DNA of 64,000 nucleotides from positions 1-64,000 of the forward strand of contig NZ_JACVCU010000001.1 of assembly GCF_014518425.1 (NCBI RefSeq), in the 5' to 3' direction. Shown here one piece after another: positions 1-64,000 of this stretch (its first letter is position 1; every line of letters begins with the position of its first letter). The translations under genes and the position numbers were made by a program. The stretch is from Terrabacter sp. MAHUQ-38. GTDB taxonomy: Bacteria; Actinomycetota; Actinomycetes; Actinomycetales; Dermatophilaceae. The notes under the pieces were generated by a model that was not told the DNA's origin, did not search any database, and was given only the letters and a program-made list of their open reading frames with translations.

Positions 1-134
1 AAGGCCAGACCGGTCAAGGCCGCGAGCTCATCCCCGCAGCCGGCTTCGTCACGATCATCGTGCCGGTCCTCGTCTTCCTCTCCCTACAGCGGTACTTCAT
101 CCGCGGCATGACCTCCGGAGCCGTCAAAGGCTAG
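1..134 (+). CDS. Carbohydrate ABC transporter permease, C-terminal end (partial)
   Basis: An open frame enters from the left edge and ends in TAG at 132-134. Its 43 visible residues comprise a hydrophobic helix (FVTIIVPVLVFLSLQRYF) and the tail FIRGMTSGAVKG. A conserved R-Y-F-x-R-G-x-T-x-G-A-V-K-G ending is typical of MalG-type permeases of sugar ABC importers (family knowledge), so this is the last membrane segment and cytoplasmic tail of such a permease. The substrate cannot be told. A strong hairpin at 183-221 follows and probably ends the operon. Confidence 0.75.
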   Translation, partial: GQTGQGRELIPAAGFVTIIVPVLVFLSLQRYFIRGMTSGAVKG

Positions 135-182
135 ACACTCGCCGCCCCACCCGGCACGCAGGAAGGCCGTGGCCCCCACCGG

Positions 183-221
183 GAGACGCCGGCCGGAGCT
201 CCAAGCTCCGACCGGCGTTTC
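183..221. terminator. Hairpin terminator after sugar permease
   Basis: GAGACGCCGGCCGGAGCT and its near-perfect complement AAGCTCCGACCGGCGTTTC form a stem of about 18 bp with a loop of about 2 nt. It lies 50 bp after the permease stop codon. Confidence 0.7.
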
Positions 222-318
222 CGCAGGTGACGGTGGTGGCGGTGGGATCCGTCGTTGGTGAGCCGCCTCGTTCCTCGGCGTCTCGCACACTCCTCCCAAA
301 TCCCGCAGCGTCCAACAA

Positions 319-367
319 AAATGACTGAGGGACCCGACGAAAAGCGTGTCGGGTCCCTCAGTCATTT
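319..367. terminator. Perfect 20-bp hairpin terminator next to tRNA-Ser
   Basis: AAATGACTGAGGGACCCGAC is repeated in inverted form around an 8-nt loop. A-rich sequence lies on one flank and TTT on the other, so it can work in both directions. On the minus strand it starts directly at the CCA end of the tRNA-Ser gene and probably ends its transcript. Confidence 0.85.
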
Positions 368-456
368 GGCGGTGGCGGTGGGATTTGAACCCACGGTGGA
401 GTCACCCCCACACACGCTTTCGAGGCGTGCTCCTTAGGCCGCTCGGACACGCCACC
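367..456 (-). tRNA. tRNA-Ser (anticodon CGA, reads UCG)
   Basis: On the minus strand a full class II tRNA can be folded: acceptor GGTGGCG paired to CGCCACC, anticodon loop CTCGAAA, a long variable arm, T arm GTGGG-TTCAAAT-CCCAC, discriminator G and an encoded CCA (367-369). The length is 90 nt including CCA, as expected for tRNA-Ser. A terminator hairpin follows immediately. Confidence 0.95.
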
Positions 457-466
457 GGGAGAGACC

Positions 467-970
467 TTACCCGAGCCTCCGGCCCTCGAAGAAATCGACA
501 AGCAAGGCCGCTGACTCCTCCGCCCGCACCCCGCCGACGACGTCCACGTTGTGCGTCGCGAGGGGGTCGCGGGTCAGGTCCCAGACCGAACCGCAGGCCC
601 CCGCCTTGGGGTCCCAGGCCCCGAACACGACCCGCTCCAGCCGGGCCGCCATGGCCGCGCCGGCGCACATCACGCACGGCTCCAGCGTCACGACGAGCGT
701 GCATCCCTCGAGCCGCCACGACCCGGTGGCAGCCGCCGCCTCCCGCACCGCGACCACCTCGGCGTGGCCGGTCGGGTCGCCAAGCTCCTCCCGCACGTTG
801 CGCCCGCGACCGAGGACCGCGCCGTCCGGGTCGAGCACGAGCGCGCCGACCGGCACGTCCTGCGAGCCAACCGTCGCCGCCGCTAGGTCGAGCGCCTGGC
901 CCAGCCAGGCGGCATACGTCTCCGGCGTCGGGTCGGAGCCGTTGATGGGGGTCTCGGATCGCTTGGCCAC
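467..970 (-). CDS. tadA: tRNA adenosine(34) deaminase
   Basis: A 167-residue protein of the cytidine-deaminase fold. The zinc and catalytic signatures are present: HAEV (histidine ligand plus catalytic glutamate) and PCVMCAGA (two cysteine ligands). The family converts A34 to inosine in tRNA-Arg(ACG), and that substrate tRNA is encoded in this window at 32828-32900. The start at 970 is the only ATG ahead of the conserved core; it gives an N-terminal extension of about 18 residues compared with short family members. The gene is divergent from upp with only 17 bp between the start codons, so promoters must overlap coding sequence or transcripts are nearly leaderless. Confidence 0.93.
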
Positions 971-987
971 GCGCTAAGTTTCCACCC

Positions 988-1626
988 ATGGACGTCCACG
1001 TCGCAGACCACCCGCTCATCGCCCACAAGCTGACCTACCTGCGCGACAAGCGGACCGACAGCCCCACCTTCCGACGCCTGGCCGAGGAGCTCATGACGCT
1101 GCTGGCATACGAGGCGACGCGCGACGTCCGCGTCGAGCCCTTCGAGATCGAGACGCCTGTGGCACCGACGACCGGCATCAAGCTCAGCAACCCCAAGCCG
1201 CTCATCGTCCCGATCCTCCGGGCCGGCCTCGGCATGCTCGAGGGCATGGTGCGGATGCTGCCGAGCGCCGAGGTCGGGTTCCTCGGCATGCAGCGCAACG
1301 AGGAGACCCTCGAGGCCGTCACCTACGCGAACCGGCTGCCCGACGACCTCACCGGCCGTCAGGTCTTCGTCTTGGACCCGATGCTCGCCACGGGTGGCTC
1401 GATGGCCGACGCCATCAAGTTCCTCGTCGAGCGCGGCGCCCGCGACATCACCGCGGTCTGCCTGCTCGCCGCCCCCGAGGGCGTCGCCCACCTCGAGGCC
1501 GAGACGAGCAAGCTCGACGTCCCCGTCAAGGTCGTGCTCGGCACGGTCGACGAGAAGCTCAACGAGAAGGGCTACATCGTCCCCGGGCTCGGCGACGCCG
1601 GCGACCGCCTCTACGGCCTGGTCTGA
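988..1626 (+). CDS. upp: Uracil phosphoribosyltransferase
   Basis: A 212-residue protein of the usual family length. It carries the PRPP-binding loop [12 protein letters not shown] and the C-terminal uracil-binding segment [13 protein letters not shown]. It makes UMP from uracil and PRPP in pyrimidine salvage in the cytoplasm. The ATG at 988 follows tadA's start by 17 bp. The gene stands alone: the next gene downstream is convergent. Confidence 0.96.
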
Positions 1627-1649
1627 CGTCTTCGGCGTATGCCGTCCGC

Positions 1650-2669
1650 TCAGGGCAGCGGGTCGCCCCACTCGGCGTCGCGCGCCTCGCGGTAGCGCTC
1701 CCCCGCCTTCTTCGACACGACCTCGCGCCCCGCGGTGCCGTCGGGTCGACACACCTGGAACTCGACGAAACCTTTGCGTTTCAACGGATGCCGCAGAATG
1801 CGGCCCGGGCTCGCCTGCGGTTCAACGGTTCCCGGCGCTGCAGCGGCGACCCACGAGAACTTCTCGTCCTCGTACGAGAGCTCCGCACCCTTGAGACGCC
1901 GGTGCTCGGCGGACCGGTTGACGCGCGCCGCAAAGTGACACCAGTCCCCTTTCGCGAGAGGACATTCCGTCGAGTGGGGGCACGGGCCGACGAGAGTCCA
2001 GCCCGCATCGATGAAGGTGTCCCGCGCCCTCAGCACGCGGCCGTAGCCGTCCGGCGTGCCCGGCTCGACGACGACGACGGTTTGCCCCCGCCGCATCGCG
2101 TCGGAGACGAGCCCCGCCTGCGCGCTCTCGTCGAGCTCGCTGAGGACATACGACACAGTCACCAGGTCCGCATCGACATCGGGCCAGGCGCCCGCGACCG
2201 CCCGTCGGAAGGAGGCCCCCACCAGCGCCGGAACGGGCGCATGGACCACGAGCTCGCGACCGAGCGCGAGCGCGTCCTCGACCTGGTCGAGCACCGTGAT
2301 CGTCTCGATCGAGTCGAAGGCGCCCGCGGCAGCCCACGCCGCCGCACCCGTGCCGCCGCCGAGGTCGAGCAGGGTGCGCGGCGCCACTCCGCGACCTGCG
2401 ACGTACCCGAGCACTCGCGAGAGCGCCGCGTGGGTCGCCGGCATACGGTAGGCGGCATACGCCGCGACGTGCACCCGCGACGCGAGGATCGGCGCCGAGG
2501 CCGGCGCCACCGAGCGGTAGCGCGAGACGAGGGCCTCCGTCGCCCGGGCCAGCTCACGCTCGTCCACGCCCCGCACTGCATGCCGCAGGGCAGCGCGCAG
2601 CTCGGCGGCATACGCTGGCGTTCGCGACACGCGAGGAGGATACGGCGCGCACAGGCCCCGCACGACCAC
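1650..2669 (-). CDS. Rsm22-type small-subunit rRNA methyltransferase-like protein
   Basis: A 339-residue protein. A SAM-binding motif (LLDLGGGTGAAAWAA, about residues 100-115) lies in the middle. The C-terminal half has the Rsm22 signature: C-P-H-x(4)-C-P-L, D-W-C-H-F-x-x-R and SYEDEKFSWV. The clustered cysteines match the Fe-S site described for mitochondrial Rsm22/METTL17 relatives. Role: ribosome small-subunit maturation by family assignment; the methylated base is unknown. The annotated GTG start at 2669 is uncertain, since another GTG in frame near 2630 would remove 13 residues. No strong ribosome-binding site is seen before either. Confidence 0.85.
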   Translation of the reverse strand: MVVRGLCAPYPPRVSRTPAYAAELRAALRHAVRGVDERELARATEALVSRYRSVAPASAPILASRVHVAAYAAYRMPATHAALSRVLGYVAGRGVAPRTLLDLGGGTGAAAWAAAGAFDSIETITVLDQVEDALALGRELVVHAPVPALVGASFRRAVAGAWPDVDADLVTVSYVLSELDESAQAGLVSDAMRRGQTVVVVEPGTPDGYGRVLRARDTFIDAGWTLVGPCPHSTECPLAKGDWCHFAARVNRSAEHRRLKGAELSYEDEKFSWVAAAAPGTVEPQASPGRILRHPLKRKGFVEFQVCRPDGTAGREVVSKKAGERYREARDAEWGDPLP

Positions 2670-2788
2670 CGCAACACGCGGGTGGGGTGCGCGGCCCCAC
2701 CAGCCACGTACGGCACACTGGTCCCACCCCTGTGCCGGAGGGCTGTCAGGGCAGCCCGCCGCACCTTCCCTCCAAGGAGCGACACACC

Positions 2789-2959
2789 ATGGGCCCCAAG
2801 GCCAAGAAGATCATCACGATCATCGTGCTCGCGTTCTTCGTCTACGCCGTGTTCACCTCCCCTGACAAGGCCGCCGACATCGTGAGCAACATCTGGGGCG
2901 TCCTCGTCGACGGCTTCAACGCGATACTCCAGTTCTTCAGCTCCTTGTTGAACCGATGA
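2789..2959 (+). CDS. Small single-pass membrane protein
   Basis: A 56-residue protein starting at ATG 2789 with a clear AAGGAG site at 2774-2779. A basic N-terminus (MGPKAKK) is followed by a hydrophobic helix (IITIIVLAFFVYAVF). The second half is amphipathic and ends in FFSSLLNR. The family is unknown to me. It lies 18 bp ahead of the PH-domain protein, so the two are probably co-transcribed. Confidence 0.75.
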   Translation: MGPKAKKIITIIVLAFFVYAVFTSPDKAADIVSNIWGVLVDGFNAILQFFSSLLNR

Positions 2960-2977
2960 TGCGAGCAGACTGAGCCC

Positions 2978-3784
2978 ATGGCACTGCGACGGAGCACGGA
3001 GGTCCCGACAGGGCTCGCCCCGATCCTGCTCCCGGGCGAGAAGCTCGTCACGGCCGTCCACGCGCACTGGGCCAAGCTCGCCGAGCCGGTGGCCACGACA
3101 ACCCTCGGCTTCGCGGCCGCGATCTGGGTCGACTCCAACGTCACCAAGGCCACCCAGGCGCTCGGCACGATCTTCTGGTGGCTCTTCTTCGCGCTCCTCG
3201 CGCGGCTCGTCTGGTGCTTCCTCGACTGGAGCCACAACTGGTTCGTCGCCACCGACAAGCGGCTCCTGCTGCGCTACGGGCTGATCACGCACAAGGTCGC
3301 GATGATGCCGCTCCTCAAGGTCACCGACATGAGCTACGTCCGGTCGATCCCCGGGCAGTTCCTCGGCTACGGCAAGTTCGTCCTCGAGAGCGCGGGCCAG
3401 GACCAGGCCATGCGTGAGGTCAAGTGGGTGCCCAACCCCGACCAGACCTACCGCGACATCTGCGCGGAGATCTTCCACATCGTGCCGCCTCCGGGCGACG
3501 AGGACTTCGAGGACCTCGGTGACCTCGGCGACGGCACAGGCGGCGCCCCCGGCAGCCCCGGTGGCCCCCTCCCGCCGGTCAGCCCGATCGTCTCCGCCGT
3601 CAGCGGTGACTACCCGGACGTGCACCGGACACACAACCCGATCCAGGACCGGCTGGACTCGTACTCGCGGGCCGTCCCGATCCAGCCGCCGTCCAAGCCC
3701 GAGACGGTCTACGAGAGCGACGACATCAAGCGTCGTCGGCGCGGCGCCGACACCGGGCCGATCTGGCCGCAGCACGAGGACTGA
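2978..3784 (+). CDS. PH-domain (YdbT/bPH2-type) membrane protein
   Basis: A 268-residue protein. Two hydrophobic stretches occur in about residues 33-85. They are followed by a bacterial PH-like segment with the typical run TDKRLLLRYG, then a segment of the form MMPLLKVTDM and GYGKFVLESAGQD. The last 100 residues are proline- and glycine-rich and probably disordered. Domains of this kind occur in actinobacterial membrane proteins of unknown biochemical role. The ATG at 2978 lies 18 bp after the small membrane protein, suggesting one operon. Confidence 0.8.
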   Translation: MALRRSTEVPTGLAPILLPGEKLVTAVHAHWAKLAEPVATTTLGFAAAIWVDSNVTKATQALGTIFWWLFFALLARLVWCFLDWSHNWFVATDKRLLLRYGLITHKVAMMPLLKVTDMSYVRSIPGQFLGYGKFVLESAGQDQAMREVKWVPNPDQTYRDICAEIFHIVPPPGDEDFEDLGDLGDGTGGAPGSPGGPLPPVSPIVSAVSGDYPDVHRTHNPIQDRLDSYSRAVPIQPPSKPETVYESDDIKRRRRGADTGPIWPQHED

Positions 3785-3866
3785 CGGACAGGACTCGCAG
3801 GGCGGCCGCGCGCACCGATAGTTTGTCGTGATCCGCCTGTTTCCGACGACCCGCTCGGAGGTCCGC

Positions 3867-5366
3867 ATGAGCCTGTTCCGCACGAAAACGGTCGAGCAGT
3901 CCATGGCCGCGGCTGATGAGGCCGACCACCACCTGAAGCGCCGCCTCACGGCGCTCGACCTCACCGTCTTCGGTATCGGCGTCATCATCGGTGCCGGCAT
4001 CTTCACCGTGACCGGCAGGGCGGCCCAGCAGTACGCCGGCCCCGCGGTCGTCTACTCCTTCGTTCTCGGTGCGGTCGTCTGTGGCCTGGCCGCCCTCTGC
4101 TACGCGGAGTTCGCGTCGACCGTTCCCGTCTCGGGATCGGCCTACACGTTCTCCTACGCGACCCTCGGTGAGATCGTCGCCTGGGCGATCGGCTGGGACC
4201 TGCTGCTCGAGCTCATGCTCGGCGCCAGTGTCGTGGCCCAGGGCTGGTCGACCTACTTCGTCACCCTGCTCAAGCAGCTCGGCGTCACGTGGCCGGCTTC
4301 GCTCGGACCGGCAGAGGGCTGGCACTTCGACCTGCCGGCGTTCCTGCTCGTCGTGGCTCTCACGCTGCTCGTCGCCAAGGGCATCAAGGAGTCGCTCCGC
4401 GTCAACCTCGTGCTCGTGGGCGTCAAGCTCTTCATCGTGCTCTTCGTCATCATCGCGGGCATCGGCTTCGTCAACCGTGACAACTGGACTCCGTTCATCC
4501 CCGCGTCCGCGCCCGGCGCGAAGGGTTCCGAGGGGATCCACGCTCCCGTCCTCCAGCTCATCACGGGCATGACCCCGGCGACCTTCGGCGTGCTCGGCAT
4601 CATGTCGGCGGCCGCGCTGGTCTTCTTCGCCTACATCGGGTTCGACGTCGTCGCGACGACGGCCGAGGAGGCCAAGAACCCACAGCGCGACCTCCCCCGA
4701 GGGATCATCGGCTCGCTCGTGATCTGCACGATCCTCTACGTCGCCGTCGCCCTCGTCATCACGGGAATGCAGAAGTACAGCGAGATCGACCCGAAGGCAG
4801 CTCTCGCGAACGCCTTCATCGTCGTCGGCAAGGACGGCTTCGCCACGCTGATCTCAGCGGGCGCCGTCGCGGGTCTGACGACCGTGGTCATGACCCTGAT
4901 CATCGGCGCGACCCGCGTGACGTTCGCGATGAGCCGCGACAAGCTGCTGCCGTCGGGCCTCGGTGTCACCAACCCCAACACCGGCACACCGGTCAAGCTC
5001 ACCCTCATCATCGGTGGCATCGTCGCAGTGGCAGCGAGCATCACCCCGATCGGCACGCTCGAGGAGATGGTCAACATCGGCACGCTCGCGGCGTTCATCC
5101 TCGTGTCGCTGGCCGTGCCGATCCTGCGCAAGCGCCGCCCGGACCTGCACCGGGCGTTCAAGGTGCCGGGCAACCCGTGGGTGCCGTGGCTCTCGGCGGC
5201 GTTCTGCTTCTACCTGATCCTCAATCTCAGCCTCGAGACGTGGATCCGCTTCCTCATCTGGATGGGCCTGGGATTCATCATCTACTTCGCCTACTCGCGC
5301 AGCCACAGCAAGCTCGCAACAGGCGAGGAGCAGCCCGCGGAGGACGCGCTCCTCGGCGAGCGCTGA
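3867..5366 (+). CDS. APC-superfamily amino acid permease
   Basis: A 499-residue protein with about 12 to 14 membrane helices. The first helix has the APC signature GIGVIIGAGIFTVTGRAA, and later AYIGFDVVATTAEEAKNP, which is typical of the cationic amino acid transporter (CAT/YfnA) branch. It imports amino acids with protons across the plasma membrane; the substrate is not predictable. I chose ATG 3867 because a CGGAGG site precedes it. A GTG at 3828 would add 13 residues without a ribosome-binding site. A palindromic element follows the stop codon. Confidence 0.9.
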   Translation: MSLFRTKTVEQSMAAADEADHHLKRRLTALDLTVFGIGVIIGAGIFTVTGRAAQQYAGPAVVYSFVLGAVVCGLAALCYAEFASTVPVSGSAYTFSYATLGEIVAWAIGWDLLLELMLGASVVAQGWSTYFVTLLKQLGVTWPASLGPAEGWHFDLPAFLLVVALTLLVAKGIKESLRVNLVLVGVKLFIVLFVIIAGIGFVNRDNWTPFIPASAPGAKGSEGIHAPVLQLITGMTPATFGVLGIMSAAALVFFAYIGFDVVATTAEEAKNPQRDLPRGIIGSLVICTILYVAVALVITGMQKYSEIDPKAALANAFIVVGKDGFATLISAGAVAGLTTVVMTLIIGATRVTFAMSRDKLLPSGLGVTNPNTGTPVKLTLIIGGIVAVAASITPIGTLEEMVNIGTLAAFILVSLAVPILRKRRPDLHRAFKVPGNPWVPWLSAAFCFYLILNLSLETWIRFLIWMGLGFIIYFAYSRSHSKLATGEEQPAEDALLGER

Positions 5367-5396
5367 CTCACCCGCCCGCCTCTGCCGATCGCCTCA

Positions 5397-5466
5397 CCGA
5401 ACGCGGCGTTCGGTCTCGAACTCAGTGTTAGAACACAGTTTTCGAGACCGAAGGCCGCGTTCGGTT
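5397..5466. repeat. Long palindromic element, left copy
   Basis: An arm of about 24 nt beginning CCGAACGCGGCGTTCGG is repeated in inverted form about 45 nt later with one mismatch. The inner part is also partly self-complementary. The outer 17 nt are a palindrome on their own (CCGAACGC-G-GCGTTCGG). A related element lies at 6485-6552 on the other side of the AbiEi/DUF559 gene. Confidence 0.8.
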
Positions 5467-5522
5467 GTCGAAGGTGTGGTTGTCCACAGGCCTTCTGCAG
5501 GCGGGGGCCGCATGCAGTCAGC

Positions 5523-6452
5523 ATGGGTCGCATGCACCTGCGCCAGCTCGCCAACTCCGGAGTCTTCTCCGCAGCCACCGCTCGCGAGAACGGCATCAGC
5601 AGCGCCCTTCTGCGCAGCCTGGTGTCGCGCGGTGAGTGCCATCCGCTGCACCGCGGGTGGTACTCGGTGTTGCGGCCGACGACGGACAAGCACCGCCACA
5701 AGCTCCGAGTCACCGCGCTCCTCCAGGAGTACGGCGACGCAGTCATGGCGTCGCACTGCTCGGCCGTCGCACTGCTGGGACTTCCAGACGAAGACATCGA
5801 CTGGGGCACGGTGCACCTCATGTGGCGCGACCCAGAGCGTCCGTTCCGGGCATTCAGTCGGGTGCACGTCCATGAGCGGGTCGATGGTGCGGGCCTGGAC
5901 CACCGAGGCGCGACCGTCGACGTCGGCCTGGCTGCCGTCCAGGTCGGGCTTCGCAGTCAGCTCGGCATGCTGGTCGTCGCGGACCACCTGCTGGGACGCA
6001 AGCTCACGACCCCGAGGCGCCTGGCGGCGGCTCTGGGTGCGCTCGCCGGACAGCGTGGTGTAACCCGGGCCAGGACCGCCCTCCCGTGGTGCGACGGTCG
6101 GCACGAGTCGCCCGGCGAGACGCTCACTGCCCATGTCCTGCGCAGCTTGGGGTATGCATTCACACCTCAGCACGAGGTGAGGCGACGTGAGCAGCCCGGC
6201 CGCGTGTTCTACGCCGACTTCCTCATCGAGGGCAGCAACGTGCTCGTCGAGTTCGACGGCAAGGTGAAGTACGACCCGGAGCTCAATCCGGAGGCGGCCC
6301 GCGCCAACTTCCAGGAAAAGCTTCGCGAGGACGAGCTGCGGCGCCTTGGCTACGTGGTTGTTCGGCTCACGCGGGCGGACCTGGCACGGCCCGCTCTGGT
6401 GAGAGCGCGGATCGAGGCCGCCCTCCGTGACTCGCGAGGTATTCCGGCCTGA
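5523..6452 (+). CDS. AbiEi-antitoxin-like / DUF559 (PD-(D/E)XK-fold) protein
   Basis: A 309-residue protein. The first 60 residues form a winged-helix-like domain of the type found in AbiEi antitoxins (LRSLVSRGECHPLHRGWYSV). The last 110 residues look like the DUF559/Vsr-type endonuclease fold: YADFLIEGSNVLVEFDGKVKY, then K-L-R-E-D-E-L-R-R-L-G-Y and VVRLTRADL. The putative nuclease residues are E in SPGETL, D in YADF, and E and K in VEFDGKVKY. No partner toxin is adjacent, and the family is widespread as a single gene in actinobacteria. Flanking palindromic elements at 5397-5466 and 6485-6552 make it look like a unit. Enzymatic activity is inference. Confidence 0.72.
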   Translation: MGRMHLRQLANSGVFSAATARENGISSALLRSLVSRGECHPLHRGWYSVLRPTTDKHRHKLRVTALLQEYGDAVMASHCSAVALLGLPDEDIDWGTVHLMWRDPERPFRAFSRVHVHERVDGAGLDHRGATVDVGLAAVQVGLRSQLGMLVVADHLLGRKLTTPRRLAAALGALAGQRGVTRARTALPWCDGRHESPGETLTAHVLRSLGYAFTPQHEVRRREQPGRVFYADFLIEGSNVLVEFDGKVKYDPELNPEAARANFQEKLREDELRRLGYVVVRLTRADLARPALVRARIEAALRDSRGIPA

Positions 6453-6484
6453 TCAGTAGCGCGCCACAGCCCCGATCCCGGCCC

Positions 6485-6556
6485 CCAACGCGGCGTTCGG
6501 TGGCCAACTCAGTGTCCTAACAGCGCGTTCGAGAACGAACGCGGCGTTCGGCGGGG
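6485..6556. repeat. Palindromic element, right copy
   Basis: It shares AACGCGGCGTTCGG and the inner AACTCAGTGT with the left copy at 5397-5466, and ends in a second CGAACGCGGCGTTCGG. It lies between two convergent genes and may also act as a bidirectional terminator. Confidence 0.75.
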
Positions 6557-6562
6557 AAGTGA

Positions 6563-7963
6563 TCAGAGGGCCTTGATGATGTCCTCGACGCGTTCCTTGG
6601 CGTCGCCGAAGAGCATGGCCGAGTTGTCCCGGAAGAAGAGCGGGTTCTGGACCCCGGCGTAGCCCGCGTTCATCGAGCGCTTGAACACGACGACGTCCTT
6701 GGCGTTCCAGACCTGCAGCACCGGCATCCCGGCGATCGGGCTGGTGGGGTCCTCGGCCGCGGACGGGTTGACAGTGTCGTTGGCGCCGATGACGAGCACG
6801 ACGTCGGTGCCGGGGAAGTCGTCGTTGATCTCGTCCATCTCGAGCACGATGTCGTAGGGCACCCGGGCCTCGGCGAGCAGGACGTTCATGTGCCCGGGCA
6901 GCCGGCCGGCGACCGGGTGGATGCCGAACCGGACGTCGACGCCCTTCTCGCGCAGCTTCGCCGTCAGCTCGGCGACGGGGTACTGCGCCTGCGCGACGGC
7001 CATGCCGTAGCCGGGCGTGATGACCACAGACCCGGCGTGCGTGAGAAGGTCGGCGACCTCCTCGGCGTTGGTCTCGCGGTGCTCGCCGTAGTCGACGTCG
7101 ACGTCCGAGACGGCGCCGTCGGAGCCGAAGCCGCCGGCGATGACCGACACGAACGACCGGTTCATCGCCTTGCACATGATGTAGGACAGGTACGCACCGG
7201 AGGAGCCGACGAGCGCACCGGTGACGATGAGCAGGTCGTTGCCGAGCATGAACCCGGCTGCGGCGGCGGCCCACCCGGAGTAGCTGTTGAGCATCGACAC
7301 GACGACGGGCATGTCGCCGCCGCCGATGGAGGCGACGAGGTGCCAGCCGAACGCGAGGGCGATCGCGGTCATGAACCCGAGCGGCACGATGGAGTGCGAG
7401 GCGACGAACCACACCAGCAGACCGAACGAGACGACCACGGCGGCGAGGTTCAGCCAGTGCCGCGCAGGCAGCATGAGCGGCTTGCTCGAGATCCGCGCGG
7501 ACAGCTTGAGGAAGGCCACGATCGAGCCGGTGAACGTGACGGCGCCGATGAAGACGCCCAGGAAGATCTCGACGAGGTGCACCCCGTCGCCGCCACCTTC
7601 ACCGGCACCCGACCCCGAGGCGAGGAACGTGTTGAAGCCGACGAGGACGGCCGCGGCCCCGACGAAGCTGTGCAGCATCGCGATGAGCTCGGGCATGCCG
7701 GTCATCTCGACCCGGCGGGCGCGCCAGATGCCGATGACGGCGCCGATGGCCATGGCCACCGCGATCCCGACCGCGTTGCCCCACGCGGCTCCCCGCAACG
7801 CGAGCCACAGCGTGGCCACGAGTGCGACGCCCATGCCGATCATGCCCAGGACGTTGCCGTCCTTGGCCGTCTCGTGCTTCGACAGGCCGGCGAGCGACAG
7901 GATGAACAGGATCGCCGCGATGATGTACGCGGCCTGGATGAGTGCGGTGTCCACCCCAGTCAT
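6563..7963 (-). CDS. pntB: NAD(P) transhydrogenase beta subunit
   Basis: A 466-residue protein. About nine membrane helices make up the first 260 residues. The NADP(H)-binding domain III follows, with the fingerprint [16 protein letters not shown] and [10 protein letters not shown], and [18 protein letters not shown] near the end. With PntA it couples hydride transfer between NADH and NADP+ to proton movement across the plasma membrane, supplying NADPH. It starts 6 bp after the pntA stop codon and is translated from the same transcript. Confidence 0.96.
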
Positions 7964-7969
7964 GTGCGG

Positions 7970-9541
7970 TCAGCCCTTCCGGAACATCGTGAGCATGCGG
8001 CGGGTCACGAGGAACCCGCCGAAGATGTTGATGCTGGCCACGAGGCACGCCACGAACGACAGCACCGCCACGACCGCGCCGAGCCCGCCGCCCCACTGCC
8101 CCAGCTGGATCAGGGCACCGACGACGATGATCCCACTGATCGCGTTGGTCACCGACATCAGCGGCGTGTGCAGGGCGTGGTGCACGTGCCCGATGACGTA
8201 GTAGCCCACGACGACGGCCAGGGCGAACACCGTGAAGTGACCCAGGAAGCTCGACGGCGACACCGCGGCGATGGCCGCGAACACCAGCGCACCGATCGCC
8301 AGCCCCACGTACTTGCGCCGCGGGTCCTTCGGTGGCTCAGGCTCTTTCGTGACCTGCCTACCGGATGCCGCCGGGCTCGATGATGTGCTGGCGACGGGTG
8401 CCGCGCTGACCTGGATGGCCGGCGGGGGCCACAGCAGCTCACCGTCGCGGGCGACCGTCATGTTGCGCTGCACGACGTCGTCGAAGTCGAGGACGAGCTG
8501 CCCGTCCTTGCCCGGGGTGAGCAGCTTCATCAGGTTGACGAGGTTCGTGCCGTAGAGCTGGCTCGCCTGGGTCGGCAGCCGGGCCGCGAGGTCGGTGTAC
8601 CCGATGATCTTGACGCCGCCCTCGGTGACGACGAGCTCGTCGGCGACCGCCCCCTCGACGTTGCCGCCGTTGGAGGCCGCCATGTCGACGATGACCGAGC
8701 CCGGCTTCATCGACGCGACCATCTCACCGGTGATCAGGCGAGGCGCGGGCCGTCCCGGGATGAGGGCCGTCGTGATGATGATGTCCACGTCCGGCGCCTG
8801 CGACGCGTAGAGCTCGGCGGCGCGGCGGTTGTACTCCTCACCCATCTCCCGCGCGTAGCCGTCGGAGGAGGCCTGGGCCGCGTCGCGCTCGGGCATCTCG
8901 ACGGCGAGGAAGTCGGCGCCCATCGACTCGACCTGCTCGGCCACCTCGGCGCGAGCATCGGTCGCACGCACGATCGCGCCCAGCGACCGTGCCGTGCCGA
9001 CCGCGGCCAGCCCAGCCACGCCGGCACCCGCGACGAGGACCTTCGCCGGTGGCACCTTGCCCGCCGCAGTGACCTGACCGGTGAAGAACGAGCCGAACTC
9101 GTGCGCGGCCTCCACCACCGCCCGGTAGCCGGCGATGTTGGCCATCGACGACAACACGTCGAGCGACTGGGCCCGGCTGATGCGCGGCACCGCGTCCATC
9201 GCCATCGCCGTCACGCCCGCGGCACGCAGCCTCTCGACGAGCTCGGGACTGATCGCCGGCGCCATCAGCGAGACGAGGACGGTGCCGGGCCGCAGCCGCG
9301 CGATCTCCTCGTCCGACGGCGCGTTGACCTTGTGCACGATCGACGAGCCCCACGCCTGCTCCGCGTCGACGATGCGAGCGCCGGCGGCGGCATACGCCTC
9401 GTCGGAGAAGCTCGCCCCCTCACCCGCGCCGCTCTCCACGGCTACGTCGTAGCCGAGCCCGACGAGCTGCTCGACGGTCTTGGGCGTCGCGGCGACGCGC
9501 GTCTCACGGGCACGGGTCTCGCGGGGGACACCGATCTGCAC
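7970..9541 (-). CDS. pntA: NAD(P) transhydrogenase alpha subunit
   Basis: A 523-residue single-chain alpha subunit. The NAD-binding domain I (alanine dehydrogenase/PNT type) covers about residues 1-370, with [22 protein letters not shown] as dinucleotide-binding loop. A proline-rich linker and four membrane helices follow (about 410-520). Many actinobacteria split this subunit into PntAA and PntAB; here they are fused, as in E. coli. It forms an operon with pntB. Confidence 0.95.
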
Positions 9542-9719
9542 GTTGGGCTCCTTCGCGCTCGGGTCTGGGGCACTGGTTCACGAACCTAGAGCACGACGCG
9601 GGGGTAGCGGCGTCTCTGCCGAGCACATCACACCAAAGCGTGGTGGGCGACCCCGGGACGTCTCTGATGGTGGGCAGTTCGGCAACTGGTGGGCAGCCCG
9701 GCGACGCGTCGCCGAGCTG

Positions 9720-10664
9720 TCAGGCGGGGCGGAGCAGCTCGTCGCACAGCGCCGCGTCGGCGACGACAGCGTTGACCAGCCCACCCGCGAGCGCCGCCCG
9801 GACGGCCTCGCCCTTGCTCTTGCCGGACACGATCGCGATGACCTCGTCGATGCCGCGGAGCGCCTCGGCGCTGATCGTCACGATGCGCTGCGAGAGGGGT
9901 GGCTCGACGAGCCGGCCCTCGGCGTCGAAGAAGACGCCGGCGAGCTCGCCGATGATGCCGAGCGCCCGGATCTCGTCGCGGTCCGTGGACGACACGGCGT
10001 CGAAGACGGTCGACATGCCGGCGCCCCATGCGCCGACGCCCATGACGGCCTTGGTGACGCGTGCGGCCTGGCCGAGGACGCGGGCGACCTGCGGTTCACG
10101 CCTCAGCGTCGCGGCCCCGGTCGCGTCGTCGAGCAGGAGCGGCGCGTAGAAGATGGACGAGCCCCCGCCCGTCGCACGCGCCGCGCGGCGGACGATGTCG
10201 ACGGCGCTGCTGTCGTGGCCCTCGACCTCCATCGCACCGCTCAGCTGCACGACGTCGATGGTGGGCAGGTCGCCGAGCGCGCGGGTCATCGTGTCGACCG
10301 AGCGTGACCACGGCAGGCCGAGGACGTCGTCGTCGGTGAGGATCTCGCTCAACAGGCGCGCGGCCGCGGCGCCGAGGTGAACGGTGAGCGCCGCCGCCTC
10401 GACCCGGCTCCCGTCGACGACCACTGCGTGCCGCAGGCCGTAGCGCTCCTGGAGCTGGGCGGACCGGTCGAGGTCGAGCTCGCCGTCGGCGACGATCTCG
10501 ATGCGCACGATGCCCGAGTCGCGGGCGAACTCGATGAGGCGGGCGACCTTGAACCGGCTGAGGCCGAGCTCGTCGGCGATCTCGATCTTCGACTGGCCGG
10601 CGAGGTAGTGGCGGCGTGCGACGGCAGCCGCCAGCACGAGCTCGGCCGGACCTCGTCGCTCCAT
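9720..10664 (-). CDS. SorC/DeoR-type sugar-binding transcriptional regulator
   Basis: A 314-residue protein. The N-terminal helix-turn-helix (YLAGQSKIEIADELGLSRFKVARLI) is followed by a SorC-type effector-binding domain with LGLPWSRSVDTM and VSGKSKGEAVRAAL. ATG 10664 is preferred over GTG 10679 because GAAGGAG lies 7 nt upstream of it. The gene is divergent from the polyol operon with 152 bp between starts. It is therefore the likely local regulator, probably responding to a phosphorylated sugar such as xylulose 5-phosphate (inference). Confidence 0.88.
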   Translation of the reverse strand: MERRGPAELVLAAAVARRHYLAGQSKIEIADELGLSRFKVARLIEFARDSGIVRIEIVADGELDLDRSAQLQERYGLRHAVVVDGSRVEAAALTVHLGAAAARLLSEILTDDDVLGLPWSRSVDTMTRALGDLPTIDVVQLSGAMEVEGHDSSAVDIVRRAARATGGGSSIFYAPLLLDDATGAATLRREPQVARVLGQAARVTKAVMGVGAWGAGMSTVFDAVSSTDRDEIRALGIIGELAGVFFDAEGRLVEPPLSQRIVTISAEALRGIDEVIAIVSGKSKGEAVRAALAGGLVNAVVADAALCDELLRPA

Positions 10665-10741
10665 CCCCGTCTCCTTCACGCCTGAAGTCTGACGCCTGCG
10701 CGCCTCGCCCGTGACCGGACCCCCGGAGTTCGGACGGACGG

Positions 10742-10770
10742 TTGACAGCGCTGACGTCAGTCACTTTACT
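10742..10770 (+). promoter_or_regulatory. Predicted sigma-70-type promoter of the polyol operon
   Basis: TTGACA at 10742-10747 is separated by 17 bp from TTTACT at 10765-10770, a good match to housekeeping promoters. The GTG start of the binding-protein gene lies about 45 bp downstream. Confidence 0.6.
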
Positions 10771-10799
10771 CATATGTGCGCAGCAGCGCTCAAACGAGC
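10768..10799. promoter_or_regulatory. Candidate twin operator of the polyol regulator
   Basis: Two similar imperfect palindromes, ACTCATATGTGC (10768-10779) and GCTCAAACGAGC (10788-10799), share the pattern RCTCAnAnGnGC. They start exactly 20 bp apart, about two helical turns, directly downstream of the predicted -10 box. This is a plausible binding site for the divergently encoded SorC-type regulator. Confidence 0.5.
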
Positions 10800-10816
10800 G
10801 AACTCAAGGAGGAGAC

Positions 10817-12214
10817 GTGCGACGAGGCGAGGTCGGGCACCGACGACGAGGTGCCGGTCGGCGCGTGCTGGTGGTGGGGCTGACGACGGGTGTCGTCGCC
10901 GGCCTGTCGGCGTGCGCCGGATGGGGCGGGGGCGGCATCGGCGGGGGCGGGCCCGACAGCATCAGCGTGCTCATGGTCAACAACCCGCAGATGGTCGACC
11001 TGCAGCAGCTCACGGCGAAGTACTTCACGGCCAAGACGGGCATCACGGTGAACTTCACGGTGCTGCCCGAGAACGACGTCCGCGACAAGATCAGCCAGGA
11101 GTTCTCGAGCCAGGCGGGGCAGTACGACGTCGCCACCGTCTCCAACTTCGAGATCCCCATCTACGCCCAGGCGAAGTGGCTCAGCCCGCTCGACGGCTTC
11201 CTGGCCCAGGACACGCAGTTCGACCAGGCCGACATCCTCAAGCCGATGCAGGTCTCGCTGTCGCATGAGGGCAAGATCTACGGAGAGCCCTTCTACGGCG
11301 AGTCGTCCTTCCTCATGTACCGCAAGGACATCCTCGAGGCCAAGGGCGTGACGATGCCGGCCAAGCCGACGTGGCAGGAGGTCGCCGACATCGCGGCCAA
11401 GGTCGACGGCGCCCAGCCCGGCATGGCCGGGATCTGCCTGCGTGGCCAGCCCGGTTGGGGCCAGGTCTTCGCGCCGCTCACGACCGTCGTCAACACGTTC
11501 GGCGGCACGTGGTTCGAGAAGGACTGGACGCCCAAGGTGAACGCCCCCGAGTTCAAGGAGGCCGTGAACTTCTACGTCGACCTCGTCCGTGAGCACGGCG
11601 AGAACGGCGCACCGCAGGCCGGCTTCACCGAGTGCCTCAACAACCTCACCCAGGGCTCCGCCGCCATGTGGTACGACGCGACGTCCGCCGCGGGATCGCT
11701 CGAGGCCAAGGACTCCCCCGTCCGCGGCAAGCTCGGCTACGCGCCCGCGCCGGTCGTGAAGACCAAGAGCGCGGGCTGGCTCTACGCATGGTCGTGGGGC
11801 ATCCAGGCCGCGAGCACCAAGCAGGAGAACGCCTGGAAGTTCGTGTCCTGGGCCTCGAGCAAGGAGTACGAGCAGCTCGTCGGACAGCAGCTCGGCTGGT
11901 CGCGCGTGCCCGCCGGCAAGCGCGCTTCGACCTACGAGAACCCTGAGTACCTCGCCGAGGCCAAGGCCTTCGCCGAACCGACGAAGGCCGCCATCGAGTC
12001 GGCCGACCCGGCCAACCCGGGCGTCCAGCCGCGCCCCGCCCTCGGCGTCCAGTTCGTCGACATCCCCGAGTTCCCCGACCTCGGCACGCAGGTGAGCCAG
12101 GAGATCAGCTCTGCCATCGCCGGCAAGACGAGTGTCGACGAGGCTCTCGACAACGGCCAGGCCCTCGCCGAGGACGTGGCAGAACGCTACAAGGCACGGG
12201 AGGGTGACCAGTGA
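10817..12214 (+). CDS. Polyol ABC transporter substrate-binding lipoprotein
   Basis: A 465-residue lipoprotein of the family 1 sugar-binding proteins (sorbitol/mannitol SmoE type). The N-terminus is arginine-rich, followed by a hydrophobic helix and the lipobox LSAC. The mature part binds the ligand outside the membrane and delivers it to the two permeases. GTG 10817 is chosen because AAGGAGGAG lies 3 to 11 nt upstream. First gene of a five-gene operon with overlapping start and stop codons. No ATPase gene is present, so a shared MsiK-type ATPase elsewhere is probably used. Confidence 0.9.
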   Translation: MRRGEVGHRRRGAGRRVLVVGLTTGVVAGLSACAGWGGGGIGGGGPDSISVLMVNNPQMVDLQQLTAKYFTAKTGITVNFTVLPENDVRDKISQEFSSQAGQYDVATVSNFEIPIYAQAKWLSPLDGFLAQDTQFDQADILKPMQVSLSHEGKIYGEPFYGESSFLMYRKDILEAKGVTMPAKPTWQEVADIAAKVDGAQPGMAGICLRGQPGWGQVFAPLTTVVNTFGGTWFEKDWTPKVNAPEFKEAVNFYVDLVREHGENGAPQAGFTECLNNLTQGSAAMWYDATSAAGSLEAKDSPVRGKLGYAPAPVVKTKSAGWLYAWSWGIQAASTKQENAWKFVSWASSKEYEQLVGQQLGWSRVPAGKRASTYENPEYLAEAKAFAEPTKAAIESADPANPGVQPRPALGVQFVDIPEFPDLGTQVSQEISSAIAGKTSVDEALDNGQALAEDVAERYKAREGDQ

Positions 12215-13167
12215 GCACGACGACCCAGGCCCCCGAGGCCACGCCACCCACTCCGTCGACCGAGTCGCGCGAGCGCTCGACGTCCCTCGCGAAAGCCGGT
12301 GACTGGGCGCGGCGCGCACCGCTGCTGCCCGCACTGGTCTTCGTCATCATCCTGACCCAGCTGCCGTTCCTGGCGACGCTGGTCGTCTCGTTCATGAACT
12401 GGAACGCCTACTACCCGGACGAGCGCGGGTTCGCCGGTCTCGACAACTTCCGTCGCGTCTTCACCGACACGAACACCCGCCAGGCCGTCGTCGTGACCGT
12501 CCTGCTGACCGTCTCGGTCGTGGTGATCAGCCTGCTGCTCGGGCTCGGCATCGCGCTGCTGCTCGACCGGAAGTTCCGGGGCCGCGGCATCGTGCGCACG
12601 CTCATGATCACACCGTTCCTCATCGTGCCGGTCGCCGCGGCGCTGCTCTGGAAGCACGCGCTCTACAACCCGGAGTACGGCCTCTTCAACGGCCTGCTCA
12701 AGGCGGTCTTCGGCGAGAACGCGCCACAGCCCGACTGGATCACGAACAACCCGCTGTGGGCGATCATCGCGGCACTCGTGTGGCAGTGGACGCCGTTCAT
12801 GATGCTGATCCTGCTCGCCGGACTGCAGAGCCGCCCGCTCGACGTCGTCGAGGCCGCCCGCATCGACGGCGCCAGCAACGTGCAGATCTTCAAGAGCATG
12901 ACGCTCCCGCACCTGCGCCAGTACATCGAGCTGTCCGCGCTGCTCGGTGCGATCTACGTGGTGCAGAACTTCGACCACGTCTTCACGATCACGTCCGGTG
13001 GCCTCGGCACGGCCAACCTGCCGTACTTCATCTACCAGACCTTCTACACCGCCCAGGACTACGGGCGGGCCTCTGCCGCAGGCGTCGTCGTCGTGATCGG
13101 CACGATCATCATCGCGACGCTGGCCCTCCGCACCGCGTTCAGCCTGTTCAAGGAGGAGACCCGATGA
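12211..13167 (+). CDS. Polyol ABC transporter permease (MalF/SmoF type)
   Basis: A 318-residue protein with six membrane helices. The EAA loop contacting the ATPase reads VVEAARIDGASNVQIFKSMTLP. GTG 12211 overlaps the TGA of the binding-protein gene by four bases, so translation is coupled. Together with the next permease it forms the channel for a sugar alcohol. Confidence 0.92.
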   Translation: MSTTTQAPEATPPTPSTESRERSTSLAKAGDWARRAPLLPALVFVIILTQLPFLATLVVSFMNWNAYYPDERGFAGLDNFRRVFTDTNTRQAVVVTVLLTVSVVVISLLLGLGIALLLDRKFRGRGIVRTLMITPFLIVPVAAALLWKHALYNPEYGLFNGLLKAVFGENAPQPDWITNNPLWAIIAALVWQWTPFMMLILLAGLQSRPLDVVEAARIDGASNVQIFKSMTLPHLRQYIELSALLGAIYVVQNFDHVFTITSGGLGTANLPYFIYQTFYTAQDYGRASAAGVVVVIGTIIIATLALRTAFSLFKEETR

Positions 13168-14066
13168 GCGCCACGCAGACGTCCACCACCTCGCGTATGC
13201 CGTCCGCCCCCGCAGGCGCCCGCGGCGCGGCCGGCGCCCAGATCGTCCACCGCAGGCCCCCCAAGAAGGCGGCGCTGCTCGGCGTGCTCGCCTGGGTCAT
13301 CGGCCTGCTCTTCGCGATGCCGGTGCTGTGGATGGCGCTCACGTCGTTCCACAAGGAGACCGACGCGGCGACGAACCCGCCGAGCGTCTTCGCACCGCTC
13401 AGCCTCGAGGGCTACCAGACCTTCTTCGACGCGGGACCGTGGCCGTCGCTGCTCAACTCGCTGACGGCGAGCGTCATCTCGACGATCCTCGTGCTGCTCC
13501 TCGCGTTCCCGGCGGCGTACGCGCTGTCGATCCGCCCGGTGCGCAAGTGGACCGACGTGCTGTTCTTCTTCCTCAGCACGAAGATGCTGCCGATCGTGGC
13601 CGGCATCCTGCCGATCTACCTCTTCGCCCAGCAGGTCCGCCTGCTCGACAACATCTGGCTGCTCATCGTCCTGTACACCTCGATGAACCTCCCGATCGCC
13701 GTGTGGATGCTTCGCTCGTTCCTCGCCGAGGTGCCGGTCGAGATGCTCGAGGCGGCCCAGGTCGACGGCGCGAGCCTCACCCGGACCCTGCGTGACGTCA
13801 TCGCCCCCGTCGTGATGCCGGGCATCGCGTCGGCCGCGCTCATCTGCTTCATCTTCAGCTGGAACGAGCTGCTGCTGGCGCGCGTGCTCACCGGCACGAC
13901 GGCCGGCACGGCGCCGGTCTTCCTCACCGGCTTCGTGACGAGCCAGGGCCTCTTCCTCGCCAAGGTCTGCGCGGCCTCCCTCGTCGTGTCCCTGCCCGTG
14001 CTCGTGGCCGGGTTCGCGGCGCAGGACAAGCTCGTGCAGGGCCTGTCGATGGGTGCCGTCCGATGA
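13164..14066 (+). CDS. Polyol ABC transporter permease (MalG/SmoG type)
   Basis: A 300-residue protein with six membrane helices and the EAA loop EMLEAAQVDGASLTRTLRDV. The family's C-terminal form is seen as AQDKLVQGLSMGAVR. ATG 13164 overlaps the preceding stop codon by four bases, and AGGAGGAG lies just upstream. Second half of the heterodimeric polyol permease. Confidence 0.93.
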   Translation: MSATQTSTTSRMPSAPAGARGAAGAQIVHRRPPKKAALLGVLAWVIGLLFAMPVLWMALTSFHKETDAATNPPSVFAPLSLEGYQTFFDAGPWPSLLNSLTASVISTILVLLLAFPAAYALSIRPVRKWTDVLFFFLSTKMLPIVAGILPIYLFAQQVRLLDNIWLLIVLYTSMNLPIAVWMLRSFLAEVPVEMLEAAQVDGASLTRTLRDVIAPVVMPGIASAALICFIFSWNELLLARVLTGTTAGTAPVFLTGFVTSQGLFLAKVCAASLVVSLPVLVAGFAAQDKLVQGLSMGAVR

Positions 14067-15562
14067 GCGGTGCCGGTGCGACCACCCTGTCCGCGGCGAC
14101 GCTCGGGGACCTGCCCGCGCAGGTGGGCCGCCCGGCATACGACCGGGAAGCGGTCACCGCCGGCATCGTCCACTTCGGCGTCGGGGGCTTCCACCGGGCG
14201 CACCAGGCCATGTACGTCGACCGGCTCATGAACGACGGGCTCGCGCTCGACTGGGGCATCTGCGGGGTCGGGGCCCTGCCGCACGACCGGCGCATCATGG
14301 ACACCCTGACCGCGCAGGACGGCCTCTACACCCTCGTCGTCAAGCACCCCGACGGGCGGCGCGAGCCCCGGGTCATCGGGAGCATCGTGGAGCTGATGTT
14401 CGCGCCCGACGACCCGCAGGCGGTCGTCGACCGGCTCGCCGACCCACGCACCCGCATCGTGTCGCTGACGATCACGGAGGGCGGCTACCTCGTCAACCAG
14501 GTGACCGGCGCGTTCGATGCCGACGACCCGTCGATCCGCGCCGACCTCGAGGAGGGCGCGCTCCCGCGTACCGTCTTCGGCTACGTCGTCGCGGGCCTCG
14601 CGGCTCGACGCGCGGCAGGTGCCAAGCCGTTCACGGTCATGTCGTGCGACAACCTCCCGGGCAACGGGGACGTCGCGCGCACGATGATGACGGCGTTCGC
14701 GCGCCTGAAGGACCCGTCGCTCGCCGACTGGATGGACGAGCACGTCTTCTTCCCGAACGGCATGGTCGACCGCATCACGCCGGTGACCGCACCGGAGGAC
14801 GTCGGCCACCTCTCCGAGGAGTTCGGCGTCGACGACGCGTGGCCCGTCGTGTGCGAGCCGTTCACGCAGTGGGTGCTCGAGGACCACTTCAGCGACGGCC
14901 GACCGCCCTTCGAGCAGGCCGGTGTGCAGCTCGTCGATGACGTCGTGCCGTACGAGCTGATGAAGCTGCGCCTGCTCAACGCCAGCCACCAGGCGCTCTG
15001 CTACCTCGGCTACCTCGCGGGCTACCGCTACGCCCACGAGGTCTGCCAGGACCCGCTCTTCGTCGACTTCCTCCTCGGCTACATGGAGCATGAGGGCAGC
15101 CCGACGCTCCCGGAGGTGCCGGGAGTCGATCTCGACGCGTACCGGCACGAGCTCATCACGCGGTTCGCCAACCCGGAGGTCCGCGACACGCTGGCGCGAC
15201 TGTGCGCCGAGAGCTCGGACCGCATCCCGAAGTGGCTCGTGCCGGTGATCAACCGCAACCTCGAGACGGGCGGCGAGATCGACCGGTCGGCTCTCGTCGT
15301 CGCGTCGTGGGCCCGCTACGCCGAGGGTGTCGACGAGCAGGGCGACCCGATCGAGGTCGTCGACCGGGTCAAGGACCGCGTCATGGCCGCCGCCGCCAAG
15401 CACGGCGACGACCCGCTCGCCTTCCTACGCGACCGCGACCTCTTCGGCGGCCTCGTCGACGACGAGCGGTTCACCGCGGTGTTCACGGACGCACTCTCGG
15501 CCTTGCATACGAAGGGCGCACGGGAGACTCTTCAGTCATGGAGCAGCCGGGTGGACACGTGA
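14063..15562 (+). CDS. Mannitol/D-arabitol dehydrogenase (long-chain polyol dehydrogenase)
   Basis: A 499-residue protein, the normal length for mannitol 2-dehydrogenases. It has the N-terminal NAD-binding loop VHFGVGGFHRAHQA and the catalytic motif K-L-R-L-L-N-x-x-H (LMKLRLLNASHQAL), where lysine, asparagine and histidine act on the alcohol. It oxidises D-mannitol to D-fructose, or D-arabitol to D-xylulose. Because xylulokinase follows, D-arabitol is the likelier natural substrate (inference). Start and stop codons overlap with both neighbours. Confidence 0.9.
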   Translation: MSGAGATTLSAATLGDLPAQVGRPAYDREAVTAGIVHFGVGGFHRAHQAMYVDRLMNDGLALDWGICGVGALPHDRRIMDTLTAQDGLYTLVVKHPDGRREPRVIGSIVELMFAPDDPQAVVDRLADPRTRIVSLTITEGGYLVNQVTGAFDADDPSIRADLEEGALPRTVFGYVVAGLAARRAAGAKPFTVMSCDNLPGNGDVARTMMTAFARLKDPSLADWMDEHVFFPNGMVDRITPVTAPEDVGHLSEEFGVDDAWPVVCEPFTQWVLEDHFSDGRPPFEQAGVQLVDDVVPYELMKLRLLNASHQALCYLGYLAGYRYAHEVCQDPLFVDFLLGYMEHEGSPTLPEVPGVDLDAYRHELITRFANPEVRDTLARLCAESSDRIPKWLVPVINRNLETGGEIDRSALVVASWARYAEGVDEQGDPIEVVDRVKDRVMAAAAKHGDDPLAFLRDRDLFGGLVDDERFTAVFTDALSALHTKGARETLQSWSSRVDT

Positions 15563-16980
15563 CCGACAGCCAGACCCTCGTCGCAGGGGTCGACAGCTCG
15601 ACCCAGTCGACGAAGATCGTCGTCTGTGACGCGGAGACGGGGCGGGTCGTCCGCACCGCCCGGGCACCGCACCCCGACGGCACGGAGGTGCATCCCGACC
15701 GATGGTGGGAGGCCTACCAGCAGGCCAGTGACGGCGGCATCCTCGACGGGGTGGCCGCCGTCGCCGTGGGCGGCCAGCAGCACGGCATGGTGACGCTCGA
15801 CGAGGACGGCACGGTCGTGCGCGACGCGCTCCTCTGGAACGACACGCGAAGCGCCGGCGCTGCCCACGACCTCACGGAGGAGCTCGGCGGCGTGGGCGCG
15901 TGGGTTGACGCGGTGGGCCTGGTGCCGGTCGCGAGCTTCACGGTGACGAAGCTGCGCTGGCTCGCCGAGAACGAGCCGGAGCTGGCCGACCGGGTCGCCC
16001 GGGTCGTCCTCCCTCACGACTGGCTCACCGGCCGAATCCTCCAGCAGGGCAACGGTTTCGAGCGCTGGACCACGGACCGCGGCGACGCGTCCGGCACCGG
16101 CTACTGGTCGGCAGCCGACGGTGACTACCGCCTCGACCTGCTCGAGCGCGCCTTCGGCCGGGTCGTCGGCGTTCCAGACGTGCTGGCACCGGCCGAGGCC
16201 GCAGGAGCTACGTCCGAGGGTGTCCTCGTCGCGGCGGGCACCGGCGACAACATGGGCGCTGCCCTCGGCCTGACGCTCCACCCCGGGGACGTCGTCGTCT
16301 CATTGGGCACGAGCGGCACGGTCTTCACGCCGCATCGCTCGGCGATCCGCGACGAGACGGGGGCCATCGCGGGGTTCGCCGACGCGACCGGGCACCACCT
16401 GCCGCTGATGTGCACCCTCAACGCCGCACGCGTCCTGACGGCCGCTGCGTCGATGCTCGGGGTCGACCTCGGCGAGCTCGACCGCCTTGCGCTGCAGGCG
16501 AGCCCGGGCGCCGGGGGCCTCAGCCTCCTGCCCTACCTCGACGGCGAGCGGACGCCCGACCTGCCCGACGCGACGGGCACGCTGAGCGGACTGACCCGGT
16601 CGAACGCGACGCCGGAGAACCTCGCCCGGGCAGCCGTCGAGGGAATGCTGTGCAACCTCGTCGCCGGCGTCGACGCGCTGCGCGACCGCGACGTCGAGGT
16701 TCGGCGGGTCCTGCTCATCGGTGGCGCAGCCGCGTCACGCGCCGTCCGTGAGATCGCGCCCGGGCTCTTCCGCGCACCGGTCGTCGTGCCGGCCCCGGCC
16801 GAGTACGTCGGCGTCGGCGCCGCGCGCCAGGCGGCGTGGGCGTTGTCCCGAGAGGCCGAGCCGCCGACGTGGACGCTCGAGATCGACTCGGAGTATGCCG
16901 TCGAGCCGGGTGACGAGCAGGCGCACGCCGACGTCGTGGCGCGCTACCAGGCCCTCGTGTCGCGCACGCACGGACTCTGA
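15559..16980 (+). CDS. xylB: Xylulokinase
   Basis: A 473-residue FGGY-family kinase. It has the N-terminal phosphate-binding loop AGVDSSTQSTKIVV, the substrate region GGQQHGMV and ALLWNDTR, and the C-terminal ATP site LLIGGAAASRAVREIAP. It phosphorylates D-xylulose to xylulose 5-phosphate, feeding the pentose phosphate pathway, and completes the operon's route. GTG 15559 overlaps the previous stop codon. An in-frame ATG at 15538 would add seven residues and is possible. Confidence 0.92.
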   Translation: MTDSQTLVAGVDSSTQSTKIVVCDAETGRVVRTARAPHPDGTEVHPDRWWEAYQQASDGGILDGVAAVAVGGQQHGMVTLDEDGTVVRDALLWNDTRSAGAAHDLTEELGGVGAWVDAVGLVPVASFTVTKLRWLAENEPELADRVARVVLPHDWLTGRILQQGNGFERWTTDRGDASGTGYWSAADGDYRLDLLERAFGRVVGVPDVLAPAEAAGATSEGVLVAAGTGDNMGAALGLTLHPGDVVVSLGTSGTVFTPHRSAIRDETGAIAGFADATGHHLPLMCTLNAARVLTAAASMLGVDLGELDRLALQASPGAGGLSLLPYLDGERTPDLPDATGTLSGLTRSNATPENLARAAVEGMLCNLVAGVDALRDRDVEVRRVLLIGGAAASRAVREIAPGLFRAPVVVPAPAEYVGVGAARQAAWALSREAEPPTWTLEIDSEYAVEPGDEQAHADVVARYQALVSRTHGL

Positions 16981-17044
16981 GCGTCCGGGCGCGGCGGGCG
17001 AGGACGAGCGAGCACGGACGTCTGGTCCCGACGGCGGTCGGGCG

Positions 17045-17755
17045 TCAGCGGTACTCGGGGTTGTGCCAGCCGAAGTGCTCGCCCTCGTTCCACCTCGAGC
17101 GCTGGTTGCCGTACGCCGGCACGCCGCCCGCGTCCTTGAGCATCCGCGCCAGGTGCATGAGGTTCCACGTCATGAACGTGGTGTTGCGGTTCGTGAAGTC
17201 GTTGTCGGGCCCCCCGCTGCCGGGGTCGAGGTACGACGGTCCGGGCCCGGCCTCGCCGATCCATCCCGCGTCGGCGTTCGGCGGGATCGTGTAGCCGACG
17301 TGCTGCAGCGAGTAGAGGACGTTCTGAGCGCAGTGCTTGATGCCGTCCTCGTTGCCCGTGATGAGGCACCCGGCCACGCGTCCGTAGAAGAGGTACTGGC
17401 CCTGCTCGTTGAGCATCCCGGAGAGTGCGTAGATGCGTTCGATCAGCCGCTTGGTGATGCTCGAGTTGTCCCCGAGCCAGATGGGCCCGGCAACGACGAG
17501 GATCTCGCTCTCGAGGATGCCCGGGTAGAGCTCGGGCCAGGCGTCGGTCTCCCAGCCGTGCTCGCGCATGTCGGGGTACACGCCGGTCGCCACGTCGTGG
17601 TCGACGAACCGGATCTCGTCGACCTGCACGCCGTGCTCGCGCATGATCGCCGCGCTCGCGTCGACGAGTCCTTGTGTATGGCTCAGCTCGGGGCTCTTCT
17701 TGAGGGTGCAGTTGACGTAGGTGGCCTTGAGGTCGCTGAAGTCCCAGTCGGTCAT
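17045..17755 (-). CDS. Flavodoxin-like NADPH-dependent FMN reductase family protein
   Basis: A 236-residue protein of the flavodoxin fold. It carries an early Cys-containing segment (ATYVNCTLKKSPELSHTQG) and the FMN-binding pattern ILVVAGPIWLGDNSSITKRLIER, with GYTIPPNADAGWIGEAGPG near the end. Proteins of this type bind FMN and use NAD(P)H; the electron acceptor is unknown. ATG 17755 has GGAGG about 11 nt upstream. An in-frame ATG at 17803 is less well supported. Confidence 0.82.
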   Translation of the reverse strand: MTDWDFSDLKATYVNCTLKKSPELSHTQGLVDASAAIMREHGVQVDEIRFVDHDVATGVYPDMREHGWETDAWPELYPGILESEILVVAGPIWLGDNSSITKRLIERIYALSGMLNEQGQYLFYGRVAGCLITGNEDGIKHCAQNVLYSLQHVGYTIPPNADAGWIGEAGPGPSYLDPGSGGPDNDFTNRNTTFMTWNLMHLARMLKDAGGVPAYGNQRSRWNEGEHFGWHNPEYR

Positions 17756-17898
17756 GAGCCGACTGTCCTCCCCGTCGGACCTCGTCACAACGCTTTCGCA
17801 CATGACGATGTGCTGACGGCTCGGTGACGCCGCCGGACGGCATGCCCCGCATGGAGCCCGGTCGAATGCCGTCCGGCGCGGCCGGGCACCGAGCGCCG

Positions 17899-18459
17899 TC
17901 AGGCGACCTCGACCTCGATGTCGACGGGCACGCCGTTCGTGATGACGTCGTAGACGGCCGACCGCTGCCGTGACTGCTCGACGATCTGGCGCAGCACGCC
18001 CTCCGGGGCGTCGCCCTTGACGACGAACCTGACGCTCACCTGCTCGTAGCCGTTTCGGACGTCCTGGAGCCCGAGGATGCCGTTGAGGTCGATGTCGCCG
18101 GTGACCGTCGAGCGGACCTCGGTGAGGGTGACCTTGCGGGCCGAGGCGATGTTCGCGATGCCGGCGGTCAGGCAGGCGGCGAGGGCGTGGAGCACGAACT
18201 CGACGGGCGTCGGGCCGCTGTCGCGGCCGACGAGCACGGCTGGGTGATCCGCGTCGAAGACGAACTCCCTCTCGTGCGAACGCTCCTCGCCGACGCCGAA
18301 GAAGTCGGAGATGGAGCCGCGGCTGTGGGTGCCCTCGACCCACTGGTTGTGCGCCCGGAACTGGAAGCGAGCGGCGGCGGGCATCTGCTTGACGGCGTCC
18401 AGCGTCGCGAACAGCGTCGCCGTGTCGACGCCGTTGCGGTGTGCGGTGTCCGTGGTCAT
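17899..18459 (-). CDS. OsmC-family protein with a single conserved cysteine
   Basis: A 186-residue OsmC/Ohr-fold protein. The first active cysteine is in FVLHALAACLTAGIANIAS. At the place of the second (resolving) cysteine the sequence reads SRQRSAVYDVITNGVPV, with no cysteine. Classical OsmC reduces organic peroxides through a cysteine pair; with only one, this protein may use mycothiol or another partner, or may have a different role (inference). It lies 72 bp after the monooxygenase gene on the same strand, suggesting a redox operon. Confidence 0.85.
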   Translation of the reverse strand: MTTDTAHRNGVDTATLFATLDAVKQMPAAARFQFRAHNQWVEGTHSRGSISDFFGVGEERSHEREFVFDADHPAVLVGRDSGPTPVEFVLHALAACLTAGIANIASARKVTLTEVRSTVTGDIDLNGILGLQDVRNGYEQVSVRFVVKGDAPEGVLRQIVEQSRQRSAVYDVITNGVPVDIEVEVA

Positions 18460-18531
18460 GTCGTGTCTTCTTTCCTTCGTGGTGGTTGCTGCCGGTGCTT
18501 CCGGCTGGTCCTCGGTTCGAGGAGGTCTGGG

Positions 18532-19770
18532 TCAGGCCGCGGCGGTGACGGCCCGAGGGAGGCTGCGCGCGCTGAGCTCGGCGGCGAGGTCGTCGATGGC
18601 GCCGGCGAGCCGCTTCTGCAGCTCCACGAAGCGGGGCGGCTCGGGGAACGTGGCGAGCTCGCACGTGATGTCGAAGACGTCACCGGCCATCCGGTCCCGG
18701 TCGCGCTCGTAGGCCGTGAGTGCGTCGGTCTCGCACCCCGGGTCGCACAGTGCCTCGTCGAGGGCGACGGCGAGCAGCTCCGCGTCGCGGAAGGCGTCGC
18801 TGATCCCGTGACCGGTGATGGCGTCCCGGTGGTAGCCGGCGTCGCCGACCAGGGCCCAGCCCGGCCCTGCCGCGCGCCGGAGATGGTTCGGCATGCGCAG
18901 CATGCCGCGCACGGGCGAACGCCGCGCGGAGGGGTCGAGCCGGACAGCAAGTCCGGGCACGCCGTCGGCGAGGACTCGCGCGAACGCCTCCTCCGGTGAG
19001 GCAGCAGCCCTGCGGTGCGCTCGGGCGAGGCTCTCCGGGGTGCACGCCCAGATGCAGGCCTGCCCGTCGTGGGTCGGAAAGACCCCGGCGAACACGTCGT
19101 CACCCAGGTGGTGCTCGATGGCCGTCCAGTCGCCGGCGAAGTACGCGTACTGCGCAGCACCAGAGGCGGCGCGCTCGACCGTCAGGGGAGCATGCACGGA
19201 CCTCGCCATGCGCGAGCCCAGCCCGTCTGCCCCGACGACGTACCGCGCATGGACGACAAGCGGTCCGTCGTCGTCGTGCGCCCGCACGCCGACCACGCGG
19301 CCGTGCCCGTCGCGCACGACGTCCTCGACCGCCACCCCGGAAAGCAGGCGCGCGCCGGAGCCGAGGGCTGCCTCCTGCAGGATGCGGTCGAGGACGGTGC
19401 GCCGCGGCGCCAGCAGGAAGTCGACGCCGTAGCGGTCCTTGACGTCGCGGGACAGGAACCCGAGCTCGCTGCTGAACTCGACCCGACGGATCGGAGGGGC
19501 GCCGCTCGCGACGACGGCGTCGAGCAGCCCCCAGCGGCGCAGCTGCACCATGCCCGAACGGGCGATGACGTGCGTCGAGACGGTGTCGCTCGGGAAGGTG
19601 GCACGGTCGAGAACGAGGACGTCGTGGCCGGCACGGGCGAGCAGCAGGGCAGTGCCCGCGCCGGCGCAGCGTGCACCCACGACGACGACGTCGGCCGTCA
19701 GGACTCGTTCGAGACCGTGGCCGGACGCGGCGGTGGCGCGACGCGCGACAGCGTGGGATGCGGTGCTCAT
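18532..19770 (-). CDS. FAD-dependent monooxygenase/oxidoreductase
   Basis: A 412-residue flavoprotein of the geranylgeranyl reductase/PHBH type. It has the FAD-binding loop VVVVGARCAGAGTALLLARAG (the first GxG position is GAR), the middle DG motif VGADGLGSRMAR, and GWALVGDAGYHRDAITGHGI, which binds the ribityl chain. It probably oxidises or reduces a small hydrophobic substrate with NAD(P)H. It is followed by OsmC and preceded by the winged-helix/hydrolase fusion on the same strand, so the three probably work together. Confidence 0.87.
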   Translation of the reverse strand: MSTASHAVARRATAASGHGLERVLTADVVVVGARCAGAGTALLLARAGHDVLVLDRATFPSDTVSTHVIARSGMVQLRRWGLLDAVVASGAPPIRRVEFSSELGFLSRDVKDRYGVDFLLAPRRTVLDRILQEAALGSGARLLSGVAVEDVVRDGHGRVVGVRAHDDDGPLVVHARYVVGADGLGSRMARSVHAPLTVERAASGAAQYAYFAGDWTAIEHHLGDDVFAGVFPTHDGQACIWACTPESLARAHRRAAASPEEAFARVLADGVPGLAVRLDPSARRSPVRGMLRMPNHLRRAAGPGWALVGDAGYHRDAITGHGISDAFRDAELLAVALDEALCDPGCETDALTAYERDRDRMAGDVFDITCELATFPEPPRFVELQKRLAGAIDDLAAELSARSLPRAVTAAA

Positions 19771-19831
19771 CAGTGGTTCTCCTCATCGGATGTGCGTTGA
19801 GGACCACGGTGGCGTGTGGGGCGGGGCCGTC

Positions 19832-21073
19832 CTAGGAGACGCCGTGGACTTCCCGTGGACTCGGCGTGGACTCGTCGTCGGCGAGGAACACGTCGAGCTC
19901 GCGGAGCAGCTGACCCCACGCGGGCTCGTCGGGCATCAGCAGGTGGTTGCGGGTGTCGAGCGGCACGAGCCGGCTCCCGCGGATCCGGGTGGCGAGCTCC
20001 ACGCCCTGGCTGAACGGGATGCGCATGTCGTGCCGGCCGTGCACGATGAGCGTCGGCACGCTGACCCGGGCCGCCGACTCCGTGACGTCCATCGCGATGG
20101 ACACGTCGTTGAGACGAAGCGCGTTCTCCGTCGAGGTGGTCCGCCGCATCAGCTCGGCGAAGTCGCTCCAGAGCTGCGGGGGTGCGTCGGCCAGGAAGGT
20201 CGACGAGAAGTAGAGCCGGAACGACGGGTCGTCCCGCCCCCAGCCCACCTGGATCAGCTCGCGCTGCAGCTCGGCCTCGCGGAGCTCCTCCGGGGTGCGC
20301 GCCCGCGCGAGACGGCCCTTCATGAAGGCGCCCACGAGGACGAGTCGGGTGACCCGTTCGGGGTGGCGGACGGCATACTCGATGGCGACCGGGCCACCCT
20401 GTGACAGGCCCATGAGCGGGAAGCGCTCCAGGCCGAGCTCGTCGACGACCGTCTCGAGGTCGCTCACGAACGCGTCGAAGGACACGTCCGCAGGGTCGGC
20501 GTCGGACAGGCCGCAGCCGCGTTCGTCGTAACGCACGAGCATCCGGTGACGCGAGAGCCCCTCCATCCAGTGGCGCCAGACGGGGCTCTCCCACTCGTAG
20601 TCGAGGTGGGTCACCCAGTGAGCCGCGCGGACGAGCGGCGGACCGTCGCCGACCGTCGCGTAGGCGAGGCGGGCTCCGTCCGGGGTCGTGCAGAACCGGA
20701 TGCGCTGCTCGAGGCGGCGTGCGGCTGGTCCCGGCGCCGGCTGGCTCGCCGTCGCCGGGCCCGGCTCGACCGTCACGTCCGCCACCCACCGGTAGCCGCG
20801 GCCGTGCACGGTCTTGATGACCGTCTGCAGGATGCCGTCGTCGCCGACCGCCTGCCGCGCCACCTTGATGCGACTGGTCAGCGTCGACTCGCTCACGAAC
20901 CGGTCGCCCCACACCGTGTCGAGCAGCTCGGTCTTGGGCACGACGCGCTCACGGTTGAGCACGAGGTGGCTCAGGACGTCGAACACCTGCGGCTGGACGT
21001 GCAAGGTGTCGCCGCCGCGTTCGAGCAGGAACCTGTCGGTGTCGAGGACGATGTCCCCGAACGTGAACCGCAC
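19832..21073 (-). CDS. OmpR-type winged-helix domain fused to alpha/beta hydrolase
   Basis: A 413-residue two-domain protein. Residues 1-100 form an OmpR/PhoB-type DNA-binding domain (VQPQVFDVLSHLVLNRERVV, ESTLTSRIKVARQAVGD and the wing IKTVHGRGYRWV). Residues 125-400 form an alpha/beta hydrolase with nucleophile elbow GLSQGG, acid residue in HGRHDMRIP and histidine in DTRNHLLMPD, so the catalytic triad looks intact. There is no membrane segment and no receiver domain. The hydrolase may act as a ligand sensor or a true enzyme whose substrate controls DNA binding (inference). The gene lies 61 bp upstream of the monooxygenase gene. Confidence 0.88.
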   Translation of the reverse strand: MRFTFGDIVLDTDRFLLERGGDTLHVQPQVFDVLSHLVLNRERVVPKTELLDTVWGDRFVSESTLTSRIKVARQAVGDDGILQTVIKTVHGRGYRWVADVTVEPGPATASQPAPGPAARRLEQRIRFCTTPDGARLAYATVGDGPPLVRAAHWVTHLDYEWESPVWRHWMEGLSRHRMLVRYDERGCGLSDADPADVSFDAFVSDLETVVDELGLERFPLMGLSQGGPVAIEYAVRHPERVTRLVLVGAFMKGRLARARTPEELREAELQRELIQVGWGRDDPSFRLYFSSTFLADAPPQLWSDFAELMRRTTSTENALRLNDVSIAMDVTESAARVSVPTLIVHGRHDMRIPFSQGVELATRIRGSRLVPLDTRNHLLMPDEPAWGQLLRELDVFLADDESTPSPREVHGVS

Positions 21074-21131
21074 GTTCGATTGTCGCAGAGAGTCACCGGC
21101 CGGCGCTGGACTCCGGTGCCCTCCGCAACGG

Positions 21132-22892
21132 TCACATCTGCTCGGGTGACTCCAGTCCGAGCAGGTCGAGACCGGTGGTCATGACCCGGAAGACGAGCGC
21201 GCACAGCGTCAGGCGCGACTCCTTGACCTCGTCGCCATCGGCCTTGAGGACAGGGCAGTTCTCGTAGAAGGCCGAGAACGCCTGGGCGAGCTCGAAGAGG
21301 TAGCCGGCGAGGCGATGCGGCTCGTACGTGGCCCCGACCTCCGCGACGACGTCACCGAACCCCAGCAGGTGCGTGGCGAGAGCCCGCTCGTGCGGCTGGC
21401 CGAGGATGAGGGTGGCGTGCTGCGCGGCGGGGTCGAGCCCGACCTGACGGAAGATCGACCGGATGCGCGCGACGACGTACTGGAGGTACGGGCCGGTGTT
21501 GCCGGTGAGCGCGACCATCCGGTCGAGGTCGAAGACGTATTCGCTGTCGTGCGCGACAGACAGGTCGGCGTACTTCACGGCGCCGATGCCGATCTGCCGG
21601 GCGATGGTGGCCCGCGTCTGCTCGTCGAGGTCGGGGCGCGTGCCGTCGATGACCGTCCGCGCCTTGTCGACGGCCTCGTCGAGCAGGGCCATGAGCCGCA
21701 GCGGCTTGCCGGAGCGGGTCTTGAGGATCTTGCGGTCCTCGCCGAGCACGTTGCCGATCATGATGTGCACCGTCGCGACGTCGGCGGGAAGCCAGCCGGC
21801 CTTGCGCGCCGTCTCCCACACCATGTTGAGGTGCAGCGCCTGCGGGGCACCGATGACGTAGAGCACGCGGTCGGCCTTGAGGTCCTCGACCCGGTGCTTG
21901 ATCGTGGCGAGGTCGGTCGTGCCGTAGTTGTAGCCGCCGTCGGACTTGCGGATGATGAGCGGCACCGGCTTGCCCTCGCGGCCTGTGTAGCCGTCGAGGA
22001 AGACGCAGAGCGCGCCGTCGGAGACCTCGGCGATGCCCTTGCTCTCGAGCTCGGCGCAGATGTCCGCGAGGACGTCGTTGTAGCTCGACTCTCCGGCGAG
22101 GTCGTCGTCGGTGAGCGTGATGCCGAGCGTCGAGTAGACCTTGTTGAAGTAGATCTTCGACAGGTCCACGAGCTTGTTCCACAGCCGGAGCGTCTCGGCG
22201 TCACCGGCCTGCAGCGCGACGACGCGGGTCCGGGCCCGGGTGTGGAAGTCGCCGTTGCTGCCGGGCGGGTCGGCCTTCTCGGACCGGTCGAACTTGACCC
22301 GCGCCGCCTGGTAGAAGGCGTTGGGGTCGGTCACCAGCAGATCGGCCTCCTGGGACTGCTCGCCGACCTCGAGCATGTGCTCGATGAGCATTCCGAAGTT
22401 CGTGCCCCAGTCTCCGATGTGGTTCTGCCGGATGACGTTGTGGCCGAGGTGCTCGAGGGTGCGGGCCAGCGAGTCGCCGACGACGGTCGTGCGCAGGTGG
22501 CCGACGTGCATCTCCTTGGCGACGTTGGGCGCCGAGTAGTCGATCGGGATGTTCTGCGCCGGCTGGAGGGCGACGCCGGTGCGCTCGTCGGCCTCGACGT
22601 CGTGGAGCAGGCCGGCGAGCCACGCGTCGGAGAACGTCAGGTTGATGAACCCCGGCCCGCTCACCTCGACCGTGTCGCAGACCCCATCGAGGTCGAGCGC
22701 GTCGACAATCCTGGCTGCGACCTCGCGCGGCGGCGCGCCGACCTTCTTGGCGAGGGCGAGCGCTGCGTTGACCTGCACGTCGGCGAACTGCGACGGGCGC
22801 AGCACCGGGTCCGCCTCGCGGAACTCGTCACCGAGGGCGGTGGCGATCGCGGACTGGACCTTGGGCGTGAGCGCGACGAGCGGGGAAACCAT
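21132..22892 (-). CDS. argS: Arginyl-tRNA synthetase
   Basis: A 586-residue class I synthetase. The N-terminal Add1 domain (GFINLTFSDAWL) is followed by the HIGH-type motif HVGH at residues 129-132. The usual KMSKS is replaced, as in most ArgS, by LGEDRKILKTRSGKPLRL. The C-terminal DALR anticodon domain ends with FRVMTTGLDLLGLESPEQM. It charges tRNA-Arg, including the one at 32828-32900. ATG 22892 fits the family start. Confidence 0.97.
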   Translation of the reverse strand: MVSPLVALTPKVQSAIATALGDEFREADPVLRPSQFADVQVNAALALAKKVGAPPREVAARIVDALDLDGVCDTVEVSGPGFINLTFSDAWLAGLLHDVEADERTGVALQPAQNIPIDYSAPNVAKEMHVGHLRTTVVGDSLARTLEHLGHNVIRQNHIGDWGTNFGMLIEHMLEVGEQSQEADLLVTDPNAFYQAARVKFDRSEKADPPGSNGDFHTRARTRVVALQAGDAETLRLWNKLVDLSKIYFNKVYSTLGITLTDDDLAGESSYNDVLADICAELESKGIAEVSDGALCVFLDGYTGREGKPVPLIIRKSDGGYNYGTTDLATIKHRVEDLKADRVLYVIGAPQALHLNMVWETARKAGWLPADVATVHIMIGNVLGEDRKILKTRSGKPLRLMALLDEAVDKARTVIDGTRPDLDEQTRATIARQIGIGAVKYADLSVAHDSEYVFDLDRMVALTGNTGPYLQYVVARIRSIFRQVGLDPAAQHATLILGQPHERALATHLLGFGDVVAEVGATYEPHRLAGYLFELAQAFSAFYENCPVLKADGDEVKESRLTLCALVFRVMTTGLDLLGLESPEQM

Positions 22893-22976
22893 GCCGGCAA
22901 GTCTATTTGCGCCGGCAGGGTGCCCGCGCCAAGGTTTCAGCCCACCGCGGGCGTACGCGTCCCGTGGCGTGCCCGG

Positions 22977-24647
22977 TCAGTCCCCCTCGCGGTGGAAGCC
23001 GGCCCGGCGGGCGGCGTCCTCGTTGTAGAACCACACGTCGGGCTCGAGGTCGTCGTAGCCGGCGTCGTCGGGAGCGAGGAAGGTCTGGCCGTCACGTGTG
23101 CCCTTGACCGCGTGGCCGAGCGGCTGCGCGCCGTCCCCGATCGGCGCGGCCGAGCCGAGACCGAACCCGCCGTCGACGACCTCGTCGAACGCCGAGACGC
23201 GTCGTCCGGACGGGCTCGCGTCCTCAGCGGTCGCGGTCTCGTCGGCGTTCGTTGCCGAGTTCACGCTCGTTCCTGCACTCGCACCCGAGTCCCGGCTCGT
23301 CGCTGCGGCAGTGTCGCTCTCCGCGCCGGCGTCGGGGCTCGCATCGGGGGTGGTGTCGGGGCGGGTGTCCGTGTCGGGGCTGGTGTCGGTGCTGGCGTCC
23401 GTGTCGGGGTAAGCGGCCGCGGCAACGTCCGGGGCGGGCTCGGCCTCCTCACGGCGAGGCTCCTGCGCCGTTGAACCGACGGCCTCGTCGGGTTCGTCGG
23501 TCTCGTCGCTCTCGTGCGAGTGCGGAGCCATGTCCACGTCGATGCCCTCATCGGCCGGTTCGGCGCTGTCTCCGGGTCCCGGCGTGCCGGGTGTCGTGGC
23601 CCACGCCTGACCGCGGTGGTCGCCGGGGTCGTCGTCGGGAGTGCCGCCGTCGGCGAGCACGTCGTCCCGGTCCTCCAACGCCGGCACCCGCACCTGCGTG
23701 GCCTCCTCGTCGGGGCCCGCAGCCGAACCGGCCCCGGCCGAACCGACAGCCGCCGCGCCGTTGTCCTCGTCGTCGGCATCGAGGGCGCTGGAAAGGTTGT
23801 CGCTCACGTCGGTGTCCCTCTCGTATCGGGCTGACTGGTCCGTCTCCTCCCCTGTACCCAAAGACCCCTCGTCGCGCTGCACATCTCCGGCCTCGTCCCC
23901 GGCGACCTGTGCCTGGTCCCCGGCGACCTGTGCCTCTTCCTCGTCCGCACCTGCCTCCGAGTCGTCGGCAGTCTCGCTCGGTGCCCAGGCAGTCTCGGCA
24001 GACGTCGGGCCGCCGGTGACCTCAGGCTCCTCGGAGGCGTAGGAGGACTCGTCGCTCCCGTGGTCCGGGGCTTCGTCGGTCACGGACGACGTGGTCTCCA
24101 TCGCGGGCGCGAACGGGTTCTCGGCGTCGGCGAGGTCGTCCTCCTCGTCGTCATGGGTGAACGCGGCGGCACCCACAGCCGCCGTGCCCGCAGCGCCAGC
24201 CGCCGCACCGGCAGCGGTGCCGGACCGTGACGGCTCCTGGCCGGGGAGCCGCTCACCGCGCTCGTCGAGTCGGTACCCCTCGGCGTCCGTGGGCACGTCG
24301 GGGTCGACCCGGTCGGCTTCGCGTTCCAGAGTGACGTGCTCGGCGCGGGCCTCCTCGGCGGACGCGCGGTGCTGCTCGGCCTGCTGCTCGAGGCGCTTCG
24401 CCTCGGCCGCCTTCTGCTCGGCCTCCACGCGTGCGTCGGCGGCCATCGCTGCGGTGACCGACGCGCGGTCCTCGCTGTCCTGCAGCCGCGGCAGCCGCTC
24501 CTCGACCTTGGCGCGCAGCTCGCCCGCCTCGAAGCGTCGGGCCTCCACCTCCCGGCGACGTCCCGCTGAGACGAACAACCAGATGACCACCGCGATGACG
24601 ACGGCCGCCACCACGATCCAGAGAATCATCTTGCCTGTGTCGGACAT
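22977..24647 (-). CDS. Membrane-anchored acidic disordered protein with sunset-type C-terminal domain
   Basis: A 556-residue protein. One N-terminal membrane helix (ILWIVVAAVVIAVVIWLFVS) is followed by a coiled coil (about residues 30-115, rich in E, A, K and R). A long, very acidic, Ala/Asp/Glu/Thr-rich low-complexity stretch (about 120-500) includes runs of DT and PDT. The last 45 residues (VKGTRDGQTFLAPDDAGYDD, ending in WFYNEDAARRAGFHREGD) resemble the sunset domain found at the C-termini of actinobacterial proteins. The function is unknown; location at the membrane is clear, with the large acidic part probably cytoplasmic. Confidence 0.8.
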   Translation of the reverse strand: MSDTGKMILWIVVAAVVIAVVIWLFVSAGRRREVEARRFEAGELRAKVEERLPRLQDSEDRASVTAAMAADARVEAEQKAAEAKRLEQQAEQHRASAEEARAEHVTLEREADRVDPDVPTDAEGYRLDERGERLPGQEPSRSGTAAGAAAGAAGTAAVGAAAFTHDDEEDDLADAENPFAPAMETTSSVTDEAPDHGSDESSYASEEPEVTGGPTSAETAWAPSETADDSEAGADEEEAQVAGDQAQVAGDEAGDVQRDEGSLGTGEETDQSARYERDTDVSDNLSSALDADDEDNGAAAVGSAGAGSAAGPDEEATQVRVPALEDRDDVLADGGTPDDDPGDHRGQAWATTPGTPGPGDSAEPADEGIDVDMAPHSHESDETDEPDEAVGSTAQEPRREEAEPAPDVAAAAYPDTDASTDTSPDTDTRPDTTPDASPDAGAESDTAAATSRDSGASAGTSVNSATNADETATAEDASPSGRRVSAFDEVVDGGFGLGSAAPIGDGAQPLGHAVKGTRDGQTFLAPDDAGYDDLEPDVWFYNEDAARRAGFHREGD

Positions 24648-24789
24648 GCCATTCCCCTTACGGACTACGGGCCCTCACGACCGCTTCCCCCGAAACCTAC
24701 TGCGCGAGAGCCCGTGGCGCCGCCCAGCGCGCCGCCGTTGCTCCCGTGTTCACCTCCGTACCGCGACGCCGACCGCCCTGCCAACGCGC

Positions 24790-24820
24790 GTATGCCGTGT
24801 GGCGAGGCCAGACGGCATAC
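24790..24820. repeat. Inverted pair of the GTATGCCG octamer
   Basis: GTATGCCGT and ACGGCATAC face each other across 13 nt, forming a 9-bp stem in the intergenic space after the acyl-CoA ligase stop codon. It is one of 18 backbone sites with this octamer and may act as a weak terminator. Confidence 0.5.
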
Positions 24821-24888
24821 CTCCTCGGTGCGCGGTGACGGGCGCGCGGGCAAACCGTCTCGCGAATCCCGTTGCGCGGTGGACCCGC

Positions 24889-26529
24889 TCAGCTGAGACC
24901 GAGCTTCTTCGCTGTCGTCTCCCGCATCTCGACCTTGCGGACCTTGCCGGTGACGGTCATCGGGAACTCGTCGACGATCTCGACGTAGCGCGGGATCTTG
25001 TAGTGCGCGAGCCGGCCCGTGCAGAACTCGCGGAGCGACTCGGCGGTCAGTGGGGCCGCGCCGTCCTTCATCCGGATCCAGGCGCACAGCTCCTCGCCGT
25101 ACTTCTTGTCGGGGACGCCGATGACCTGGGCGTCCAGGATGTCGGGGTGCGTGTAGAGGAACTCCTCGATCTCGCGCGGGTACACGTTCTCGCCGCCGCG
25201 GATGACCATGTCCTTGATGCGGCCGGTGATCTCGACGTAGCCGTCGTCGTGCATGACGCCGAGGTCGCCGGTGTGCATCCAGCCGTCCACGATGGCCTCG
25301 GCCGTCTTGTCGGGCTGCTCCCAGTAGCCGAGCATCACGGAGTAGCCCTTCGTCATGAACTCGCCCGCCTGGCCGCGCGGCAGTGTCTCGCCGGTGACGG
25401 GATCGGCGATCTTGATCTGGAGGTGGGGCCCGACCCGGCCCACGGTGGCCACCTTCTGCTCGAAGGTGTCGTCGGTACGGTTCTGCGTCGACACCGGCGA
25501 CGTCTCGGTCATGCCGTAACAGATCGTCATCTCCTCGATGCCGGCGGCGATGAGCTTCTTCATCAGCTCCGCGGGGCAGGGCGAGCCCGCCATGATGCCG
25601 GTGCGCACGGTCGACAGGTCGTAGGACGCGAAGTCGGGCAGGTTCCACTCCGCGATGAACATCGTCGGGACGCCGTAGAGGCTCGTGCACCGCTCGTCCT
25701 GGACGGCTTGGAGCGTTGCGGCCGGGTCGAACCCGGGCGCCGGGATGACCATGCAGGCGCCGTGCGACGTGCACGCGAGGTTGCCCATGACCATGCCGAA
25801 GCAGTGGTAGAAGGGCACCGGGATGCAGACGCGGTCGACCTCCGTGTAGCCGCACAGCTCGCCGACGAGGTAGCCGTTGTTGAGGATGTTGCGGTGGCTG
25901 AGGGTCGCCCCCTTGGGGAAGCCGGTCGTGCCCGAGGTGTACTGGATGTTGACCGGGTCGGTGTTGCTGAGGCCGGCCTGGACGCGGGCCAGCTCGTCGG
26001 GGGTGACGCCGTCGGCCATGGCCACGAGCTCGTCCCAGCTCGCCGTGCCGGTGTATACGACCCGCTCGAGGCCGTCCACCTGATCGCGGACCTCGTCGAT
26101 CATCTCGCGGTAGTTGCTCGTCTTGAACGACTCGGCGGCGACGAGCGTCGAGACGCCGGCCTGGCCGAGGACGTACTTCAGCTCATGGGCGCGGTAGGCC
26201 GGGTTGATGTTGACGAGGATCGCGCCGAGCTTCGCCGTGGCGTACTGCACGAGCGTCCACTGCGAGCAGTTCGGCGCCCAGATGCCGACCCGGTCACCCG
26301 TCTTCACACCGGCGGCGAGGAGCGCGCGGGCGAGCCGGTCGACGTCGTCCCGCAGCTCGGTGTAGGTCCAGCGCCGGCCCTGGGTGACGTCGACGAGGGC
26401 CTCGCGGTCGCCGAAGCGGGCGACGGTGGCGTCGAAGTTGTCGCCGATCGTCTGCTCGATGAGGGCCGGCTCCGTCTCTCCGCGCGTGTGCGACAGCGTC
26501 GGGTCGGGGGTGTCGAGAGCGTCGGTCAT
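24889..26529 (-). CDS. Acyl-CoA synthetase (AMP-binding, FadD type)
   Basis: A 546-residue ANL-superfamily enzyme. It shows the P-loop YTSGTTGFPKGATLSHRNI, the A5 motif CYGMTETSPVS, the A7 motif GWMHTGDLGVMHDDGY, the hinge GRIKDMVIRGGENVYPREIE and the catalytic lysine near PMTVTGKVRK. It activates fatty or related carboxylic acids with ATP and CoA. The length and motifs fit medium/long-chain acyl-CoA ligases; the exact chain length is not readable from sequence. No beta-oxidation genes are adjacent. Confidence 0.93.
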   Translation of the reverse strand: MTDALDTPDPTLSHTRGETEPALIEQTIGDNFDATVARFGDREALVDVTQGRRWTYTELRDDVDRLARALLAAGVKTGDRVGIWAPNCSQWTLVQYATAKLGAILVNINPAYRAHELKYVLGQAGVSTLVAAESFKTSNYREMIDEVRDQVDGLERVVYTGTASWDELVAMADGVTPDELARVQAGLSNTDPVNIQYTSGTTGFPKGATLSHRNILNNGYLVGELCGYTEVDRVCIPVPFYHCFGMVMGNLACTSHGACMVIPAPGFDPAATLQAVQDERCTSLYGVPTMFIAEWNLPDFASYDLSTVRTGIMAGSPCPAELMKKLIAAGIEEMTICYGMTETSPVSTQNRTDDTFEQKVATVGRVGPHLQIKIADPVTGETLPRGQAGEFMTKGYSVMLGYWEQPDKTAEAIVDGWMHTGDLGVMHDDGYVEITGRIKDMVIRGGENVYPREIEEFLYTHPDILDAQVIGVPDKKYGEELCAWIRMKDGAAPLTAESLREFCTGRLAHYKIPRYVEIVDEFPMTVTGKVRKVEMRETTAKKLGLS

Positions 26530-26630
26530 CAGTGCCTCCGTGCGGCAGTGGACGGTTCATCCACACCCAACCCCCGCGCTCCTGCGCGCGCAAGGGCGGC
26601 AAGCCGTTGCCGCACCGAGCACGTATGCCG

Positions 26631-27314
26631 TCAGGCGGGCTGCGTCTGCATCGTCAGCTGGGCGGCGCCGTCGCCCTGCAGCCACGTGAGTGCGACCCGG
26701 CGACCGGTGACCAGGAGCAGGAGGGCGCCGACGGGTCCGGTGATCTCGGGACCCGTGCCGACCGACCAGCGCGCGTCCGTGGCGACGAGGCGGTAGCCCT
26801 CGAGAGGTAGCTGCCTGAAGACCGCCCCGGTCCAGCCTTTTCGCGTGGCCCAGATGTGGTCGACGGCGATCAACGCCGCGGTCGGCCGCATTTCGAGGTC
26901 CAGTCCGAGCGGGATCGCGATGTCCTGCGCGTGCACGAGGCTGTCGGACAGGGTGCCGGGCGGCGCGATGAACGAGTTGTGTCGCCGGGACCCGATCCCG
27001 GACCGGATCCGCGTGATGATCTCGTGGGTCGGCCGCGCCGCCTCGAGCACCGCAGAGTCGTGGATCATGCGGTTCAGGCCGTGACTGCGCAGCAGGCTCG
27101 GGTGGTGTGCGAGCAGCCGCACGACATCGGTCAGGTGCTGGCGCTGGAGCGTCAGGTGCGCCGCGACATGTCGCACCGTCCATCCCTCGCAGAGCGACGG
27201 CTGCTCCCACTGCTCGTCCGTGAGCCCCTCGAGCATCGCCGCCGTGCGGAGCCGCTGGTCGTCGATCTCCGACCAGACCACGTCGAGATCCGGTGTTCCG
27301 GCGTCAGATCTCAT
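26631..27314 (-). CDS. Maleylpyruvate isomerase-family (DinB-like, mycothiol-dependent type) protein
   Basis: A 227-residue protein of the MDMPI/DinB four-helix fold. The N-terminal region has EGLTDEQWEQPSLCEGWTVRHVAAHLT, where the histidine of VAAHL is a metal ligand. A second potential ligand is in DSLVHAQDIAIPLG. Family members are mycothiol-dependent isomerases or transferases. The substrate is unknown. The neighbouring DsbA-like gene also belongs to a mycothiol-linked family. Confidence 0.82.
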   Translation of the reverse strand: MRSDAGTPDLDVVWSEIDDQRLRTAAMLEGLTDEQWEQPSLCEGWTVRHVAAHLTLQRQHLTDVVRLLAHHPSLLRSHGLNRMIHDSAVLEAARPTHEIITRIRSGIGSRRHNSFIAPPGTLSDSLVHAQDIAIPLGLDLEMRPTAALIAVDHIWATRKGWTGAVFRQLPLEGYRLVATDARWSVGTGPEITGPVGALLLLVTGRRVALTWLQGDGAAQLTMQTQPA

Positions 27315-27373
27315 GTCGATCCCTTTCTGTCACAGATTCTCTCGCGTCCGCGCTGGTGGCGCAGGCGCCTGGC

Positions 27374-27997
27374 TCAGGTGAAGACGGGCGGCCGCAGCCG
27401 CGTCCGCTTCAGCTCGAAGAACTCGGGGTAGCCTCCGAGCAGCCGCGCCCCTTCGAACACGCGCACCGCATCCTCTCCGCGCGGGATCGCGTTGAGGACC
27501 GGGCCGTAGAAGGCGACGCCGTCGATGTGGGTGATCGGGGTGCCGACGTCTCCGCCGACCGGGGCGATGCCGGCGTCGTGGCTGCGCCGCAACGGCTCGT
27601 CGTACGCGGCGTCCTCCATCGCGTCCTCGAGGTCGGCAGGCAGGCCGACCGACGCGAGCGCCGAACGCACGGCGAGGTGGTACTCGGCGCTCGTGGGACG
27701 GCGCCAGACGTCGAAGACGACGGCGCCGAACGCGGTGTAGAAGCCGTCCAGCACGCCGCCGCCGCACCGCTCCACGGCGGCGATGGCCACGCGGGACGGT
27801 CCGCGGGAGTCATCCACGTTTCGGCGGTAGGCCGGCTCGACGTCGGTGCGGTGCTCGTTGACGAGATAGAGGCTCATGACGTGGTGCCGCACATCGAGCG
27901 GCACCCGGGCCGCGACCTCCTCGAGCCAGCGGGAGGCCGTCCACGAGTACGGGCAGACCGGGTCGAACCAGAAGTCGACGACGGGTCGGGCATTCAT
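27374..27997 (-). CDS. DsbA-fold protein, mycothiol-dependent nitroreductase Rv2466c type
   Basis: A 207-residue thioredoxin-fold protein. The active-site segment is FDPVCPYSWTASRWLEEV; the second cysteine of CPWC is a serine here. The segment GTPITHIDGVAFYGPVLNAIP contains the cis-proline region. The family links to mycothiol redox chemistry in actinobacteria. ATG 27997 is chosen because GAGGAG lies 8 nt upstream. The gene is divergent from a MarR regulator, with repeated TAGTTC motifs between them. Confidence 0.85.
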   Translation of the reverse strand: MNARPVVDFWFDPVCPYSWTASRWLEEVAARVPLDVRHHVMSLYLVNEHRTDVEPAYRRNVDDSRGPSRVAIAAVERCGGGVLDGFYTAFGAVVFDVWRRPTSAEYHLAVRSALASVGLPADLEDAMEDAAYDEPLRRSHDAGIAPVGGDVGTPITHIDGVAFYGPVLNAIPRGEDAVRVFEGARLLGGYPEFFELKRTRLRPPVFT

Positions 27998-28021
27998 GGG
28001 TTGGCTCCTCTCGCTATGCTC

Positions 28022-28066
28022 TAGTTCGATAGTCTGACCAATATAGTTCGAACATAGGACTAGTTC
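28022..28066. promoter_or_regulatory. Candidate MarR operator region with three TAGTTC repeats
   Basis: TAGTTC occurs at 28022-28027, 28044-28049 and 28061-28066 in the 80-bp space between the two divergent genes. The middle copy is part of the palindrome GTTCGAAC (28046-28053). The region is far richer in A and T than its surroundings, as expected for a shared promoter and operator. Confidence 0.55.
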
Positions 28067-28077
28067 AAGAGGTTTCC

Positions 28078-28527
28078 ATGACATCCCAGCTCTCCGTCGG
28101 CGTCCTCATGTTCATCGCCGCTCGCGACGTCGAGAACCGCGTCATCGAGGCGATGCGGCGGGCCGGCGTCGACGACATCACGGTCGCGCAGGGCCGGGTC
28201 GCCGCCCGTATCGGCCCGCACGGCACGCGGCTGTCCGACCTCGCCGAGCAGGCCCAGGTCACGAAGCAGACGGCGACCGCGCTGGTCGACCGACTCGAGG
28301 CCGCGGGCTACGTCGAGCGCGTGCCCGACCCTCGCGACGGCCGCGCCCGCCTGGTGCGCTTCACCGCCAAGGGCGAGGCGATGCTGCCCGTCGCCCGCGC
28401 CGAGGAGCAGCAGGTCGAGCGCGAGTGGGAGCAGCACCTGGGCGCGCGCCGGATGCGCGACCTGCGCGAGTCGCTCACGTTGCTGCGCGAGATCACTGAC
28501 CCGTACCAGGAGCCCGCCGACGTCTGA
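28078..28527 (+). CDS. MarR-family transcriptional regulator
   Basis: A 149-residue winged-helix protein. The recognition helix is in LAEQAQVTKQTATALVDRLEAAGYVERVPDPRDGRARLVRFT, with the D-x-R-D-x-R wing typical of MarR. It probably represses the divergent DsbA-like gene and itself, releasing DNA on binding a phenolic or oxidant ligand (inference from family and position). The first cargo gene of the small island lies beyond the attachment scar downstream. Confidence 0.92.
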   Translation: MTSQLSVGVLMFIAARDVENRVIEAMRRAGVDDITVAQGRVAARIGPHGTRLSDLAEQAQVTKQTATALVDRLEAAGYVERVPDPRDGRARLVRFTAKGEAMLPVARAEEQQVEREWEQHLGARRMRDLRESLTLLREITDPYQEPADV

Positions 28528-28581
28528 CGGGCGTCTCCGCCGGTCGGGCCTCCTTCCCTCACCTCGACACAGGCGGCTTCT

Positions 28582-28610
28582 GGATTCGAACCCCAAACCT
28601 TCTGATCCGT
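28582..28610. other. Attachment scar: 29-bp duplicate of the tRNA-Arg 3' half
   Basis: This 29-bp sequence is identical to 32839-32867, which is the T-arm to anticodon-arm part of tRNA-Arg(ACG). The rest of the tRNA is missing here. It marks the far end of an element integrated into the tRNA gene. Confidence 0.88.
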
Positions 28611-28955
28611 CGTGCCGTGCAGGGCGTCCACCTGAACCGATGTTGAACCTTTCGAGCAGAGCACCCGACTCCGGTCAGTCTGTTTTGTCGCAGCCGTTCA
28701 ACCGGGAACAGGCCACGCGTTGGCACAAGCGTCAGCAGCACGATCCTCCGTCGGGGTGGTGTCCAAGCGCGCTGGCGTCCGTTCGTGTCGAGCTTGCACC
28801 GTTTTGGCCGGGAGACGAGTGACACCGAGCCGCTTGTTGACCCGGCGCCCTCCCTAAACAACTACCCGTCTACGACCGCTTCGTGCACGCGCTGGCTCGC
28901 TGTCGACCGCATCGGACTTCCCCCGTCAGCGCACCCCGTCGGCCATACTTGCCGC
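28611..28955. other. Gene-free stretch inside the island
   Basis: I see no convincing gene here. Open frames have poor third-position GC and no ribosome-binding site. The base composition is lower in GC than the backbone. Confidence 0.5.
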
Positions 28956-29477
28956 ATGACTGACGAGCAACCGGAGAGCGACTTCGAGTCGCAGCGGCGG
29001 TTCGAGGAACTGCGTGACCAGGTCGCCGCCAATCGAATCGACCTCGACGCTCTGCAGTCCCGCGCCGATAAGGCCAACCACCGGGCAGACGCGAGTGAAC
29101 ACCGCGCCGATGACGACCGTCGCCGGGTCGACAAGCTGGAAGCCCGCATCGATGTGGATGAAGCGATGATCGCCGAGCTGCAGGCCGACGGAGTGCTCAG
29201 CAGGGAGCACGCAGCACAGATGGAGGAAGCCCTGCGTTCATCACGCAGAATCGGCGCCGCAATCGGCATCGTCATGGCCAACGACAAGGTGCGCGAGCAA
29301 GCAGCGTTCGAAATCTTGAGCAAGGCCAGCCAACACACCAACCGCAAGCTGCGCCTCCTCGCGGACGAGCTCGTCGAGACGGGCGACGTGAACTGCCTGT
29401 CTCCGGCCGCAAGGCTCGCGCGACGCCACGCGCCCAACGAGTCTGAAGAGACGTCCGACGATCTGCAGGAGGGCTGA
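28956..29477 (+). CDS. ANTAR-domain RNA-binding protein with N-terminal coiled coil
   Basis: A 173-residue protein. Residues 10-80 form a long coiled coil rich in R, A, D and E (LQSRADKANHRADASEHRAD). Residues about 88-150 match the ANTAR domain (RRIGAAIGIVMANDKVREQA and AFEILSKASQHTNRKLRLLA). ANTAR proteins bind paired RNA hexaloops and prevent termination; here no GAF or receiver domain is attached, so the coiled coil may mediate dimerisation. ATG 28956 starts the recognisable protein, with no strong ribosome-binding site. Confidence 0.82.
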   Translation: MTDEQPESDFESQRRFEELRDQVAANRIDLDALQSRADKANHRADASEHRADDDRRRVDKLEARIDVDEAMIAELQADGVLSREHAAQMEEALRSSRRIGAAIGIVMANDKVREQAAFEILSKASQHTNRKLRLLADELVETGDVNCLSPAARLARRHAPNESEETSDDLQEG

Positions 29478-29625
29478 CCGCGACCCCACGCCTGCACCGC
29501 CGGCCAGGGGGGAGTCACTGACCCGATAGCGGAGCACAAGAGCCTGACCAAGTGGGGGTGAAGGGTGGCCGGAGGCCATCATGCAGTGACGCGTAGCGCC
29601 GTTGACGCAGCCCGGAGTCGAGCGG

Positions 29626-30009
29626 ATGCTCCTGCGACGGGTCGGCGGCTCGGTGGTCATGTGCCTCGTGAGGTGCCCACAGCGTGCTCCCCGGTTACCG
29701 GCCGGCGTGGCCGGCGAGTGGTGGGGGTGCGCGTACGCGCGAAGCGTGGGCCAAGCAGTCGCCCGGCAGGGTCGGCGCGCGCGCTGGTATGCGGTGTCCG
29801 ACGAGCTCGTCTGGGTGGTCGAGCTGGATCGCGGCCGCGCTTGGACGCCGTGGACGATGATGGTCGGCGGCGCCGTTCGTGAGTGGCCTATGTGGACGGC
29901 ATTCCGGCTGTGCCTGGCTGCCATGTCCAATCGAGTACGCGCTGATGCCCTTGGGCGTTCCGGGCGCCGCCATCGGAACGCCCTTCAGCTACCACCGCTC
30001 CTTCTTTAG
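29626..30009 (+). CDS. Hypothetical tryptophan-rich protein
   Basis: A 127-residue open frame with codon third positions rich in GC over its first two thirds, suggesting real coding. It is unusually rich in W and R (GEWWGCAYARSVGQ, RWYAVSDELVWVVELDRG). No family is recognised. The last 25 residues have poorer codon use and may be out of frame or degenerate. An opposing frame on the minus strand is less convincing. Confidence 0.4.
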   Translation: MLLRRVGGSVVMCLVRCPQRAPRLPAGVAGEWWGCAYARSVGQAVARQGRRARWYAVSDELVWVVELDRGRAWTPWTMMVGGAVREWPMWTAFRLCLAAMSNRVRADALGRSGRRHRNALQLPPLLL

Positions 30010-30168
30010 GATGGTTTTCGATCACGAGCACGACCTTGCTCCGGATGACGTCAGGCGTGAAGCGTTTGAGTTCATGGCCGCTGATCTGCGGGAGCTGGCG
30101 GCTCGCGTGGTGACCCTTCGTTGCAGAGCGACGGACAGCCATGCTGGGCAGCAGAAGGGATCGAACCG

Positions 30169-30738
30169 ATGACCACTGTGCGTGTGGTGCCGGCGACCGC
30201 TGAGACATGGCCGCAACTCGGACGGGTCTTCGGCCCCGGGGAGAAGAACCCCACATCGTGCTGGTGTCAACGCTTTCGCCGGCACGACGAGCCCACGAAC
30301 CGGGACGCGTTGCAACGTGAGATCCAGCAAGCAGATCCTCCGGTCGGTCTGTTGGCCTACCTCGATGGCGACGTGGTCGGCTGGACGCGAGCGGTGCCGC
30401 GGTCGACGCTGCCCGGGATAGCCGAGCACCGGGCCCTTGCCCGCATCCTCGACGATGACCCTGACGCGTGGTGGGTCTCCTGCTTCGTGGTTCGCCGCGA
30501 GCACCGGGGCACCGGCATCGGAGTCGCTCTGCTCGAGGCTGCTGTGGACTGGGCGGCGCAGCACGGCGCGTCGGTCATCGACGGCCACCCCGTTGACAGC
30601 GACCGGCTCGCCCGCACCCCCTCCCCGTCCGCAGTCTTCACGGGAACCCTCGCCATGTTCCGACGAGCGGGCTTTGCCGAGATCGGACGTAGTTACCCGA
30701 CCCGACCTGTGATGAGGCGCGAGCTCGTGCGCCGCTAG
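30169..30738 (+). CDS. GNAT-family N-acetyltransferase
   Basis: A 189-residue protein. The acetyl-CoA pyrophosphate-binding motif is VRREHRGTGIGVALLEAAV (R-x-x-G-x-G). An early segment, ENPT-like NPTSCWCQRFRRH, is typical of a GNAT group with a Cys-Trp-Cys sequence. It transfers acetyl to an unknown acceptor. ATG 30169 has AGAAGGGA about 9 nt upstream. Island cargo. Confidence 0.87.
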   Translation: MTTVRVVPATAETWPQLGRVFGPGEKNPTSCWCQRFRRHDEPTNRDALQREIQQADPPVGLLAYLDGDVVGWTRAVPRSTLPGIAEHRALARILDDDPDAWWVSCFVVRREHRGTGIGVALLEAAVDWAAQHGASVIDGHPVDSDRLARTPSPSAVFTGTLAMFRRAGFAEIGRSYPTRPVMRRELVRR

Positions 30739-31019
30739 CCGGTGAGATGTCCAGCTCACACATTGCGCGACCGGTCGGGGGCATGAGCGTGCGCCCGCCG
30801 ACGGGCTCGGCAGAAGACTCCGCGGACCGTTGGAGGTCAGCCTGCTCAACGCCCAGCGCTCGTATTGGGCGCAACTGAACCCAGGATGACGGCACCGTTC
30901 GAGTCGGGCCAGTCCCCAGCGGGCGCCGTTCAGCACGGGCGGCGACCGGAAAATGCGCACGGAGCGGCAGATCCGTCCGGTTCGGGACGAGCCAACGCTC
31001 AGTCCGTTACGGTCGCGGC

Positions 31020-31946
31020 GTGGATCTTCAGCGGCGCATCGTCGAACGTCGGGGCGAGTTCCTGTTCTTTGCGCTGACACCGCCGCGTCGAGCGACGTCG
31101 CCGGAGAAGAGCCAAGAGATCGCTGACGTCACGGCCAAGCGTCTTCAGGCGCTGGACCTGGACGGCCTGGTGCTCTACGACATCGACGACGAGAGCGACC
31201 GAAACCCAGAGGAGCGGCCCTTCCCGTTTCTGCCGACCATGGACCCGGCGGAGTATCTCTCCAGGCACCTCAACGACTGGGGCATGCCGGTCGTTGTCTA
31301 CCGCGCGGTCGGCAAGTACGCCGAGCCCCAGCTCCGATCATGGCTCCACGCACAGGACCCCGATCGGGTCATGTCGGTCTTCGTCGGGACCTCGTCACGC
31401 GACAAGCCGGTGGCGACGTCCTTGAGGCGCGCCCAGGAGCTGCGGTCCCAGGTGAAGCCTGACCTGCTGCTCGGCGGGGTCGCGATCCCTGAGCGCCATA
31501 CGCGCCATGGCGATGAGCATCTGCGACTGCTCGCCAAGCAGGCAGCCGGCTGCGCGTTCTTCGTCACCCAAGTGGTCTACGACGTCAACGCGGCGAAGAA
31601 CCTGGTCTCGGACTATCGCTACGAATGTGCCGCTCAGGGCCTGGATCCGGTCCCGATCGTGTTCACCTTCTCGGTGTGCGGGTCGATGAAGACCCTGGAG
31701 TTCCTCAGCTGGCTCGGCGTCGACGTACCGCGTTGGATCCAGAACGAACTTCGGCACGCCGACGACACCCTTGACGCGTCCTTCGAGCAAGCGCTGGCGA
31801 TGGCTCGTGAGCTGATTGCTTACTGCCGACGTCTCGGCGTCCCCTTCGGACTCAACGTCGAGAGCGTCTCGATCCGGCGTGCTGAGATCGCGTCGTCGGT
31901 GCATCTCGCCGCCCGCCTGCAGGCCGAACTGCGCCGGCCGGACTGA
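31020..31946 (+). CDS. Methylenetetrahydrofolate reductase-like (MetF-fold) protein
   Basis: A 308-residue protein of the MetF TIM-barrel type. It starts with a beta strand (EFLFFALTPPRRATSPEKS) and contains GCAFFVTQVVYDVNAAKNLV, corresponding to the family's FFVTQ-Y-D segment, and PIVFTFSVCGS. It lacks the strict FAD-binding residues I would expect to recognise in MetF, and the folate-binding glutamate cannot be placed with confidence. It may therefore be a divergent paralogue rather than the housekeeping enzyme. GTG 31020 is used because nothing better lies upstream. Confidence 0.68.
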   Translation: MDLQRRIVERRGEFLFFALTPPRRATSPEKSQEIADVTAKRLQALDLDGLVLYDIDDESDRNPEERPFPFLPTMDPAEYLSRHLNDWGMPVVVYRAVGKYAEPQLRSWLHAQDPDRVMSVFVGTSSRDKPVATSLRRAQELRSQVKPDLLLGGVAIPERHTRHGDEHLRLLAKQAAGCAFFVTQVVYDVNAAKNLVSDYRYECAAQGLDPVPIVFTFSVCGSMKTLEFLSWLGVDVPRWIQNELRHADDTLDASFEQALAMARELIAYCRRLGVPFGLNVESVSIRRAEIASSVHLAARLQAELRRPD

Positions 31947-32035
31947 CCCGTCATAGCCATCCGTGGCCGTCCACTGATGGCAATCCGGGACGCCGCCGAG
32001 CCTCGGGCGTCCCCGGCCGGGCGGATGGGGGCACG

Positions 32036-32689
32036 CCGGTCAAGGGTCCGCGCGTCGAGCGTCAGGAGGTCGTGCCCTGGATTCCCGACGAGGCGGGCCA
32101 GTTCCTCGAGTCATTGGCGGGTCATCGACTGCACGCGCTGTTCGCGGTCGGCGTGGCTCTCGGTCTGCCCGAGGGCGAGTTGCTGGCCCTGCGATGGGAC
32201 GACGTCGACCTCAAGGCGGGCATCCTCCGCGTCCGGGCGACGGTCCAGCGGCTTGGTAAGGGGGTGGGCCTCGTGACCGGGTCGCCGAAGACCACTCGCA
32301 GTCGCCGGACCCTGCCGCGTCCCCGGGTCCTCGTCGACACGCTCGCCGCGCACCGGGCCGCGCAGAGCCGTGAGCGCGAGGCTGCTGGACCCAGATGGCA
32401 GGACGCCGGGCTGGTCTTCGCGACCTCGCGGGGGACGACGATCGAGCCGCGCAACCTGAACCGCTTCCTTGACGAGGCCATCGCTCGCGCTGGGTTGCGC
32501 CGCATCCGGTTCCACGACCTGCGCCACACCTGCGCCTCGCTCCTGCTCGCTCAGGGCGTGTCGGCTCGCGTCGTCATGGAGGTGCTCAGGCACACCCAGT
32601 TGAGCATGACAACCGACCTCTACGGGCACGTCATGCCGTCCTCCCTGAGGTCTGCGGCCGATGCGCTCGATGGGGTGTTCGGCAAGTGA
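32036..32689 (+). pseudogene. Truncated tyrosine recombinase (integrase), catalytic residue lost
   Basis: The catalytic domain of a phage-type integrase is readable from about 32036 (VKGPRVERQEVVPW) to the stop at 32687-32689. The N-terminal SAM-like and arm-binding domains are missing; a complete relative would have about 380 residues. Box II is intact (HDLRHTCASLLLAQG) and the tyrosine is present (TTDLYGHVMP). The first catalytic arginine, normally in G-L-R-x-G-E, is replaced: the sequence reads GLPEGELLALRW. The GTG at 32072 could still start a 205-residue fragment, but activity is unlikely. It adjoins its target tRNA. Confidence 0.83.
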
Positions 32690-32769
32690 TGCGGGGCCCT
32701 CACCTGGCCCGGTTGCTGTCAGCGCTGCTGTCAGTGGCCCGCCTCGTCGGCGTCTGGCCGTGCAAAACA

Positions 32770-32807
32770 AAGCGGCCCGACCCGCGTCTCCGCTGGTCAG
32801 GCCGCTT
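32770..32807. terminator. Hairpin terminator between integrase and tRNA-Arg
   Basis: AAGCGGCCCGACC pairs with GGTCAGGCCGCTT (one mismatch) around a 12-nt loop and is followed by CCTTCTGTCT. Confidence 0.7.
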
Positions 32808-32827
32808 CCTTCTGTCTCAACACAGAG

Positions 32828-32900
32828 CGCACCCGTAGGGATTCGAACCCCAAACCTTCTGATCCGTAGTCAGATGCTCTATCCGTTGAGCTACGGGTGC
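32828..32900 (-). tRNA. tRNA-Arg (anticodon ACG)
   Basis: On the minus strand: acceptor GCACCCG paired with CGGGTGC, anticodon loop CTACGGA and T arm GGTTCGAATCC; 73 nt, CCA not encoded. ACG would be edited to ICG by TadA (467-970). Its 3' half is the target of the island to the left. Confidence 0.96.
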
Positions 32901-33368
32901 AGGTTCGGCCCGCGACATCTGTCGTGGTCGAACGAAGAGTTACCTTAGCGCCTCGGGTCGGCTTCACGAAATCGGCCGCCGCGGGCGCCGTCAGCCTGTG
33001 ACCACCCCTTGTCGAACGGCCCTCAGGCGCTCACGCCTCCAGCCGTTACACCCGTCACGGCCAAGGCGTATGCCGGCCGGCAGCGTCCCCCGACTTCTCG
33101 CCGGGCGCCCTGGCTGAAAGTTCTGCAAGAAACCGTCAGGAATGGCGCGAAATCCTTGCGCGGCGGCATGCGTTGTGAGCCGTTTCACCGCTCGTGGCCC
33201 CGCAGGCGGTCTGTGGCACCCCATCCGGCGCGTACCTTGAAATCATCACGTCATCTGTTCAGCATGTGGACACCTGGCGGTCGGCCCCATCAGGGCTCAC
33301 CGGCGACCACGTGCCGAGCAGCATCACACCGGCACGACGTGGTGCCGGGCGGCACCGCGCGCGAAGGG
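32901..33368. other. Long leader/promoter region of pckG
   Basis: No gene is seen. The region starts at the tRNA-Arg 5' end, so it should hold the tRNA promoter (minus strand) and the pckG promoter (plus strand). The latter cannot be fixed with confidence. Confidence 0.5.
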
Positions 33369-35228
<1,860 letters not shown>

Positions 35229-35278
35229 GAGGACGGTCCACCGCCTGCTTGCCGGCAGGCCGTGGACGACGTGATGCA

Positions 35279-35307
35279 GGGCCCGGCACCCCAGCGGTGC
35301 CGGGCCC
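35279..35307 (+). terminator. Terminator after pckG
   Basis: GGGCCCGGCACC pairs perfectly with GGTGCCGGGCCC around a 5-nt loop, about 50 bp after the stop codon. Confidence 0.8.
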
Positions 35308-35403
35308 TCCGTCATACCCGCGGCCGTATGCCGTCCGGCCCGTTCGACGCGCCGGGCATCCCTTGCGCTGTCGTGTCCCCGCCGGGTGGGGTACATGTTG
35401 CCC

Positions 35404-35910
35404 ATGAGCGACCCACAGCGTTACACCCGTGACGAGTCCGAGGCCCAACGGCTCGACCGCAACTTCGGCGAGCAGCTGCAGGAGCTCCGCATCGCCCAGG
35501 CCGGCGTCCAGATCCTCTTCGCCTTCCTGCTGAGCCTCCCCTTCCAGCAGCGCTTCACGACGCTCACCGATCTGCAGCGCAACATCTACGTCTGGACGTT
35601 GATGGCCGCCGCCGTCAGCGTCATCGTCTTCACGGCACCAGTCGCCCTGCACCGGACCCTGTTCCGCGACGGGCTCAAGGACTTCATCGTCGCCTACACC
35701 GACCGCCTGATAGGTGTCGGCCTCTTCACCCTCGGCATGGGCATCATCGGTGGCGTGATCCTCATCCTCGACGTGCTGATGTCGCACACGGTGGCGTTCG
35801 CGGTCGGTGCCGTGCTGCTGGTGCTCGGGATCGCGCTGTGGCTCGGTGTGCCGCTCTCCCAGAAGGGCCGGGCCCGCAGGCGCCGCGAGACCCACGACTC
35901 CACCCCCTGA
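35404..35910 (+). CDS. DUF6328 family membrane protein
   Basis: A 168-residue protein with four membrane helices. The conserved opening is LDRNFGEQLQELRIAQAGVQILFAFLLSLPF; further on, APVALHRTLFRDG precedes the third helix. The C-terminus is basic (KGRARRRRE). The function of this actinobacterial family is unknown. ATG 35404 is used; an upstream GTG at 35386 would add six residues. Confidence 0.85.
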   Translation: MSDPQRYTRDESEAQRLDRNFGEQLQELRIAQAGVQILFAFLLSLPFQQRFTTLTDLQRNIYVWTLMAAAVSVIVFTAPVALHRTLFRDGLKDFIVAYTDRLIGVGLFTLGMGIIGGVILILDVLMSHTVAFAVGAVLLVLGIALWLGVPLSQKGRARRRRETHDSTP

Positions 35911-35930
35911 CGCCCTGAGCATCCCCACCC

Positions 35931-36040
35931 CGTCGAGTGGCCACTTCCGTACGCCGCGCCCTCCCGACCACACGTCGAGTGGTCACTTTCGTACGCCGCG
36001 CCCTCCCGACCACACGTCGAGTGGTCACCTTCGTATGCCG
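35931..36040. repeat. Tandem repeat, 42-bp unit, about 2.6 copies
   Basis: Units start at 35931, 35973 and 36015 (the last one partial, 26 bp). Each begins CGTCGAGTGGYCACYTYCGT, and the middle ends CTCCCGACCACA. Differences between copies are few. GTCGAGTGGTCAC is partly self-complementary with the GACCAC at the end of each unit. Confidence 0.9.
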
Positions 36041-36079
36041 GTTTCGGCGGCGGGACGCCGTCGTGCCGCCTCCATGGAA

Positions 36080-36122
36080 GAACGCCGAATGCCCCCGAGC
36101 TCGCTCGGGGGCATTCGGCGTT
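36080..36122. terminator. Perfect 20-bp hairpin terminator next to tRNA-Ser(GCT)
   Basis: GAACGCCGAATGCCCCCGAG and its exact inverted copy flank a 4-nt loop. It lies at the 3' end of the minus-strand tRNA-Ser gene. Confidence 0.85.
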
Positions 36123-36128
36123 CTGGAG

Positions 36129-36215
36129 CGGAGGCGGCGGGATTTGAACCCGCGAGAGGTTTTATCCTCAACCCGCTTAGCAGGCGGGCGCACTAGGCCA
36201 CTATGCGACGCCTCC
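36129..36215 (-). tRNA. tRNA-Ser (anticodon GCT, reads AGC/AGU)
   Basis: On the minus strand: acceptor GGAGGCG paired with CGCCTCC, anticodon loop CTGCTAA, long variable arm, T arm GCGGG-TTCAAAT-CCCGC; 87 nt, CCA not encoded. Confidence 0.96.
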
Positions 36216-36405
36216 GTGCCCGGGACGAGGCCACCGGGGCGGCGTCGGATGCACGGGCGATCACAGGCTACCGGCACCGACCGGCCCGACCCAAACCGGG
36301 GTCGCCTGCCGTGGTGCGCACTCTCAGGTCGATGCGGTATCTAACAGATAGACAGGGCACAATGTGCTGTCGGCTCGTGCGCACGGGCCGATGAGAGAGG
36401 ACTCC

Positions 36406-37917
36406 ATGACGCACCCCCACCTGCGAGGTCCGGCTGCGCCCCCGACCCGCGAGGCGCTGCGACGCGACCTTCGCACGGGCTTTCGTCGCGCCGTCGGGCT
36501 CACCGCTCTTGGCACCGTCATACCCGGAGCAGGCCTGACTCGGACACGTAGTCGCAAGGTTGGCTGGGCCCTGCTGGTGCTCGCGATCGTCGGCCTCGGT
36601 GCCGGCACCTACTACGTCCTGCGCACGGGACTGACCGCCGCAGCCCTCTCGCTCGTCGCACGCCCCCATCTGCTCATGGTCCTCGCCGGCCTCTTCATCG
36701 TCGGCGGCATCCTCTGGTGCGGCTCCATCATTCTCACGGCCGTGCAGTCCCGCCCGACCCGCCTCGACCGCACCCGCACACGGCTGCTCGCGGCGTTCAC
36801 CACCCTGATGGTGTTCCTCGTTGCGGCCTCGTCGTTCAAGTTCGCCGAGTACGCCTCGATCACGCAGAGCACTGTCTCGCAGGTCTTCGGCAACACGCCG
36901 GTCAAGCCTGGCTCGGGCGCCCAGGTCGCCGAGGGCGAGGACCCCTGGGCCGACCAGCAACGCGTCAACATCCTGCTCCTCGGGTCCGACGCCGGCGCCG
37001 ACCGCATCGGCACGCGCACGGACTCGATGATCCTCGCGAGCATCGACACGAAGTCCGGCCGGACGGCGCTCATCTCGCTGCCCCGCAACCTGCTCAAGGC
37101 GCCGCTCTCCCCCGAGAGCCCGCTGCGCGCCATCTACCCGTCAGGACAGTTCGGCTCCCCTGACAGCACATGCGACCAAGGGCCGGGCCAGTGCATGCTG
37201 ACAAACCTCTACGTCGACGCCGAGAACTACGCCAAGGCCCATCCCGGCGCCTACCCCGCCGGCGACGCCCCCGGCCGCGTCGAGCTGCGCGGCGCCGTGC
37301 AGGAGATCACGGGGCTCGATGTCGACCAGACGGTCGTCATCGACCTCAAGGGCTTCTCGCGGCTCATCGACGCCATGGGCGGACTGGACATCAACGTCAA
37401 GCTCAGCGGCTACGGCACGAAGCTGACCATCGGCGGCGAGCACGTTGGCGACCGCGTCGTCGGCGTCAAGGGCTACTTCGAGCCCGGTCGTCAGCACCTC
37501 GACGGCTACCACTCGCTCTGGTACGCCCGCACCCGCGCCGCCGACAGCGACACCTTCCGCCAGATGCGTCAGCGCTGCGTCGTCCAGGCAATCGTCCAGC
37601 AGGTCCACCCCGCGCAGATGGTCAGGAAGTACCCCGAGGTCGCGAGCATCCTCAAGGAGAACATCTACACCGACATCCCGGTGCAGAACCTCCCGGCCTT
37701 CGTCGAGCTCGTCGAGCGAGTGCAGAAGTCGAAGATCACCAGCGTCGCCCTGACCGCGAAGCAGGAGGTCTACTCGAACGACCCCGACTACGACCTCGTC
37801 CGCAAGCTCGTCCAGAAGGGCATTGCGCCGCCCAAGGCGACCCCGCAGCCGTCGACGTCGACGTCCAAGCCGACGAAGTCGACCAGCTCGACGACCGACT
37901 CGTACGAGGAGTGCTGA
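36406..37917 (+). CDS. LytR-CpsA-Psr (LCP) family cell-wall ligase
   Basis: A 503-residue membrane protein. Three to four N-terminal helices (about residues 30-150) precede an extracytoplasmic LCP domain starting at VNILLLGSDAGADRIGTRTDSMIL. The domain includes LISLPRNL with the conserved arginine and the DGYHSLWYARTRAADSDTFRQMRQ run with the Arg-x-x-D-D-like pattern. LCP proteins attach wall glycopolymers such as arabinogalactan or teichoic acid to peptidoglycan. The C-terminal 40 residues are Ser/Thr/Pro-rich. ATG 36406 has GAGAGAGG just upstream. Confidence 0.92.
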   Translation: MTHPHLRGPAAPPTREALRRDLRTGFRRAVGLTALGTVIPGAGLTRTRSRKVGWALLVLAIVGLGAGTYYVLRTGLTAAALSLVARPHLLMVLAGLFIVGGILWCGSIILTAVQSRPTRLDRTRTRLLAAFTTLMVFLVAASSFKFAEYASITQSTVSQVFGNTPVKPGSGAQVAEGEDPWADQQRVNILLLGSDAGADRIGTRTDSMILASIDTKSGRTALISLPRNLLKAPLSPESPLRAIYPSGQFGSPDSTCDQGPGQCMLTNLYVDAENYAKAHPGAYPAGDAPGRVELRGAVQEITGLDVDQTVVIDLKGFSRLIDAMGGLDINVKLSGYGTKLTIGGEHVGDRVVGVKGYFEPGRQHLDGYHSLWYARTRAADSDTFRQMRQRCVVQAIVQQVHPAQMVRKYPEVASILKENIYTDIPVQNLPAFVELVERVQKSKITSVALTAKQEVYSNDPDYDLVRKLVQKGIAPPKATPQPSTSTSKPTKSTSSTTDSYEEC

Positions 37918-37953
37918 CAACAGCAGCGCCAGGGCGTCGGCCCGCCTGCACAC

Positions 37954-37988
37954 AACAAAGCCCCCGGCCATCGGCCGGGGGCTTTGTC
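37954..37988. terminator. Bidirectional terminator after LCP gene
   Basis: ACAAAGCCCCCGGCC and GGCCGGGGGCTTTGT pair perfectly around a 3-nt loop. Confidence 0.88.
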
Positions 37989-38033
37989 ACAAACGACTGG
38001 GTGGTGTCGCTCGTTGCGGTTGATCTCGAGTGA

Positions 38034-38237
38034 TCAGAGCGGGCGAACTGCGTCGGCCTGCGGGCCCTTCGGACCCTGCGTGACCTCGAACTCGACTCGC
38101 TGCGCCTCGTCCAGCGAACGGTAGCCGTTCGACTGAATGGCCGAGTAGTGGACGAAAACGTCGGGGCCGCCGCCGTCCTGGGCAATGAAACCAAAGCCCT
38201 TTTCGGCGTTGAACCACTTGACGGTGCCCTGTGCCAT
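38034..38237 (-). CDS. Cold-shock protein
   Basis: A 67-residue CspA-type protein. The RNA-binding motifs RNP1 (KGFGFIAQ) and RNP2 (VFVHYSAI) are present. It binds single-stranded RNA or DNA as an RNA chaperone. ATG 38237 has GAAGGAAGAG upstream. A leader of about 100 nt lies between it and the folP terminator, as is typical of csp genes. Confidence 0.95.
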
Positions 38238-38335
38238 ACGGGTAACTCTTCCTTCTTTAGCGTGTGGGACGACGCACCTCGCGCATCCCAAGCTGCCGCT
38301 TTGACTCCACTCGACGGGCGAACCCACCGATGTCG

Positions 38336-38367
38336 AAAAGAAAACCCGTCACCGTTGCGGATGACGG
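38336..38367 (-). terminator. Terminator after FolP-like gene
   Basis: On the minus strand CCCGTCA, a 10-nt loop, TGACGGG and then TTTTCTTTT, the classical intrinsic form. Confidence 0.85.
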
Positions 38368-38464
38368 GCACCTACTCGACTGCGAGGAACTGCAACTGCA
38401 ACCGCGACGAACTTAGCAGACTACCGACCGGTCGGCCCGCTGGAAGGAACGCTTTTTACGTCGT

Positions 38465-39463
38465 TCACGCACCGTTTGCCGCCTCGTCGCGCCGAGTGCC
38501 GCGCAGCGCCAGCCGCGGGGGCCGGTTGCCACGGATCGTGGCGACCATGTCGACCACGCGTCGCGTCGCGCGGACGTCGTGCGCGCGGAACACCGTGGCA
38601 CCCAGCCAGGCCGCGACCGCGGTCGCCGCGAGGGAGCCTTCGAGGCGCTCCGCCGGGGGTAGGTCGAGCGCCTCCCCGATGAAGTCCTTGCGTGACATCG
38701 CTTGCAGCACAGGGTAGTTCAGCGCGACGACGTCAGCCGTGTGGCGCAGGACCTCGAGCGAGTGCGCGGTCGTCTTGCCGAAGTCGAGCGTGGGATCCAC
38801 GAGGATCCTTTCCCTGGGTATGCCGGCCCGCTCGGCCCCGCGGGCACCGTCGGCGAGGGTGCGCACGACGTCCCGCACCACGTCGAGCGGGTCATCGCCG
38901 TAGGTCACCTCGACGGGGTCGGTTCGTGGAGGCAGGCCGCCGGTATGTGAGATGACGTAGCCGGCCCCCACCGCCGAGGCGACGTGGACGAGGTCACGGT
39001 CGTGACCCGCCCAGGTGTCGTTGACGAGGTCGACGACGCCATCGGCCTCGCGGGCGACCTCTGCGCGCCACGTGTCGAGACTCAGGATGACGTCCGGGCG
39101 CTCGGTCCTGGCCCACTGCAGGAACGGGACGACTCGCCGGATCTCCTCGTCCGCGTCGACGACCTCGCCCTCCTGCCCGGCCCGCACGCCCCCGATGTCG
39201 ACGAGGTCGGCGCCGAGCTCGACGGCGTCGACGAAAGCGGCCTTGGCCGACTCGAGGTCGGAGTGCCGGTTGCCGCTGAAGAAGGAGTCACGAGTGCGGT
39301 TGACGATCGCCATGACAGCCGGCGACGACGCGTCGAATCGCCTGCCGCGCAGGACGAGCGGGCTCGCGGTGGGGAGCTCGAGCGGAGCCAGCCGGCTCAG
39401 GATCTCGGCGGTCTCGGGCGCGGGATCCGGGCCGGTATGTCTGGTCACACTGTCGTATCTCAT
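38465..39463 (-). CDS. Dihydropteroate synthase-like protein (FolP2 type)
   Basis: A 332-residue pterin-binding TIM barrel. Motifs: MAIVNRTRDSFFSGNRHSD (DHPS has NVTPDSF), ADLVDIGGVRAG, LVNDTWAGHD and ALNYPVLQAMSRKDFIGE. The change of the canonical NVTPDSFSDGG to NRTRDSFF, and GG(V) in place of GGEST, match the FolP2 branch, which in mycobacteria does not make dihydropteroate. It stands alone, not with folate genes, so a role other than folate synthesis is likely. The ATG at 39463 is used; a TTG at 39475 is possible. Confidence 0.82.
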   Translation of the reverse strand: MRYDSVTRHTGPDPAPETAEILSRLAPLELPTASPLVLRGRRFDASSPAVMAIVNRTRDSFFSGNRHSDLESAKAAFVDAVELGADLVDIGGVRAGQEGEVVDADEEIRRVVPFLQWARTERPDVILSLDTWRAEVAREADGVVDLVNDTWAGHDRDLVHVASAVGAGYVISHTGGLPPRTDPVEVTYGDDPLDVVRDVVRTLADGARGAERAGIPRERILVDPTLDFGKTTAHSLEVLRHTADVVALNYPVLQAMSRKDFIGEALDLPPAERLEGSLAATAVAAWLGATVFRAHDVRATRRVVDMVATIRGNRPPRLALRGTRRDEAANGA

Positions 39464-39680
39464 GAGGTTGTTCAAAGGTCAACATTCAGCCCGGGCATGG
39501 TTGCTGAACTGTTACCATTGCCACGCAACATCGTCCACGACCCGGCCACGCTCCCGGCCGGGTCGCGGATGGTCTTCCCGGTCCTGCGGCATCGCATCGG
39601 CTGAGGGCGTGGGACTCCGCGCCTCCGCATGTGCTCCGCCTCCGAAGTGCTCCGACGGCGCTCCGTGCCCACAGAGCAAA

Positions 39681-39739
39681 TGGCGGAGGGCGTGGGATTC
39701 GAACCCACGATGGGCTATGAACCCATAGCGGTTTTCAAG
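39681..39739 (-). other. 3' half of tRNA-Ser(TGA): probable left attachment scar of a large element
   Basis: On the minus strand the sequence from the anticodon loop (CTTGAAA) through the variable arm, T arm (GTGGG-TTCGAAT-CCCAC), acceptor strand, discriminator G and CCA of a tRNA-Ser is intact. The adjoining 5' half (39740-39777) does not form D or anticodon stems: the anticodon stem would have two C-C mismatches. A 3' half ending at the anticodon loop is the usual product of site-specific integration. The intact gene would lie to the right of this window. Confidence 0.72.
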
Positions 39740-39777
39740 AGGGCCACACGCGCGCCGCTGACCTGCAGAAACTCCCT

Positions 39778-40187
39778 CCGCGGGCCGGACCTTGACGTCA
39801 ATTCGACGCGCGACGCTGAATCCCTCGCTGCCGGACGCCACTCGTGGTGCATCGCGCCCATCACGCGCCGCTGACCATGGTGCCGCGTGCCGAAGCGAGC
39901 CTCGAAGGATTCCGCTCGAGGCCTTTAGGCCAACCGTCCCGAGCGCGCCGAATCGCAAGGGCACCCGCTTGCGGGCGCTCATTCCATTGGTCTTCGTCTG
40001 CTGGGAGATGGTGTGCCTGGGGCCATCGCCCATGTGACGCTGTCTCACGGGCATACGCGGAGTATTGCGGAAGTCTCCTGTGCGCGACCGTCGAAGCCCC
40101 GACGCCGGCAAGCTCGGCAGGGCTGGCGCTGCTCCAGAAACGAACCCTTTAGGAGCACGCAGAGCGGGTCCGCTCGACGTGCTCGGG
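39778..40187. other. Gene-free stretch at element left end
   Basis: I see no gene with plausible codon use or ribosome-binding site. It follows the tRNA fragment and should contain element attachment-arm sequence. Confidence 0.5.
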
Positions 40188-40217
40188 AACGTCCTCAACT
40201 GCCGAGTTGAGGACGTT
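40188..40217. repeat. attC-like site 1
   Basis: AACGTCCTCAACT and its exact inverted copy around GCCG: a perfect 13-bp hairpin. It shares CCTCAACTGCCG with the site at 44998. Confidence 0.7.
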
Positions 40218-40343
40218 GGCGAGCAGCCGATCCAATCGATGAGCGTTCTCCGGGGGTGGCCGCTCCGTCACACTGGCCGGTGGAACGGTCGAGGCGTATG
40301 GCGTGTCTGTAATTTCGTGAGGGCGAGCAGCCGGGAGGCGAAT

Positions 40344-40802
40344 GTGGGCACTGCAACCGCAACCAGGGCGTCTGCAGGGCTCTTTGCGCTTGCGTTGGTG
40401 GCCTTTGCTGGGTGTTCAAGTACCAGCGGACTAGTGACGGAGGTCCCGGCTGCTGTCATCAGTTGGGCTCCCGGGGTGCCGGAGGACCTCATACGTGGGG
40501 CGGTGGATACGCCGCCGACCGCAAAGGGAGCGGCGCGGATCGCCGCAGGTTGGGGTCAACAGGCAGACCAGCTGCGGATCACCACGTGGGGCAGCTCGGG
40601 CTGCCCCAGCCTGCCCGACGTGGTCGAGCGAACCGGCAACCGCATCGAGGTCACAACAGTCGAGTACAACCCTCGTGATGACGGGTGCAACGCGGACGCC
40701 AGTCCTGCCACGAGTGTCATCAAGGTCCCGGCCGGAACGGACCGATCCACAGACGTCACAGTCGTCGTCGACGGGACCGAGGTCGTGGTGGCAAGGCGTT
40801 GA
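40344..40802 (+). CDS. Hypothetical lipoprotein
   Basis: A 152-residue protein. The signal peptide ends in the lipobox FAGC (ALALVAFAGCSSTSG). The mature part has two cysteines in CPSLPDVVERTG and DDGCNADASP, which may form a disulphide, and ends VTVVVDGTEVVVARR. GTG 40344 has GGGAGG upstream. No function is recognised; first gene of the cassette-like array. Confidence 0.7.
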   Translation: MGTATATRASAGLFALALVAFAGCSSTSGLVTEVPAAVISWAPGVPEDLIRGAVDTPPTAKGAARIAAGWGQQADQLRITTWGSSGCPSLPDVVERTGNRIEVTTVEYNPRDDGCNADASPATSVIKVPAGTDRSTDVTVVVDGTEVVVARR

Positions 40803-40967
40803 TTGTCGAGGTGGCCTGCAATGAGCCGTCACTGCGCCGTCGGCGGAGGGCTTGGGTGCGCGTCTTCCGCCTCTCGACGTCAGCGGCGTGGGCGAGCCCA
40901 ACGTCCTCGCCTGCCGCGATGGGCACCGACCCCGGCGGCTGATCAGGAAGGGCTCGGGGGTCGTCGT

Positions 40968-41273
40968 TCAGATTGAGGGTCGCTGGAGCTCTTCGCGGTT
41001 GCGACCTTCGTAGACCCACCACCGTGTGGCGGGCTGCTCCAACGCCCACGCGATCGCCTCGTCGCGGGTCAGGCCTCGTGGGCTGTCGTAGCAGCGAGCC
41101 TCGGTCTGCCACGACGCCTCCCACGTGCCATCCGAGTTGGCGATCACAAAGACCGCTCCGGTTCCGGGCTCGGGAGCCCCCTGGGGGCGCTTAGCGGACG
41201 GCTCGTTGGGCGGACGGGTGAGATGCTCGTACGAGTAGTCGCCCGGGTCCCCGTCGAGTCCAACGTCGCTCAT
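40968..41273 (-). CDS. Hypothetical protein
   Basis: A 101-residue soluble protein with a beta-rich core (GTGAVFVIANSDGTWEASW) and an Arg/Trp-rich C-terminal part (EQPATRWWVYEGRNREEL). The start is acidic and proline-rich. No family is recognised. It lies between attC-like sites 1 and 2. Confidence 0.6.
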   Translation of the reverse strand: MSDVGLDGDPGDYSYEHLTRPPNEPSAKRPQGAPEPGTGAVFVIANSDGTWEASWQTEARCYDSPRGLTRDEAIAWALEQPATRWWVYEGRNREELQRPSI

Positions 41274-41318
41274 GAGCCCATGATGCTCCTTACTTCAGCC
41301 AGCAGGAGAGCCGGAATC

Positions 41319-41341
41319 AAACGTCCGCTACTGCCGCTGGG
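41319..41341. repeat. attC-like site 2
   Basis: AACGTCCGCTACTGCCGCTGG, between two minus-strand small genes. Confidence 0.6.
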
Positions 41342-41344
41342 TGC

Positions 41345-41569
41345 TTATGGGTCGACGCGCGCGCGGTAGATCCAGATCACGCCGTCGTGAGGGTCGAGTC
41401 TCGGCTCACTGACGATCTCCGCCTCCCAATCCACCGAGACCGCTGGCCCGAGGAGGTCCTCCAAATCACTCGCGATGTCGGACATATCCTGTAGATCCGA
41501 CGCAGTCGTGCTGGACAGTCGGAAGCGAAGCACAACCCTCTCTTGGTCCACCGTAACGCCCACAGCCAA
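41345..41569 (-). CDS. Hypothetical small protein
   Basis: A 74-residue protein with alternating hydrophobic residues (VVLRFRLSSTTASDLQD, VSVDWEAEIVSEPRL), probably one small beta-alpha domain. The family is unknown. It is a single-gene cassette-like unit between sites 2 and 3. Confidence 0.55.
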   Translation of the reverse strand: MAVGVTVDQERVVLRFRLSSTTASDLQDMSDIASDLEDLLGPAVSVDWEAEIVSEPRLDPHDGVIWIYRARVDP

Positions 41570-41700
41570 CGCACTGGCGGCACCAAACCCAGCAAGGCTT
41601 GTGTCGCCTGCGCGGAAACGTAGTTGTCCCAGACGGGAGCATTGGCCAAATCGTCCGGGGACGGGAACCTCATGCCGTCAGTCTGCTGGACGGCGCAAGA

Positions 41701-41726
41701 AGAACGTCCGGAATTGCCGCACATGG
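41701..41726. repeat. attC-like site 3
   Basis: AGAACGTCCGGAATTGCCGC, between the genes at 41345 and 41751. Confidence 0.6.
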
Positions 41727-41750
41727 TCCGATGGCCGCGCGCACGAGGAG

Positions 41751-42173
41751 CTACGAGACGCGGCCCTTGCGGACGAACTGCGCCTGGTCCACCGCAGTCG
41801 CCATGAACAGGGCGCACCCGGGCCAGAACCACGGGTCGGTATCGATGGCCAAGACAGCGCAGCTGATCCCTCCCAGCGCGCACACCACGGCATCGGTAAG
41901 GAGATCGCCCCTACCGGTCTGCCGAATCTGCGCCACGTCCAGACGAGCTAACGCCGATGCGTACACGCCGCGGCCAAGGCTTAGGCAGGAGACGACCGAC
42001 GCGGCGACGACAACGGAGCGCTGATTCTCTGACAGCGGGATCTCGAATCCCCGTACCGCGGTGATGACCGCCACCGTCACTGCTGCGATCGCAGCGCCCC
42101 ACGCGGCCACCCGTTCCTTCGTTATCGGGAATGGGTCTTCGATGGGCCGATCCGCCCGCCACTTCACAGCCAC
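41751..42173 (-). CDS. Hypothetical membrane protein
   Basis: A 140-residue protein with four predicted helices (AAWGAAIAAVTVAVITAV, VVVAASVVSCLSLG, AVVCALGGISCAVLAI and WFWPGCALFMATAV). Charged ends; no known domain. It lies between attC-like sites 3 and 4. Confidence 0.6.
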   Translation of the reverse strand: MAVKWRADRPIEDPFPITKERVAAWGAAIAAVTVAVITAVRGFEIPLSENQRSVVVAASVVSCLSLGRGVYASALARLDVAQIRQTGRGDLLTDAVVCALGGISCAVLAIDTDPWFWPGCALFMATAVDQAQFVRKGRVS

Positions 42174-42244
42174 GAACGGTTCCTCTGCACGCCTGGATCG
42201 TAGAGGCGATCGGCCCCGGCTCGTGGGGAATCGCCCGCCGTAGT

Positions 42245-42273
42245 GAACGACGTCCGATCATGCCGCGCTGAGG
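42245..42273. repeat. attC-like site 4
   Basis: AACGACGTCCGATCATGCCG followed by CGCTGAGG; closely similar to the sites at 47945 and 47133. Confidence 0.65.
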
Positions 42274-42383
42274 GCGGCTCCGCATGGGTTGCGGTCGCGT
42301 CACGATCGCGGCGACCGCCGCCACCAGGCGTCGTTCCGGGACGATGCTCGCTGCACACGGCTTGATGAGACAGGGGTACTGCT

Positions 42384-42734
42384 ATGCGGCCGACTAGAGC
42401 GCTGGTCCTACTCACCATCGGCGGCCTAACTCTGGCCCTCGCGGGTTGCACATCCGAGCAGCCGTCGCCAATCCCGTCGGCACGTGGAGGCACGACGGTG
42501 GACCTCTACACCCACTGCGGCATCCGTTACCTGCAGGTCGGGGTCGACTGGTTCGAGCGAGTAGGCGGCCCTTTGGTGAACGAGGGCAACCCGCCCTCCG
42601 GCTGGGGGAATCCGAGTCAGCCTGGCCGGGTGGCGGTAAGTGGCGACCTCGCGACCTTCACGGATGACGCTGGGCACAAGGAGTCGTTCAGGAAACTCGA
42701 CAAGCCGCCATCGTCCGCAACTAATTGCGCCTGA
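42384..42734 (+). CDS. Hypothetical small lipoprotein
   Basis: A 116-residue protein. The signal peptide carries the lipobox LALAGC (residues 17-22). The mature part contains TTVDLYTHCGIRYLQVGVDW and ends in SSATNC; the two cysteines may pair. Proteins beginning with TVDLYTHCG-like strands occur as actinobacterial lipoproteins of unknown role. Confidence 0.68.
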   Translation: MRPTRALVLLTIGGLTLALAGCTSEQPSPIPSARGGTTVDLYTHCGIRYLQVGVDWFERVGGPLVNEGNPPSGWGNPSQPGRVAVSGDLATFTDDAGHKESFRKLDKPPSSATNCA

Positions 42735-43065
42735 CATCCTCGGGCCGAGGAGGCGTTCCGACGGAGCCAGCCTGCGCGCCCCCGGCCCGACCGGAGCCCC
42801 AGGTGCGATGAGCAACGCGCGCTCATCAGCGTGAGGTGTTTAGCGTCAAGGGCTGGTCGGGTAGCCCGGGCCTCGTCGTCGGTCCCTGCATAGCGGTAAT
42901 CGAGCTGGTGCTCGGCAGCGTGTGATCGGGTTGTGTCGACGACGGGACGGGGCGGCCTGTGATGAGCGACGAGATACCGCAAGGGTTCTCAATGCCGCGG
43001 AAGGCTCACCCCGCCCCAGCTCCTGACGGGTCGCACCTCGTGATGACGGCTCAGCGTGGATCTCG
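42735..43065. other. Gene-free stretch, includes IS110 right-of-gene end
   Basis: No gene is seen. It should contain the downstream end of the IS110 element and possibly a degenerate cassette site near 42740. The boundary cannot be fixed. Confidence 0.4.
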
Positions 43066-44436
43066 TTATGCCGCGGTCACTTCGACGAGGGTCTTGGTGC
43101 CGTGGGTGGCGATGACCGGGTCCCACGCCCGCTGCTGGACGACGACGGCGTACAGCTGGCGCAGGATCGCGCCGGCGACCGCGGTCTGGGCCTGGGTCGG
43201 GGTGAGCCGGTTGTGCTCACGACCGGTCAGGTGTCGGTAGCGGGCGGCGTACACCCGGTTGGTCTGTAGGCATCCCCACACGGCACGCCAAGCGGCGACC
43301 TGCAGCCCGGGACGTCCGGCGCCGGTGACGCGGGCGCGGCCGGTAAACGTTCCTGACTTCCGTTCCCGGGGTGCAAGGCCGGCGTGTTTGACCACGGCCC
43401 GGGCGGAGGTGAACCGGGTCAGGTCTCCGGTCTGGGCGAGGATCGCCGCCGCGCCGACCGGTGACAGCCCGTCGATGCTCGTGACCAGCCTCGTGAGGCC
43501 GAGCTCGTCGAGCACGCCCGTCATCCGCGCCTCGGTCTCCTCGAGCTTGGCTCGGGCGGCGTCCCAGTCGGCCAGCGTCCACTCGATGCGTTCGAACACC
43601 GCGGGCCGGTGCGCCAGGACCCCGGCGCCATCCGTCAGGGCCGCGAACAGCCGCCGCAGGATCCGCAGGCATGGCCGGACCCCGCCGCGTCGGGTGACCT
43701 CGGCGCGGACGGCACGCTCGAACCGAGCGCAGCCCAGGCGCCGGGTCCGGGCCAGGTCACCGCCGTCACGGCCGCGCGCCTGTCCTACGACGACGGCCAA
43801 AGCGGCGACGAACGTGGTCGACTTGAACGGCTGCCTCGCCGCCTCGAGCGCGGCCGGCCACACGCACTCGAGCAGGTCCCGGAGAGTCTGCACGGCTGCC
43901 ACGTGCTGCTCGAGCAGCTGTTCCCGTCGGGCGCCGAGGTGGCGCAGCCGAGCCCACGCTGCGCTGCCCGCATCGACCGGCTCTGGCAGGTAGCAGCGCA
44001 GCTGCCCGGTCAACCGTGCGATGAGCACCGCGTCCTTGTCGTCGGTCTTGTCGCTCGTGAGGTCCTCGGTCTTCCGTGCCCACGAGGAGGCGGCCGGTTG
44101 TACGCACACGAACGACATCCCGCGTTCGGCCGCGAGCTGAGCCAGCACCATCCACCGGTGACCGGTCGGCTCACACGCCACCGTCACCCCACCGAACCCG
44201 GCACGCGAGGCACGCTGACTCGCCCAGTCCAGTGCCGCGCCGAGGTCCCACGCCTTGCACCGGAACGTCCGACGCGCCAGCACCTTCGAGTCATGGTCGG
44301 TCACGACCACCATCTGCTTGCGGTCGGCCATGTCGATCCCCACGATCGCATTCGTGACCGGGACCGCCGCCCGCAGCCTGCTCAGCTTCGCGTTGCGGTT
44401 GCGATCTCCACGAGACACGCCACTACCGTTGTTCAT
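43066..44436 (-). CDS. IS110-family transposase
   Basis: A 456-residue DEDD recombinase. The N-terminal RuvC-like domain shows D35 (IVGIDMADRKQ), E89 (VACEPTGHRW) and D132/D135 (KTDDKDAVLIARL). The C-terminal Transposase_20 domain has SIDGLSPVGAAAILAQTGD and VVKHAGLAPRERKSGTFTG, with a serine expected to attack DNA nearby. Enzymes of this family are guided by a bridge RNA encoded next to the gene. The reading frame is intact. Confidence 0.95.
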   Translation of the reverse strand: MNNGSGVSRGDRNRNAKLSRLRAAVPVTNAIVGIDMADRKQMVVVTDHDSKVLARRTFRCKAWDLGAALDWASQRASRAGFGGVTVACEPTGHRWMVLAQLAAERGMSFVCVQPAASSWARKTEDLTSDKTDDKDAVLIARLTGQLRCYLPEPVDAGSAAWARLRHLGARREQLLEQHVAAVQTLRDLLECVWPAALEAARQPFKSTTFVAALAVVVGQARGRDGGDLARTRRLGCARFERAVRAEVTRRGGVRPCLRILRRLFAALTDGAGVLAHRPAVFERIEWTLADWDAARAKLEETEARMTGVLDELGLTRLVTSIDGLSPVGAAAILAQTGDLTRFTSARAVVKHAGLAPRERKSGTFTGRARVTGAGRPGLQVAAWRAVWGCLQTNRVYAARYRHLTGREHNRLTPTQAQTAVAGAILRQLYAVVVQQRAWDPVIATHGTKTLVEVTAA

Positions 44437-44519
44437 GAACGTCCTCCTTTTCGCGCTGGGACACCAAGCCCGACAAGCGCATCAGGAGGACGTTCCCCAC
44501 GCCAGACCCGACCGCGCAG
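44437..44519 (-). ncRNA. Candidate bridge-RNA region and hairpin covering the transposase ribosome-binding site
   Basis: On the minus strand CGTCCTCC at about 44485-44492 can pair with GGAGGACG next to the start codon of the transposase, enclosing about 37 nt with further short stems. IS110 elements encode their guide RNA in the non-coding end beside the gene. Exact ends and guide loops are not determined. Confidence 0.3.
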
Positions 44520-44570
44520 AACGCCTTTCTATGCCGCCAAGCGCGAAAGGCATGGCCGAGGATGGGCGTT
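44520..44570. repeat. attC-like site 5
   Basis: AACGCCTTTCTATGCCGCC opens the site and GGCGTT closes it; inside, GCCTTTC pairs with GAAAGGC. It is one of the clearest copies with both ends. Confidence 0.65.
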
Positions 44571-44591
44571 GCTCGAAGCCCAGAGCCTCTC

Positions 44592-44942
44592 TCACGGGGG
44601 GCCGTACCGCTCCCAAAGTTCGTCACGGACACTGCCTTGGAGTGGCTTGGCGTCAAACGTGCCGCCCGTGTCGTATCCGCTCTCAAACTTGCCCTGTTCT
44701 AGCTCCTCAACGGTGTACCACTCGGGCCCGAGGTCTTCCTCAGGTGGAGACGAGCGCCCATCTGGCCAGCAGACTCTGCAGAACAGCCGTTCGCGGCGTT
44801 CGCGGCCGAACGGCCAGTAGCGGAAGTGCTCCACCGAAGTGACGAGGTGGGCTTCCACTCTGCCGTTTCTGCTCAATTCCCAGACGGCGTCACGGTAGGG
44901 ATCCAGTCTTGGATCGCGTGGCCCAGCGTCTTCGGGGGACAT
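44592..44942 (-). CDS. Hypothetical protein
   Basis: A 116-residue protein, acidic and aromatic: AVWELSRNGRVEAHLVTSVE, FCRVCWPDGRSSPPEEDLGP and WYTVEELEQGKFESGYDTGG. The C-x-x-C-W segment could bind metal but is isolated. ATG 44942 has AGGAA upstream. Family unknown; cassette-like. Confidence 0.6.
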   Translation of the reverse strand: MSPEDAGPRDPRLDPYRDAVWELSRNGRVEAHLVTSVEHFRYWPFGRERRERLFCRVCWPDGRSSPPEEDLGPEWYTVEELEQGKFESGYDTGGTFDAKPLQGSVRDELWERYGPP

Positions 44943-44997
44943 GGGTTCCTGTCTACAGGACGCCGGCGGTAACGCCGGTGATTGCACGCATAACGCC

Positions 44998-45047
44998 AAC
45001 GCCCTCAACTGCCGCGACCCGAGCGATCGTGCCGAATAGCGGACGTG
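44998..45047. repeat. attC-like site 6
   Basis: Left arm AACGCCCTCAACTGCCGCGA, spacer CCCGAGCGA, right arm TCGTGCCGAATAGCGGACGT; the arms are imperfect inverted copies. The same layout recurs at 48369. Confidence 0.75.
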
Positions 45048-45094
45048 TGCTGCATTGCTCGACGCCAGATCGTAGGTGTCGGCAACGCGACCGT

Positions 45095-45523
45095 TCAGCG
45101 TCGCTGGGTGCGACGGATCAGCCATGGAGCTGCGACGGCTCCAGCAACTGTCACGGCGGCGACAGCGAGCAACACCCTCTCCAGCGGCCAGTCGGCGCGT
45201 GCCGTCGACTCGATGTATGCGATGGTCGCGCCCAAGGCACCTCCGAACAGCGAGCACACCCAGACGGGCGTCATCGCAACCATCCGTTCTTGGCGTTCGA
45301 GCACGCGGAAGAACCAAGGAATGAGCGCCGCGCCGGCCACGAGAGGCACCGCGTACCCCCATCCGCGCCCGTAGTCGTGCTGCCCCTTTGCGCTTAGCAA
45401 GAGAATGACGACCCAAGCGAGAGTGCCAAGGCGCTGGAACGAGATCCAGCGCCCGAGACCTCGGCTCCGCTCACCGCCGCTCCGAGCAGCGCCGGCGGCG
45501 CGTGTCACGTTCATGACGCTCAT
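45095..45523 (-). CDS. Hypothetical membrane protein
   Basis: A 142-residue protein with four predicted helices (LAWVVILLLSAKG, YAVPLVAGAALIPWFF, VWVCSLFGGALGATIAYI and LLAVAAVTVAGAVAAPWLI) and a basic tail IRRTQRR. The start at 45523 is chosen among several ATGs. Family unknown; cassette-like. Confidence 0.58.
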   Translation of the reverse strand: MSVMNVTRAAGAARSGGERSRGLGRWISFQRLGTLAWVVILLLSAKGQHDYGRGWGYAVPLVAGAALIPWFFRVLERQERMVAMTPVWVCSLFGGALGATIAYIESTARADWPLERVLLAVAAVTVAGAVAAPWLIRRTQRR

Positions 45524-45661
45524 CGTGCCGCATAAAGGCAATCCGCGAATTGGGTCACCGGTGCGTTTCAACGTCCCTCAGCTACCCCTCGGAGGATTGC
45601 CACGCTCGTCCTATATTTCCGTGTCGAGTTCGCGCCCTGCCCCGGCAGATATGGTCGTCGT

Positions 45662-45814
45662 ATGGGCATGGTGTTCGTCGGAGCGGGTCTCCTCCTCCTG
45701 GCGTTCTTCGCCTTCACCGGGGGTGCGCTGGCCATGACCATCGTCCTCGCTGTCGCCGGGCTCGTCCTCTTGGTGACCGGGGCCCTCCTGCATGCCCGTT
45801 CGTTGGATGGCTGA
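45662..45814 (+). CDS. Small two-helix membrane protein
   Basis: A 50-residue open frame: MGMVFVGAGLLLLAFFAFTG, then a second hydrophobic helix MTIVLAVAGLVLLVTGALL and the tail HARSLDG. The ribosome-binding site is weak. Third positions are GC-rich, supporting real coding. Between a weak site near 45516 and one near 45825. Confidence 0.5.
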   Translation: MGMVFVGAGLLLLAFFAFTGGALAMTIVLAVAGLVLLVTGALLHARSLDG

Positions 45815-45824
45815 CTAGCCCGCT

Positions 45825-45850
45825 AAGGCCTTCCGCTGATGCCGCCAGCA
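45825..45850. repeat. attC-like site 7 (weak)
   Basis: GGCCTTCCGCTGATGCCGCC, a more diverged copy before the next gene. Confidence 0.4.
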
Positions 45851-45910
45851 GTCGGTTGCGTCTGCCAAGGTGAGGTCCGTGAACGGCTCTACGGCACCTG
45901 CGGTCGCACC

Positions 45911-46291
45911 ATGAACGTGATTCGACCGCCCGAGGGCGAGGAGGAGGGCCCGATCCCCCTGGCTTGGCGGCCAACGCTAACCGCGATCGTGGACTCCCTG
46001 GTTCGACGGGATCCCGTCGTCGCTCAGCATCTGCAGGACGTGGAACGCGTGTCAGATGCCGTCAGGGACCAGTGCGTGGAGGCCCTCGCGGCCTACGGCG
46101 ACATTGAGTTCGTCCGCCTACCGAAGTCGAGCTGGGACTCTTCTGTGTGCCAGAAGTGGGGCGACTACTGGCGCTGCTACATCGACCTGTGGACGGCACA
46201 AGAGGGCCGCTCGGATCTGGTCCTGGAAGTAACCGCACGCGTCACCCCTAACGGATTTCGATTTGCCGTCGGCTCGGCGTACGTGCCCTGA
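45911..46291 (+). CDS. Hypothetical protein
   Basis: A 126-residue soluble protein: an N-terminal helical part (LTAIVDSLVRRDPVVAQHLQ) and a C-terminal beta part (YWRCYIDLWTAQEGRSDLVL, ARVTPNGFRFAVGSAYVP). The layout resembles small DUF7668-type proteins, but I am not sure. ATG 45911 chosen; an in-frame ATG at 45839 would overlap site 7. Cassette-like. Confidence 0.6.
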   Translation: MNVIRPPEGEEEGPIPLAWRPTLTAIVDSLVRRDPVVAQHLQDVERVSDAVRDQCVEALAAYGDIEFVRLPKSSWDSSVCQKWGDYWRCYIDLWTAQEGRSDLVLEVTARVTPNGFRFAVGSAYVP

Positions 46292-46295
46292 GGCA

Positions 46296-46334
46296 AACGT
46301 CCGGTCAACCTGCACTGAGTGCATATCCGGACGG
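46296..46334. repeat. attC-like site 8
   Basis: AACGTCCGG pairs with CCGGACGG, with an inner palindrome TGCACT-G-AGTGCA. It starts 4 nt after the stop codon of the preceding gene. Confidence 0.72.
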
Positions 46335-46534
46335 GTGGCACGGCGCGTGTCGCACTGGCGCGGTCCAGGCTATGGAAGCGCCCCTCGCGGGGCGCCTCCC
46401 GGACGCGGCCCTGCTCGAACGGGCGGCCTCCCTCTCCGAAGGGGATGCGATCGTCCGGAGCCATCGCACCTGGGGCCGGGACGCATTTAGGCTAGGCGCC
46501 GGGGGCCGCCGTCGTCGAGACAGTTCCCGTCGAG

Positions 46535-46560
46535 CGACATCCGGATATGCCGCTGGGTAC
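46535..46560. repeat. attC-like site 9
   Basis: GACATCCGGATATGCCGCTG; its CCGGATATGC is the inverse of GCATATCCGG in site 8, 210 bp away. The 200 bp between sites 8 and 9 hold no recognisable gene. Confidence 0.65.
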
Positions 46561-47106
46561 TCAGAAGGAGGGCGTCGCACACCCTGCTGCGAACGACTCG
46601 AGCTCGCTCGCCCACAACTCAAGGAATCCCGCGAAGGTGGTCGACAGCCTTCGGATTTGGTCCTCGGTGGCGGCGCGAAGGACTCCATCCGTGACGGCAC
46701 CTTCTTCGACGCGAAAGACCGCTCCATCCTCGTCAGTTCCCACAACATAGAGTGCGCCGCCGCCATCGGAGCCGATAACCAAGATCTCGACCTGGCGGCC
46801 GTCGAGCATGAGCCACCGCGGGGCTCTTTCGGCGTGAGTGGCGATGAGCCGGCTCACCGGTCCCAGGAAGTAACCGTTCCACACGTCGGGGAGGCTGACC
46901 TCCTCGATCGCGTCGAAGAACTCGAGCACGGAGGGCGGGGCGACGGCGTCGTGCTTGAGTTGCCCGCTGAGCCGGGACCCGTCTCGCCCAGGCGCGGTGA
47001 TGACGACGTTGCGGTCCGGGGGGTAGCCGAGGCGCTCCTCGAAACCCTCCAAGAGCTGGCTGGTTGAATGCCGCACCCGATCGACCCACGCATCGAGATC
47101 AGTCAC
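46561..47106 (-). CDS. SMI1/KNR4 (SUKH)-family protein
   Basis: A 181-residue protein with the SUKH core: VLEFFDAIEEVSLPDVWNGY, then WLMLDGRQVEILVIGSDGGG, ALYVVGTDEDGAVFRVEEGA, and a C-terminal helix TFAGFLELWASELESFA. Many SUKH proteins are immunity proteins against contact-dependent or polymorphic toxins (family knowledge). No toxin is adjacent. GTG 47106 is chosen so that the protein does not run through site 10. Confidence 0.75.
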   Translation of the reverse strand: MTDLDAWVDRVRHSTSQLLEGFEERLGYPPDRNVVITAPGRDGSRLSGQLKHDAVAPPSVLEFFDAIEEVSLPDVWNGYFLGPVSRLIATHAERAPRWLMLDGRQVEILVIGSDGGGALYVVGTDEDGAVFRVEEGAVTDGVLRAATEDQIRRLSTTFAGFLELWASELESFAAGCATPSF

Positions 47107-47132
47107 CCGCTCAGCATGCCCAACCCCGAGTG

Positions 47133-47163
47133 AAACGCAACGCGCGGACATGCCGCGGTGAGG
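47133..47163. repeat. attC-like site 10
   Basis: AACGCAACGCGCGGACATGC followed by CGCGGTGAGG, between divergent genes. Confidence 0.65.
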
Positions 47164-47202
47164 ATCTGTCTGGCCAAGCACAAGGTGAGCAAGGATGGGC
47201 GA

Positions 47203-47883
47203 GTGAAACCGTCCGACGCGATCCGGGTCCTCATCGTCGACGACCACGCCCTCTATCGACGGGGGCTACAGACGGTGCTTGCCATCGAGGACGGCATCGA
47301 GGTGGTGGCAGAAGCCGCCGACGGTGTCGAGGCGGTCGAGCGCGCAGAACAGGCCCTGCCGGACGTCATTGTCATGGACGTCGGCATGCCCAAACGCGGC
47401 GGGATCCACGCCTGCCGCCTCATCAAACAGCGAGTCCCCTCGGCACGGATCATCATGCTCACAGGTTCGGACGACGACGGGGACCTGTTCGAAGCGCTTC
47501 AGGCTGGCGCCAGTGGCTACCTGCTCAAGCAGGCGACGGAAGAGATAGCCGACGGCATCCGCAACGTCTTCGGCGGCCACTCCCCACTGTCGCCGGTAAT
47601 GGCCACCAAGTTGATTCTCGAGTTCAACCAGGTCAGCCGACGAGCTGAGGCGCCCACGACCACGCCGGCGATCGAGTCAGCCCGGTTGACCGACCGAGAA
47701 CTCGAGGTCCTTGACCACGTCGCCCGAGGGCGCACGAATCAGCAGATCGCGGCCGAGCTGCACATCTCGGAGAACACGGTGCGGAACCATATCCGCAACA
47801 TCCTCGACAAGCTCCATATGCACTCGCGGATGGAAGCGGCGCTGTACGCGGTGCGCCGACAACTCATAGACCCCGCCAAATGA
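47203..47883 (+). CDS. NarL/LuxR-type response regulator
   Basis: A 226-residue two-domain protein. Receiver domain: acidic pair in IVDDHALYRRG, phosphoacceptor D59 (VIVMDVGMP) and the conserved lysine in GYLLKQ. LuxR-type helix-turn-helix: LTDRELEVLDHVARGRTNQQ and IAAELHISENTVRNHIRN. No histidine kinase is near, so the partner lies elsewhere or is a host kinase. GTG 47203 has AAGGA upstream. It is an unusual cargo for a small-gene array. Confidence 0.92.
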   Translation: MKPSDAIRVLIVDDHALYRRGLQTVLAIEDGIEVVAEAADGVEAVERAEQALPDVIVMDVGMPKRGGIHACRLIKQRVPSARIIMLTGSDDDGDLFEALQAGASGYLLKQATEEIADGIRNVFGGHSPLSPVMATKLILEFNQVSRRAEAPTTTPAIESARLTDRELEVLDHVARGRTNQQIAAELHISENTVRNHIRNILDKLHMHSRMEAALYAVRRQLIDPAK

Positions 47884-47944
47884 CGAGGCCCTGCTCTGAG
47901 CAAGGCTCCCAAGCCCGCCGGCACCATTTCGCGCTCAGTTAGGC

Positions 47945-47990
47945 CGACATGTTTCGCGTCGTCGACGACGTCCGAACATGCCGCTGACGG
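47945..47990. repeat. attC-like site 11
   Basis: GACATGTTTCG and CCGAACATGCCGC pair around the palindrome GTCGTCGACGAC; GACGTCCGAACATGCCGC is the conserved half. Confidence 0.72.
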
Positions 47991-48024
47991 CGCCTAGGTC
48001 CTGCCGATGGGTCGGACGTCTGTG

Positions 48025-48312
48025 TCACGTACCCGTCGAGGCAGAACCTCCGTCGCCACGCTCGTTGGCCGGCCCTTCTGCCAGCATCAAGGATGAGAGG
48101 AATCGGAACAACGCGGCGAAGGCAGCGACGACGGCCGCCGCACCCAGATCGATCAGCCCGGTCTCGTTCTCTCCGGACAAGAAGCTCGCCGCGCTGAGGA
48201 CGACCAGGCCGGCGGCCACGGCGAAGCCCACATATGAGGCGACCCGATAGCTGCGGCCGACATGCTCTCCGCCCTTGTCGAGTGCACGCTCGAACTCCTT
48301 CGGAACGTCCAC
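48025..48312 (-). CDS. Hypothetical membrane protein
   Basis: A 95-residue protein with two hydrophobic helices (VASYVGFAVAAGLVVLSAAS and LIDLGAAAVVAAFAALFRFL) after a charged start (VPKEFERALDKGGEHVGRSY). GTG 48312 is the best start beyond site 12. Family unknown. Confidence 0.55.
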   Translation of the reverse strand: MDVPKEFERALDKGGEHVGRSYRVASYVGFAVAAGLVVLSAASFLSGENETGLIDLGAAAVVAAFAALFRFLSSLMLAEGPANERGDGGSASTGT

Positions 48313-48368
48313 ACCACAGATTATGTCGCGCCACGCTGACTCGCGGACGAGCCCGCGGCCGGCCGCCC

Positions 48369-48415
48369 GCTTCTGCCGCGAACGGCGCGATCGTGCCGAC
48401 GAGTTGAGGACTGGA
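48369..48415. repeat. attC-like site 12
   Basis: CTTCTGCCGCGA, spacer of 9 nt ending GCGA, then TCGTGCCGACGAGTTGAGGA; same layout as site 6. Confidence 0.72.
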
Positions 48416-48494
48416 CGGTGCGCGTGACGTTGACGGATCGACGTCTGAAGCGGACAGCCTCTTGGTACGTTCAAGCAAACGAGGGAGGCGCTCG

Positions 48495-48797
48495 ATGACC
48501 TCGCAGAACGCACCGACGATCCGCGCACGGTCAACAGCCGCGTTCCTGCTGTTCAGTGCCTTGGCAGTCGTTTGTGCGTCCGTCTTGCTGTACGCCACGT
48601 CTCTGAGTCGAGCCACCGCGGTGTGGATCAGCCCGCTGGGTGCAGCACTCTTGGTGACAGGGCTCTGGACGGTACGGACCGGCCGGCGGCCTCACCGTTG
48701 GGTCCTGTTCGTTCTACGCCTTGTGGCACTGGCCTTGATCGTGCTCGGACTGTGTACCCTCACCATCGCCCTTCTGGCTGAGGACCAACCGGCCTGA
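48495..48797 (+). CDS. Hypothetical membrane protein
   Basis: A 100-residue protein with three predicted helices (AAFLLFSALAVVCASVLL, AVWISPLGAALLVTGLW and VLRLVALALIVLGLCTL). ATG 48495 has a strong GAGGGAGG site 6 nt upstream. Family unknown; cassette-like. Confidence 0.68.
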   Translation: MTSQNAPTIRARSTAAFLLFSALAVVCASVLLYATSLSRATAVWISPLGAALLVTGLWTVRTGRRPHRWVLFVLRLVALALIVLGLCTLTIALLAEDQPA

Positions 48798-48830
48798 CTT
48801 AAGTTCGTCAGCGCGTCGAGGGGTCACCGG

Positions 48831-48880
48831 CACGGCCGCTCATGCCGCAGATCGCGCGATCTATACGGCCATGCTGAGGG
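48831..48880. repeat. attC-like site 13
   Basis: CGGCCGCTCATGCCGCAGAT, then GCGCGATCTATACGGCCATG; its GCGCGATC is shared with site 12. The next gene starts 2 nt after it. Confidence 0.65.
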
Positions 48881-48881
48881 C

Positions 48882-49262
48882 ATGACACCCGCTCGGGCCA
48901 TCTTCGTGTTCACGGCCGATAACGACCTACTCATCTTTACCGGCCTCGACGAGGCTTCCTCCTGGATGGAAGCCGTCGACGTGGACGACGGCGAGTACCC
49001 AGCGATCTACACCGACGAGGGCAGCGTCGTAAAGGCCTCGCTGAACTCTGAGACCGTGGTCCTGGCTGACTCCGGTCGCCGCGACCTCGACGATCTCTCG
49101 AACCGCCTCGCGAGATACGCCGAGATGGTCGATCTACCGGCACCGACGGACAGACTCGCCTTCGCGAACACCATGCTCAAGCGGGAGTGGGACAGACAGC
49201 GATCCCGCCGCCCCCGTTGGCTCTTCAAGCGCATCTACGGCGAAACGCCACCTTTCGTCTGA
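48882..49262 (+). CDS. Hypothetical protein
   Basis: A 126-residue soluble protein: beta strands ARAIFVFTADNDLLIF, an acidic centre, a helix RDLDDLSNRLARYAEMVD and a basic C-terminus (REWDRQRSRRPRWLFKRIYG). No known family. ATG 48882 lies 2 nt after site 13, so its translation signals overlap the site. Confidence 0.65.
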   Translation: MTPARAIFVFTADNDLLIFTGLDEASSWMEAVDVDDGEYPAIYTDEGSVVKASLNSETVVLADSGRRDLDDLSNRLARYAEMVDLPAPTDRLAFANTMLKREWDRQRSRRPRWLFKRIYGETPPFV

Positions 49263-49280
49263 TTGCAGCCTTCGTTGGTT

Positions 49281-49320
49281 GACGCGTCCGGACCGTCCTG
49301 TCATGCCGCGGACCGTGCGC
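49281..49320. repeat. attC-like site 14
   Basis: ACGCGTCCGGACCGTCCTGT followed by CATGCCGCGGACCG; last clear copy of the array. Confidence 0.6.
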
Positions 49321-49528
49321 GGCCGGCGTCGATTCGAGCTCCAGAAACGCCCGTTTGTGGAGCGCGCGGCAACGGAACGTTTCTGAGGCGCGCCGATGGA
49401 GCTCGCATGGCTTCCTGCGTCGTGCTCGGTAAGACGCCTCGGCGCGGCGAGTCCGTCGCTTGAAGGCGGCCGGCCCTACCGTCGGTTCAGGCGCAAGGAC
49501 CAGGCCGAGCTCCAGATAGGTGATGAGC

Positions 49529-50434
49529 ATGAACGAACGACAGGTCTCCCGGCACATCATGGGCACCTCGGCCGAGGCGTTGCTTCTCGCGGCCGACGAG
49601 GCCGGAGGGCAGCTCCTGCCTTCCGCCTTTGAGGCCGCGGTGGGTGACGAGCGCGAGGGCCACGCCGCCGCCGCGGCTTTGCGTGAGCTCAGCCTCGCGG
49701 AGGGCGAGCCCTCCGCCGTCGCGGAGGTGACACTGACCTACATCGGCAAGAAGGTTGCCGCGGTCTCGCGGAAGTCTCGAACGAATGGGTTGGCCCGCAT
49801 GGAGGCAGTCCAGCGAGGCCTGTTGGAGTGGCTCGAGGATGCCGGTCATCCCGCCGACGTCTCGGTGTATCTGCGAGACGAGCGCGCGACCGCGTTCGGA
49901 GTTCCATTCACCAAGACCGAGGTGGACCAGGCCACGGCCTACCTAGTCGAGCAGGGGCTCATGAAAGTCCTCGGGAGCAATGCCTCGTGGGCACTGCGGC
50001 CGGAGTTGACGCCGCGAGGCCGCAACGCCCTTCACAGTGACGGCACGGTGCAGGACTACGCAGAGGGCAGCGGCGGAGACACCACCGTGAACGATCAGCG
50101 CTACTCGTGGAGCGTCTCCGGTGGCACCGTCACCGGCGTCCAGCAGGGCGGGAGCCACAACACCCAGCACGTCGCCCTGCACCTGACCCATGATGAGCGC
50201 ACACAGGTCCTCCAGGTCGTCGACAAGGCCCTCTCTGGGCTGCCGGCCGCGGATGACGTGCGCCCGCTGCGCCAAGCGTTGGAGAGCATTCGAGACGACG
50301 CGGAGACCGGCGCCGCCCCAAAGCCGCGACTCCTAGAGCGGGCACGCGACGCCCTCGTAATGGCGACTGCCACCGAGGGCGGGCGATCGGTCATCGAGTG
50401 GCTGGGGCAGCTCGTCACGTCCCTGTCCGGCTGA
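49529..50434 (+). CDS. Winged-helix protein with amyloid-like signalling motif
   Basis: A 301-residue protein. Residues about 85-170 look like two helix-turn-helix or winged-helix units (LLEWLEDAGHPADVSVYLRD, FTKTEVDQATAYLVEQGLMK). Around residues 185-210 lies VSGGTVTGVQQGGSHNTQHV, a glycine/glutamine/asparagine pattern like the amyloid-forming motifs that link sensors and effectors in bacterial and fungal immunity. The C-terminal 80 residues are helical. The start could also be GTG 49520 or ATG 49523. Its 3' end overlaps the converging ligase gene by 20 bp. A defence role is inference. Confidence 0.62.
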   Translation: MNERQVSRHIMGTSAEALLLAADEAGGQLLPSAFEAAVGDEREGHAAAAALRELSLAEGEPSAVAEVTLTYIGKKVAAVSRKSRTNGLARMEAVQRGLLEWLEDAGHPADVSVYLRDERATAFGVPFTKTEVDQATAYLVEQGLMKVLGSNASWALRPELTPRGRNALHSDGTVQDYAEGSGGDTTVNDQRYSWSVSGGTVTGVQQGGSHNTQHVALHLTHDERTQVLQVVDKALSGLPAADDVRPLRQALESIRDDAETGAAPKPRLLERARDALVMATATEGGRSVIEWLGQLVTSLSG

Positions 50435-51410
50435 CGTCGCCGATGCCCAGATCCGGTCGTAATCGAACGAGCCTGACTGGATGACGAAAGGCGCCGCCCT
50501 GGAGTGCCGTGTCGGCAAGGATCTCGACGACGACGACCGGCTTCACCGTCGTCAGCACAGCCTTGTCCCGCCCGGATCCAAACCTGCGCGAGGAGATTTC
50601 GTCAGGCCACGGATGGTCGGCGCCGGCGGGCTCCAGCACAGCCGCCAGCGTGGCGGCCTGTGCTCGGGAGAGCGGGACGCTTTGACCCACCACCCGGAGG
50701 ACCCCTGCGACGTCGAGGCCCACGACGACGGAGTGCGGCCGACCCAGCGGGCCAATGACCGCCCCAACGATGACCTCGCTGGTCTTGCGGCCCTTCACCT
50801 TGACCCACCCGTCGGAATGTCGACCTGGCCGGTAGCGGCCGGCCGCGGGCTTGACCACGAGGCCTTCGATGCCCGCCGGGCGGTAGTCGACGAACCAGCT
50901 GCGGGCAACGACCTCATCCATCGTCATCGGGCACAGCTGCAGCGGCGGCACCCAAGAGGCGGCGACCGTCTCGAGGACGTCGCGTCGGGCGCGGGCCGCC
51001 AACTCGCGCAGGTCCCGCCCCTCGAGGGCGAGTAGATCGAACACCACATACGAGGCCGCCGGCCCGACCCTAGTTCGCGCCGGGGTCCGCGACAGGAGCC
51101 GGCGAAGGAGCAGGTCGAAGTTGAGCCGGGAACCGTTCCACATCACCAGCTCGCCGTCGAGGACGGTGCCGGCCGGCACCTGGGCGGCCACGGCGGCAGC
51201 GACGTCGTCGAACTGGCTCGTCAGCTCCTTCCCCTGGCGAGACCACAACCGCGCCCCGCGCTCGTCTCGGACTGCGACGCAACGGAATCCGTCCCACTTC
51301 AACTCGTACATCGCCCCGCCGGCCAGCGACGTTGCGCCGGGGATGCTCTCCTGACCTGTGGCTAGGGCAACCGCCACCGGCCCTCGAAGGTCACCCGGAA
51401 GCCCGCCCAC
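50415..51410 (-). CDS. ATP-dependent DNA ligase (LigC/LigD ligase-domain type)
   Basis: A 331-residue protein. The adenylation lysine is K38 in MYELKWDGFRCVAV (KxDG type). Other nucleotidyltransferase motifs are DGELVMW, FDLLALEG, EGLVVKPA and WVKVKGRK. An OB-fold follows (residues 215-320). It seals nicks using ATP; relatives act in repair with Ku or alone. No Ku or polymerase domain is attached. Confidence 0.9.
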   Translation of the reverse strand: MGGLPGDLRGPVAVALATGQESIPGATSLAGGAMYELKWDGFRCVAVRDERGARLWSRQGKELTSQFDDVAAAVAAQVPAGTVLDGELVMWNGSRLNFDLLLRRLLSRTPARTRVGPAASYVVFDLLALEGRDLRELAARARRDVLETVAASWVPPLQLCPMTMDEVVARSWFVDYRPAGIEGLVVKPAAGRYRPGRHSDGWVKVKGRKTSEVIVGAVIGPLGRPHSVVVGLDVAGVLRVVGQSVPLSRAQAATLAAVLEPAGADHPWPDEISSRRFGSGRDKAVLTTVKPVVVVEILADTALQGGAFRHPVRLVRLRPDLGIGDVSRTGT

Positions 51411-51458
51411 CTTGAAGACCTACCCTGCCGCACCGTTGTTGCTCATAGGGTTACGGCC

Positions 51459-51656
51459 ATGGCACGCCAGACCGTCATCCACCTCGTCGACGACGTCGAC
51501 GGAGAACCCGCCGACGAGACCGTCCGCCTCGAGCTCGACCGACGCGGCTACGAGATCGACTTGTCACGAGAGAACGCGGCCCGGCTGCGCGCCCAGCTCG
51601 AGCCCTGGATCGCCGCCGCCCGACGCACGTCCGGTCGTCGCCGAAGGTCCAGGTAG
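51459..51656 (+). CDS. Truncated Lsr2 protein: dimerisation domain only
   Basis: A 65-residue protein matching the N-terminal half of Lsr2: VIHLVDDVDGEPADETVRLE, YEIDLSRENAARLRAQLEPW, then AAARRTSGRRRRSR. Full Lsr2 proteins have about 110 residues, with a C-terminal AT-rich-DNA-binding domain carrying an RGR motif. Here the protein ends in a basic tail, and translation past the stop gives no such domain in the following frame. It could form mixed dimers with host Lsr2 and alter silencing of foreign DNA (inference). Confidence 0.85.
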   Translation: MARQTVIHLVDDVDGEPADETVRLELDRRGYEIDLSRENAARLRAQLEPWIAAARRTSGRRRRSR

Positions 51657-51663
51657 GTTCGCG

Positions 51664-51879
51664 ATGGTTGACGAAGACAACTGGAGAAGCGGAAGACCAC
51701 ACCCGACTGGCGGATACGACAAGGTGATCGTCACCCGAGGGGACACACTGTACTTCATCGCTGCAAGGCTGCACCGGCTCGACGGGCCGGCCGTCGAGGC
51801 CGAGGACGGCTCCGTGCAGTTCTGGATCCAGGGCACACGCCTCGCCGAACACGAGTTCATCCAGCGCACCACGCACTGA
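51664..51879 (+). CDS. Hypothetical small protein with LHRLDGPA-type repeat
   Basis: A 71-residue protein. RLHRLDGPAVEAEDGSVQFW and IQGTRLAEHEF match the short L-H-R-x-D-G-P-A beta-hairpin pattern seen in phage and element proteins. The start ATG 51664 lies 7 bp after the mini-Lsr2 stop codon, so both may be translated from one transcript. Function unknown. Confidence 0.65.
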   Translation: MVDEDNWRSGRPHPTGGYDKVIVTRGDTLYFIAARLHRLDGPAVEAEDGSVQFWIQGTRLAEHEFIQRTTH

Positions 51880-51935
51880 CTCCCTCGCCCAAACCGCTGG
51901 GCGCGCCTCGCCGATCGCGCCGGCGACCCCGCGGC

Positions 51936-52175
51936 TCAGCTAGCTAGCGGGCGTCTCGGGCGGGAAGGATCCCTTCCGTAGGAGTTCTTCTGCCCGATCG
52001 TGCCGTCCTTGTTCTTGATGACGTGTTCGAGCCCACGGTTCTTGGCGATTCGACGTCCTGCGGCCTGCGCCTCCGCCTTGGTGGCCGCCGTGCTTGACGC
52101 GCGCGTGTTGCCACCGACTCTGTTCTTCCTGCGCCCACCTTCGAGGTACGTCTCGACGGTCCCGTCCTTGGACAT
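51936..52175 (-). CDS. DUF2188-family protein
   Basis: A 79-residue basic protein: TKAEAQAAGRRIAKNRGLEH followed by IKNKDGTIGQKNSYGRDP, the DUF2188 core (K-D-G-x-I-x-x-K-x-S-Y-G-x-D-P). ATG 52175 has AGGAGGGA upstream. The family function is unknown. Confidence 0.85.
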   Translation of the reverse strand: MSKDGTVETYLEGGRRKNRVGGNTRASSTAATKAEAQAAGRRIAKNRGLEHVIKNKDGTIGQKNSYGRDPSRPRRPLAS

Positions 52176-52278
52176 CGTTCCCTCCTGATCGTGCAAGAGC
52201 TTGCACCCGACCCGTACCCAAGGCCCGCATCATTCAGAAGCAGCTCTCGCTGTCGGTCCCGTCGCGGATGATCACGCC

Positions 52279-52836
52279 ATGACGAAGCTGGCTAAGTACT
52301 GGCACGGCGGGCCCCCAGGGCTCCGGCCCGGCGACACGATCCGCCCAGCGGCATCGTTGCCCACCCTGCCTCTGCCCTACACGATGCCCAACTACCCCAC
52401 CGATCCCACCAAGGTCTATGTCACCACCGACAGAACCCTCGCCCGCGCATATGCCGCCAAGGCAATCCACCCGCTCGGGATCAGCGGAGATCTCTACAAC
52501 GTCCGGCCCCGCGGCGATCTGGAGCATGACCCCGACTACCGCGACGACGTCACCAGCTGCTTCACCTGCTCCTCGGCGAAGATCATCAGCGTCGTGGAGC
52601 GCAACATCACGATGACCGTTGCTCTCGAGGTCTACGCCCACCGGCACACGTCCTGGGATGACGGCACTCCGATGTACACCCGAGACGGCTTCGCGCTGCC
52701 CAGCGTGAAGATGCGCCAGCTGGGCTTGGCCGACGAGGACCTGAGAGCCCTCGGCATGGTCCCGCCGTTCGAGGTGATCGACCAACACGCTCGCAGCTGG
52801 GTTCTCGATCGCGGGATCCCACTGCCCGTCCAGTGA
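52279..52836 (+). CDS. ADP-ribosyltransferase-fold protein (Arr-like)
   Basis: A 185-residue protein. YWHGGPPGLRPGDTIRP matches the first strand of rifampin ADP-ribosyltransferases (Y-x-H-G-x-x-x-L-x-P-G-D). VYVTTDRTLARAYAAKA fits the second (YxT with adjacent helix), and GDLYNVRPRGDLEHDPDYRD the third (Y-x-V-x-P-x-G-x-x-E-x-D-P). This supports an NAD-binding ART fold, but the target is unknown and it may not act on rifampin. ATG 52279 is used. A strong terminator follows. Confidence 0.62.
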   Translation: MTKLAKYWHGGPPGLRPGDTIRPAASLPTLPLPYTMPNYPTDPTKVYVTTDRTLARAYAAKAIHPLGISGDLYNVRPRGDLEHDPDYRDDVTSCFTCSSAKIISVVERNITMTVALEVYAHRHTSWDDGTPMYTRDGFALPSVKMRQLGLADEDLRALGMVPPFEVIDQHARSWVLDRGIPLPVQ

Positions 52837-52863
52837 TCCTCGGCTTGGCCCGAGCGCAGAGTG

Positions 52864-52904
52864 GCCCCGAGACGTACAGGGGATGACGTCTCGGGGCGTT
52901 TTCT
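52864..52904 (+). terminator. Intrinsic terminator after Arr-like gene
   Basis: GCCCCGAGACGT pairs with ACGTCTCGGGGC around a 10-nt loop, followed by GTTTTCT. It separates this gene from the secretion operon. Confidence 0.85.
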
Positions 52905-53055
52905 CGAGCGCGCGCGAGGGATGAGCATGGGCCAGGTAAAGGCGCAGTAAAGAGTGGCGTATCGCGTTGCACTTCTCGGAGCGATCGGCCAAACTCAGAG
53001 CGTCACGCACACAAGTTCGCGCGACTTTCATTCGCAGTCAGGGAAGGAAACCCCA

Positions 53056-53352
53056 ATGCAGGCAACGACTTTCCTCGCGGCCAAGGCGACGGCACTGCCC
53101 GCAGCCGGTGAGGCCCCGAGCGTCTTCAAGCTCGACGCGATCAGCGCCTTCGCGGCGGCAGTTTTCGGGATCATCTGCATCTTCGTTGCCGTGTTTATGG
53201 CGTGGCGGGCGAAGAAGGCGAAGATCAGCGAGAACGGCACGATCCTCGGCAACATCGGGCTCGCCGCGGTCGCGTTCGTCATCGGCGCGGGCTCGCTCGC
53301 ACTGCCGTTCGCCAAGAGCATCGTCGGCTTCTTCACCAACACGTCGCTCTGA
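53056..53352 (+). CDS. Small two-helix protein, VirB2/TrbC-like (putative pilin)
   Basis: A 98-residue protein with a short N-terminal part and two hydrophobic helices (AFAAAVFGIICIFVAVFMAW and LAAVAFVIGAGSLALPFA) joined by a short charged loop (RAKKAKISENG). That is the layout of VirB2/TrbC-type subunits, and position ahead of PrgI/VirB3 and VirB4 genes supports it. ATG 53056 has GGAAGGAAA upstream. First gene of the secretion operon. Confidence 0.6.
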   Translation: MQATTFLAAKATALPAAGEAPSVFKLDAISAFAAAVFGIICIFVAVFMAWRAKKAKISENGTILGNIGLAAVAFVIGAGSLALPFAKSIVGFFTNTSL

Positions 53353-53363
53353 GGTCGGCGGCC

Positions 53364-53840
53364 GTGCGACTCATCGAGACCGACGACGCTGCCGCCCGGC
53401 AGTCCTACATCTACCTCGGGCCCGCCGACACGCCGTTCCCGGTGTCGGCGCGCCTGTCGTCCCAGGTCGCGGGGCTCGCGCTGTCGATCTTCCTGAGCTT
53501 CGTGGTTTACGTGGCGACGCCGTTCATCGACTTCGTCGGTTTCCCCGGCATCGTCGCCTGGGCTGCACATGCGGCCATCGCGACGATTGCCGGGGTGGCA
53601 GGCGCAGTCCTCATCACCCGCAAGCTCGCCAAGCACGTCACGCCCTACATGCCGTGGTCTCACCACTTCGCCACGATGCAGGCCGAGATAGCCGTCCCGC
53701 GACCGAACACGGAGACCGTCGAGGCCGTGCTCGCAGTCCCCCCGCACCTATGGATCGAGGACCGGCCCGAGAGCCGACAAGTCAGAGTCGCAACTGTCCC
53801 CCACTTCGTCGACGACGTCGACGAGAACCCCACTCACTGA
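53364..53840 (+). CDS. PrgI/VirB3-like membrane protein of the secretion system
   Basis: A 158-residue protein. IYLGPADTPFPVSARLSSQV precedes two membrane helices (GLALSIFLSFVVYVATPFI and AAIATIAGVAGAVLI), then a cytoplasmic C-terminal half ending VPHFVDDVDENPTH. In Gram-positive type IV systems a PrgI-like protein directly precedes VirB4, as here. GTG 53364 lies 11 bp after the previous stop codon. Confidence 0.65.
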   Translation: MRLIETDDAAARQSYIYLGPADTPFPVSARLSSQVAGLALSIFLSFVVYVATPFIDFVGFPGIVAWAAHAAIATIAGVAGAVLITRKLAKHVTPYMPWSHHFATMQAEIAVPRPNTETVEAVLAVPPHLWIEDRPESRQVRVATVPHFVDDVDENPTH

Positions 53841-53856
53841 GGCAAGGGACCCCAAG

Positions 53857-56529
53857 ATGAGCTTCTGGAAGCGCAACCAGCGCGGTGCCGCCACCGATGA
53901 CACCGAGACCACCCCCGACCTGACCGGCGAGCCGGAGGGCGCACGCACCCCCCACGCGAACGAGCTGCACATGACCGCCGCTCACCGCAACCTCGTCGTC
54001 GACTCCGACGGCACGTGGGCCTACTACTTGCTCGAGGACGAGAACTGGCTCTACACAACCCCGGGCCACCGCGCCACGGTCATGCGCCAGCAGACGTTCC
54101 GCTGGGCCGAGCTCGTCGGCAGCCGCGTGAAGATGTACGGCGCCACATCGCCGCTCAACACCAAGGCCGCGGCCGCCACCCTCGACGCCGAGCACCCGCT
54201 CACCGACGCTGCCAACGTCGCCCGCGCCCGCTCGTTCCGCCTCCCGGCCATCGACGGGGCATGGTCCTTCCCCGACTACCTCATCGACATGCAGGTGCGC
54301 ATGAAGGACTACGAGGCGCGCCGGTCAGTCGTGCTGCTCGCGGTGCGCGTCACAGAGGCCAAGGTCAAGGCCGACGAACTGCCCCACCTGCTCTCGTCCC
54401 GCCCGCTCGGTGACTCCCGCGGCGTCCTCGAGACCTACCGGCAGAAGCTCCGTCAGGTCACCGCCTCGGTGGCCGGCGACAGCTGGCAGGCGCGCCCAGC
54501 GCGTCCGCGGGTCATCGCGTGGTTCATGCACTCCGCGCTCGGCCTCGGCTCGCCCGTCCCGTCGCTGCTCCTCGACGCCTGCGCGGACGGCTGGGACGGC
54601 GACGACCTGCCCGGCTTCACGAACCCGGTCTACGCGACCCACAATCCGTATGCCGCCTCGACGACGGTCCGCGTCGTGCGCAACGTCACGGACCATACGA
54701 GCCACGTCGTGATGCTGCACGCGTCGAAGTTCGGCCGTCGCGACCTCGACAACCAGGGCCTCGAGCCGTGGCTGTCTTGGCTGTCCAACAGCGCCCCGTG
54801 CCCGACGCGCTGGGTGCTCGACTTCGACGTGGTCCCCGGCGAGGACCTCAAGGAGCAGGCCGACTACTGGCGCCGTCTCGGTATCGACCAGGACGAGCAC
54901 TTCCGCTCCCACGGGGAGGAGCCGCCCGCCGAGGTCGGTCGCGCGATCGCTCGCTCCCGCGAGGTCCTCGACGAGGTCTCCACCGGTGACGTCGCCATGG
55001 CCCCGCGCGCCCGAGGCGTCGTGCTCGTCGGCGTCGTCGGCGACACCGAGGACGAGGCGCGCGAGCACGCCCGGAAGCTCATGTCGGCGGCCGCGGAGAA
55101 GCAGCAGATCATCCTCACGCACGACTATGCGCAGTGGGAGTCCTACCGGAGCCTGTGCCCTGGTGAGCCCGTGCGTCGCACGGGCCACGTCACTCGGCAG
55201 CCGTGCTACTTCGTCGGGCCCGCGGTGCCCAACGCGTCGCCGTCATTCGGTGACTCTTCCGGCATGTACGTCGGTCCGATCGCCGGAGGGCACGACGTGT
55301 TCCTGTTCGATCCGCACGGCGGCACGCGCCGCGGCGGCTCCGGCATGTTCGCAATCGGCGGCGACCAGGGCGCCGGCAAGTCGACGCTCATGGGCGCGAT
55401 CGCGCACCACAGCGCGATGCTCGGCATGCGCACCGTCCTGAGCGACCCGGCCGGGCACCTGTTCAAGCTCACCCAGATGCCGACACTCAAGGCGAACGCG
55501 CGGCACCTGGACCTGCAGCACGTCAAGCCCGGGACGCTCTCGCCGACGCTCGACCCCGAGCCGAGCCGGGAGGCGTACTCCACCGCCGAGGACTTCCAAG
55601 CGGCCATCATCGCGGCGAAGCAGGAGCGTCGGAGCCTGCTCGTCGAGACGTTCCGGTCGCTCCTGCCGCACGAGATGATCGCCTACGACGCCGGTGGCGC
55701 CGTGGCCCGTGCGATCACCGGCGCAATCGGCAGGGTTGGTGGCGACTTCGGCGAGGATCCGTGGCGTTACCTCGCGGTCATGCGCGAGCACTATGGCGAG
55801 GCCGGGCGGGACGTCGCCGACGCCCTCGAGTCCCGAGCCGAGTTCCGCGACGGAGCGCTCGTGTTCCAGCCCAAGGGGCAGGACGTCGACCCGGACTACT
55901 ACCGCGCGCTCATGGATCAGGCGGTGCTCACCGTCGTCACCCTCAAGGGTGTCGCGCACCCGCCGGCTGGCAGCCTCGACCGTGCCGCGTGGACCGACGA
56001 GCAGCGTCAGGCCGTCCCGATTCTCAACCTCGCGGCCCGGTTCGCCTCGCGCGCGATGTACCTCGACCGGAAGCCGAAGGTCATCGGCAACGACGAGCTC
56101 GGCATCCAGGCGGCGGCCGGATCCGCGCACGCCGCGTTCCTCTCCCGCGGCTCAGTTGAGACGCGGCGCACCAACACGCTGTTCATGCTCCTGTTCCAGA
56201 ACCCGAACATGCTCCTTCGCATCGACGATGAGATTCCGAACCTCATCGGCGCCGCGGCGATCGGGCGCATGGAGGAGGAGGTCGCCGTGCGCGCACTGCG
56301 CCTGCTGCGCCTCAAGGAGGGCTTCGGCTACGAGCAGGACATCGCGACCCTGCCCAAGGGCGGGTTCCTCTGGCGCGACTGGTCGGGCAGGCACCGTCAG
56401 GTGCAGGTCGACCAGGGCTGGTGGCACGAGCAGCTGCTCGACGCCCTCGACACGAACGCTGAGGGTCGCCACCGCGCCTACGACACGTCGGCCGGTCGCG
56501 ACGCGATCTTCGAGGGAGCGGTCGCGTGA
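53857..56529 (+). CDS. VirB4-type ATPase of a type IV secretion system
   Basis: An 890-residue ATPase. Walker A GGDQGAGKSTLM lies at about residues 501-512, and a Walker B-like acidic segment (PKVIGNDELG) at about 740-750. The long N-terminal region (residues 1-480) interacts with the inner-membrane complex. It powers assembly and DNA transfer at the cytoplasmic membrane. ATG 53857 follows the VirB3-like gene by 16 bp with GAGGCAAGGG upstream. The following GTG overlaps its stop codon. Confidence 0.88.
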   Translation: MSFWKRNQRGAATDDTETTPDLTGEPEGARTPHANELHMTAAHRNLVVDSDGTWAYYLLEDENWLYTTPGHRATVMRQQTFRWAELVGSRVKMYGATSPLNTKAAAATLDAEHPLTDAANVARARSFRLPAIDGAWSFPDYLIDMQVRMKDYEARRSVVLLAVRVTEAKVKADELPHLLSSRPLGDSRGVLETYRQKLRQVTASVAGDSWQARPARPRVIAWFMHSALGLGSPVPSLLLDACADGWDGDDLPGFTNPVYATHNPYAASTTVRVVRNVTDHTSHVVMLHASKFGRRDLDNQGLEPWLSWLSNSAPCPTRWVLDFDVVPGEDLKEQADYWRRLGIDQDEHFRSHGEEPPAEVGRAIARSREVLDEVSTGDVAMAPRARGVVLVGVVGDTEDEAREHARKLMSAAAEKQQIILTHDYAQWESYRSLCPGEPVRRTGHVTRQPCYFVGPAVPNASPSFGDSSGMYVGPIAGGHDVFLFDPHGGTRRGGSGMFAIGGDQGAGKSTLMGAIAHHSAMLGMRTVLSDPAGHLFKLTQMPTLKANARHLDLQHVKPGTLSPTLDPEPSREAYSTAEDFQAAIIAAKQERRSLLVETFRSLLPHEMIAYDAGGAVARAITGAIGRVGGDFGEDPWRYLAVMREHYGEAGRDVADALESRAEFRDGALVFQPKGQDVDPDYYRALMDQAVLTVVTLKGVAHPPAGSLDRAAWTDEQRQAVPILNLAARFASRAMYLDRKPKVIGNDELGIQAAAGSAHAAFLSRGSVETRRTNTLFMLLFQNPNMLLRIDDEIPNLIGAAAIGRMEEEVAVRALRLLRLKEGFGYEQDIATLPKGGFLWRDWSGRHRQVQVDQGWWHEQLLDALDTNAEGRHRAYDTSAGRDAIFEGAVA

Positions 56530-58499
56530 AGCTCCGTCTCCGCTCGCGCCGCGCGGTCGTCGCGCTCGCGCTCTCGGTCGCAACACTGCTCGGCGGCGGC
56601 GCCACGGCCGCGTGGGCGATCGACATTCCATCCGGCAACGACTGCATGGTCCCGCCGGACCCGGAGCGCCCCAACATCGGGACGGCCGGCGATTGGGACG
56701 CTGGCCCGGCCAAGCCGACCCCCGGCAACCCGTTTGCTGCGCCGACGGCCGGCAAGCCGCAGCCGACGATCTATGACACCTACGGCTACGGCGGCCTGCA
56801 CGTGCAGCGCGCCGACCCCGGCTGCAACCCGGTCCCATCGTGGTCCGACACCGAGAACTCCTGGGCGAACGGCCTGCTCGACTGGACCGAGGGCGCCGTC
56901 GCACTGTCCGTGATGCTCTACCGCGCCGCCATGTCCTCGCCGCTCGGCGTGGTGTTCGAGCCGCTGCAGGAAGGGCTCAGGAGCATGCTCGGCAGCGCGA
57001 TCTTCGTGCCGCTCGTCGGTGTCGTGTTCATCGGGACCGCGCTGCTGCTCGCCTTCCGCGCCGCGCGGGCGAAGGTTGGGGAGACCGCGAGCACTCTCGC
57101 CAAGAGCACGCTCATACTCACGGTGGGCATGTTCACCGTGCTGATGGCGGTGCCGCTGGGCAACGCCGTCGACAAGGGCATGACGACGCTCATCAGCTCG
57201 GCCGCGAACACCGGCGTCCTCGACGGCAGCGTGGACCCCTCCGACGCGCTCGGCGGCACCGCGCACAACTCGCTGCTCTACAACACGTGGCTGCAGATGA
57301 CGTTCGGCAGCGGCAAGCAGAATGCTGCGGCCGCAAAGGAGTTCGGCGGTCCGCTGTTCATGGCGTCCACGTTCTCGCGTGACGAGCAGGCCCGCATCGA
57401 CAAGGACCCGTCCATCGCCGGGGACCTCTCGGATCAGAAGCGCGACGACTACAAGAAGGTCCTCACCGAGATCAAGGAGAAGTATCCGCAGCCCTACGAG
57501 TATGTCGCCGGCAACCACACGGGCGAGCAGCTTTCGTTCGCGCTCGTCGCGTTTCTGGCCGCGGTCGTCTCGCTCCTGTTCATCGTGGTGGCGCTGCTCA
57601 AGCTCATCTACGCCATGGCCGTGACCCGCATCATGGTCGGCATCTTCCCGGCAGTCGCGACCGCCGCGGTGTTCCCGCGCTTCCAGCACCTTGCCCTCAA
57701 CGTGTTCGGCATCATGTGGGACGCGATCGTGAAGGCGCTCTACTTCGGCCTCGCAGTGGTGGTGTTCGTGGGGTTCGGCATCGGCGGCATCCTGTCCCCG
57801 GCGACGACGATGCACCCGCTCCTGAAGCTCATCGCCCTGGCGGTTGCGACCTACGTCGCGTGGCGAGTCGCGAAGAGGCTCGGCATCGCCAACGATCTGC
57901 AAAAGCTGCGCCGTATTGGCCGCCGGTTCCCCGACGACGTCCGGGAGCCCCTGGGCGTCGACGAGCTCGAGGAGGTCCGGCCTTCGGGTGAGCGGCGCGT
58001 CCGCAAGCCGCAGAACGCGCAGGAGCTGTTCGACGGCACCGATTCCCCGGCCGACTACCCGCGCCGCCGGACCGACGCGTCTGACACGCGCATCCGGCAG
58101 GAGTACGTGATGACCGGCGTGCGTGAAGTCCCGCGGACCACCCCGCCGGAGGCGCTCCATCTGCCTGCGGACGCCGCCTCGAGCGGCATGAGCAAGGCCG
58201 CCGCGAGGGGCGCCGCATCGAACGCCGCGGTTGTCGGCATCGGCACCGTCGTCTCTGGCGGCACAGCCACCATCCCGCTCCTCGCGGGCGCGGCGGCCAA
58301 GGGCGCCGCAGGAGGCGCCGCCGGGCACGCCCTGCAGAGGAAGGGTGGTGCCAACGCCCCGTCTCAGGTCGTCGAGCCGTCGGCGATCTACCACCCATCG
58401 ACCACGAGCACCGTCGGGCCTGCCGAGGTTGCGCAGACGCGCGTCGTCGCCGGCAAGCGCGTCTATGACATCTACCAGGCCGCAGGAGGCAAGGCGTGA
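56526..58499 (+). CDS. VirB6-like polytopic membrane protein
   Basis: A 657-residue protein. A signal peptide (AVVALALSVATLLGGGATAA) is followed by a Cys-containing extracellular segment (residues 40-105). About five to six helices follow, including IFVPLVGVVFIGTALLLAF, TLILTVGMFTVLMAVPLGN and the pair near LVAFLAAVVSLLFIVVALLK. A long cytoplasmic tail rich in Arg and Pro ends in an Ala/Gly-rich stretch. It fits the channel-core protein VirB6/TrbL. GTG 56526 overlaps the virB4-like stop codon. Confidence 0.72.
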   Translation: MKLRLRSRRAVVALALSVATLLGGGATAAWAIDIPSGNDCMVPPDPERPNIGTAGDWDAGPAKPTPGNPFAAPTAGKPQPTIYDTYGYGGLHVQRADPGCNPVPSWSDTENSWANGLLDWTEGAVALSVMLYRAAMSSPLGVVFEPLQEGLRSMLGSAIFVPLVGVVFIGTALLLAFRAARAKVGETASTLAKSTLILTVGMFTVLMAVPLGNAVDKGMTTLISSAANTGVLDGSVDPSDALGGTAHNSLLYNTWLQMTFGSGKQNAAAAKEFGGPLFMASTFSRDEQARIDKDPSIAGDLSDQKRDDYKKVLTEIKEKYPQPYEYVAGNHTGEQLSFALVAFLAAVVSLLFIVVALLKLIYAMAVTRIMVGIFPAVATAAVFPRFQHLALNVFGIMWDAIVKALYFGLAVVVFVGFGIGGILSPATTMHPLLKLIALAVATYVAWRVAKRLGIANDLQKLRRIGRRFPDDVREPLGVDELEEVRPSGERRVRKPQNAQELFDGTDSPADYPRRRTDASDTRIRQEYVMTGVREVPRTTPPEALHLPADAASSGMSKAAARGAASNAAVVGIGTVVSGGTATIPLLAGAAAKGAAGGAAGHALQRKGGANAPSQVVEPSAIYHPSTTSTVGPAEVAQTRVVAGKRVYDIYQAAGGKA

Positions 58500-59242
58500 G
58501 GACGATCAAGGTCACCCTGACCCGCATCGCGGCGGCCCTCGCCCGCCGTGCCGACAGGGTCAAGGTGCGCACGACCCGGCACGGCGCCGCACACCGCGTG
58601 ATGACGTGGGTGTTCTGGAACCGGCGCAACGCGATGCGCACGCTCATCGTCACCATGGCGGTGCTCACACTGGCGGTGCTCGTGTTCACCCGCCTCACGA
58701 CGTACCGGCACGAGGTCGCGCAGTACGAGGAGCAGCTCCGGGCCGAGGCCGCGGCCAAGGTCGCCTCGGTGTCCCCGTCCGCCACGCCCAAGCCAGAGGC
58801 CACCTACCGCGAGCTCGGCAGCACCGAGGGCACTGACACCGAGGCCACAGAACCGGTGGCGGAGCCCACCACGACGCCAGCAGTGCCCACCCTCACTCCG
58901 ACCGGGCCGCCCGTCATCGCCTCCGAAATCCCCGCCGTTGAGCAGGCCCCGCGGAAGGTCGCGGGCACGTTCCTCAAGACCTGGGCCGGCGCCGCCAGCT
59001 ACCCGAACACGGGGGAATGGCTCGACACCATGGCCCCGTACACCACGCAGGCCATGCTCGACCTCTTCCGACTCACCGACGTCACCCGCGTGTCCCCGGC
59101 CAAGGTGAAGTCGATGACGTCAGTCACCACCGGCTCGACGTCCGCCGTCGACGCATCCATGAGTGACGGGCAGATTCTTTCCGTCACGCTCGAGGTCATC
59201 GACGGACGGTGGAAGGTCACCGACCTCGACGAGGCGCAGTGA
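58496..59242 (+). CDS. VirB8/TcpC-like single-pass transfer protein
   Basis: A 248-residue protein. A basic cytoplasmic start is followed by one helix (TLIVTMAVLTLAVLVFT, about residues 48-66), a Pro/Thr-rich linker (about 95-150) and an extracellular NTF2-like domain of about 90 residues ending in VTLEVIDGRWKVTDLDEAQ. This is the plan of TcpC/VirB8 proteins, which scaffold Gram-positive conjugation machines. The GTG overlaps the previous stop codon. Confidence 0.65.
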   Translation: MRTIKVTLTRIAAALARRADRVKVRTTRHGAAHRVMTWVFWNRRNAMRTLIVTMAVLTLAVLVFTRLTTYRHEVAQYEEQLRAEAAAKVASVSPSATPKPEATYRELGSTEGTDTEATEPVAEPTTTPAVPTLTPTGPPVIASEIPAVEQAPRKVAGTFLKTWAGAASYPNTGEWLDTMAPYTTQAMLDLFRLTDVTRVSPAKVKSMTSVTTGSTSAVDASMSDGQILSVTLEVIDGRWKVTDLDEAQ

Positions 59243-60312
59243 AGAAGCCTCTGCTCCTGACGGCCGGGGTGCTCACCGCCCCGGCCGTCCTGTTCGCCTT
59301 CCTGGTCGCGGGAACCCCGCGGCCCGGGCAGGTGCAGGCCGACGCCGCGCCCGGCACGTGTGTCGTGCCCGCCTCGAACCAGCGCGTCCCGCAATCGGAC
59401 GCACGCGACCGGAACTGGACCACCATCATCGAGCGCGGCATCGCCAAGAAGATCCCCGGACGCGGCATCCAGATCGCCCTCGCGGTGACGCTCGTCGAGT
59501 CCACCGGCCTGAATTACGCCTCGCGCAAGGTCCCCGAGTCGCTGCGCTACCCGAACGACGGCATCGTGCCCGGCGACCACCTATCCATCAACCTGTTCCA
59601 GCAGCAGGTCGGCATGGGATGGTTCGACACCATCGAGAACGGCATGAGAGTCCCCGTCGCGGCCGACTCGTTCTACGACCACCTGCTCAAGGTGAACGGA
59701 TGGCAGGTCATGTCGTTCGGCGCGGCCGCCCAAGCGGTGCAGCGCTCGGCGTTCCCGTCGCGATACGGCAAACGGCAGGCCGAGGCTGTCGCGATTTACA
59801 ACCGGCTGATCGGCTCTGCTGCGCCCGTGGTGCCGGCCGTCGCCACCGCCGGCCCCAACATCGACGAGTGCAAACAGGAGACTTCCGGGCCCGTCGCAAT
59901 CTCCGGCCGGTGGGCCAACCCGCTCAAGCCCGCGGCATACGTCCTCACGTCCCCGATGGGATGGCGCGAGTTTCGCGGCATCCCCAACTTCCACAAGGGG
60001 CAGGACCTCGGCGTCCCCATCGGCACGCCCGTGCACGCCATATGTGACGGCGTCGTGGCTCGCGCGGAGTGGGACAACTACGGCGGTGGCTACCAGCTCG
60101 ACCTTGACTGCGGCGGCGACATTCTCATCAAGCTCATGCACAACGTGGGCTTCAAGGTGAAGAAGGGCGACAACGTCCACGCAGGGGACGTCGTCGCCAT
60201 CTCCGGCAACGAGGGCAACTCCACAGGGCCGCACCTGCACGTGCAGGTCGAGAAGACCGGCGAGCTCATCAATCCCGTCGCGTTCTTCGCCGATCGGGGC
60301 GTGCCGCTATGA
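59239..60312 (+). CDS. Two-domain cell-wall hydrolase (transglycosylase-like + M23 peptidase) of the secretion system
   Basis: A 357-residue secreted protein. Signal peptide (LLLTAGVLTAPAVLFAFLVA). Residues 60-200 look like a lysozyme-type domain with a candidate catalytic glutamate E87 in LAVTLVESTGLNYAS. Residues 235-350 are an M23 (LytM) peptidase with zinc ligands H-x-x-x-D in FHKGQDLGVPIG and H-x-H in GPHLHVQVEK. It plays the VirB1 role, opening the wall for the channel. GTG 59239 overlaps the previous stop codon; last gene of the coupled operon. Confidence 0.88.
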   Translation: MKKPLLLTAGVLTAPAVLFAFLVAGTPRPGQVQADAAPGTCVVPASNQRVPQSDARDRNWTTIIERGIAKKIPGRGIQIALAVTLVESTGLNYASRKVPESLRYPNDGIVPGDHLSINLFQQQVGMGWFDTIENGMRVPVAADSFYDHLLKVNGWQVMSFGAAAQAVQRSAFPSRYGKRQAEAVAIYNRLIGSAAPVVPAVATAGPNIDECKQETSGPVAISGRWANPLKPAAYVLTSPMGWREFRGIPNFHKGQDLGVPIGTPVHAICDGVVARAEWDNYGGGYQLDLDCGGDILIKLMHNVGFKVKKGDNVHAGDVVAISGNEGNSTGPHLHVQVEKTGELINPVAFFADRGVPL

Positions 60313-60343
60313 CGCGCACTTTTCCGTCAGACATACTCCCTCC

Positions 60344-60763
60344 ATGTCCGAGGAAGGCCGCGCCAGAGTGCAACTGACCGCCGAGGAGTCCCGCGCGGCG
60401 GCCTGCGCAGCAGTCGCAAACTCGATGCCTCCCCGGATGCGCAACGTGATCGCAGCCTCAGCCACATGGCCCACGAAGGACCGGGTCGCTGACGTCGCGT
60501 TCATGATCGAGACGCGGATGGCGAACCAGGCGGACCTCGACCGAACGCTCCCGTGGTGGGAGGCATCCGGCGCCGCGGTCACCGCCGCGCTGGTTGACGT
60601 GAGCGGCACTGAGCAAGGGCTCGCGTCGCACATCATCGGGGCCGTCGTCGAGGCGCGGATCCTCGCTGGACAACCCCTCGCCGAGGACCTCGTGCTCCGC
60701 TGGGGAGAGCGAGCAGCCGCATGGATCGACGGCAACCAGTCGTCGCACAAGGAGGCCCGGTGA
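60344..60763 (+). CDS. Hypothetical element protein
   Basis: A 139-residue helical protein (AAACAAVANSMPPRMRNVIA, VADVAFMIETRMANQADLDR, AAVTAALVDVSGTEQGLASH). It lies 31 bp after the hydrolase, and its stop codon overlaps the next start codon. Function unknown; conserved position beside transfer genes suggests an element-maintenance role. Confidence 0.65.
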   Translation: MSEEGRARVQLTAEESRAAACAAVANSMPPRMRNVIAASATWPTKDRVADVAFMIETRMANQADLDRTLPWWEASGAAVTAALVDVSGTEQGLASHIIGAVVEARILAGQPLAEDLVLRWGERAAAWIDGNQSSHKEAR

Positions 60764-61245
60764 CGTCCGACATGGACGCTGCGATCGTCGAGCTGCGTGC
60801 CGCGTGCAGGCGCGCGTACGAGGCGCAGAAGGCGAAGGACGCCGCGCTCAAGAAGCGCAAGCAGGTCGCGGAGCAGACATGGAAGTCACTGCACGAGCTC
60901 GGCCCAACCAACATCGCGAAGCAGATGGGCATGGAGAGCAGCCGCGCTGTGGTGCGAGCCCTCACGGCCGACCTCCAACCCAGGCCTCCTCGCGGCCCTC
61001 GCAGTGACGTGACCCTGACCCGCCGCCAAGCCGATGCTGTGACCCGGCTGCGCGATGCGCTCGTAGCCGTCGACAACGCCAACAAGGAACACACCGCGGC
61101 CCTCGATGAGCGATGGTTCACGATCCGTCGCACATGGCCCGTTCTTGCCCCGATGGGACAGCGGGCGATCGCACGCGCCGTCGGAGGCGGTTACGTCGGC
61201 GAATCGACCATCAGCGTCACCACGACCGACCTACGCAGGGCCTAG
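60760..61245 (+). CDS. Hypothetical helical protein
   Basis: A 161-residue protein. An early coiled-coil (YEAQKAKDAALKKRKQVAEQ) is followed by two repeated helix-turn-helix-like parts: LGPTNIAKQMGMESSRAVVR and MGQRAIARAVGGGYVGESTI. GTG 60760 overlaps the previous stop codon. It may bind DNA. Confidence 0.62.
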   Translation: MTSDMDAAIVELRAACRRAYEAQKAKDAALKKRKQVAEQTWKSLHELGPTNIAKQMGMESSRAVVRALTADLQPRPPRGPRSDVTLTRRQADAVTRLRDALVAVDNANKEHTAALDERWFTIRRTWPVLAPMGQRAIARAVGGGYVGESTISVTTTDLRRA

Positions 61246-61557
61246 GAGGACGCGATGTTCGGGGTTCCATCGCTTCCCACCAGGGCGTGGCCACCGAGGG
61301 CACAGGCGGCGGGCCCGCTGGTGAGCCCGTCGCCGTCCTGCCGGTCGACGAGGACGGTGCCTGGCCGACGGCGTATCAGCCGGCGTCGGCTCCGTGCGCG
61401 AGAGCTTCGACGAGGTCCTCGGCGACATGCTGTCGAACCGCTGAACGACGACAGCCGCCGTCACTGACGGCCGCTGTCGGAGGCGAGACGTAGCGTCAGC
61501 TTCGCGACCAGATCGCAGTGCCGGCCGCGGCGCCCCACGCCACAGAAGCGGCCAGCA
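61246..61557. other. No confident gene
   Basis: The 200 bp after 61245 contain fragments of reading frames in all three frames (for example SVRESFDEVLGDMLSNR ending at 61444), which suggests a broken gene. No complete gene is supported. Confidence 0.4.
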
Positions 61558-61594
61558 CAGAGCCCCCGCCCCCCATCTCGGGGCGGGGGCTCTT
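61558..61594 (+). terminator. Intrinsic terminator
   Basis: AGAGCCCCCGCCCC and GGGGCGGGGGCTCT pair around a 7-nt loop and are followed by TCTTCTT. It probably ends the secretion operon transcript. Confidence 0.82.
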
Positions 61595-61717
61595 CTTGAT
61601 GCAGCTCGCGCGACGGCCATCCCCGACCCGAGCGCGAAGGCGCCCGTCCGCCCCAACCGCCACCCGGGCGGGGCCACTTGACCACTCCTCGCAAGATGGG
61701 CGCGTCTGAGTGTGCGG

Positions 61718-61912
61718 TCAGTACAAGTTGGCGTCCTCGACGGGCCGGTAGAGGCCGGTCTGCCACCTGCGGTCGAGGCGTGCTGCGACGGCTGCGAGCC
61801 CGTCCGGGCAGCCGAGCCAGCGGATGACGAGCCAATACGTCCAGCTGGGCAGCCCGTCGATGATGAAGCAGGCGTGGTCGAGAGCGTTGACGATGAGGCG
61901 CTTGGCGCGCAT
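61718..61912 (-). CDS. Small hypothetical protein
   Basis: A 64-residue protein: MRAKRLIVNALDHACFIIDG, then a Trp-rich helix (SWTYWLVIRWLG) and AAVAARLDRRWQTGLY. The strong AGGAGT site upstream of ATG 61912 supports translation. Family unknown. Confidence 0.6.
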   Translation of the reverse strand: MRAKRLIVNALDHACFIIDGLPSWTYWLVIRWLGCPDGLAAVAARLDRRWQTGLYRPVEDANLY

Positions 61913-61978
61913 GGTGACTCCTGGGTTTGAGGCCCGTGCCCGCCTGTCGGGCTCAGGCTGGGAGCCGCCGCGCCGTCC

Positions 61979-62227
61979 TCATTGTGATGACGATACCGCT
62001 GGCGCGCCACGCCCACGGCGTTCCACCCCTGCCTGGTCAAGCGCACGCCGCACCGCCGACTGCGAGCGGCCTGTCAGCTGGGCGAGTTCATGGATCGAGC
62101 GGCCGGCCGCATACTGCGCGGCACAGAACTCGAGCAACCGCCCCCGCTGCTGGGGCGTCTGTCGGATGACAGCCGTGCCGAGGAACTCCGGGAGCACCTC
62201 AAGGGCTGGGCGGCCGGGGTATGGCAT
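61979..62227 (-). CDS. Helix-turn-helix protein
   Basis: An 82-residue protein. The helix-turn-helix is YAAGRSIHELAQLTGRSQSA followed by VRRALDQAGV, in the style of the short regulators of actinobacterial conjugative elements. It could control transfer or maintenance genes. Confidence 0.72.
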   Translation of the reverse strand: MPYPGRPALEVLPEFLGTAVIRQTPQQRGRLLEFCAAQYAAGRSIHELAQLTGRSQSAVRRALDQAGVERRGRGAPAVSSSQ

Positions 62228-62300
62228 GCGACGACCGTACCCACCAACGCACGCGCGTCCGCGCCAACCGTGACGGTGAGCGAGATGCTAGCTCAGATGG

Positions 62301-62906
62301 TCAGTACACCCGGCGATCGCGGCAGGCGTTCCACTCATCCCTGCTCAGGGTGTGCCCACGCAGGACCTGCGAGTTCCTCGTGAGCTTGAGGGTGCTCGCA
62401 CCCGCCCAGTTGACCGCCTCGACGCGTGGTCCGTGCAGGTCGAAGACGGCTTCGATTGCGGGCAGCAGGTCGGTATCTCGACTCACGACCATCGCGACAT
62501 CGAAGGCGTTCTTCGTGGCTAGAGCCACCAGGTCAACCGCGAGGGCGACGTCAACGCCCTTCTCGCGCGGCCGTTCGACACAGCCGTCCTGACCCCAGTC
62601 TTGGGGATACCAAAGTGGTCGCCGCTTCACGAGAACTCGTGCGTCGGATTGCCACTGCGAGGCTTGGCGGTCGCTCACCTGCGCGAGCCGGGCCTCCTTG
62701 CGCGGATCTGGCCTCCCCCTGTAGACCCGAACCTGCTTGAGATCGCCGCCAGGCGCCCGCTTGGCGATCGCGCTCAGCGCAACCTTGAGCGGGTCGAGGG
62801 TGCAGTCGCTGAGGTCGTCGCCGAAACTGCAGAAGGACCGGTGGGCGCTGTTGTGGGCGTTCTGGTAGTCGATGAACACAACGACCGAAGGCGCGCCGGC
62901 CAACAT
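62301..62906 (-). CDS. NYN-domain (PIN-like) ribonuclease-fold protein
   Basis: A 201-residue protein of the NYN family. Acidic residues for metal binding are in VVFIDYQNAHN, EKGVDVALAVDLVALA and SRDTDLLPAIEAVFD, in the usual order. Such proteins cut RNA or act in RNA turnover; here the target is unknown. A terminator-like hairpin lies between its probable promoter and ATG 62906. Confidence 0.85.
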   Translation of the reverse strand: MLAGAPSVVVFIDYQNAHNSAHRSFCSFGDDLSDCTLDPLKVALSAIAKRAPGGDLKQVRVYRGRPDPRKEARLAQVSDRQASQWQSDARVLVKRRPLWYPQDWGQDGCVERPREKGVDVALAVDLVALATKNAFDVAMVVSRDTDLLPAIEAVFDLHGPRVEAVNWAGASTLKLTRNSQVLRGHTLSRDEWNACRDRRVY

Positions 62907-63196
62907 TGCCCCCTGAAAGAAAACGCCCCGCCAGTCCCCTTGCGGGGAGGGCGGGGAGGAATGACTCGAAGATAGCCACGTCCCGCGTGATCCGTAACCA
63001 CTTCACGCTTGCAATGTGATGTAGATCACACCGTCGCCGGCAAGTTGTCCACAGGTTCGAATAGACGTTCGGTGTGGATAGTGCTACAAGCAGCGTCCAT
63101 GGGGCATGTCAACAGATTCATAGTAAAAAGATGACAAAGAACTCGGCCGGTCGCACCCAACGGCTGGACTCCGGAAATCGCTCAGGCGGTCTTGAG
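62907..63196. promoter_or_regulatory. Regulatory region with CRP-like palindrome and DnaA-box-like sequence
   Basis: The sequence TGTGATGTAGATCACA at 63017-63032 matches the CRP/GlxR consensus TGTGA-N6-TCACA exactly. TTGTCCACA at 63047-63055 matches the actinobacterial DnaA box. On the minus strand TTGACA (63107-63112) could be the -35 of a promoter for the NYN gene. The region is poorer in GC than its surroundings. No gene is seen. Confidence 0.5.
62919..62957 (-). promoter_or_regulatory. Terminator-like hairpin in the leader of the NYN gene
   Basis: On the minus strand CCCCGCC pairs with GGCGGGG, with a further inner TCCCCGCAAGGGGA hairpin, followed by CGTTTTCTTTC. It stands 13 nt or more before the start codon, on the same strand, as an attenuator would. 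Confidence 0.5.
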
Positions 63197-63430
63197 TCAG
63201 AGGTGAGCAACCGCAAGGTAGCCACCCTTGGCGGAGGCAACCAGCGATCCCAACACCAGGACAAGCGTGATCGCGGAACACAGCATCACCTGGTCGCGCG
63301 ATCGCTCGCGCCTCTGCCCAAGGCGGACCGTTGCGACGGCCGTGCCGACGGCCGCCAGCAGGAACGCGCAGATCAGCAGCGGACCAGAGCTCACAAGGAC
63401 AGAGGCTAGGACGACGCGCTCGATCCACAC
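63197..63430 (-). CDS. Hypothetical small membrane protein
   Basis: A 77-residue protein with two helices (IERVVLASVLVSSGPLLICA plus FLLAAVGTAVATV, and VMLCSAITLVLVLGSLVASA). The GTG at 63430 is a guess; a longer frame upstream has no protein-like character. Unknown function. Confidence 0.45.
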   Translation of the reverse strand: MWIERVVLASVLVSSGPLLICAFLLAAVGTAVATVRLGQRRERSRDQVMLCSAITLVLVLGSLVASAKGGYLAVAHL

Positions 63431-63740
63431 GCGATTCGGACGAATCGAGGCCGGCCACCCAGCACGGTCGAACACGCCCGCACCGGGCCCGGCTCGACAG
63501 CTGAGCGCCTGCGCTCCGTACTTTGCGCCACCCCGCTGCGTGCTCTGTCGGACAGAAGCCAGCTGCGGCGGGGCGCCTTGTCTAGCGTGGACACCAACGG
63601 TGACGCACAGAGTCAGGCATCTAGTACTGCAACGAGGTCGCCGGCCCTTGCCGCCAGACGGTCTCCGATGGCTCGTGACGTGCCTAGACGAAACGGGCCG
63701 ACGCCTTCGCGCCGAGTTCGGGACGAAGAGGCCCCAAGTC
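63431..63740. other. No confident gene
   Basis: Open frames run through on both strands but without plausible codon use or start signals. Confidence 0.4.
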
Positions 63741-64000
63741 CTATCCCTGATCCGGCACCGCATCCAAGCAGTCCAGTACCCACGACCACCTGAATTGAGC
63801 GGCGACCTCTGCACCAGTTCCCGACGTGACTGGCTCAACGGCGCCCAAGCGCCCGGAATGTGGATCCACCATGATCACTCCGGCGTACCGAAGAACGGCT
63901 AGGGAAGCTAGCCATGCGGGATGCCCCGTGAGGTCGGGCTTGGCGAACGGAACAGCCACTGTCGGCACCCGGGCTCCGAGGCCGGCGCAGAGGGTCACGA
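63741..64000 (-). CDS. Flavoprotein-family protein, C-terminal part (partial)
   Basis: The frame enters from the right edge (minus strand). VPTVAVPFAKPDLTGHPAWL and ASLAVLRYAGVIMVDPHSGR match the C-terminal part of the flavoprotein family (phosphopantothenoylcysteine decarboxylase fold). The FMN-binding N-terminal half lies outside the window. The role in this element is unknown. Confidence 0.72.
   Translation of the reverse strand, partial: VTLCAGLGARVPTVAVPFAKPDLTGHPAWLASLAVLRYAGVIMVDPHSGRLGAVEPVTSGTGAEVAAQFRWSWVLDCLDAVPDQG

Follow-up and report, generated by a model that had tools for sequence, protein, structure and literature searches.

The 64-kb window analyzed here, a stretch of the chromosome of a soil actinobacterium of the genus Terrabacter, very probably contains an array of gene cassettes from a system of Actinomycetota that resembles integrons but is not one, with a protein termed IntX as the candidate recombinase. 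Thirteen copies of a 28-bp element, RACGTCCGNNNNTGCCGCNNNNNGNNCG, all on the + strand, are located at 40188-49319. A family of Xer-like recombinases, unlike that of integrons, appears to use such sites in many actinobacteria. This interpretation builds on direct observations, i.e. the sites, their order on one strand, breakpoints at TGCCGC, and the linkage of IntX to the sites.

The sites, of about 28 bp, consist of two inverted arms of about 11 bp, with the consensus CG(T/C)CC(G/T), around the 6-bp centre TGCCGC, an inverted-repeat layout with a 6-8 bp centre as in simple tyrosine recombinase sites. Column counts over 259 sites place the dyad at the centre of TGCCGC, with arms that mirror each other, and show this asymmetric hexamer to be nearly invariant, the right arm being the weaker of the two. 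Position +23 is a G in 100 of 106 sites, and this column was not used in selecting them.

A first matrix of 30 columns (threshold at least 17), partly trained on the window itself, yielded 13 sites on the + strand and none on the - strand of the 64 kb, all within 40188-49319. For 30 first-order Markov sequences, the mean was 0.07 matches of at least 17 per 64 kb, counting both strands. A second matrix (threshold at least 12), trained on 236 sites from non-Terrabacter loci that were picked with the first matrix and are thus not wholly independent, recovered 12 of the 13; the site missed, 44520, is at the end of an IS110 element. Elsewhere in the 64 kb, this matrix found two weak matches only, 30768 and 30954, both on the - strand. 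Both matrices descend from the same first alignment, so the motif is partly circular, though its strand and position are not. A pattern search with two mismatches drowned in chance matches (332 and 286 versus 500 and 519 in the control). The sites are:

40188..40215, + strand, site 1, score 26.7, second matrix 26.1; ends in TGCCGA, not TGCCGC; perfect palindrome extending beyond the site
40900..40927, + strand, site 2, score 18.9, second matrix 15.7
41320..41347, + strand, site 3, score 23.9, second matrix 23.8
41703..41730, + strand, site 4, score 26.7, second matrix 23.2
42249..42276, + strand, site 5, score 32.0, second matrix 28.0
44520..44547, + strand, site 6, score 17.1, second matrix <12; restored at the right IS110 junction
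44998..45025, + strand, site 7, score 23.8, second matrix 25.9
46536..46563, + strand, site 8, score 20.8, second matrix 22.5
47139..47166, + strand, site 9, score 21.8, second matrix 19.9
47967..47994, + strand, site 10, score 27.7, second matrix 23.3
48362..48389, + strand, site 11, score 21.0, second matrix 21.9
48831..48858, + strand, site 12, score 25.0, second matrix 21.4
49292..49319, + strand, site 13, score 25.8, second matrix 27.7

The first-pass annotation had also named 13 sites. Twelve of these score as real, and the remaining one, 46296, is palindromic but lacks the TGCCGC core and does not score; together with 45828 it was treated as a weak candidate and left out of the count. 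That list was incomplete, lacking 40900, and several positions were some bases off (47945 became 47967, 49281 became 49292, 48369 became 48362, and 47133 became 47139).

The array genes are in mixed orientation, with nearly one per interval between sites, as had been described earlier. Two intervals contain more, i.e. 42249-44520, with a lipoprotein-like gene and an IS110 element, and 44998-46536, with several ORFs. The cassette genes are:

42384..42734, + strand, cassette gene, resembles a lipoprotein gene on inspection, without Pfam family
44592..44942, - strand, cassette gene, no Pfam family
45839..46291, + strand, cassette gene, DUF7668 (Pfam PF24705, 2e-24)
46561..47052, - strand, cassette gene, weakly SUKH-1-like (Pfam E 0.047, below the cut-off)
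47158..47883, + strand, cassette gene, response regulator with LuxR-type HTH (Pfam Response_reg 3.3e-28, GerE 3.5e-21)
48025..48312, - strand, cassette gene, no Pfam family
48462..48797, + strand, cassette ORF
48882..49262, + strand, cassette gene, no Pfam family

The cassette of 42384..42734 is common to L028, another Terrabacter (84%), and L047, from Humibacillus (86%), and site 5 is the start of the homologous cassettes in both. That of 44592..44942 is common to G002 (L035, 84%). Arrays on one strand occur at three places in the genome of the window and also in Terrabacter relatives. With few exceptions, their cassettes consist of a single gene each and their sites all point the same way; some cassettes hold several genes or none, and the main ORFs point either way (37 on -, 31 on +). 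One cassette encodes a relative of rifampin ADP-ribosyltransferase (Arr).

IntX is a Xer-like tyrosine recombinase of about 305 aa located inside such arrays; Humibacillus xanthopallidus DSM 21776 is one of the strains that have it. In 80 IntX loci, which are the best 80 of 128 relatives and include several from one genome, 261 sites are on the IntX strand and 5 on the opposite one; in 8 of these 80, a same-strand site scoring at least 16 was not found. Same-strand sites lie within 1.5 kb of the recombinase at 20 of 21 close-clade loci, while all seven loci of a control clade of recombinases (~42%) have no site within this distance. Two weaker relatives, L080 (49%) and L082 (in fragments), are also without a same-strand site. 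The catalytic residues R158, K184, H248..R251, H274, and Y283 are kept in an alignment of 15 members, apart from a replacement of R251 in one of them (L074).

The nearest solved structure is XerD (1.3e-21); the AlphaFold model of IntX is poor (mean pLDDT 59.9) and was set aside. Xer models give 107-127 bits (cut-offs 279-335), and the IntI model TIGR02249 (NCBIfam) matches three IntX members with 47, 48, and 62 bits, at the C-terminal box only (cut-off 265). About 20 residues of IntI1 (R388), the IntI-specific insertion, are missing from two IntX members in an alignment; this insertion is described in PMC8138268 as specific, though incompletely conserved in the integron-like group. In a rough tree, with one Xer row truncated to 38% of its columns and a very long branch for IntI1, IntX and the ~42% clade are grouped apart from two Xer-like host proteins. 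The earlier suggestion of a different recombinase is well supported by the profile scores, the nearest structure, and the missing insertion, the linked enzyme being Xer-like and not IntI.

A site is often found 70-118 nt upstream of IntX and resembles an ordinary cassette boundary; a search for an attI-like entry point found none. The IntX gene itself appears to lie in a cassette, between sites. In five array-bearing genomes (G000-G004), no full-length match with more than 41% identity to IntX was found; G000 has a frame-broken relative (65% over the last 60 residues). An intact IntX was not found in the genome of the window, despite its three arrays, in agreement with the first-pass view of a cassette array without a recombinase gene. 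All plasmid matches are below 60% identity (5 records at 1e-30), and viral contigs contain one relative (38%). Integrases near single arrays in G009 (L057) and G047 (L047) were set aside; they are longer and, by sequence, resemble phage-type enzymes.

Could the host XerC/XerD pair, and not IntX, move the cassettes, as proposed for Acinetobacter pdif modules? The dif site has a layout of 28 bp, 11-6-11, which is also that of the sites described here, a Xer-like pair was read in 8 of 9 genus genomes (an assignment made by reading the matches), and arrays exist without IntX. Nevertheless, the linkage of IntX to the sites by position and strand, and a single TGCCGC centre over many genera, which fits a dedicated enzyme, make this explanation improbable. 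Host Xer proteins could act in genomes devoid of IntX.

In segments that different species have in common, a boundary often falls precisely at TGCCGC, and the breakpoints postulated inside the element were thus recovered in comparisons between species. In 3081 alignments between array loci, which are not independent, the core was present in both partners at 31 starts, at 35 ends (6 of them ends of one same IS110 element), and at both in 6 cases, compared with null means of 0.25, 0.19, and 0 (maxima 3, 6, and 0). The commonest offsets were the T of TGCCGC for starts (11 of 31) and its last C for ends (11 of 35). For the majority of the 3081 alignments, neither boundary coincides with a core; the set includes IntX, IS110, and chromosomal matches. 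Whole cassettes are common to different genera (L028/L047, 86.6%; L048/L055, 73%). In two Terrabacter genomes, an array end adjoins tRNA-Ser(CGA), and the homology stops at TGCCGC. For the window array, five Terrabacter relatives are homologous up to 39586, with no further homology in the 29-38 kb covered of each; in the 8 other genus genomes, the protein on the right flank has a single match, a weak one.

These boundaries bear on the possibility that the element is a REP or MITE-like repeat, dispersed between genes, which piled up in a variable region, without cassette movement. It is a short imperfect palindrome between genes, tandem copies of 27-34 bp occur, and IS110 elements target it. 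However, the copies are on one strand within nearly every array, shared segments are bounded exactly at TGCCGC, and both position and strand link the sites to a recombinase gene. Matches in the 64-kb window are confined to the array, apart from the two weak ones, so the element is not dispersed among ordinary genes there, the genome as a whole having been searched by pattern only; such dispersal would, according to the first-pass annotation, have refuted its reading. We regard this explanation as very improbable.

The array had initially been read as an integron-type cluster or a new cassette-like system. The second half of this reading held, whereas the integron half did not. Mirror pairs showed no covariation in 107 sites and again in 236 sites (z -1.6 to 2.3). 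For 120 of the 236 sites, folding was not in excess, with mean z values of -0.44 and -0.54 for the two strands versus -0.28 for random stretches. Good palindromes are few among the positions first listed (40188, 46296, and 47967), and a hairpin shared by the copies was not confirmed. The attC cores RYYYAAC and GTTRRRY are missing from the column counts over 106 and 259 sites, in which the columns read ACGTCCG and TGCCGC; the mismatch to the canonical 7-bp cores had been correctly noted. Because covariation and folding excess are lacking and the inverted repeat surrounds an asymmetric hexamer, the attC reading was dropped; by its sequence, the element is a double-strand, dif-like tyrosine-recombinase site and not an attC.

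A remnant of a canonical integron (CALIN), with attC cassettes once moved as folded single strands by a lost IntI, would have the same look, with single genes, one site each, one strand, and no recombinase gene in the array. Against it stand the site features above and the linked recombinase, with a match to the IntI model far below the cut-off and without the insertion of IntI1. The genome of the window yields 7 TIGR02249 matches, none of them over the cut-off, and complete integrons are reported to be missing from Actinobacteria (PMC9024848). This origin is hardly credible.

An IS110-type element interrupts one site of the window:

42814..42826, + strand, left half-site AACGCGCGCTCAT, cut after CAT by the IS110 element, read from the sequence
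42827..44532, - strand, IS110-family element in the site core CAT|GCCGC, ends inferred
43066-44436, - strand, IS110 transposase (Pfam DEDD_Tnp_IS110 7e-23, Transposase_20 2.9e-17)

The right end of the element provides a new left half-site, AACGCCTTTCTAT, and the same kind of junction was seen in L009, L048/L090, and L049. Judging from these junctions, IS110-type elements target the site core, precisely at CAT|GCCGC. A 1.4-kb segment common to many arrays, at first taken as a recombinase candidate, is an IS110-type transposase by sequence. Assembly of the arrays by IS110-type recombinases that use a guide RNA, with IntX as a passenger, is the least credible explanation of all: transposases do recur in arrays and insert precisely, but of 84 cassette proteins scanned with Pfam just 2 have matches to IS110 families (a set that left out the transposase of the window and the transposase ORF L031:5410-6375), an insertion accounts for its own place only, and the site, which is linked to IntX, shows the symmetry typical of tyrosine recombinases.

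For the preferred system of IntX and its sites, we infer catalysis, circles, and the order of events from comparisons, as follows. IntX would bind two double-stranded sites by their arms and cut at the borders of TGCCGC, followed by strand exchange. Directly repeated sites would release the intervening cassette as a circle, which would re-enter at another site with its orientation kept, given that the centre lacks symmetry and is almost the same from site to site. Re-entry in one orientation would leave arrays with sites on one strand and genes pointing either way. Being apparently in a cassette, IntX could travel and be lost. With three arrays and no intact IntX in its genome, the window array is recombinase-less, like a CALIN; the arrays of this genome may be stranded, or mobile only with a supplied IntX or a substitute such as host Xer proteins.

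The system follows the plan of the integron, the standard example of gene capture, while the parts tested are not those of an integron. Shared with integrons and CALINs are cassettes of mostly one gene, each with one site, a single direction of the sites, cassettes common to several species whose breakpoints lie in the site, numerous genes whose function is unknown, and arrays both with and without a recombinase. The site is also the target of an IS110-type IS, comparable to the IS1111-attC elements. The name IS1111-attC occurs in PMC11187229. Unlike in integrons, the recombinase is Xer-like and not IntI, the site is a double-strand inverted repeat of ~28 bp with a fixed centre instead of a folding attC, the recombinase gene lies between sites, apparently as a cassette, and not beside a known attI, and the main ORFs point either way. 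XerC/XerD-dif is similar in its 11-6-11 site and in XerD being the nearest structure, in contrast to the IntX scores far below the Xer-model cut-offs and the separation from two host Xer-like proteins in the rough tree. The pdif sites alternate in orientation and use the host XerC/XerD, whereas the sites described here point one way and have a dedicated linked recombinase. The common feature is gene modules flanked by Xer-type sites, which PMC7399989 describes for Acinetobacter plasmids.

We lean towards the broader view that this is a second, independently evolved bacterial system of cassette capture, widespread in Actinomycetota, with double-strand sites and an Xer-derived recombinase that is itself a cassette. 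If so, any array could gain or lose its own engine, and arrays could seed new arrays. The Arr family, a relative of which is encoded in one cassette, is also known from class 1 integrons, so the system may be relevant to where resistance cassettes come from. If confirmed, much of Actinomycetota would have a cassette system of its own, which escaped notice since searches are directed at IntI and attC; it would bring with it a reservoir of small genes, most of them unknown, whose mode of transfer is defined. It would also offer a simple two-part recombination tool for high-GC bacteria and a counterpart to integrons that tests what the single-strand folding of attC is for.

With a first weight matrix, which had the window in part among its training sequences, 13 copies of the 28-bp inverted-repeat site scoring at least 17 were found in the region 40188-49319, and the + strand carries all of them. 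By chance, 0.07 copies per 64 kb are expected (mean of 30 Markov controls). The core, obtained by reading the region and aligning the sites of the first-pass annotation, is RACGTCCGNNNNTGCCGC. For a second matrix, 236 sites of other genera, themselves selected with the first matrix, served as the training set; it recovered 12 of the 13 copies at scores of at least 12. Only two other positions in the window reached this value, i.e. 30768 (15.0) and 30954 (14.1), both on the - strand. Twelve of the 13 sites originally listed stand in the matrix scoring; the one at 46296 fails, and a copy at 40900 had been overlooked. A genome-wide pattern search allowing two mismatches was useless for telling sites apart, so that the case rests on clustering and strand, and not on the number of weak matches. 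The two weak matches lie near a phage-type integrase gene (32072-32689). A hairpin-like repeat beginning with GCTCCAGAAACG is present directly outside the first and the last array site (40131-40160 and 49338-49367, 9.2 kb apart, 77% identical).

The right half-site was first seen in columns outside the selection matrix, where +23 is G in 100 of 106 sites, +26 is C in 78, and +27 is G in 74. In 259 sites near a recombinase gene, chosen with the first matrix, the dyad lies between C14 and C15, the left half matches the reverse complement of the right half column by column (C, G, T/C, C, C, G/T), and the central TGCCGC is nearly invariant. The element had initially been read as a folding, attC-like structure. 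Together with the dyad anatomy, the lack of covariation between complementary positions (107 sites, and again 236 sites) and of single-strand folding better than that of random DNA (120 of the 236 sites sampled) rules out an attC layout. The layout is that of a double-strand tyrosine-recombinase site, with two arms flanking a six-base overlap. Beyond the recombinase site proper, TCGTGCC occurs downstream in 15 of 106 sites, versus 1.4 expected. Cassettes, i.e. the segments between two sites, often start with a common TCGTGCCGA, about 29 bases past the site start (e.g. window 45027-45035 and 48391-48399).

A gene for a tyrosine recombinase of about 305 residues, here termed IntX, lies in array direction within an array of Humibacillus (L048) and one of Terrabacter Ter38 (L050); the two proteins are 91% identical. 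A search of 186 genomes of the family yielded 54 with a match at 1e-40, and most matches belonged either to a close clade (at least 63% identity, some fragmentary) or to a clade near 42%. Thirty of the match loci were searched for sites scoring at least 14 within about 1.5 kb of the gene. Such sites were present in 20 of the 21 loci of the close clade (L060-L079 and L081, the exception being L072), always on the strand of the gene, and in none of the seven loci of the ~42% clade (L083-L089), nor in L080 (49%) and L082 (fragments). A scan of GTDB genomes found 128 relatives, and the best 80 were kept, from Micromonospora, Actinoplanes, Amycolatopsis, Lentzea, Nocardia, Nocardioides, Cellulomonas, Kineococcus, Propioniciclava, Tessaracoccus, Ornithinimicrobium, and others. 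In these 80 loci, 261 sites scoring at least 16 are on the IntX strand versus 5 on the opposite strand; 72 loci have at least one same-strand site, 60 have at least two, and none has two opposite sites. The sites flank the gene on both sides (156 upstream, 105 downstream), and TGCCGC lies at or close to the start of IntX segments shared by different species (offset 0 for L101/L106 and L123/L141, -10 for L103/L104), so that IntX apparently is a cassette itself.

The catalytic residues are kept in IntX, with R251 replaced in one of 15 members. For three members, the nearest NCBIfam models were Xer models (107-127 bits, cut-offs 279-335), and the integron integrase model matched only the last box (47-62 bits, cut-off 265). 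Among solved structures, XerD is the closest match (1.3e-21). In PMC8138268, an insertion in the catalytic domain is described as specific to the integron-like group, though not fully conserved there; aligned with IntI1, IntX is without this insertion. In a tree with a very long IntI1 branch and one incomplete Xer row, IntX and the ~42% clade form one group, apart from IntI1 and two host Xer-like proteins.

Further sites were found in the window's own genome:

Contig 11 (L009), + strand: array of seven sites.
Contig 16 (L010), - strand: array of four sites scoring at least 16 and two weaker ones.
Contig 1, 504-535 kb, + strand: scattered sites, four scoring at least 16.

The core with one mismatch was matched in all nine genomes of the genus searched; control-pattern counts were comparable in several of them, and therefore only clusters were followed. 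The 115 sites gathered from 24 loci are almost always on one strand per array. The window, L038, and L042 have one opposite-strand match apiece; those of the window and L038 are homologous to each other and located outside the arrays. The exact 28-base pattern was found in 27 of 119 family genomes and 17 of 53 genera, of which single matches may be due to chance, and a control pattern had 5 matches in total. In a Humibacillus array (L047, 2593-2941), twelve sites follow each other head to tail at 29 bp spacing, i.e. empty cassettes made of the site only. Outside the cassettes examined, L040, a locus of a relative, contains repeats of about 120 bp arranged in tandem (10213-11849, reverse complement).

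Where arrays of different species have segments in common, the boundaries of these segments fall at TGCCGC, and the expectation that breakpoints fall in the element was thus confirmed between species. By eye, alignments start at TGCCGC for L029/L044, L030/L032, and L027/L028 and end with it for L028/L034 and L033/L034, and the others displayed do not (coordinates of loci with - strand sites refer to the reverse complement). The comparison of all array loci yielded 3477 alignments of at least 120 bases, 3081 of them with sites in both partners. These are mutually dependent, and the majority have no end at a core; the core is found in both partners at the start of 31, the end of 35, and both ends of 6, versus null means of 0.25, 0.19, and 0 (300 shifts). 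IntX segments account for many of the 66 core-located ends, and a single IS110 element for 6 of the 35 right ends. Whole cassettes are shared between Terrabacter G003 and Humibacillus (L028 8816-9408 and L047 1266-1851, 86.6%) and between Humibacillus and G058 (L048/L055, 73%). The former has a homologue in the window, the cassette at 42249 (84% with L028, 86% with L047). Adjoining tRNA-Ser(CGA), two Terrabacter genomes are alike for about 350 bases, as far as TGCCGC, and differ past it, where an IS110 element is present in one of the two; in the window's genome, the contig stretch ahead of this tRNA gene (367 bases) contains no array.

IS110-family elements interrupt sites at one position:

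Window, 42827-44532: element splitting a site between CAT and GCCGC.
L009, 3369-5078: element between CAT and GCCGC.
L048, 7120-8855, and L049, 12923-14638 (reverse complement): elements between CAT and GCCGC.

Every junction seen of this element lies between CAT and GCCGC, with the half-site rebuilt at the right end, and the right end of the window element provides a new left half-site. Left junctions like that of the window occur in L009, L048/L090, and L049, and similar right ends in L009 (two), L040, L049, and L165; L028 has a left-like end, but a different continuation. This targeting independently marks the site core as special. IS1111-attC elements are known from integrons, and the IS110 element in the site core resembles them. 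A second IS110 type, with open frames of about 320-490 residues, is present in several arrays.

The 80 intervals between sites range from 27 to 3298 bases, and in those above 200 bases the chosen open reading frames are on the - strand in 37 cases and on the + strand in 31. In 84 cassette proteins, hand-picked from about 100 candidates plus some from the window, 69 Pfam families were found at 1e-4, most in a single protein. The frames of these proteins come from our own gene caller, and some may be wrong. The 25 families listed include sigma-factor regions (4), acetyltransferases (3), MazF/PemK toxins (2), tautomerases (2), and one each for Arr, an aminoglycoside nucleotidyltransferase family, and a beta-lactamase family. 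A cassette gene of the Arr kind lies in a genome of the window's taxonomic family:

L055, 9962-10381: gene matching a rifampin ADP-ribosyltransferase (Arr-ms, 3.8e-41).

Ten window proteins were scanned; one each matched a transposase, a response regulator, DUF7668, and, weakly, SUKH, and six had no Pfam family. A defence function suggested by PADLOC was dropped, as the matches were mostly many kinase-type models on one protein. Among the literature matches listed, which cover neither preprints nor most subscription journals, there was no published description of this system.

The first-pass annotation had described the window's array as a cassette cluster without an integrase, and this description holds. 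At 1e-15, the genome has two matches to IntX, neither of which is an intact IntX. One is an Xer-like protein on contig 14 (33% identity), and the other is a distant relative (34% for the greater part of the protein and 65% in the last 60 residues):

L011, 5517-6429 (contig 1 at 507.5 kb): tyrosine recombinase gene with a broken frame, amid a few scattered same-strand sites.

As these two are the only matches at this threshold, the genome is without an intact IntX and the array is recombinase-less. Homology to five Terrabacter relatives stops at 39586, and a tRNA-Ser-like 3′ fragment, read from the sequence and not among the ARAGORN calls, is located at 39685. Both observations suggest that the array is part of a genomic island, one end of which is probably at 39586-39780.
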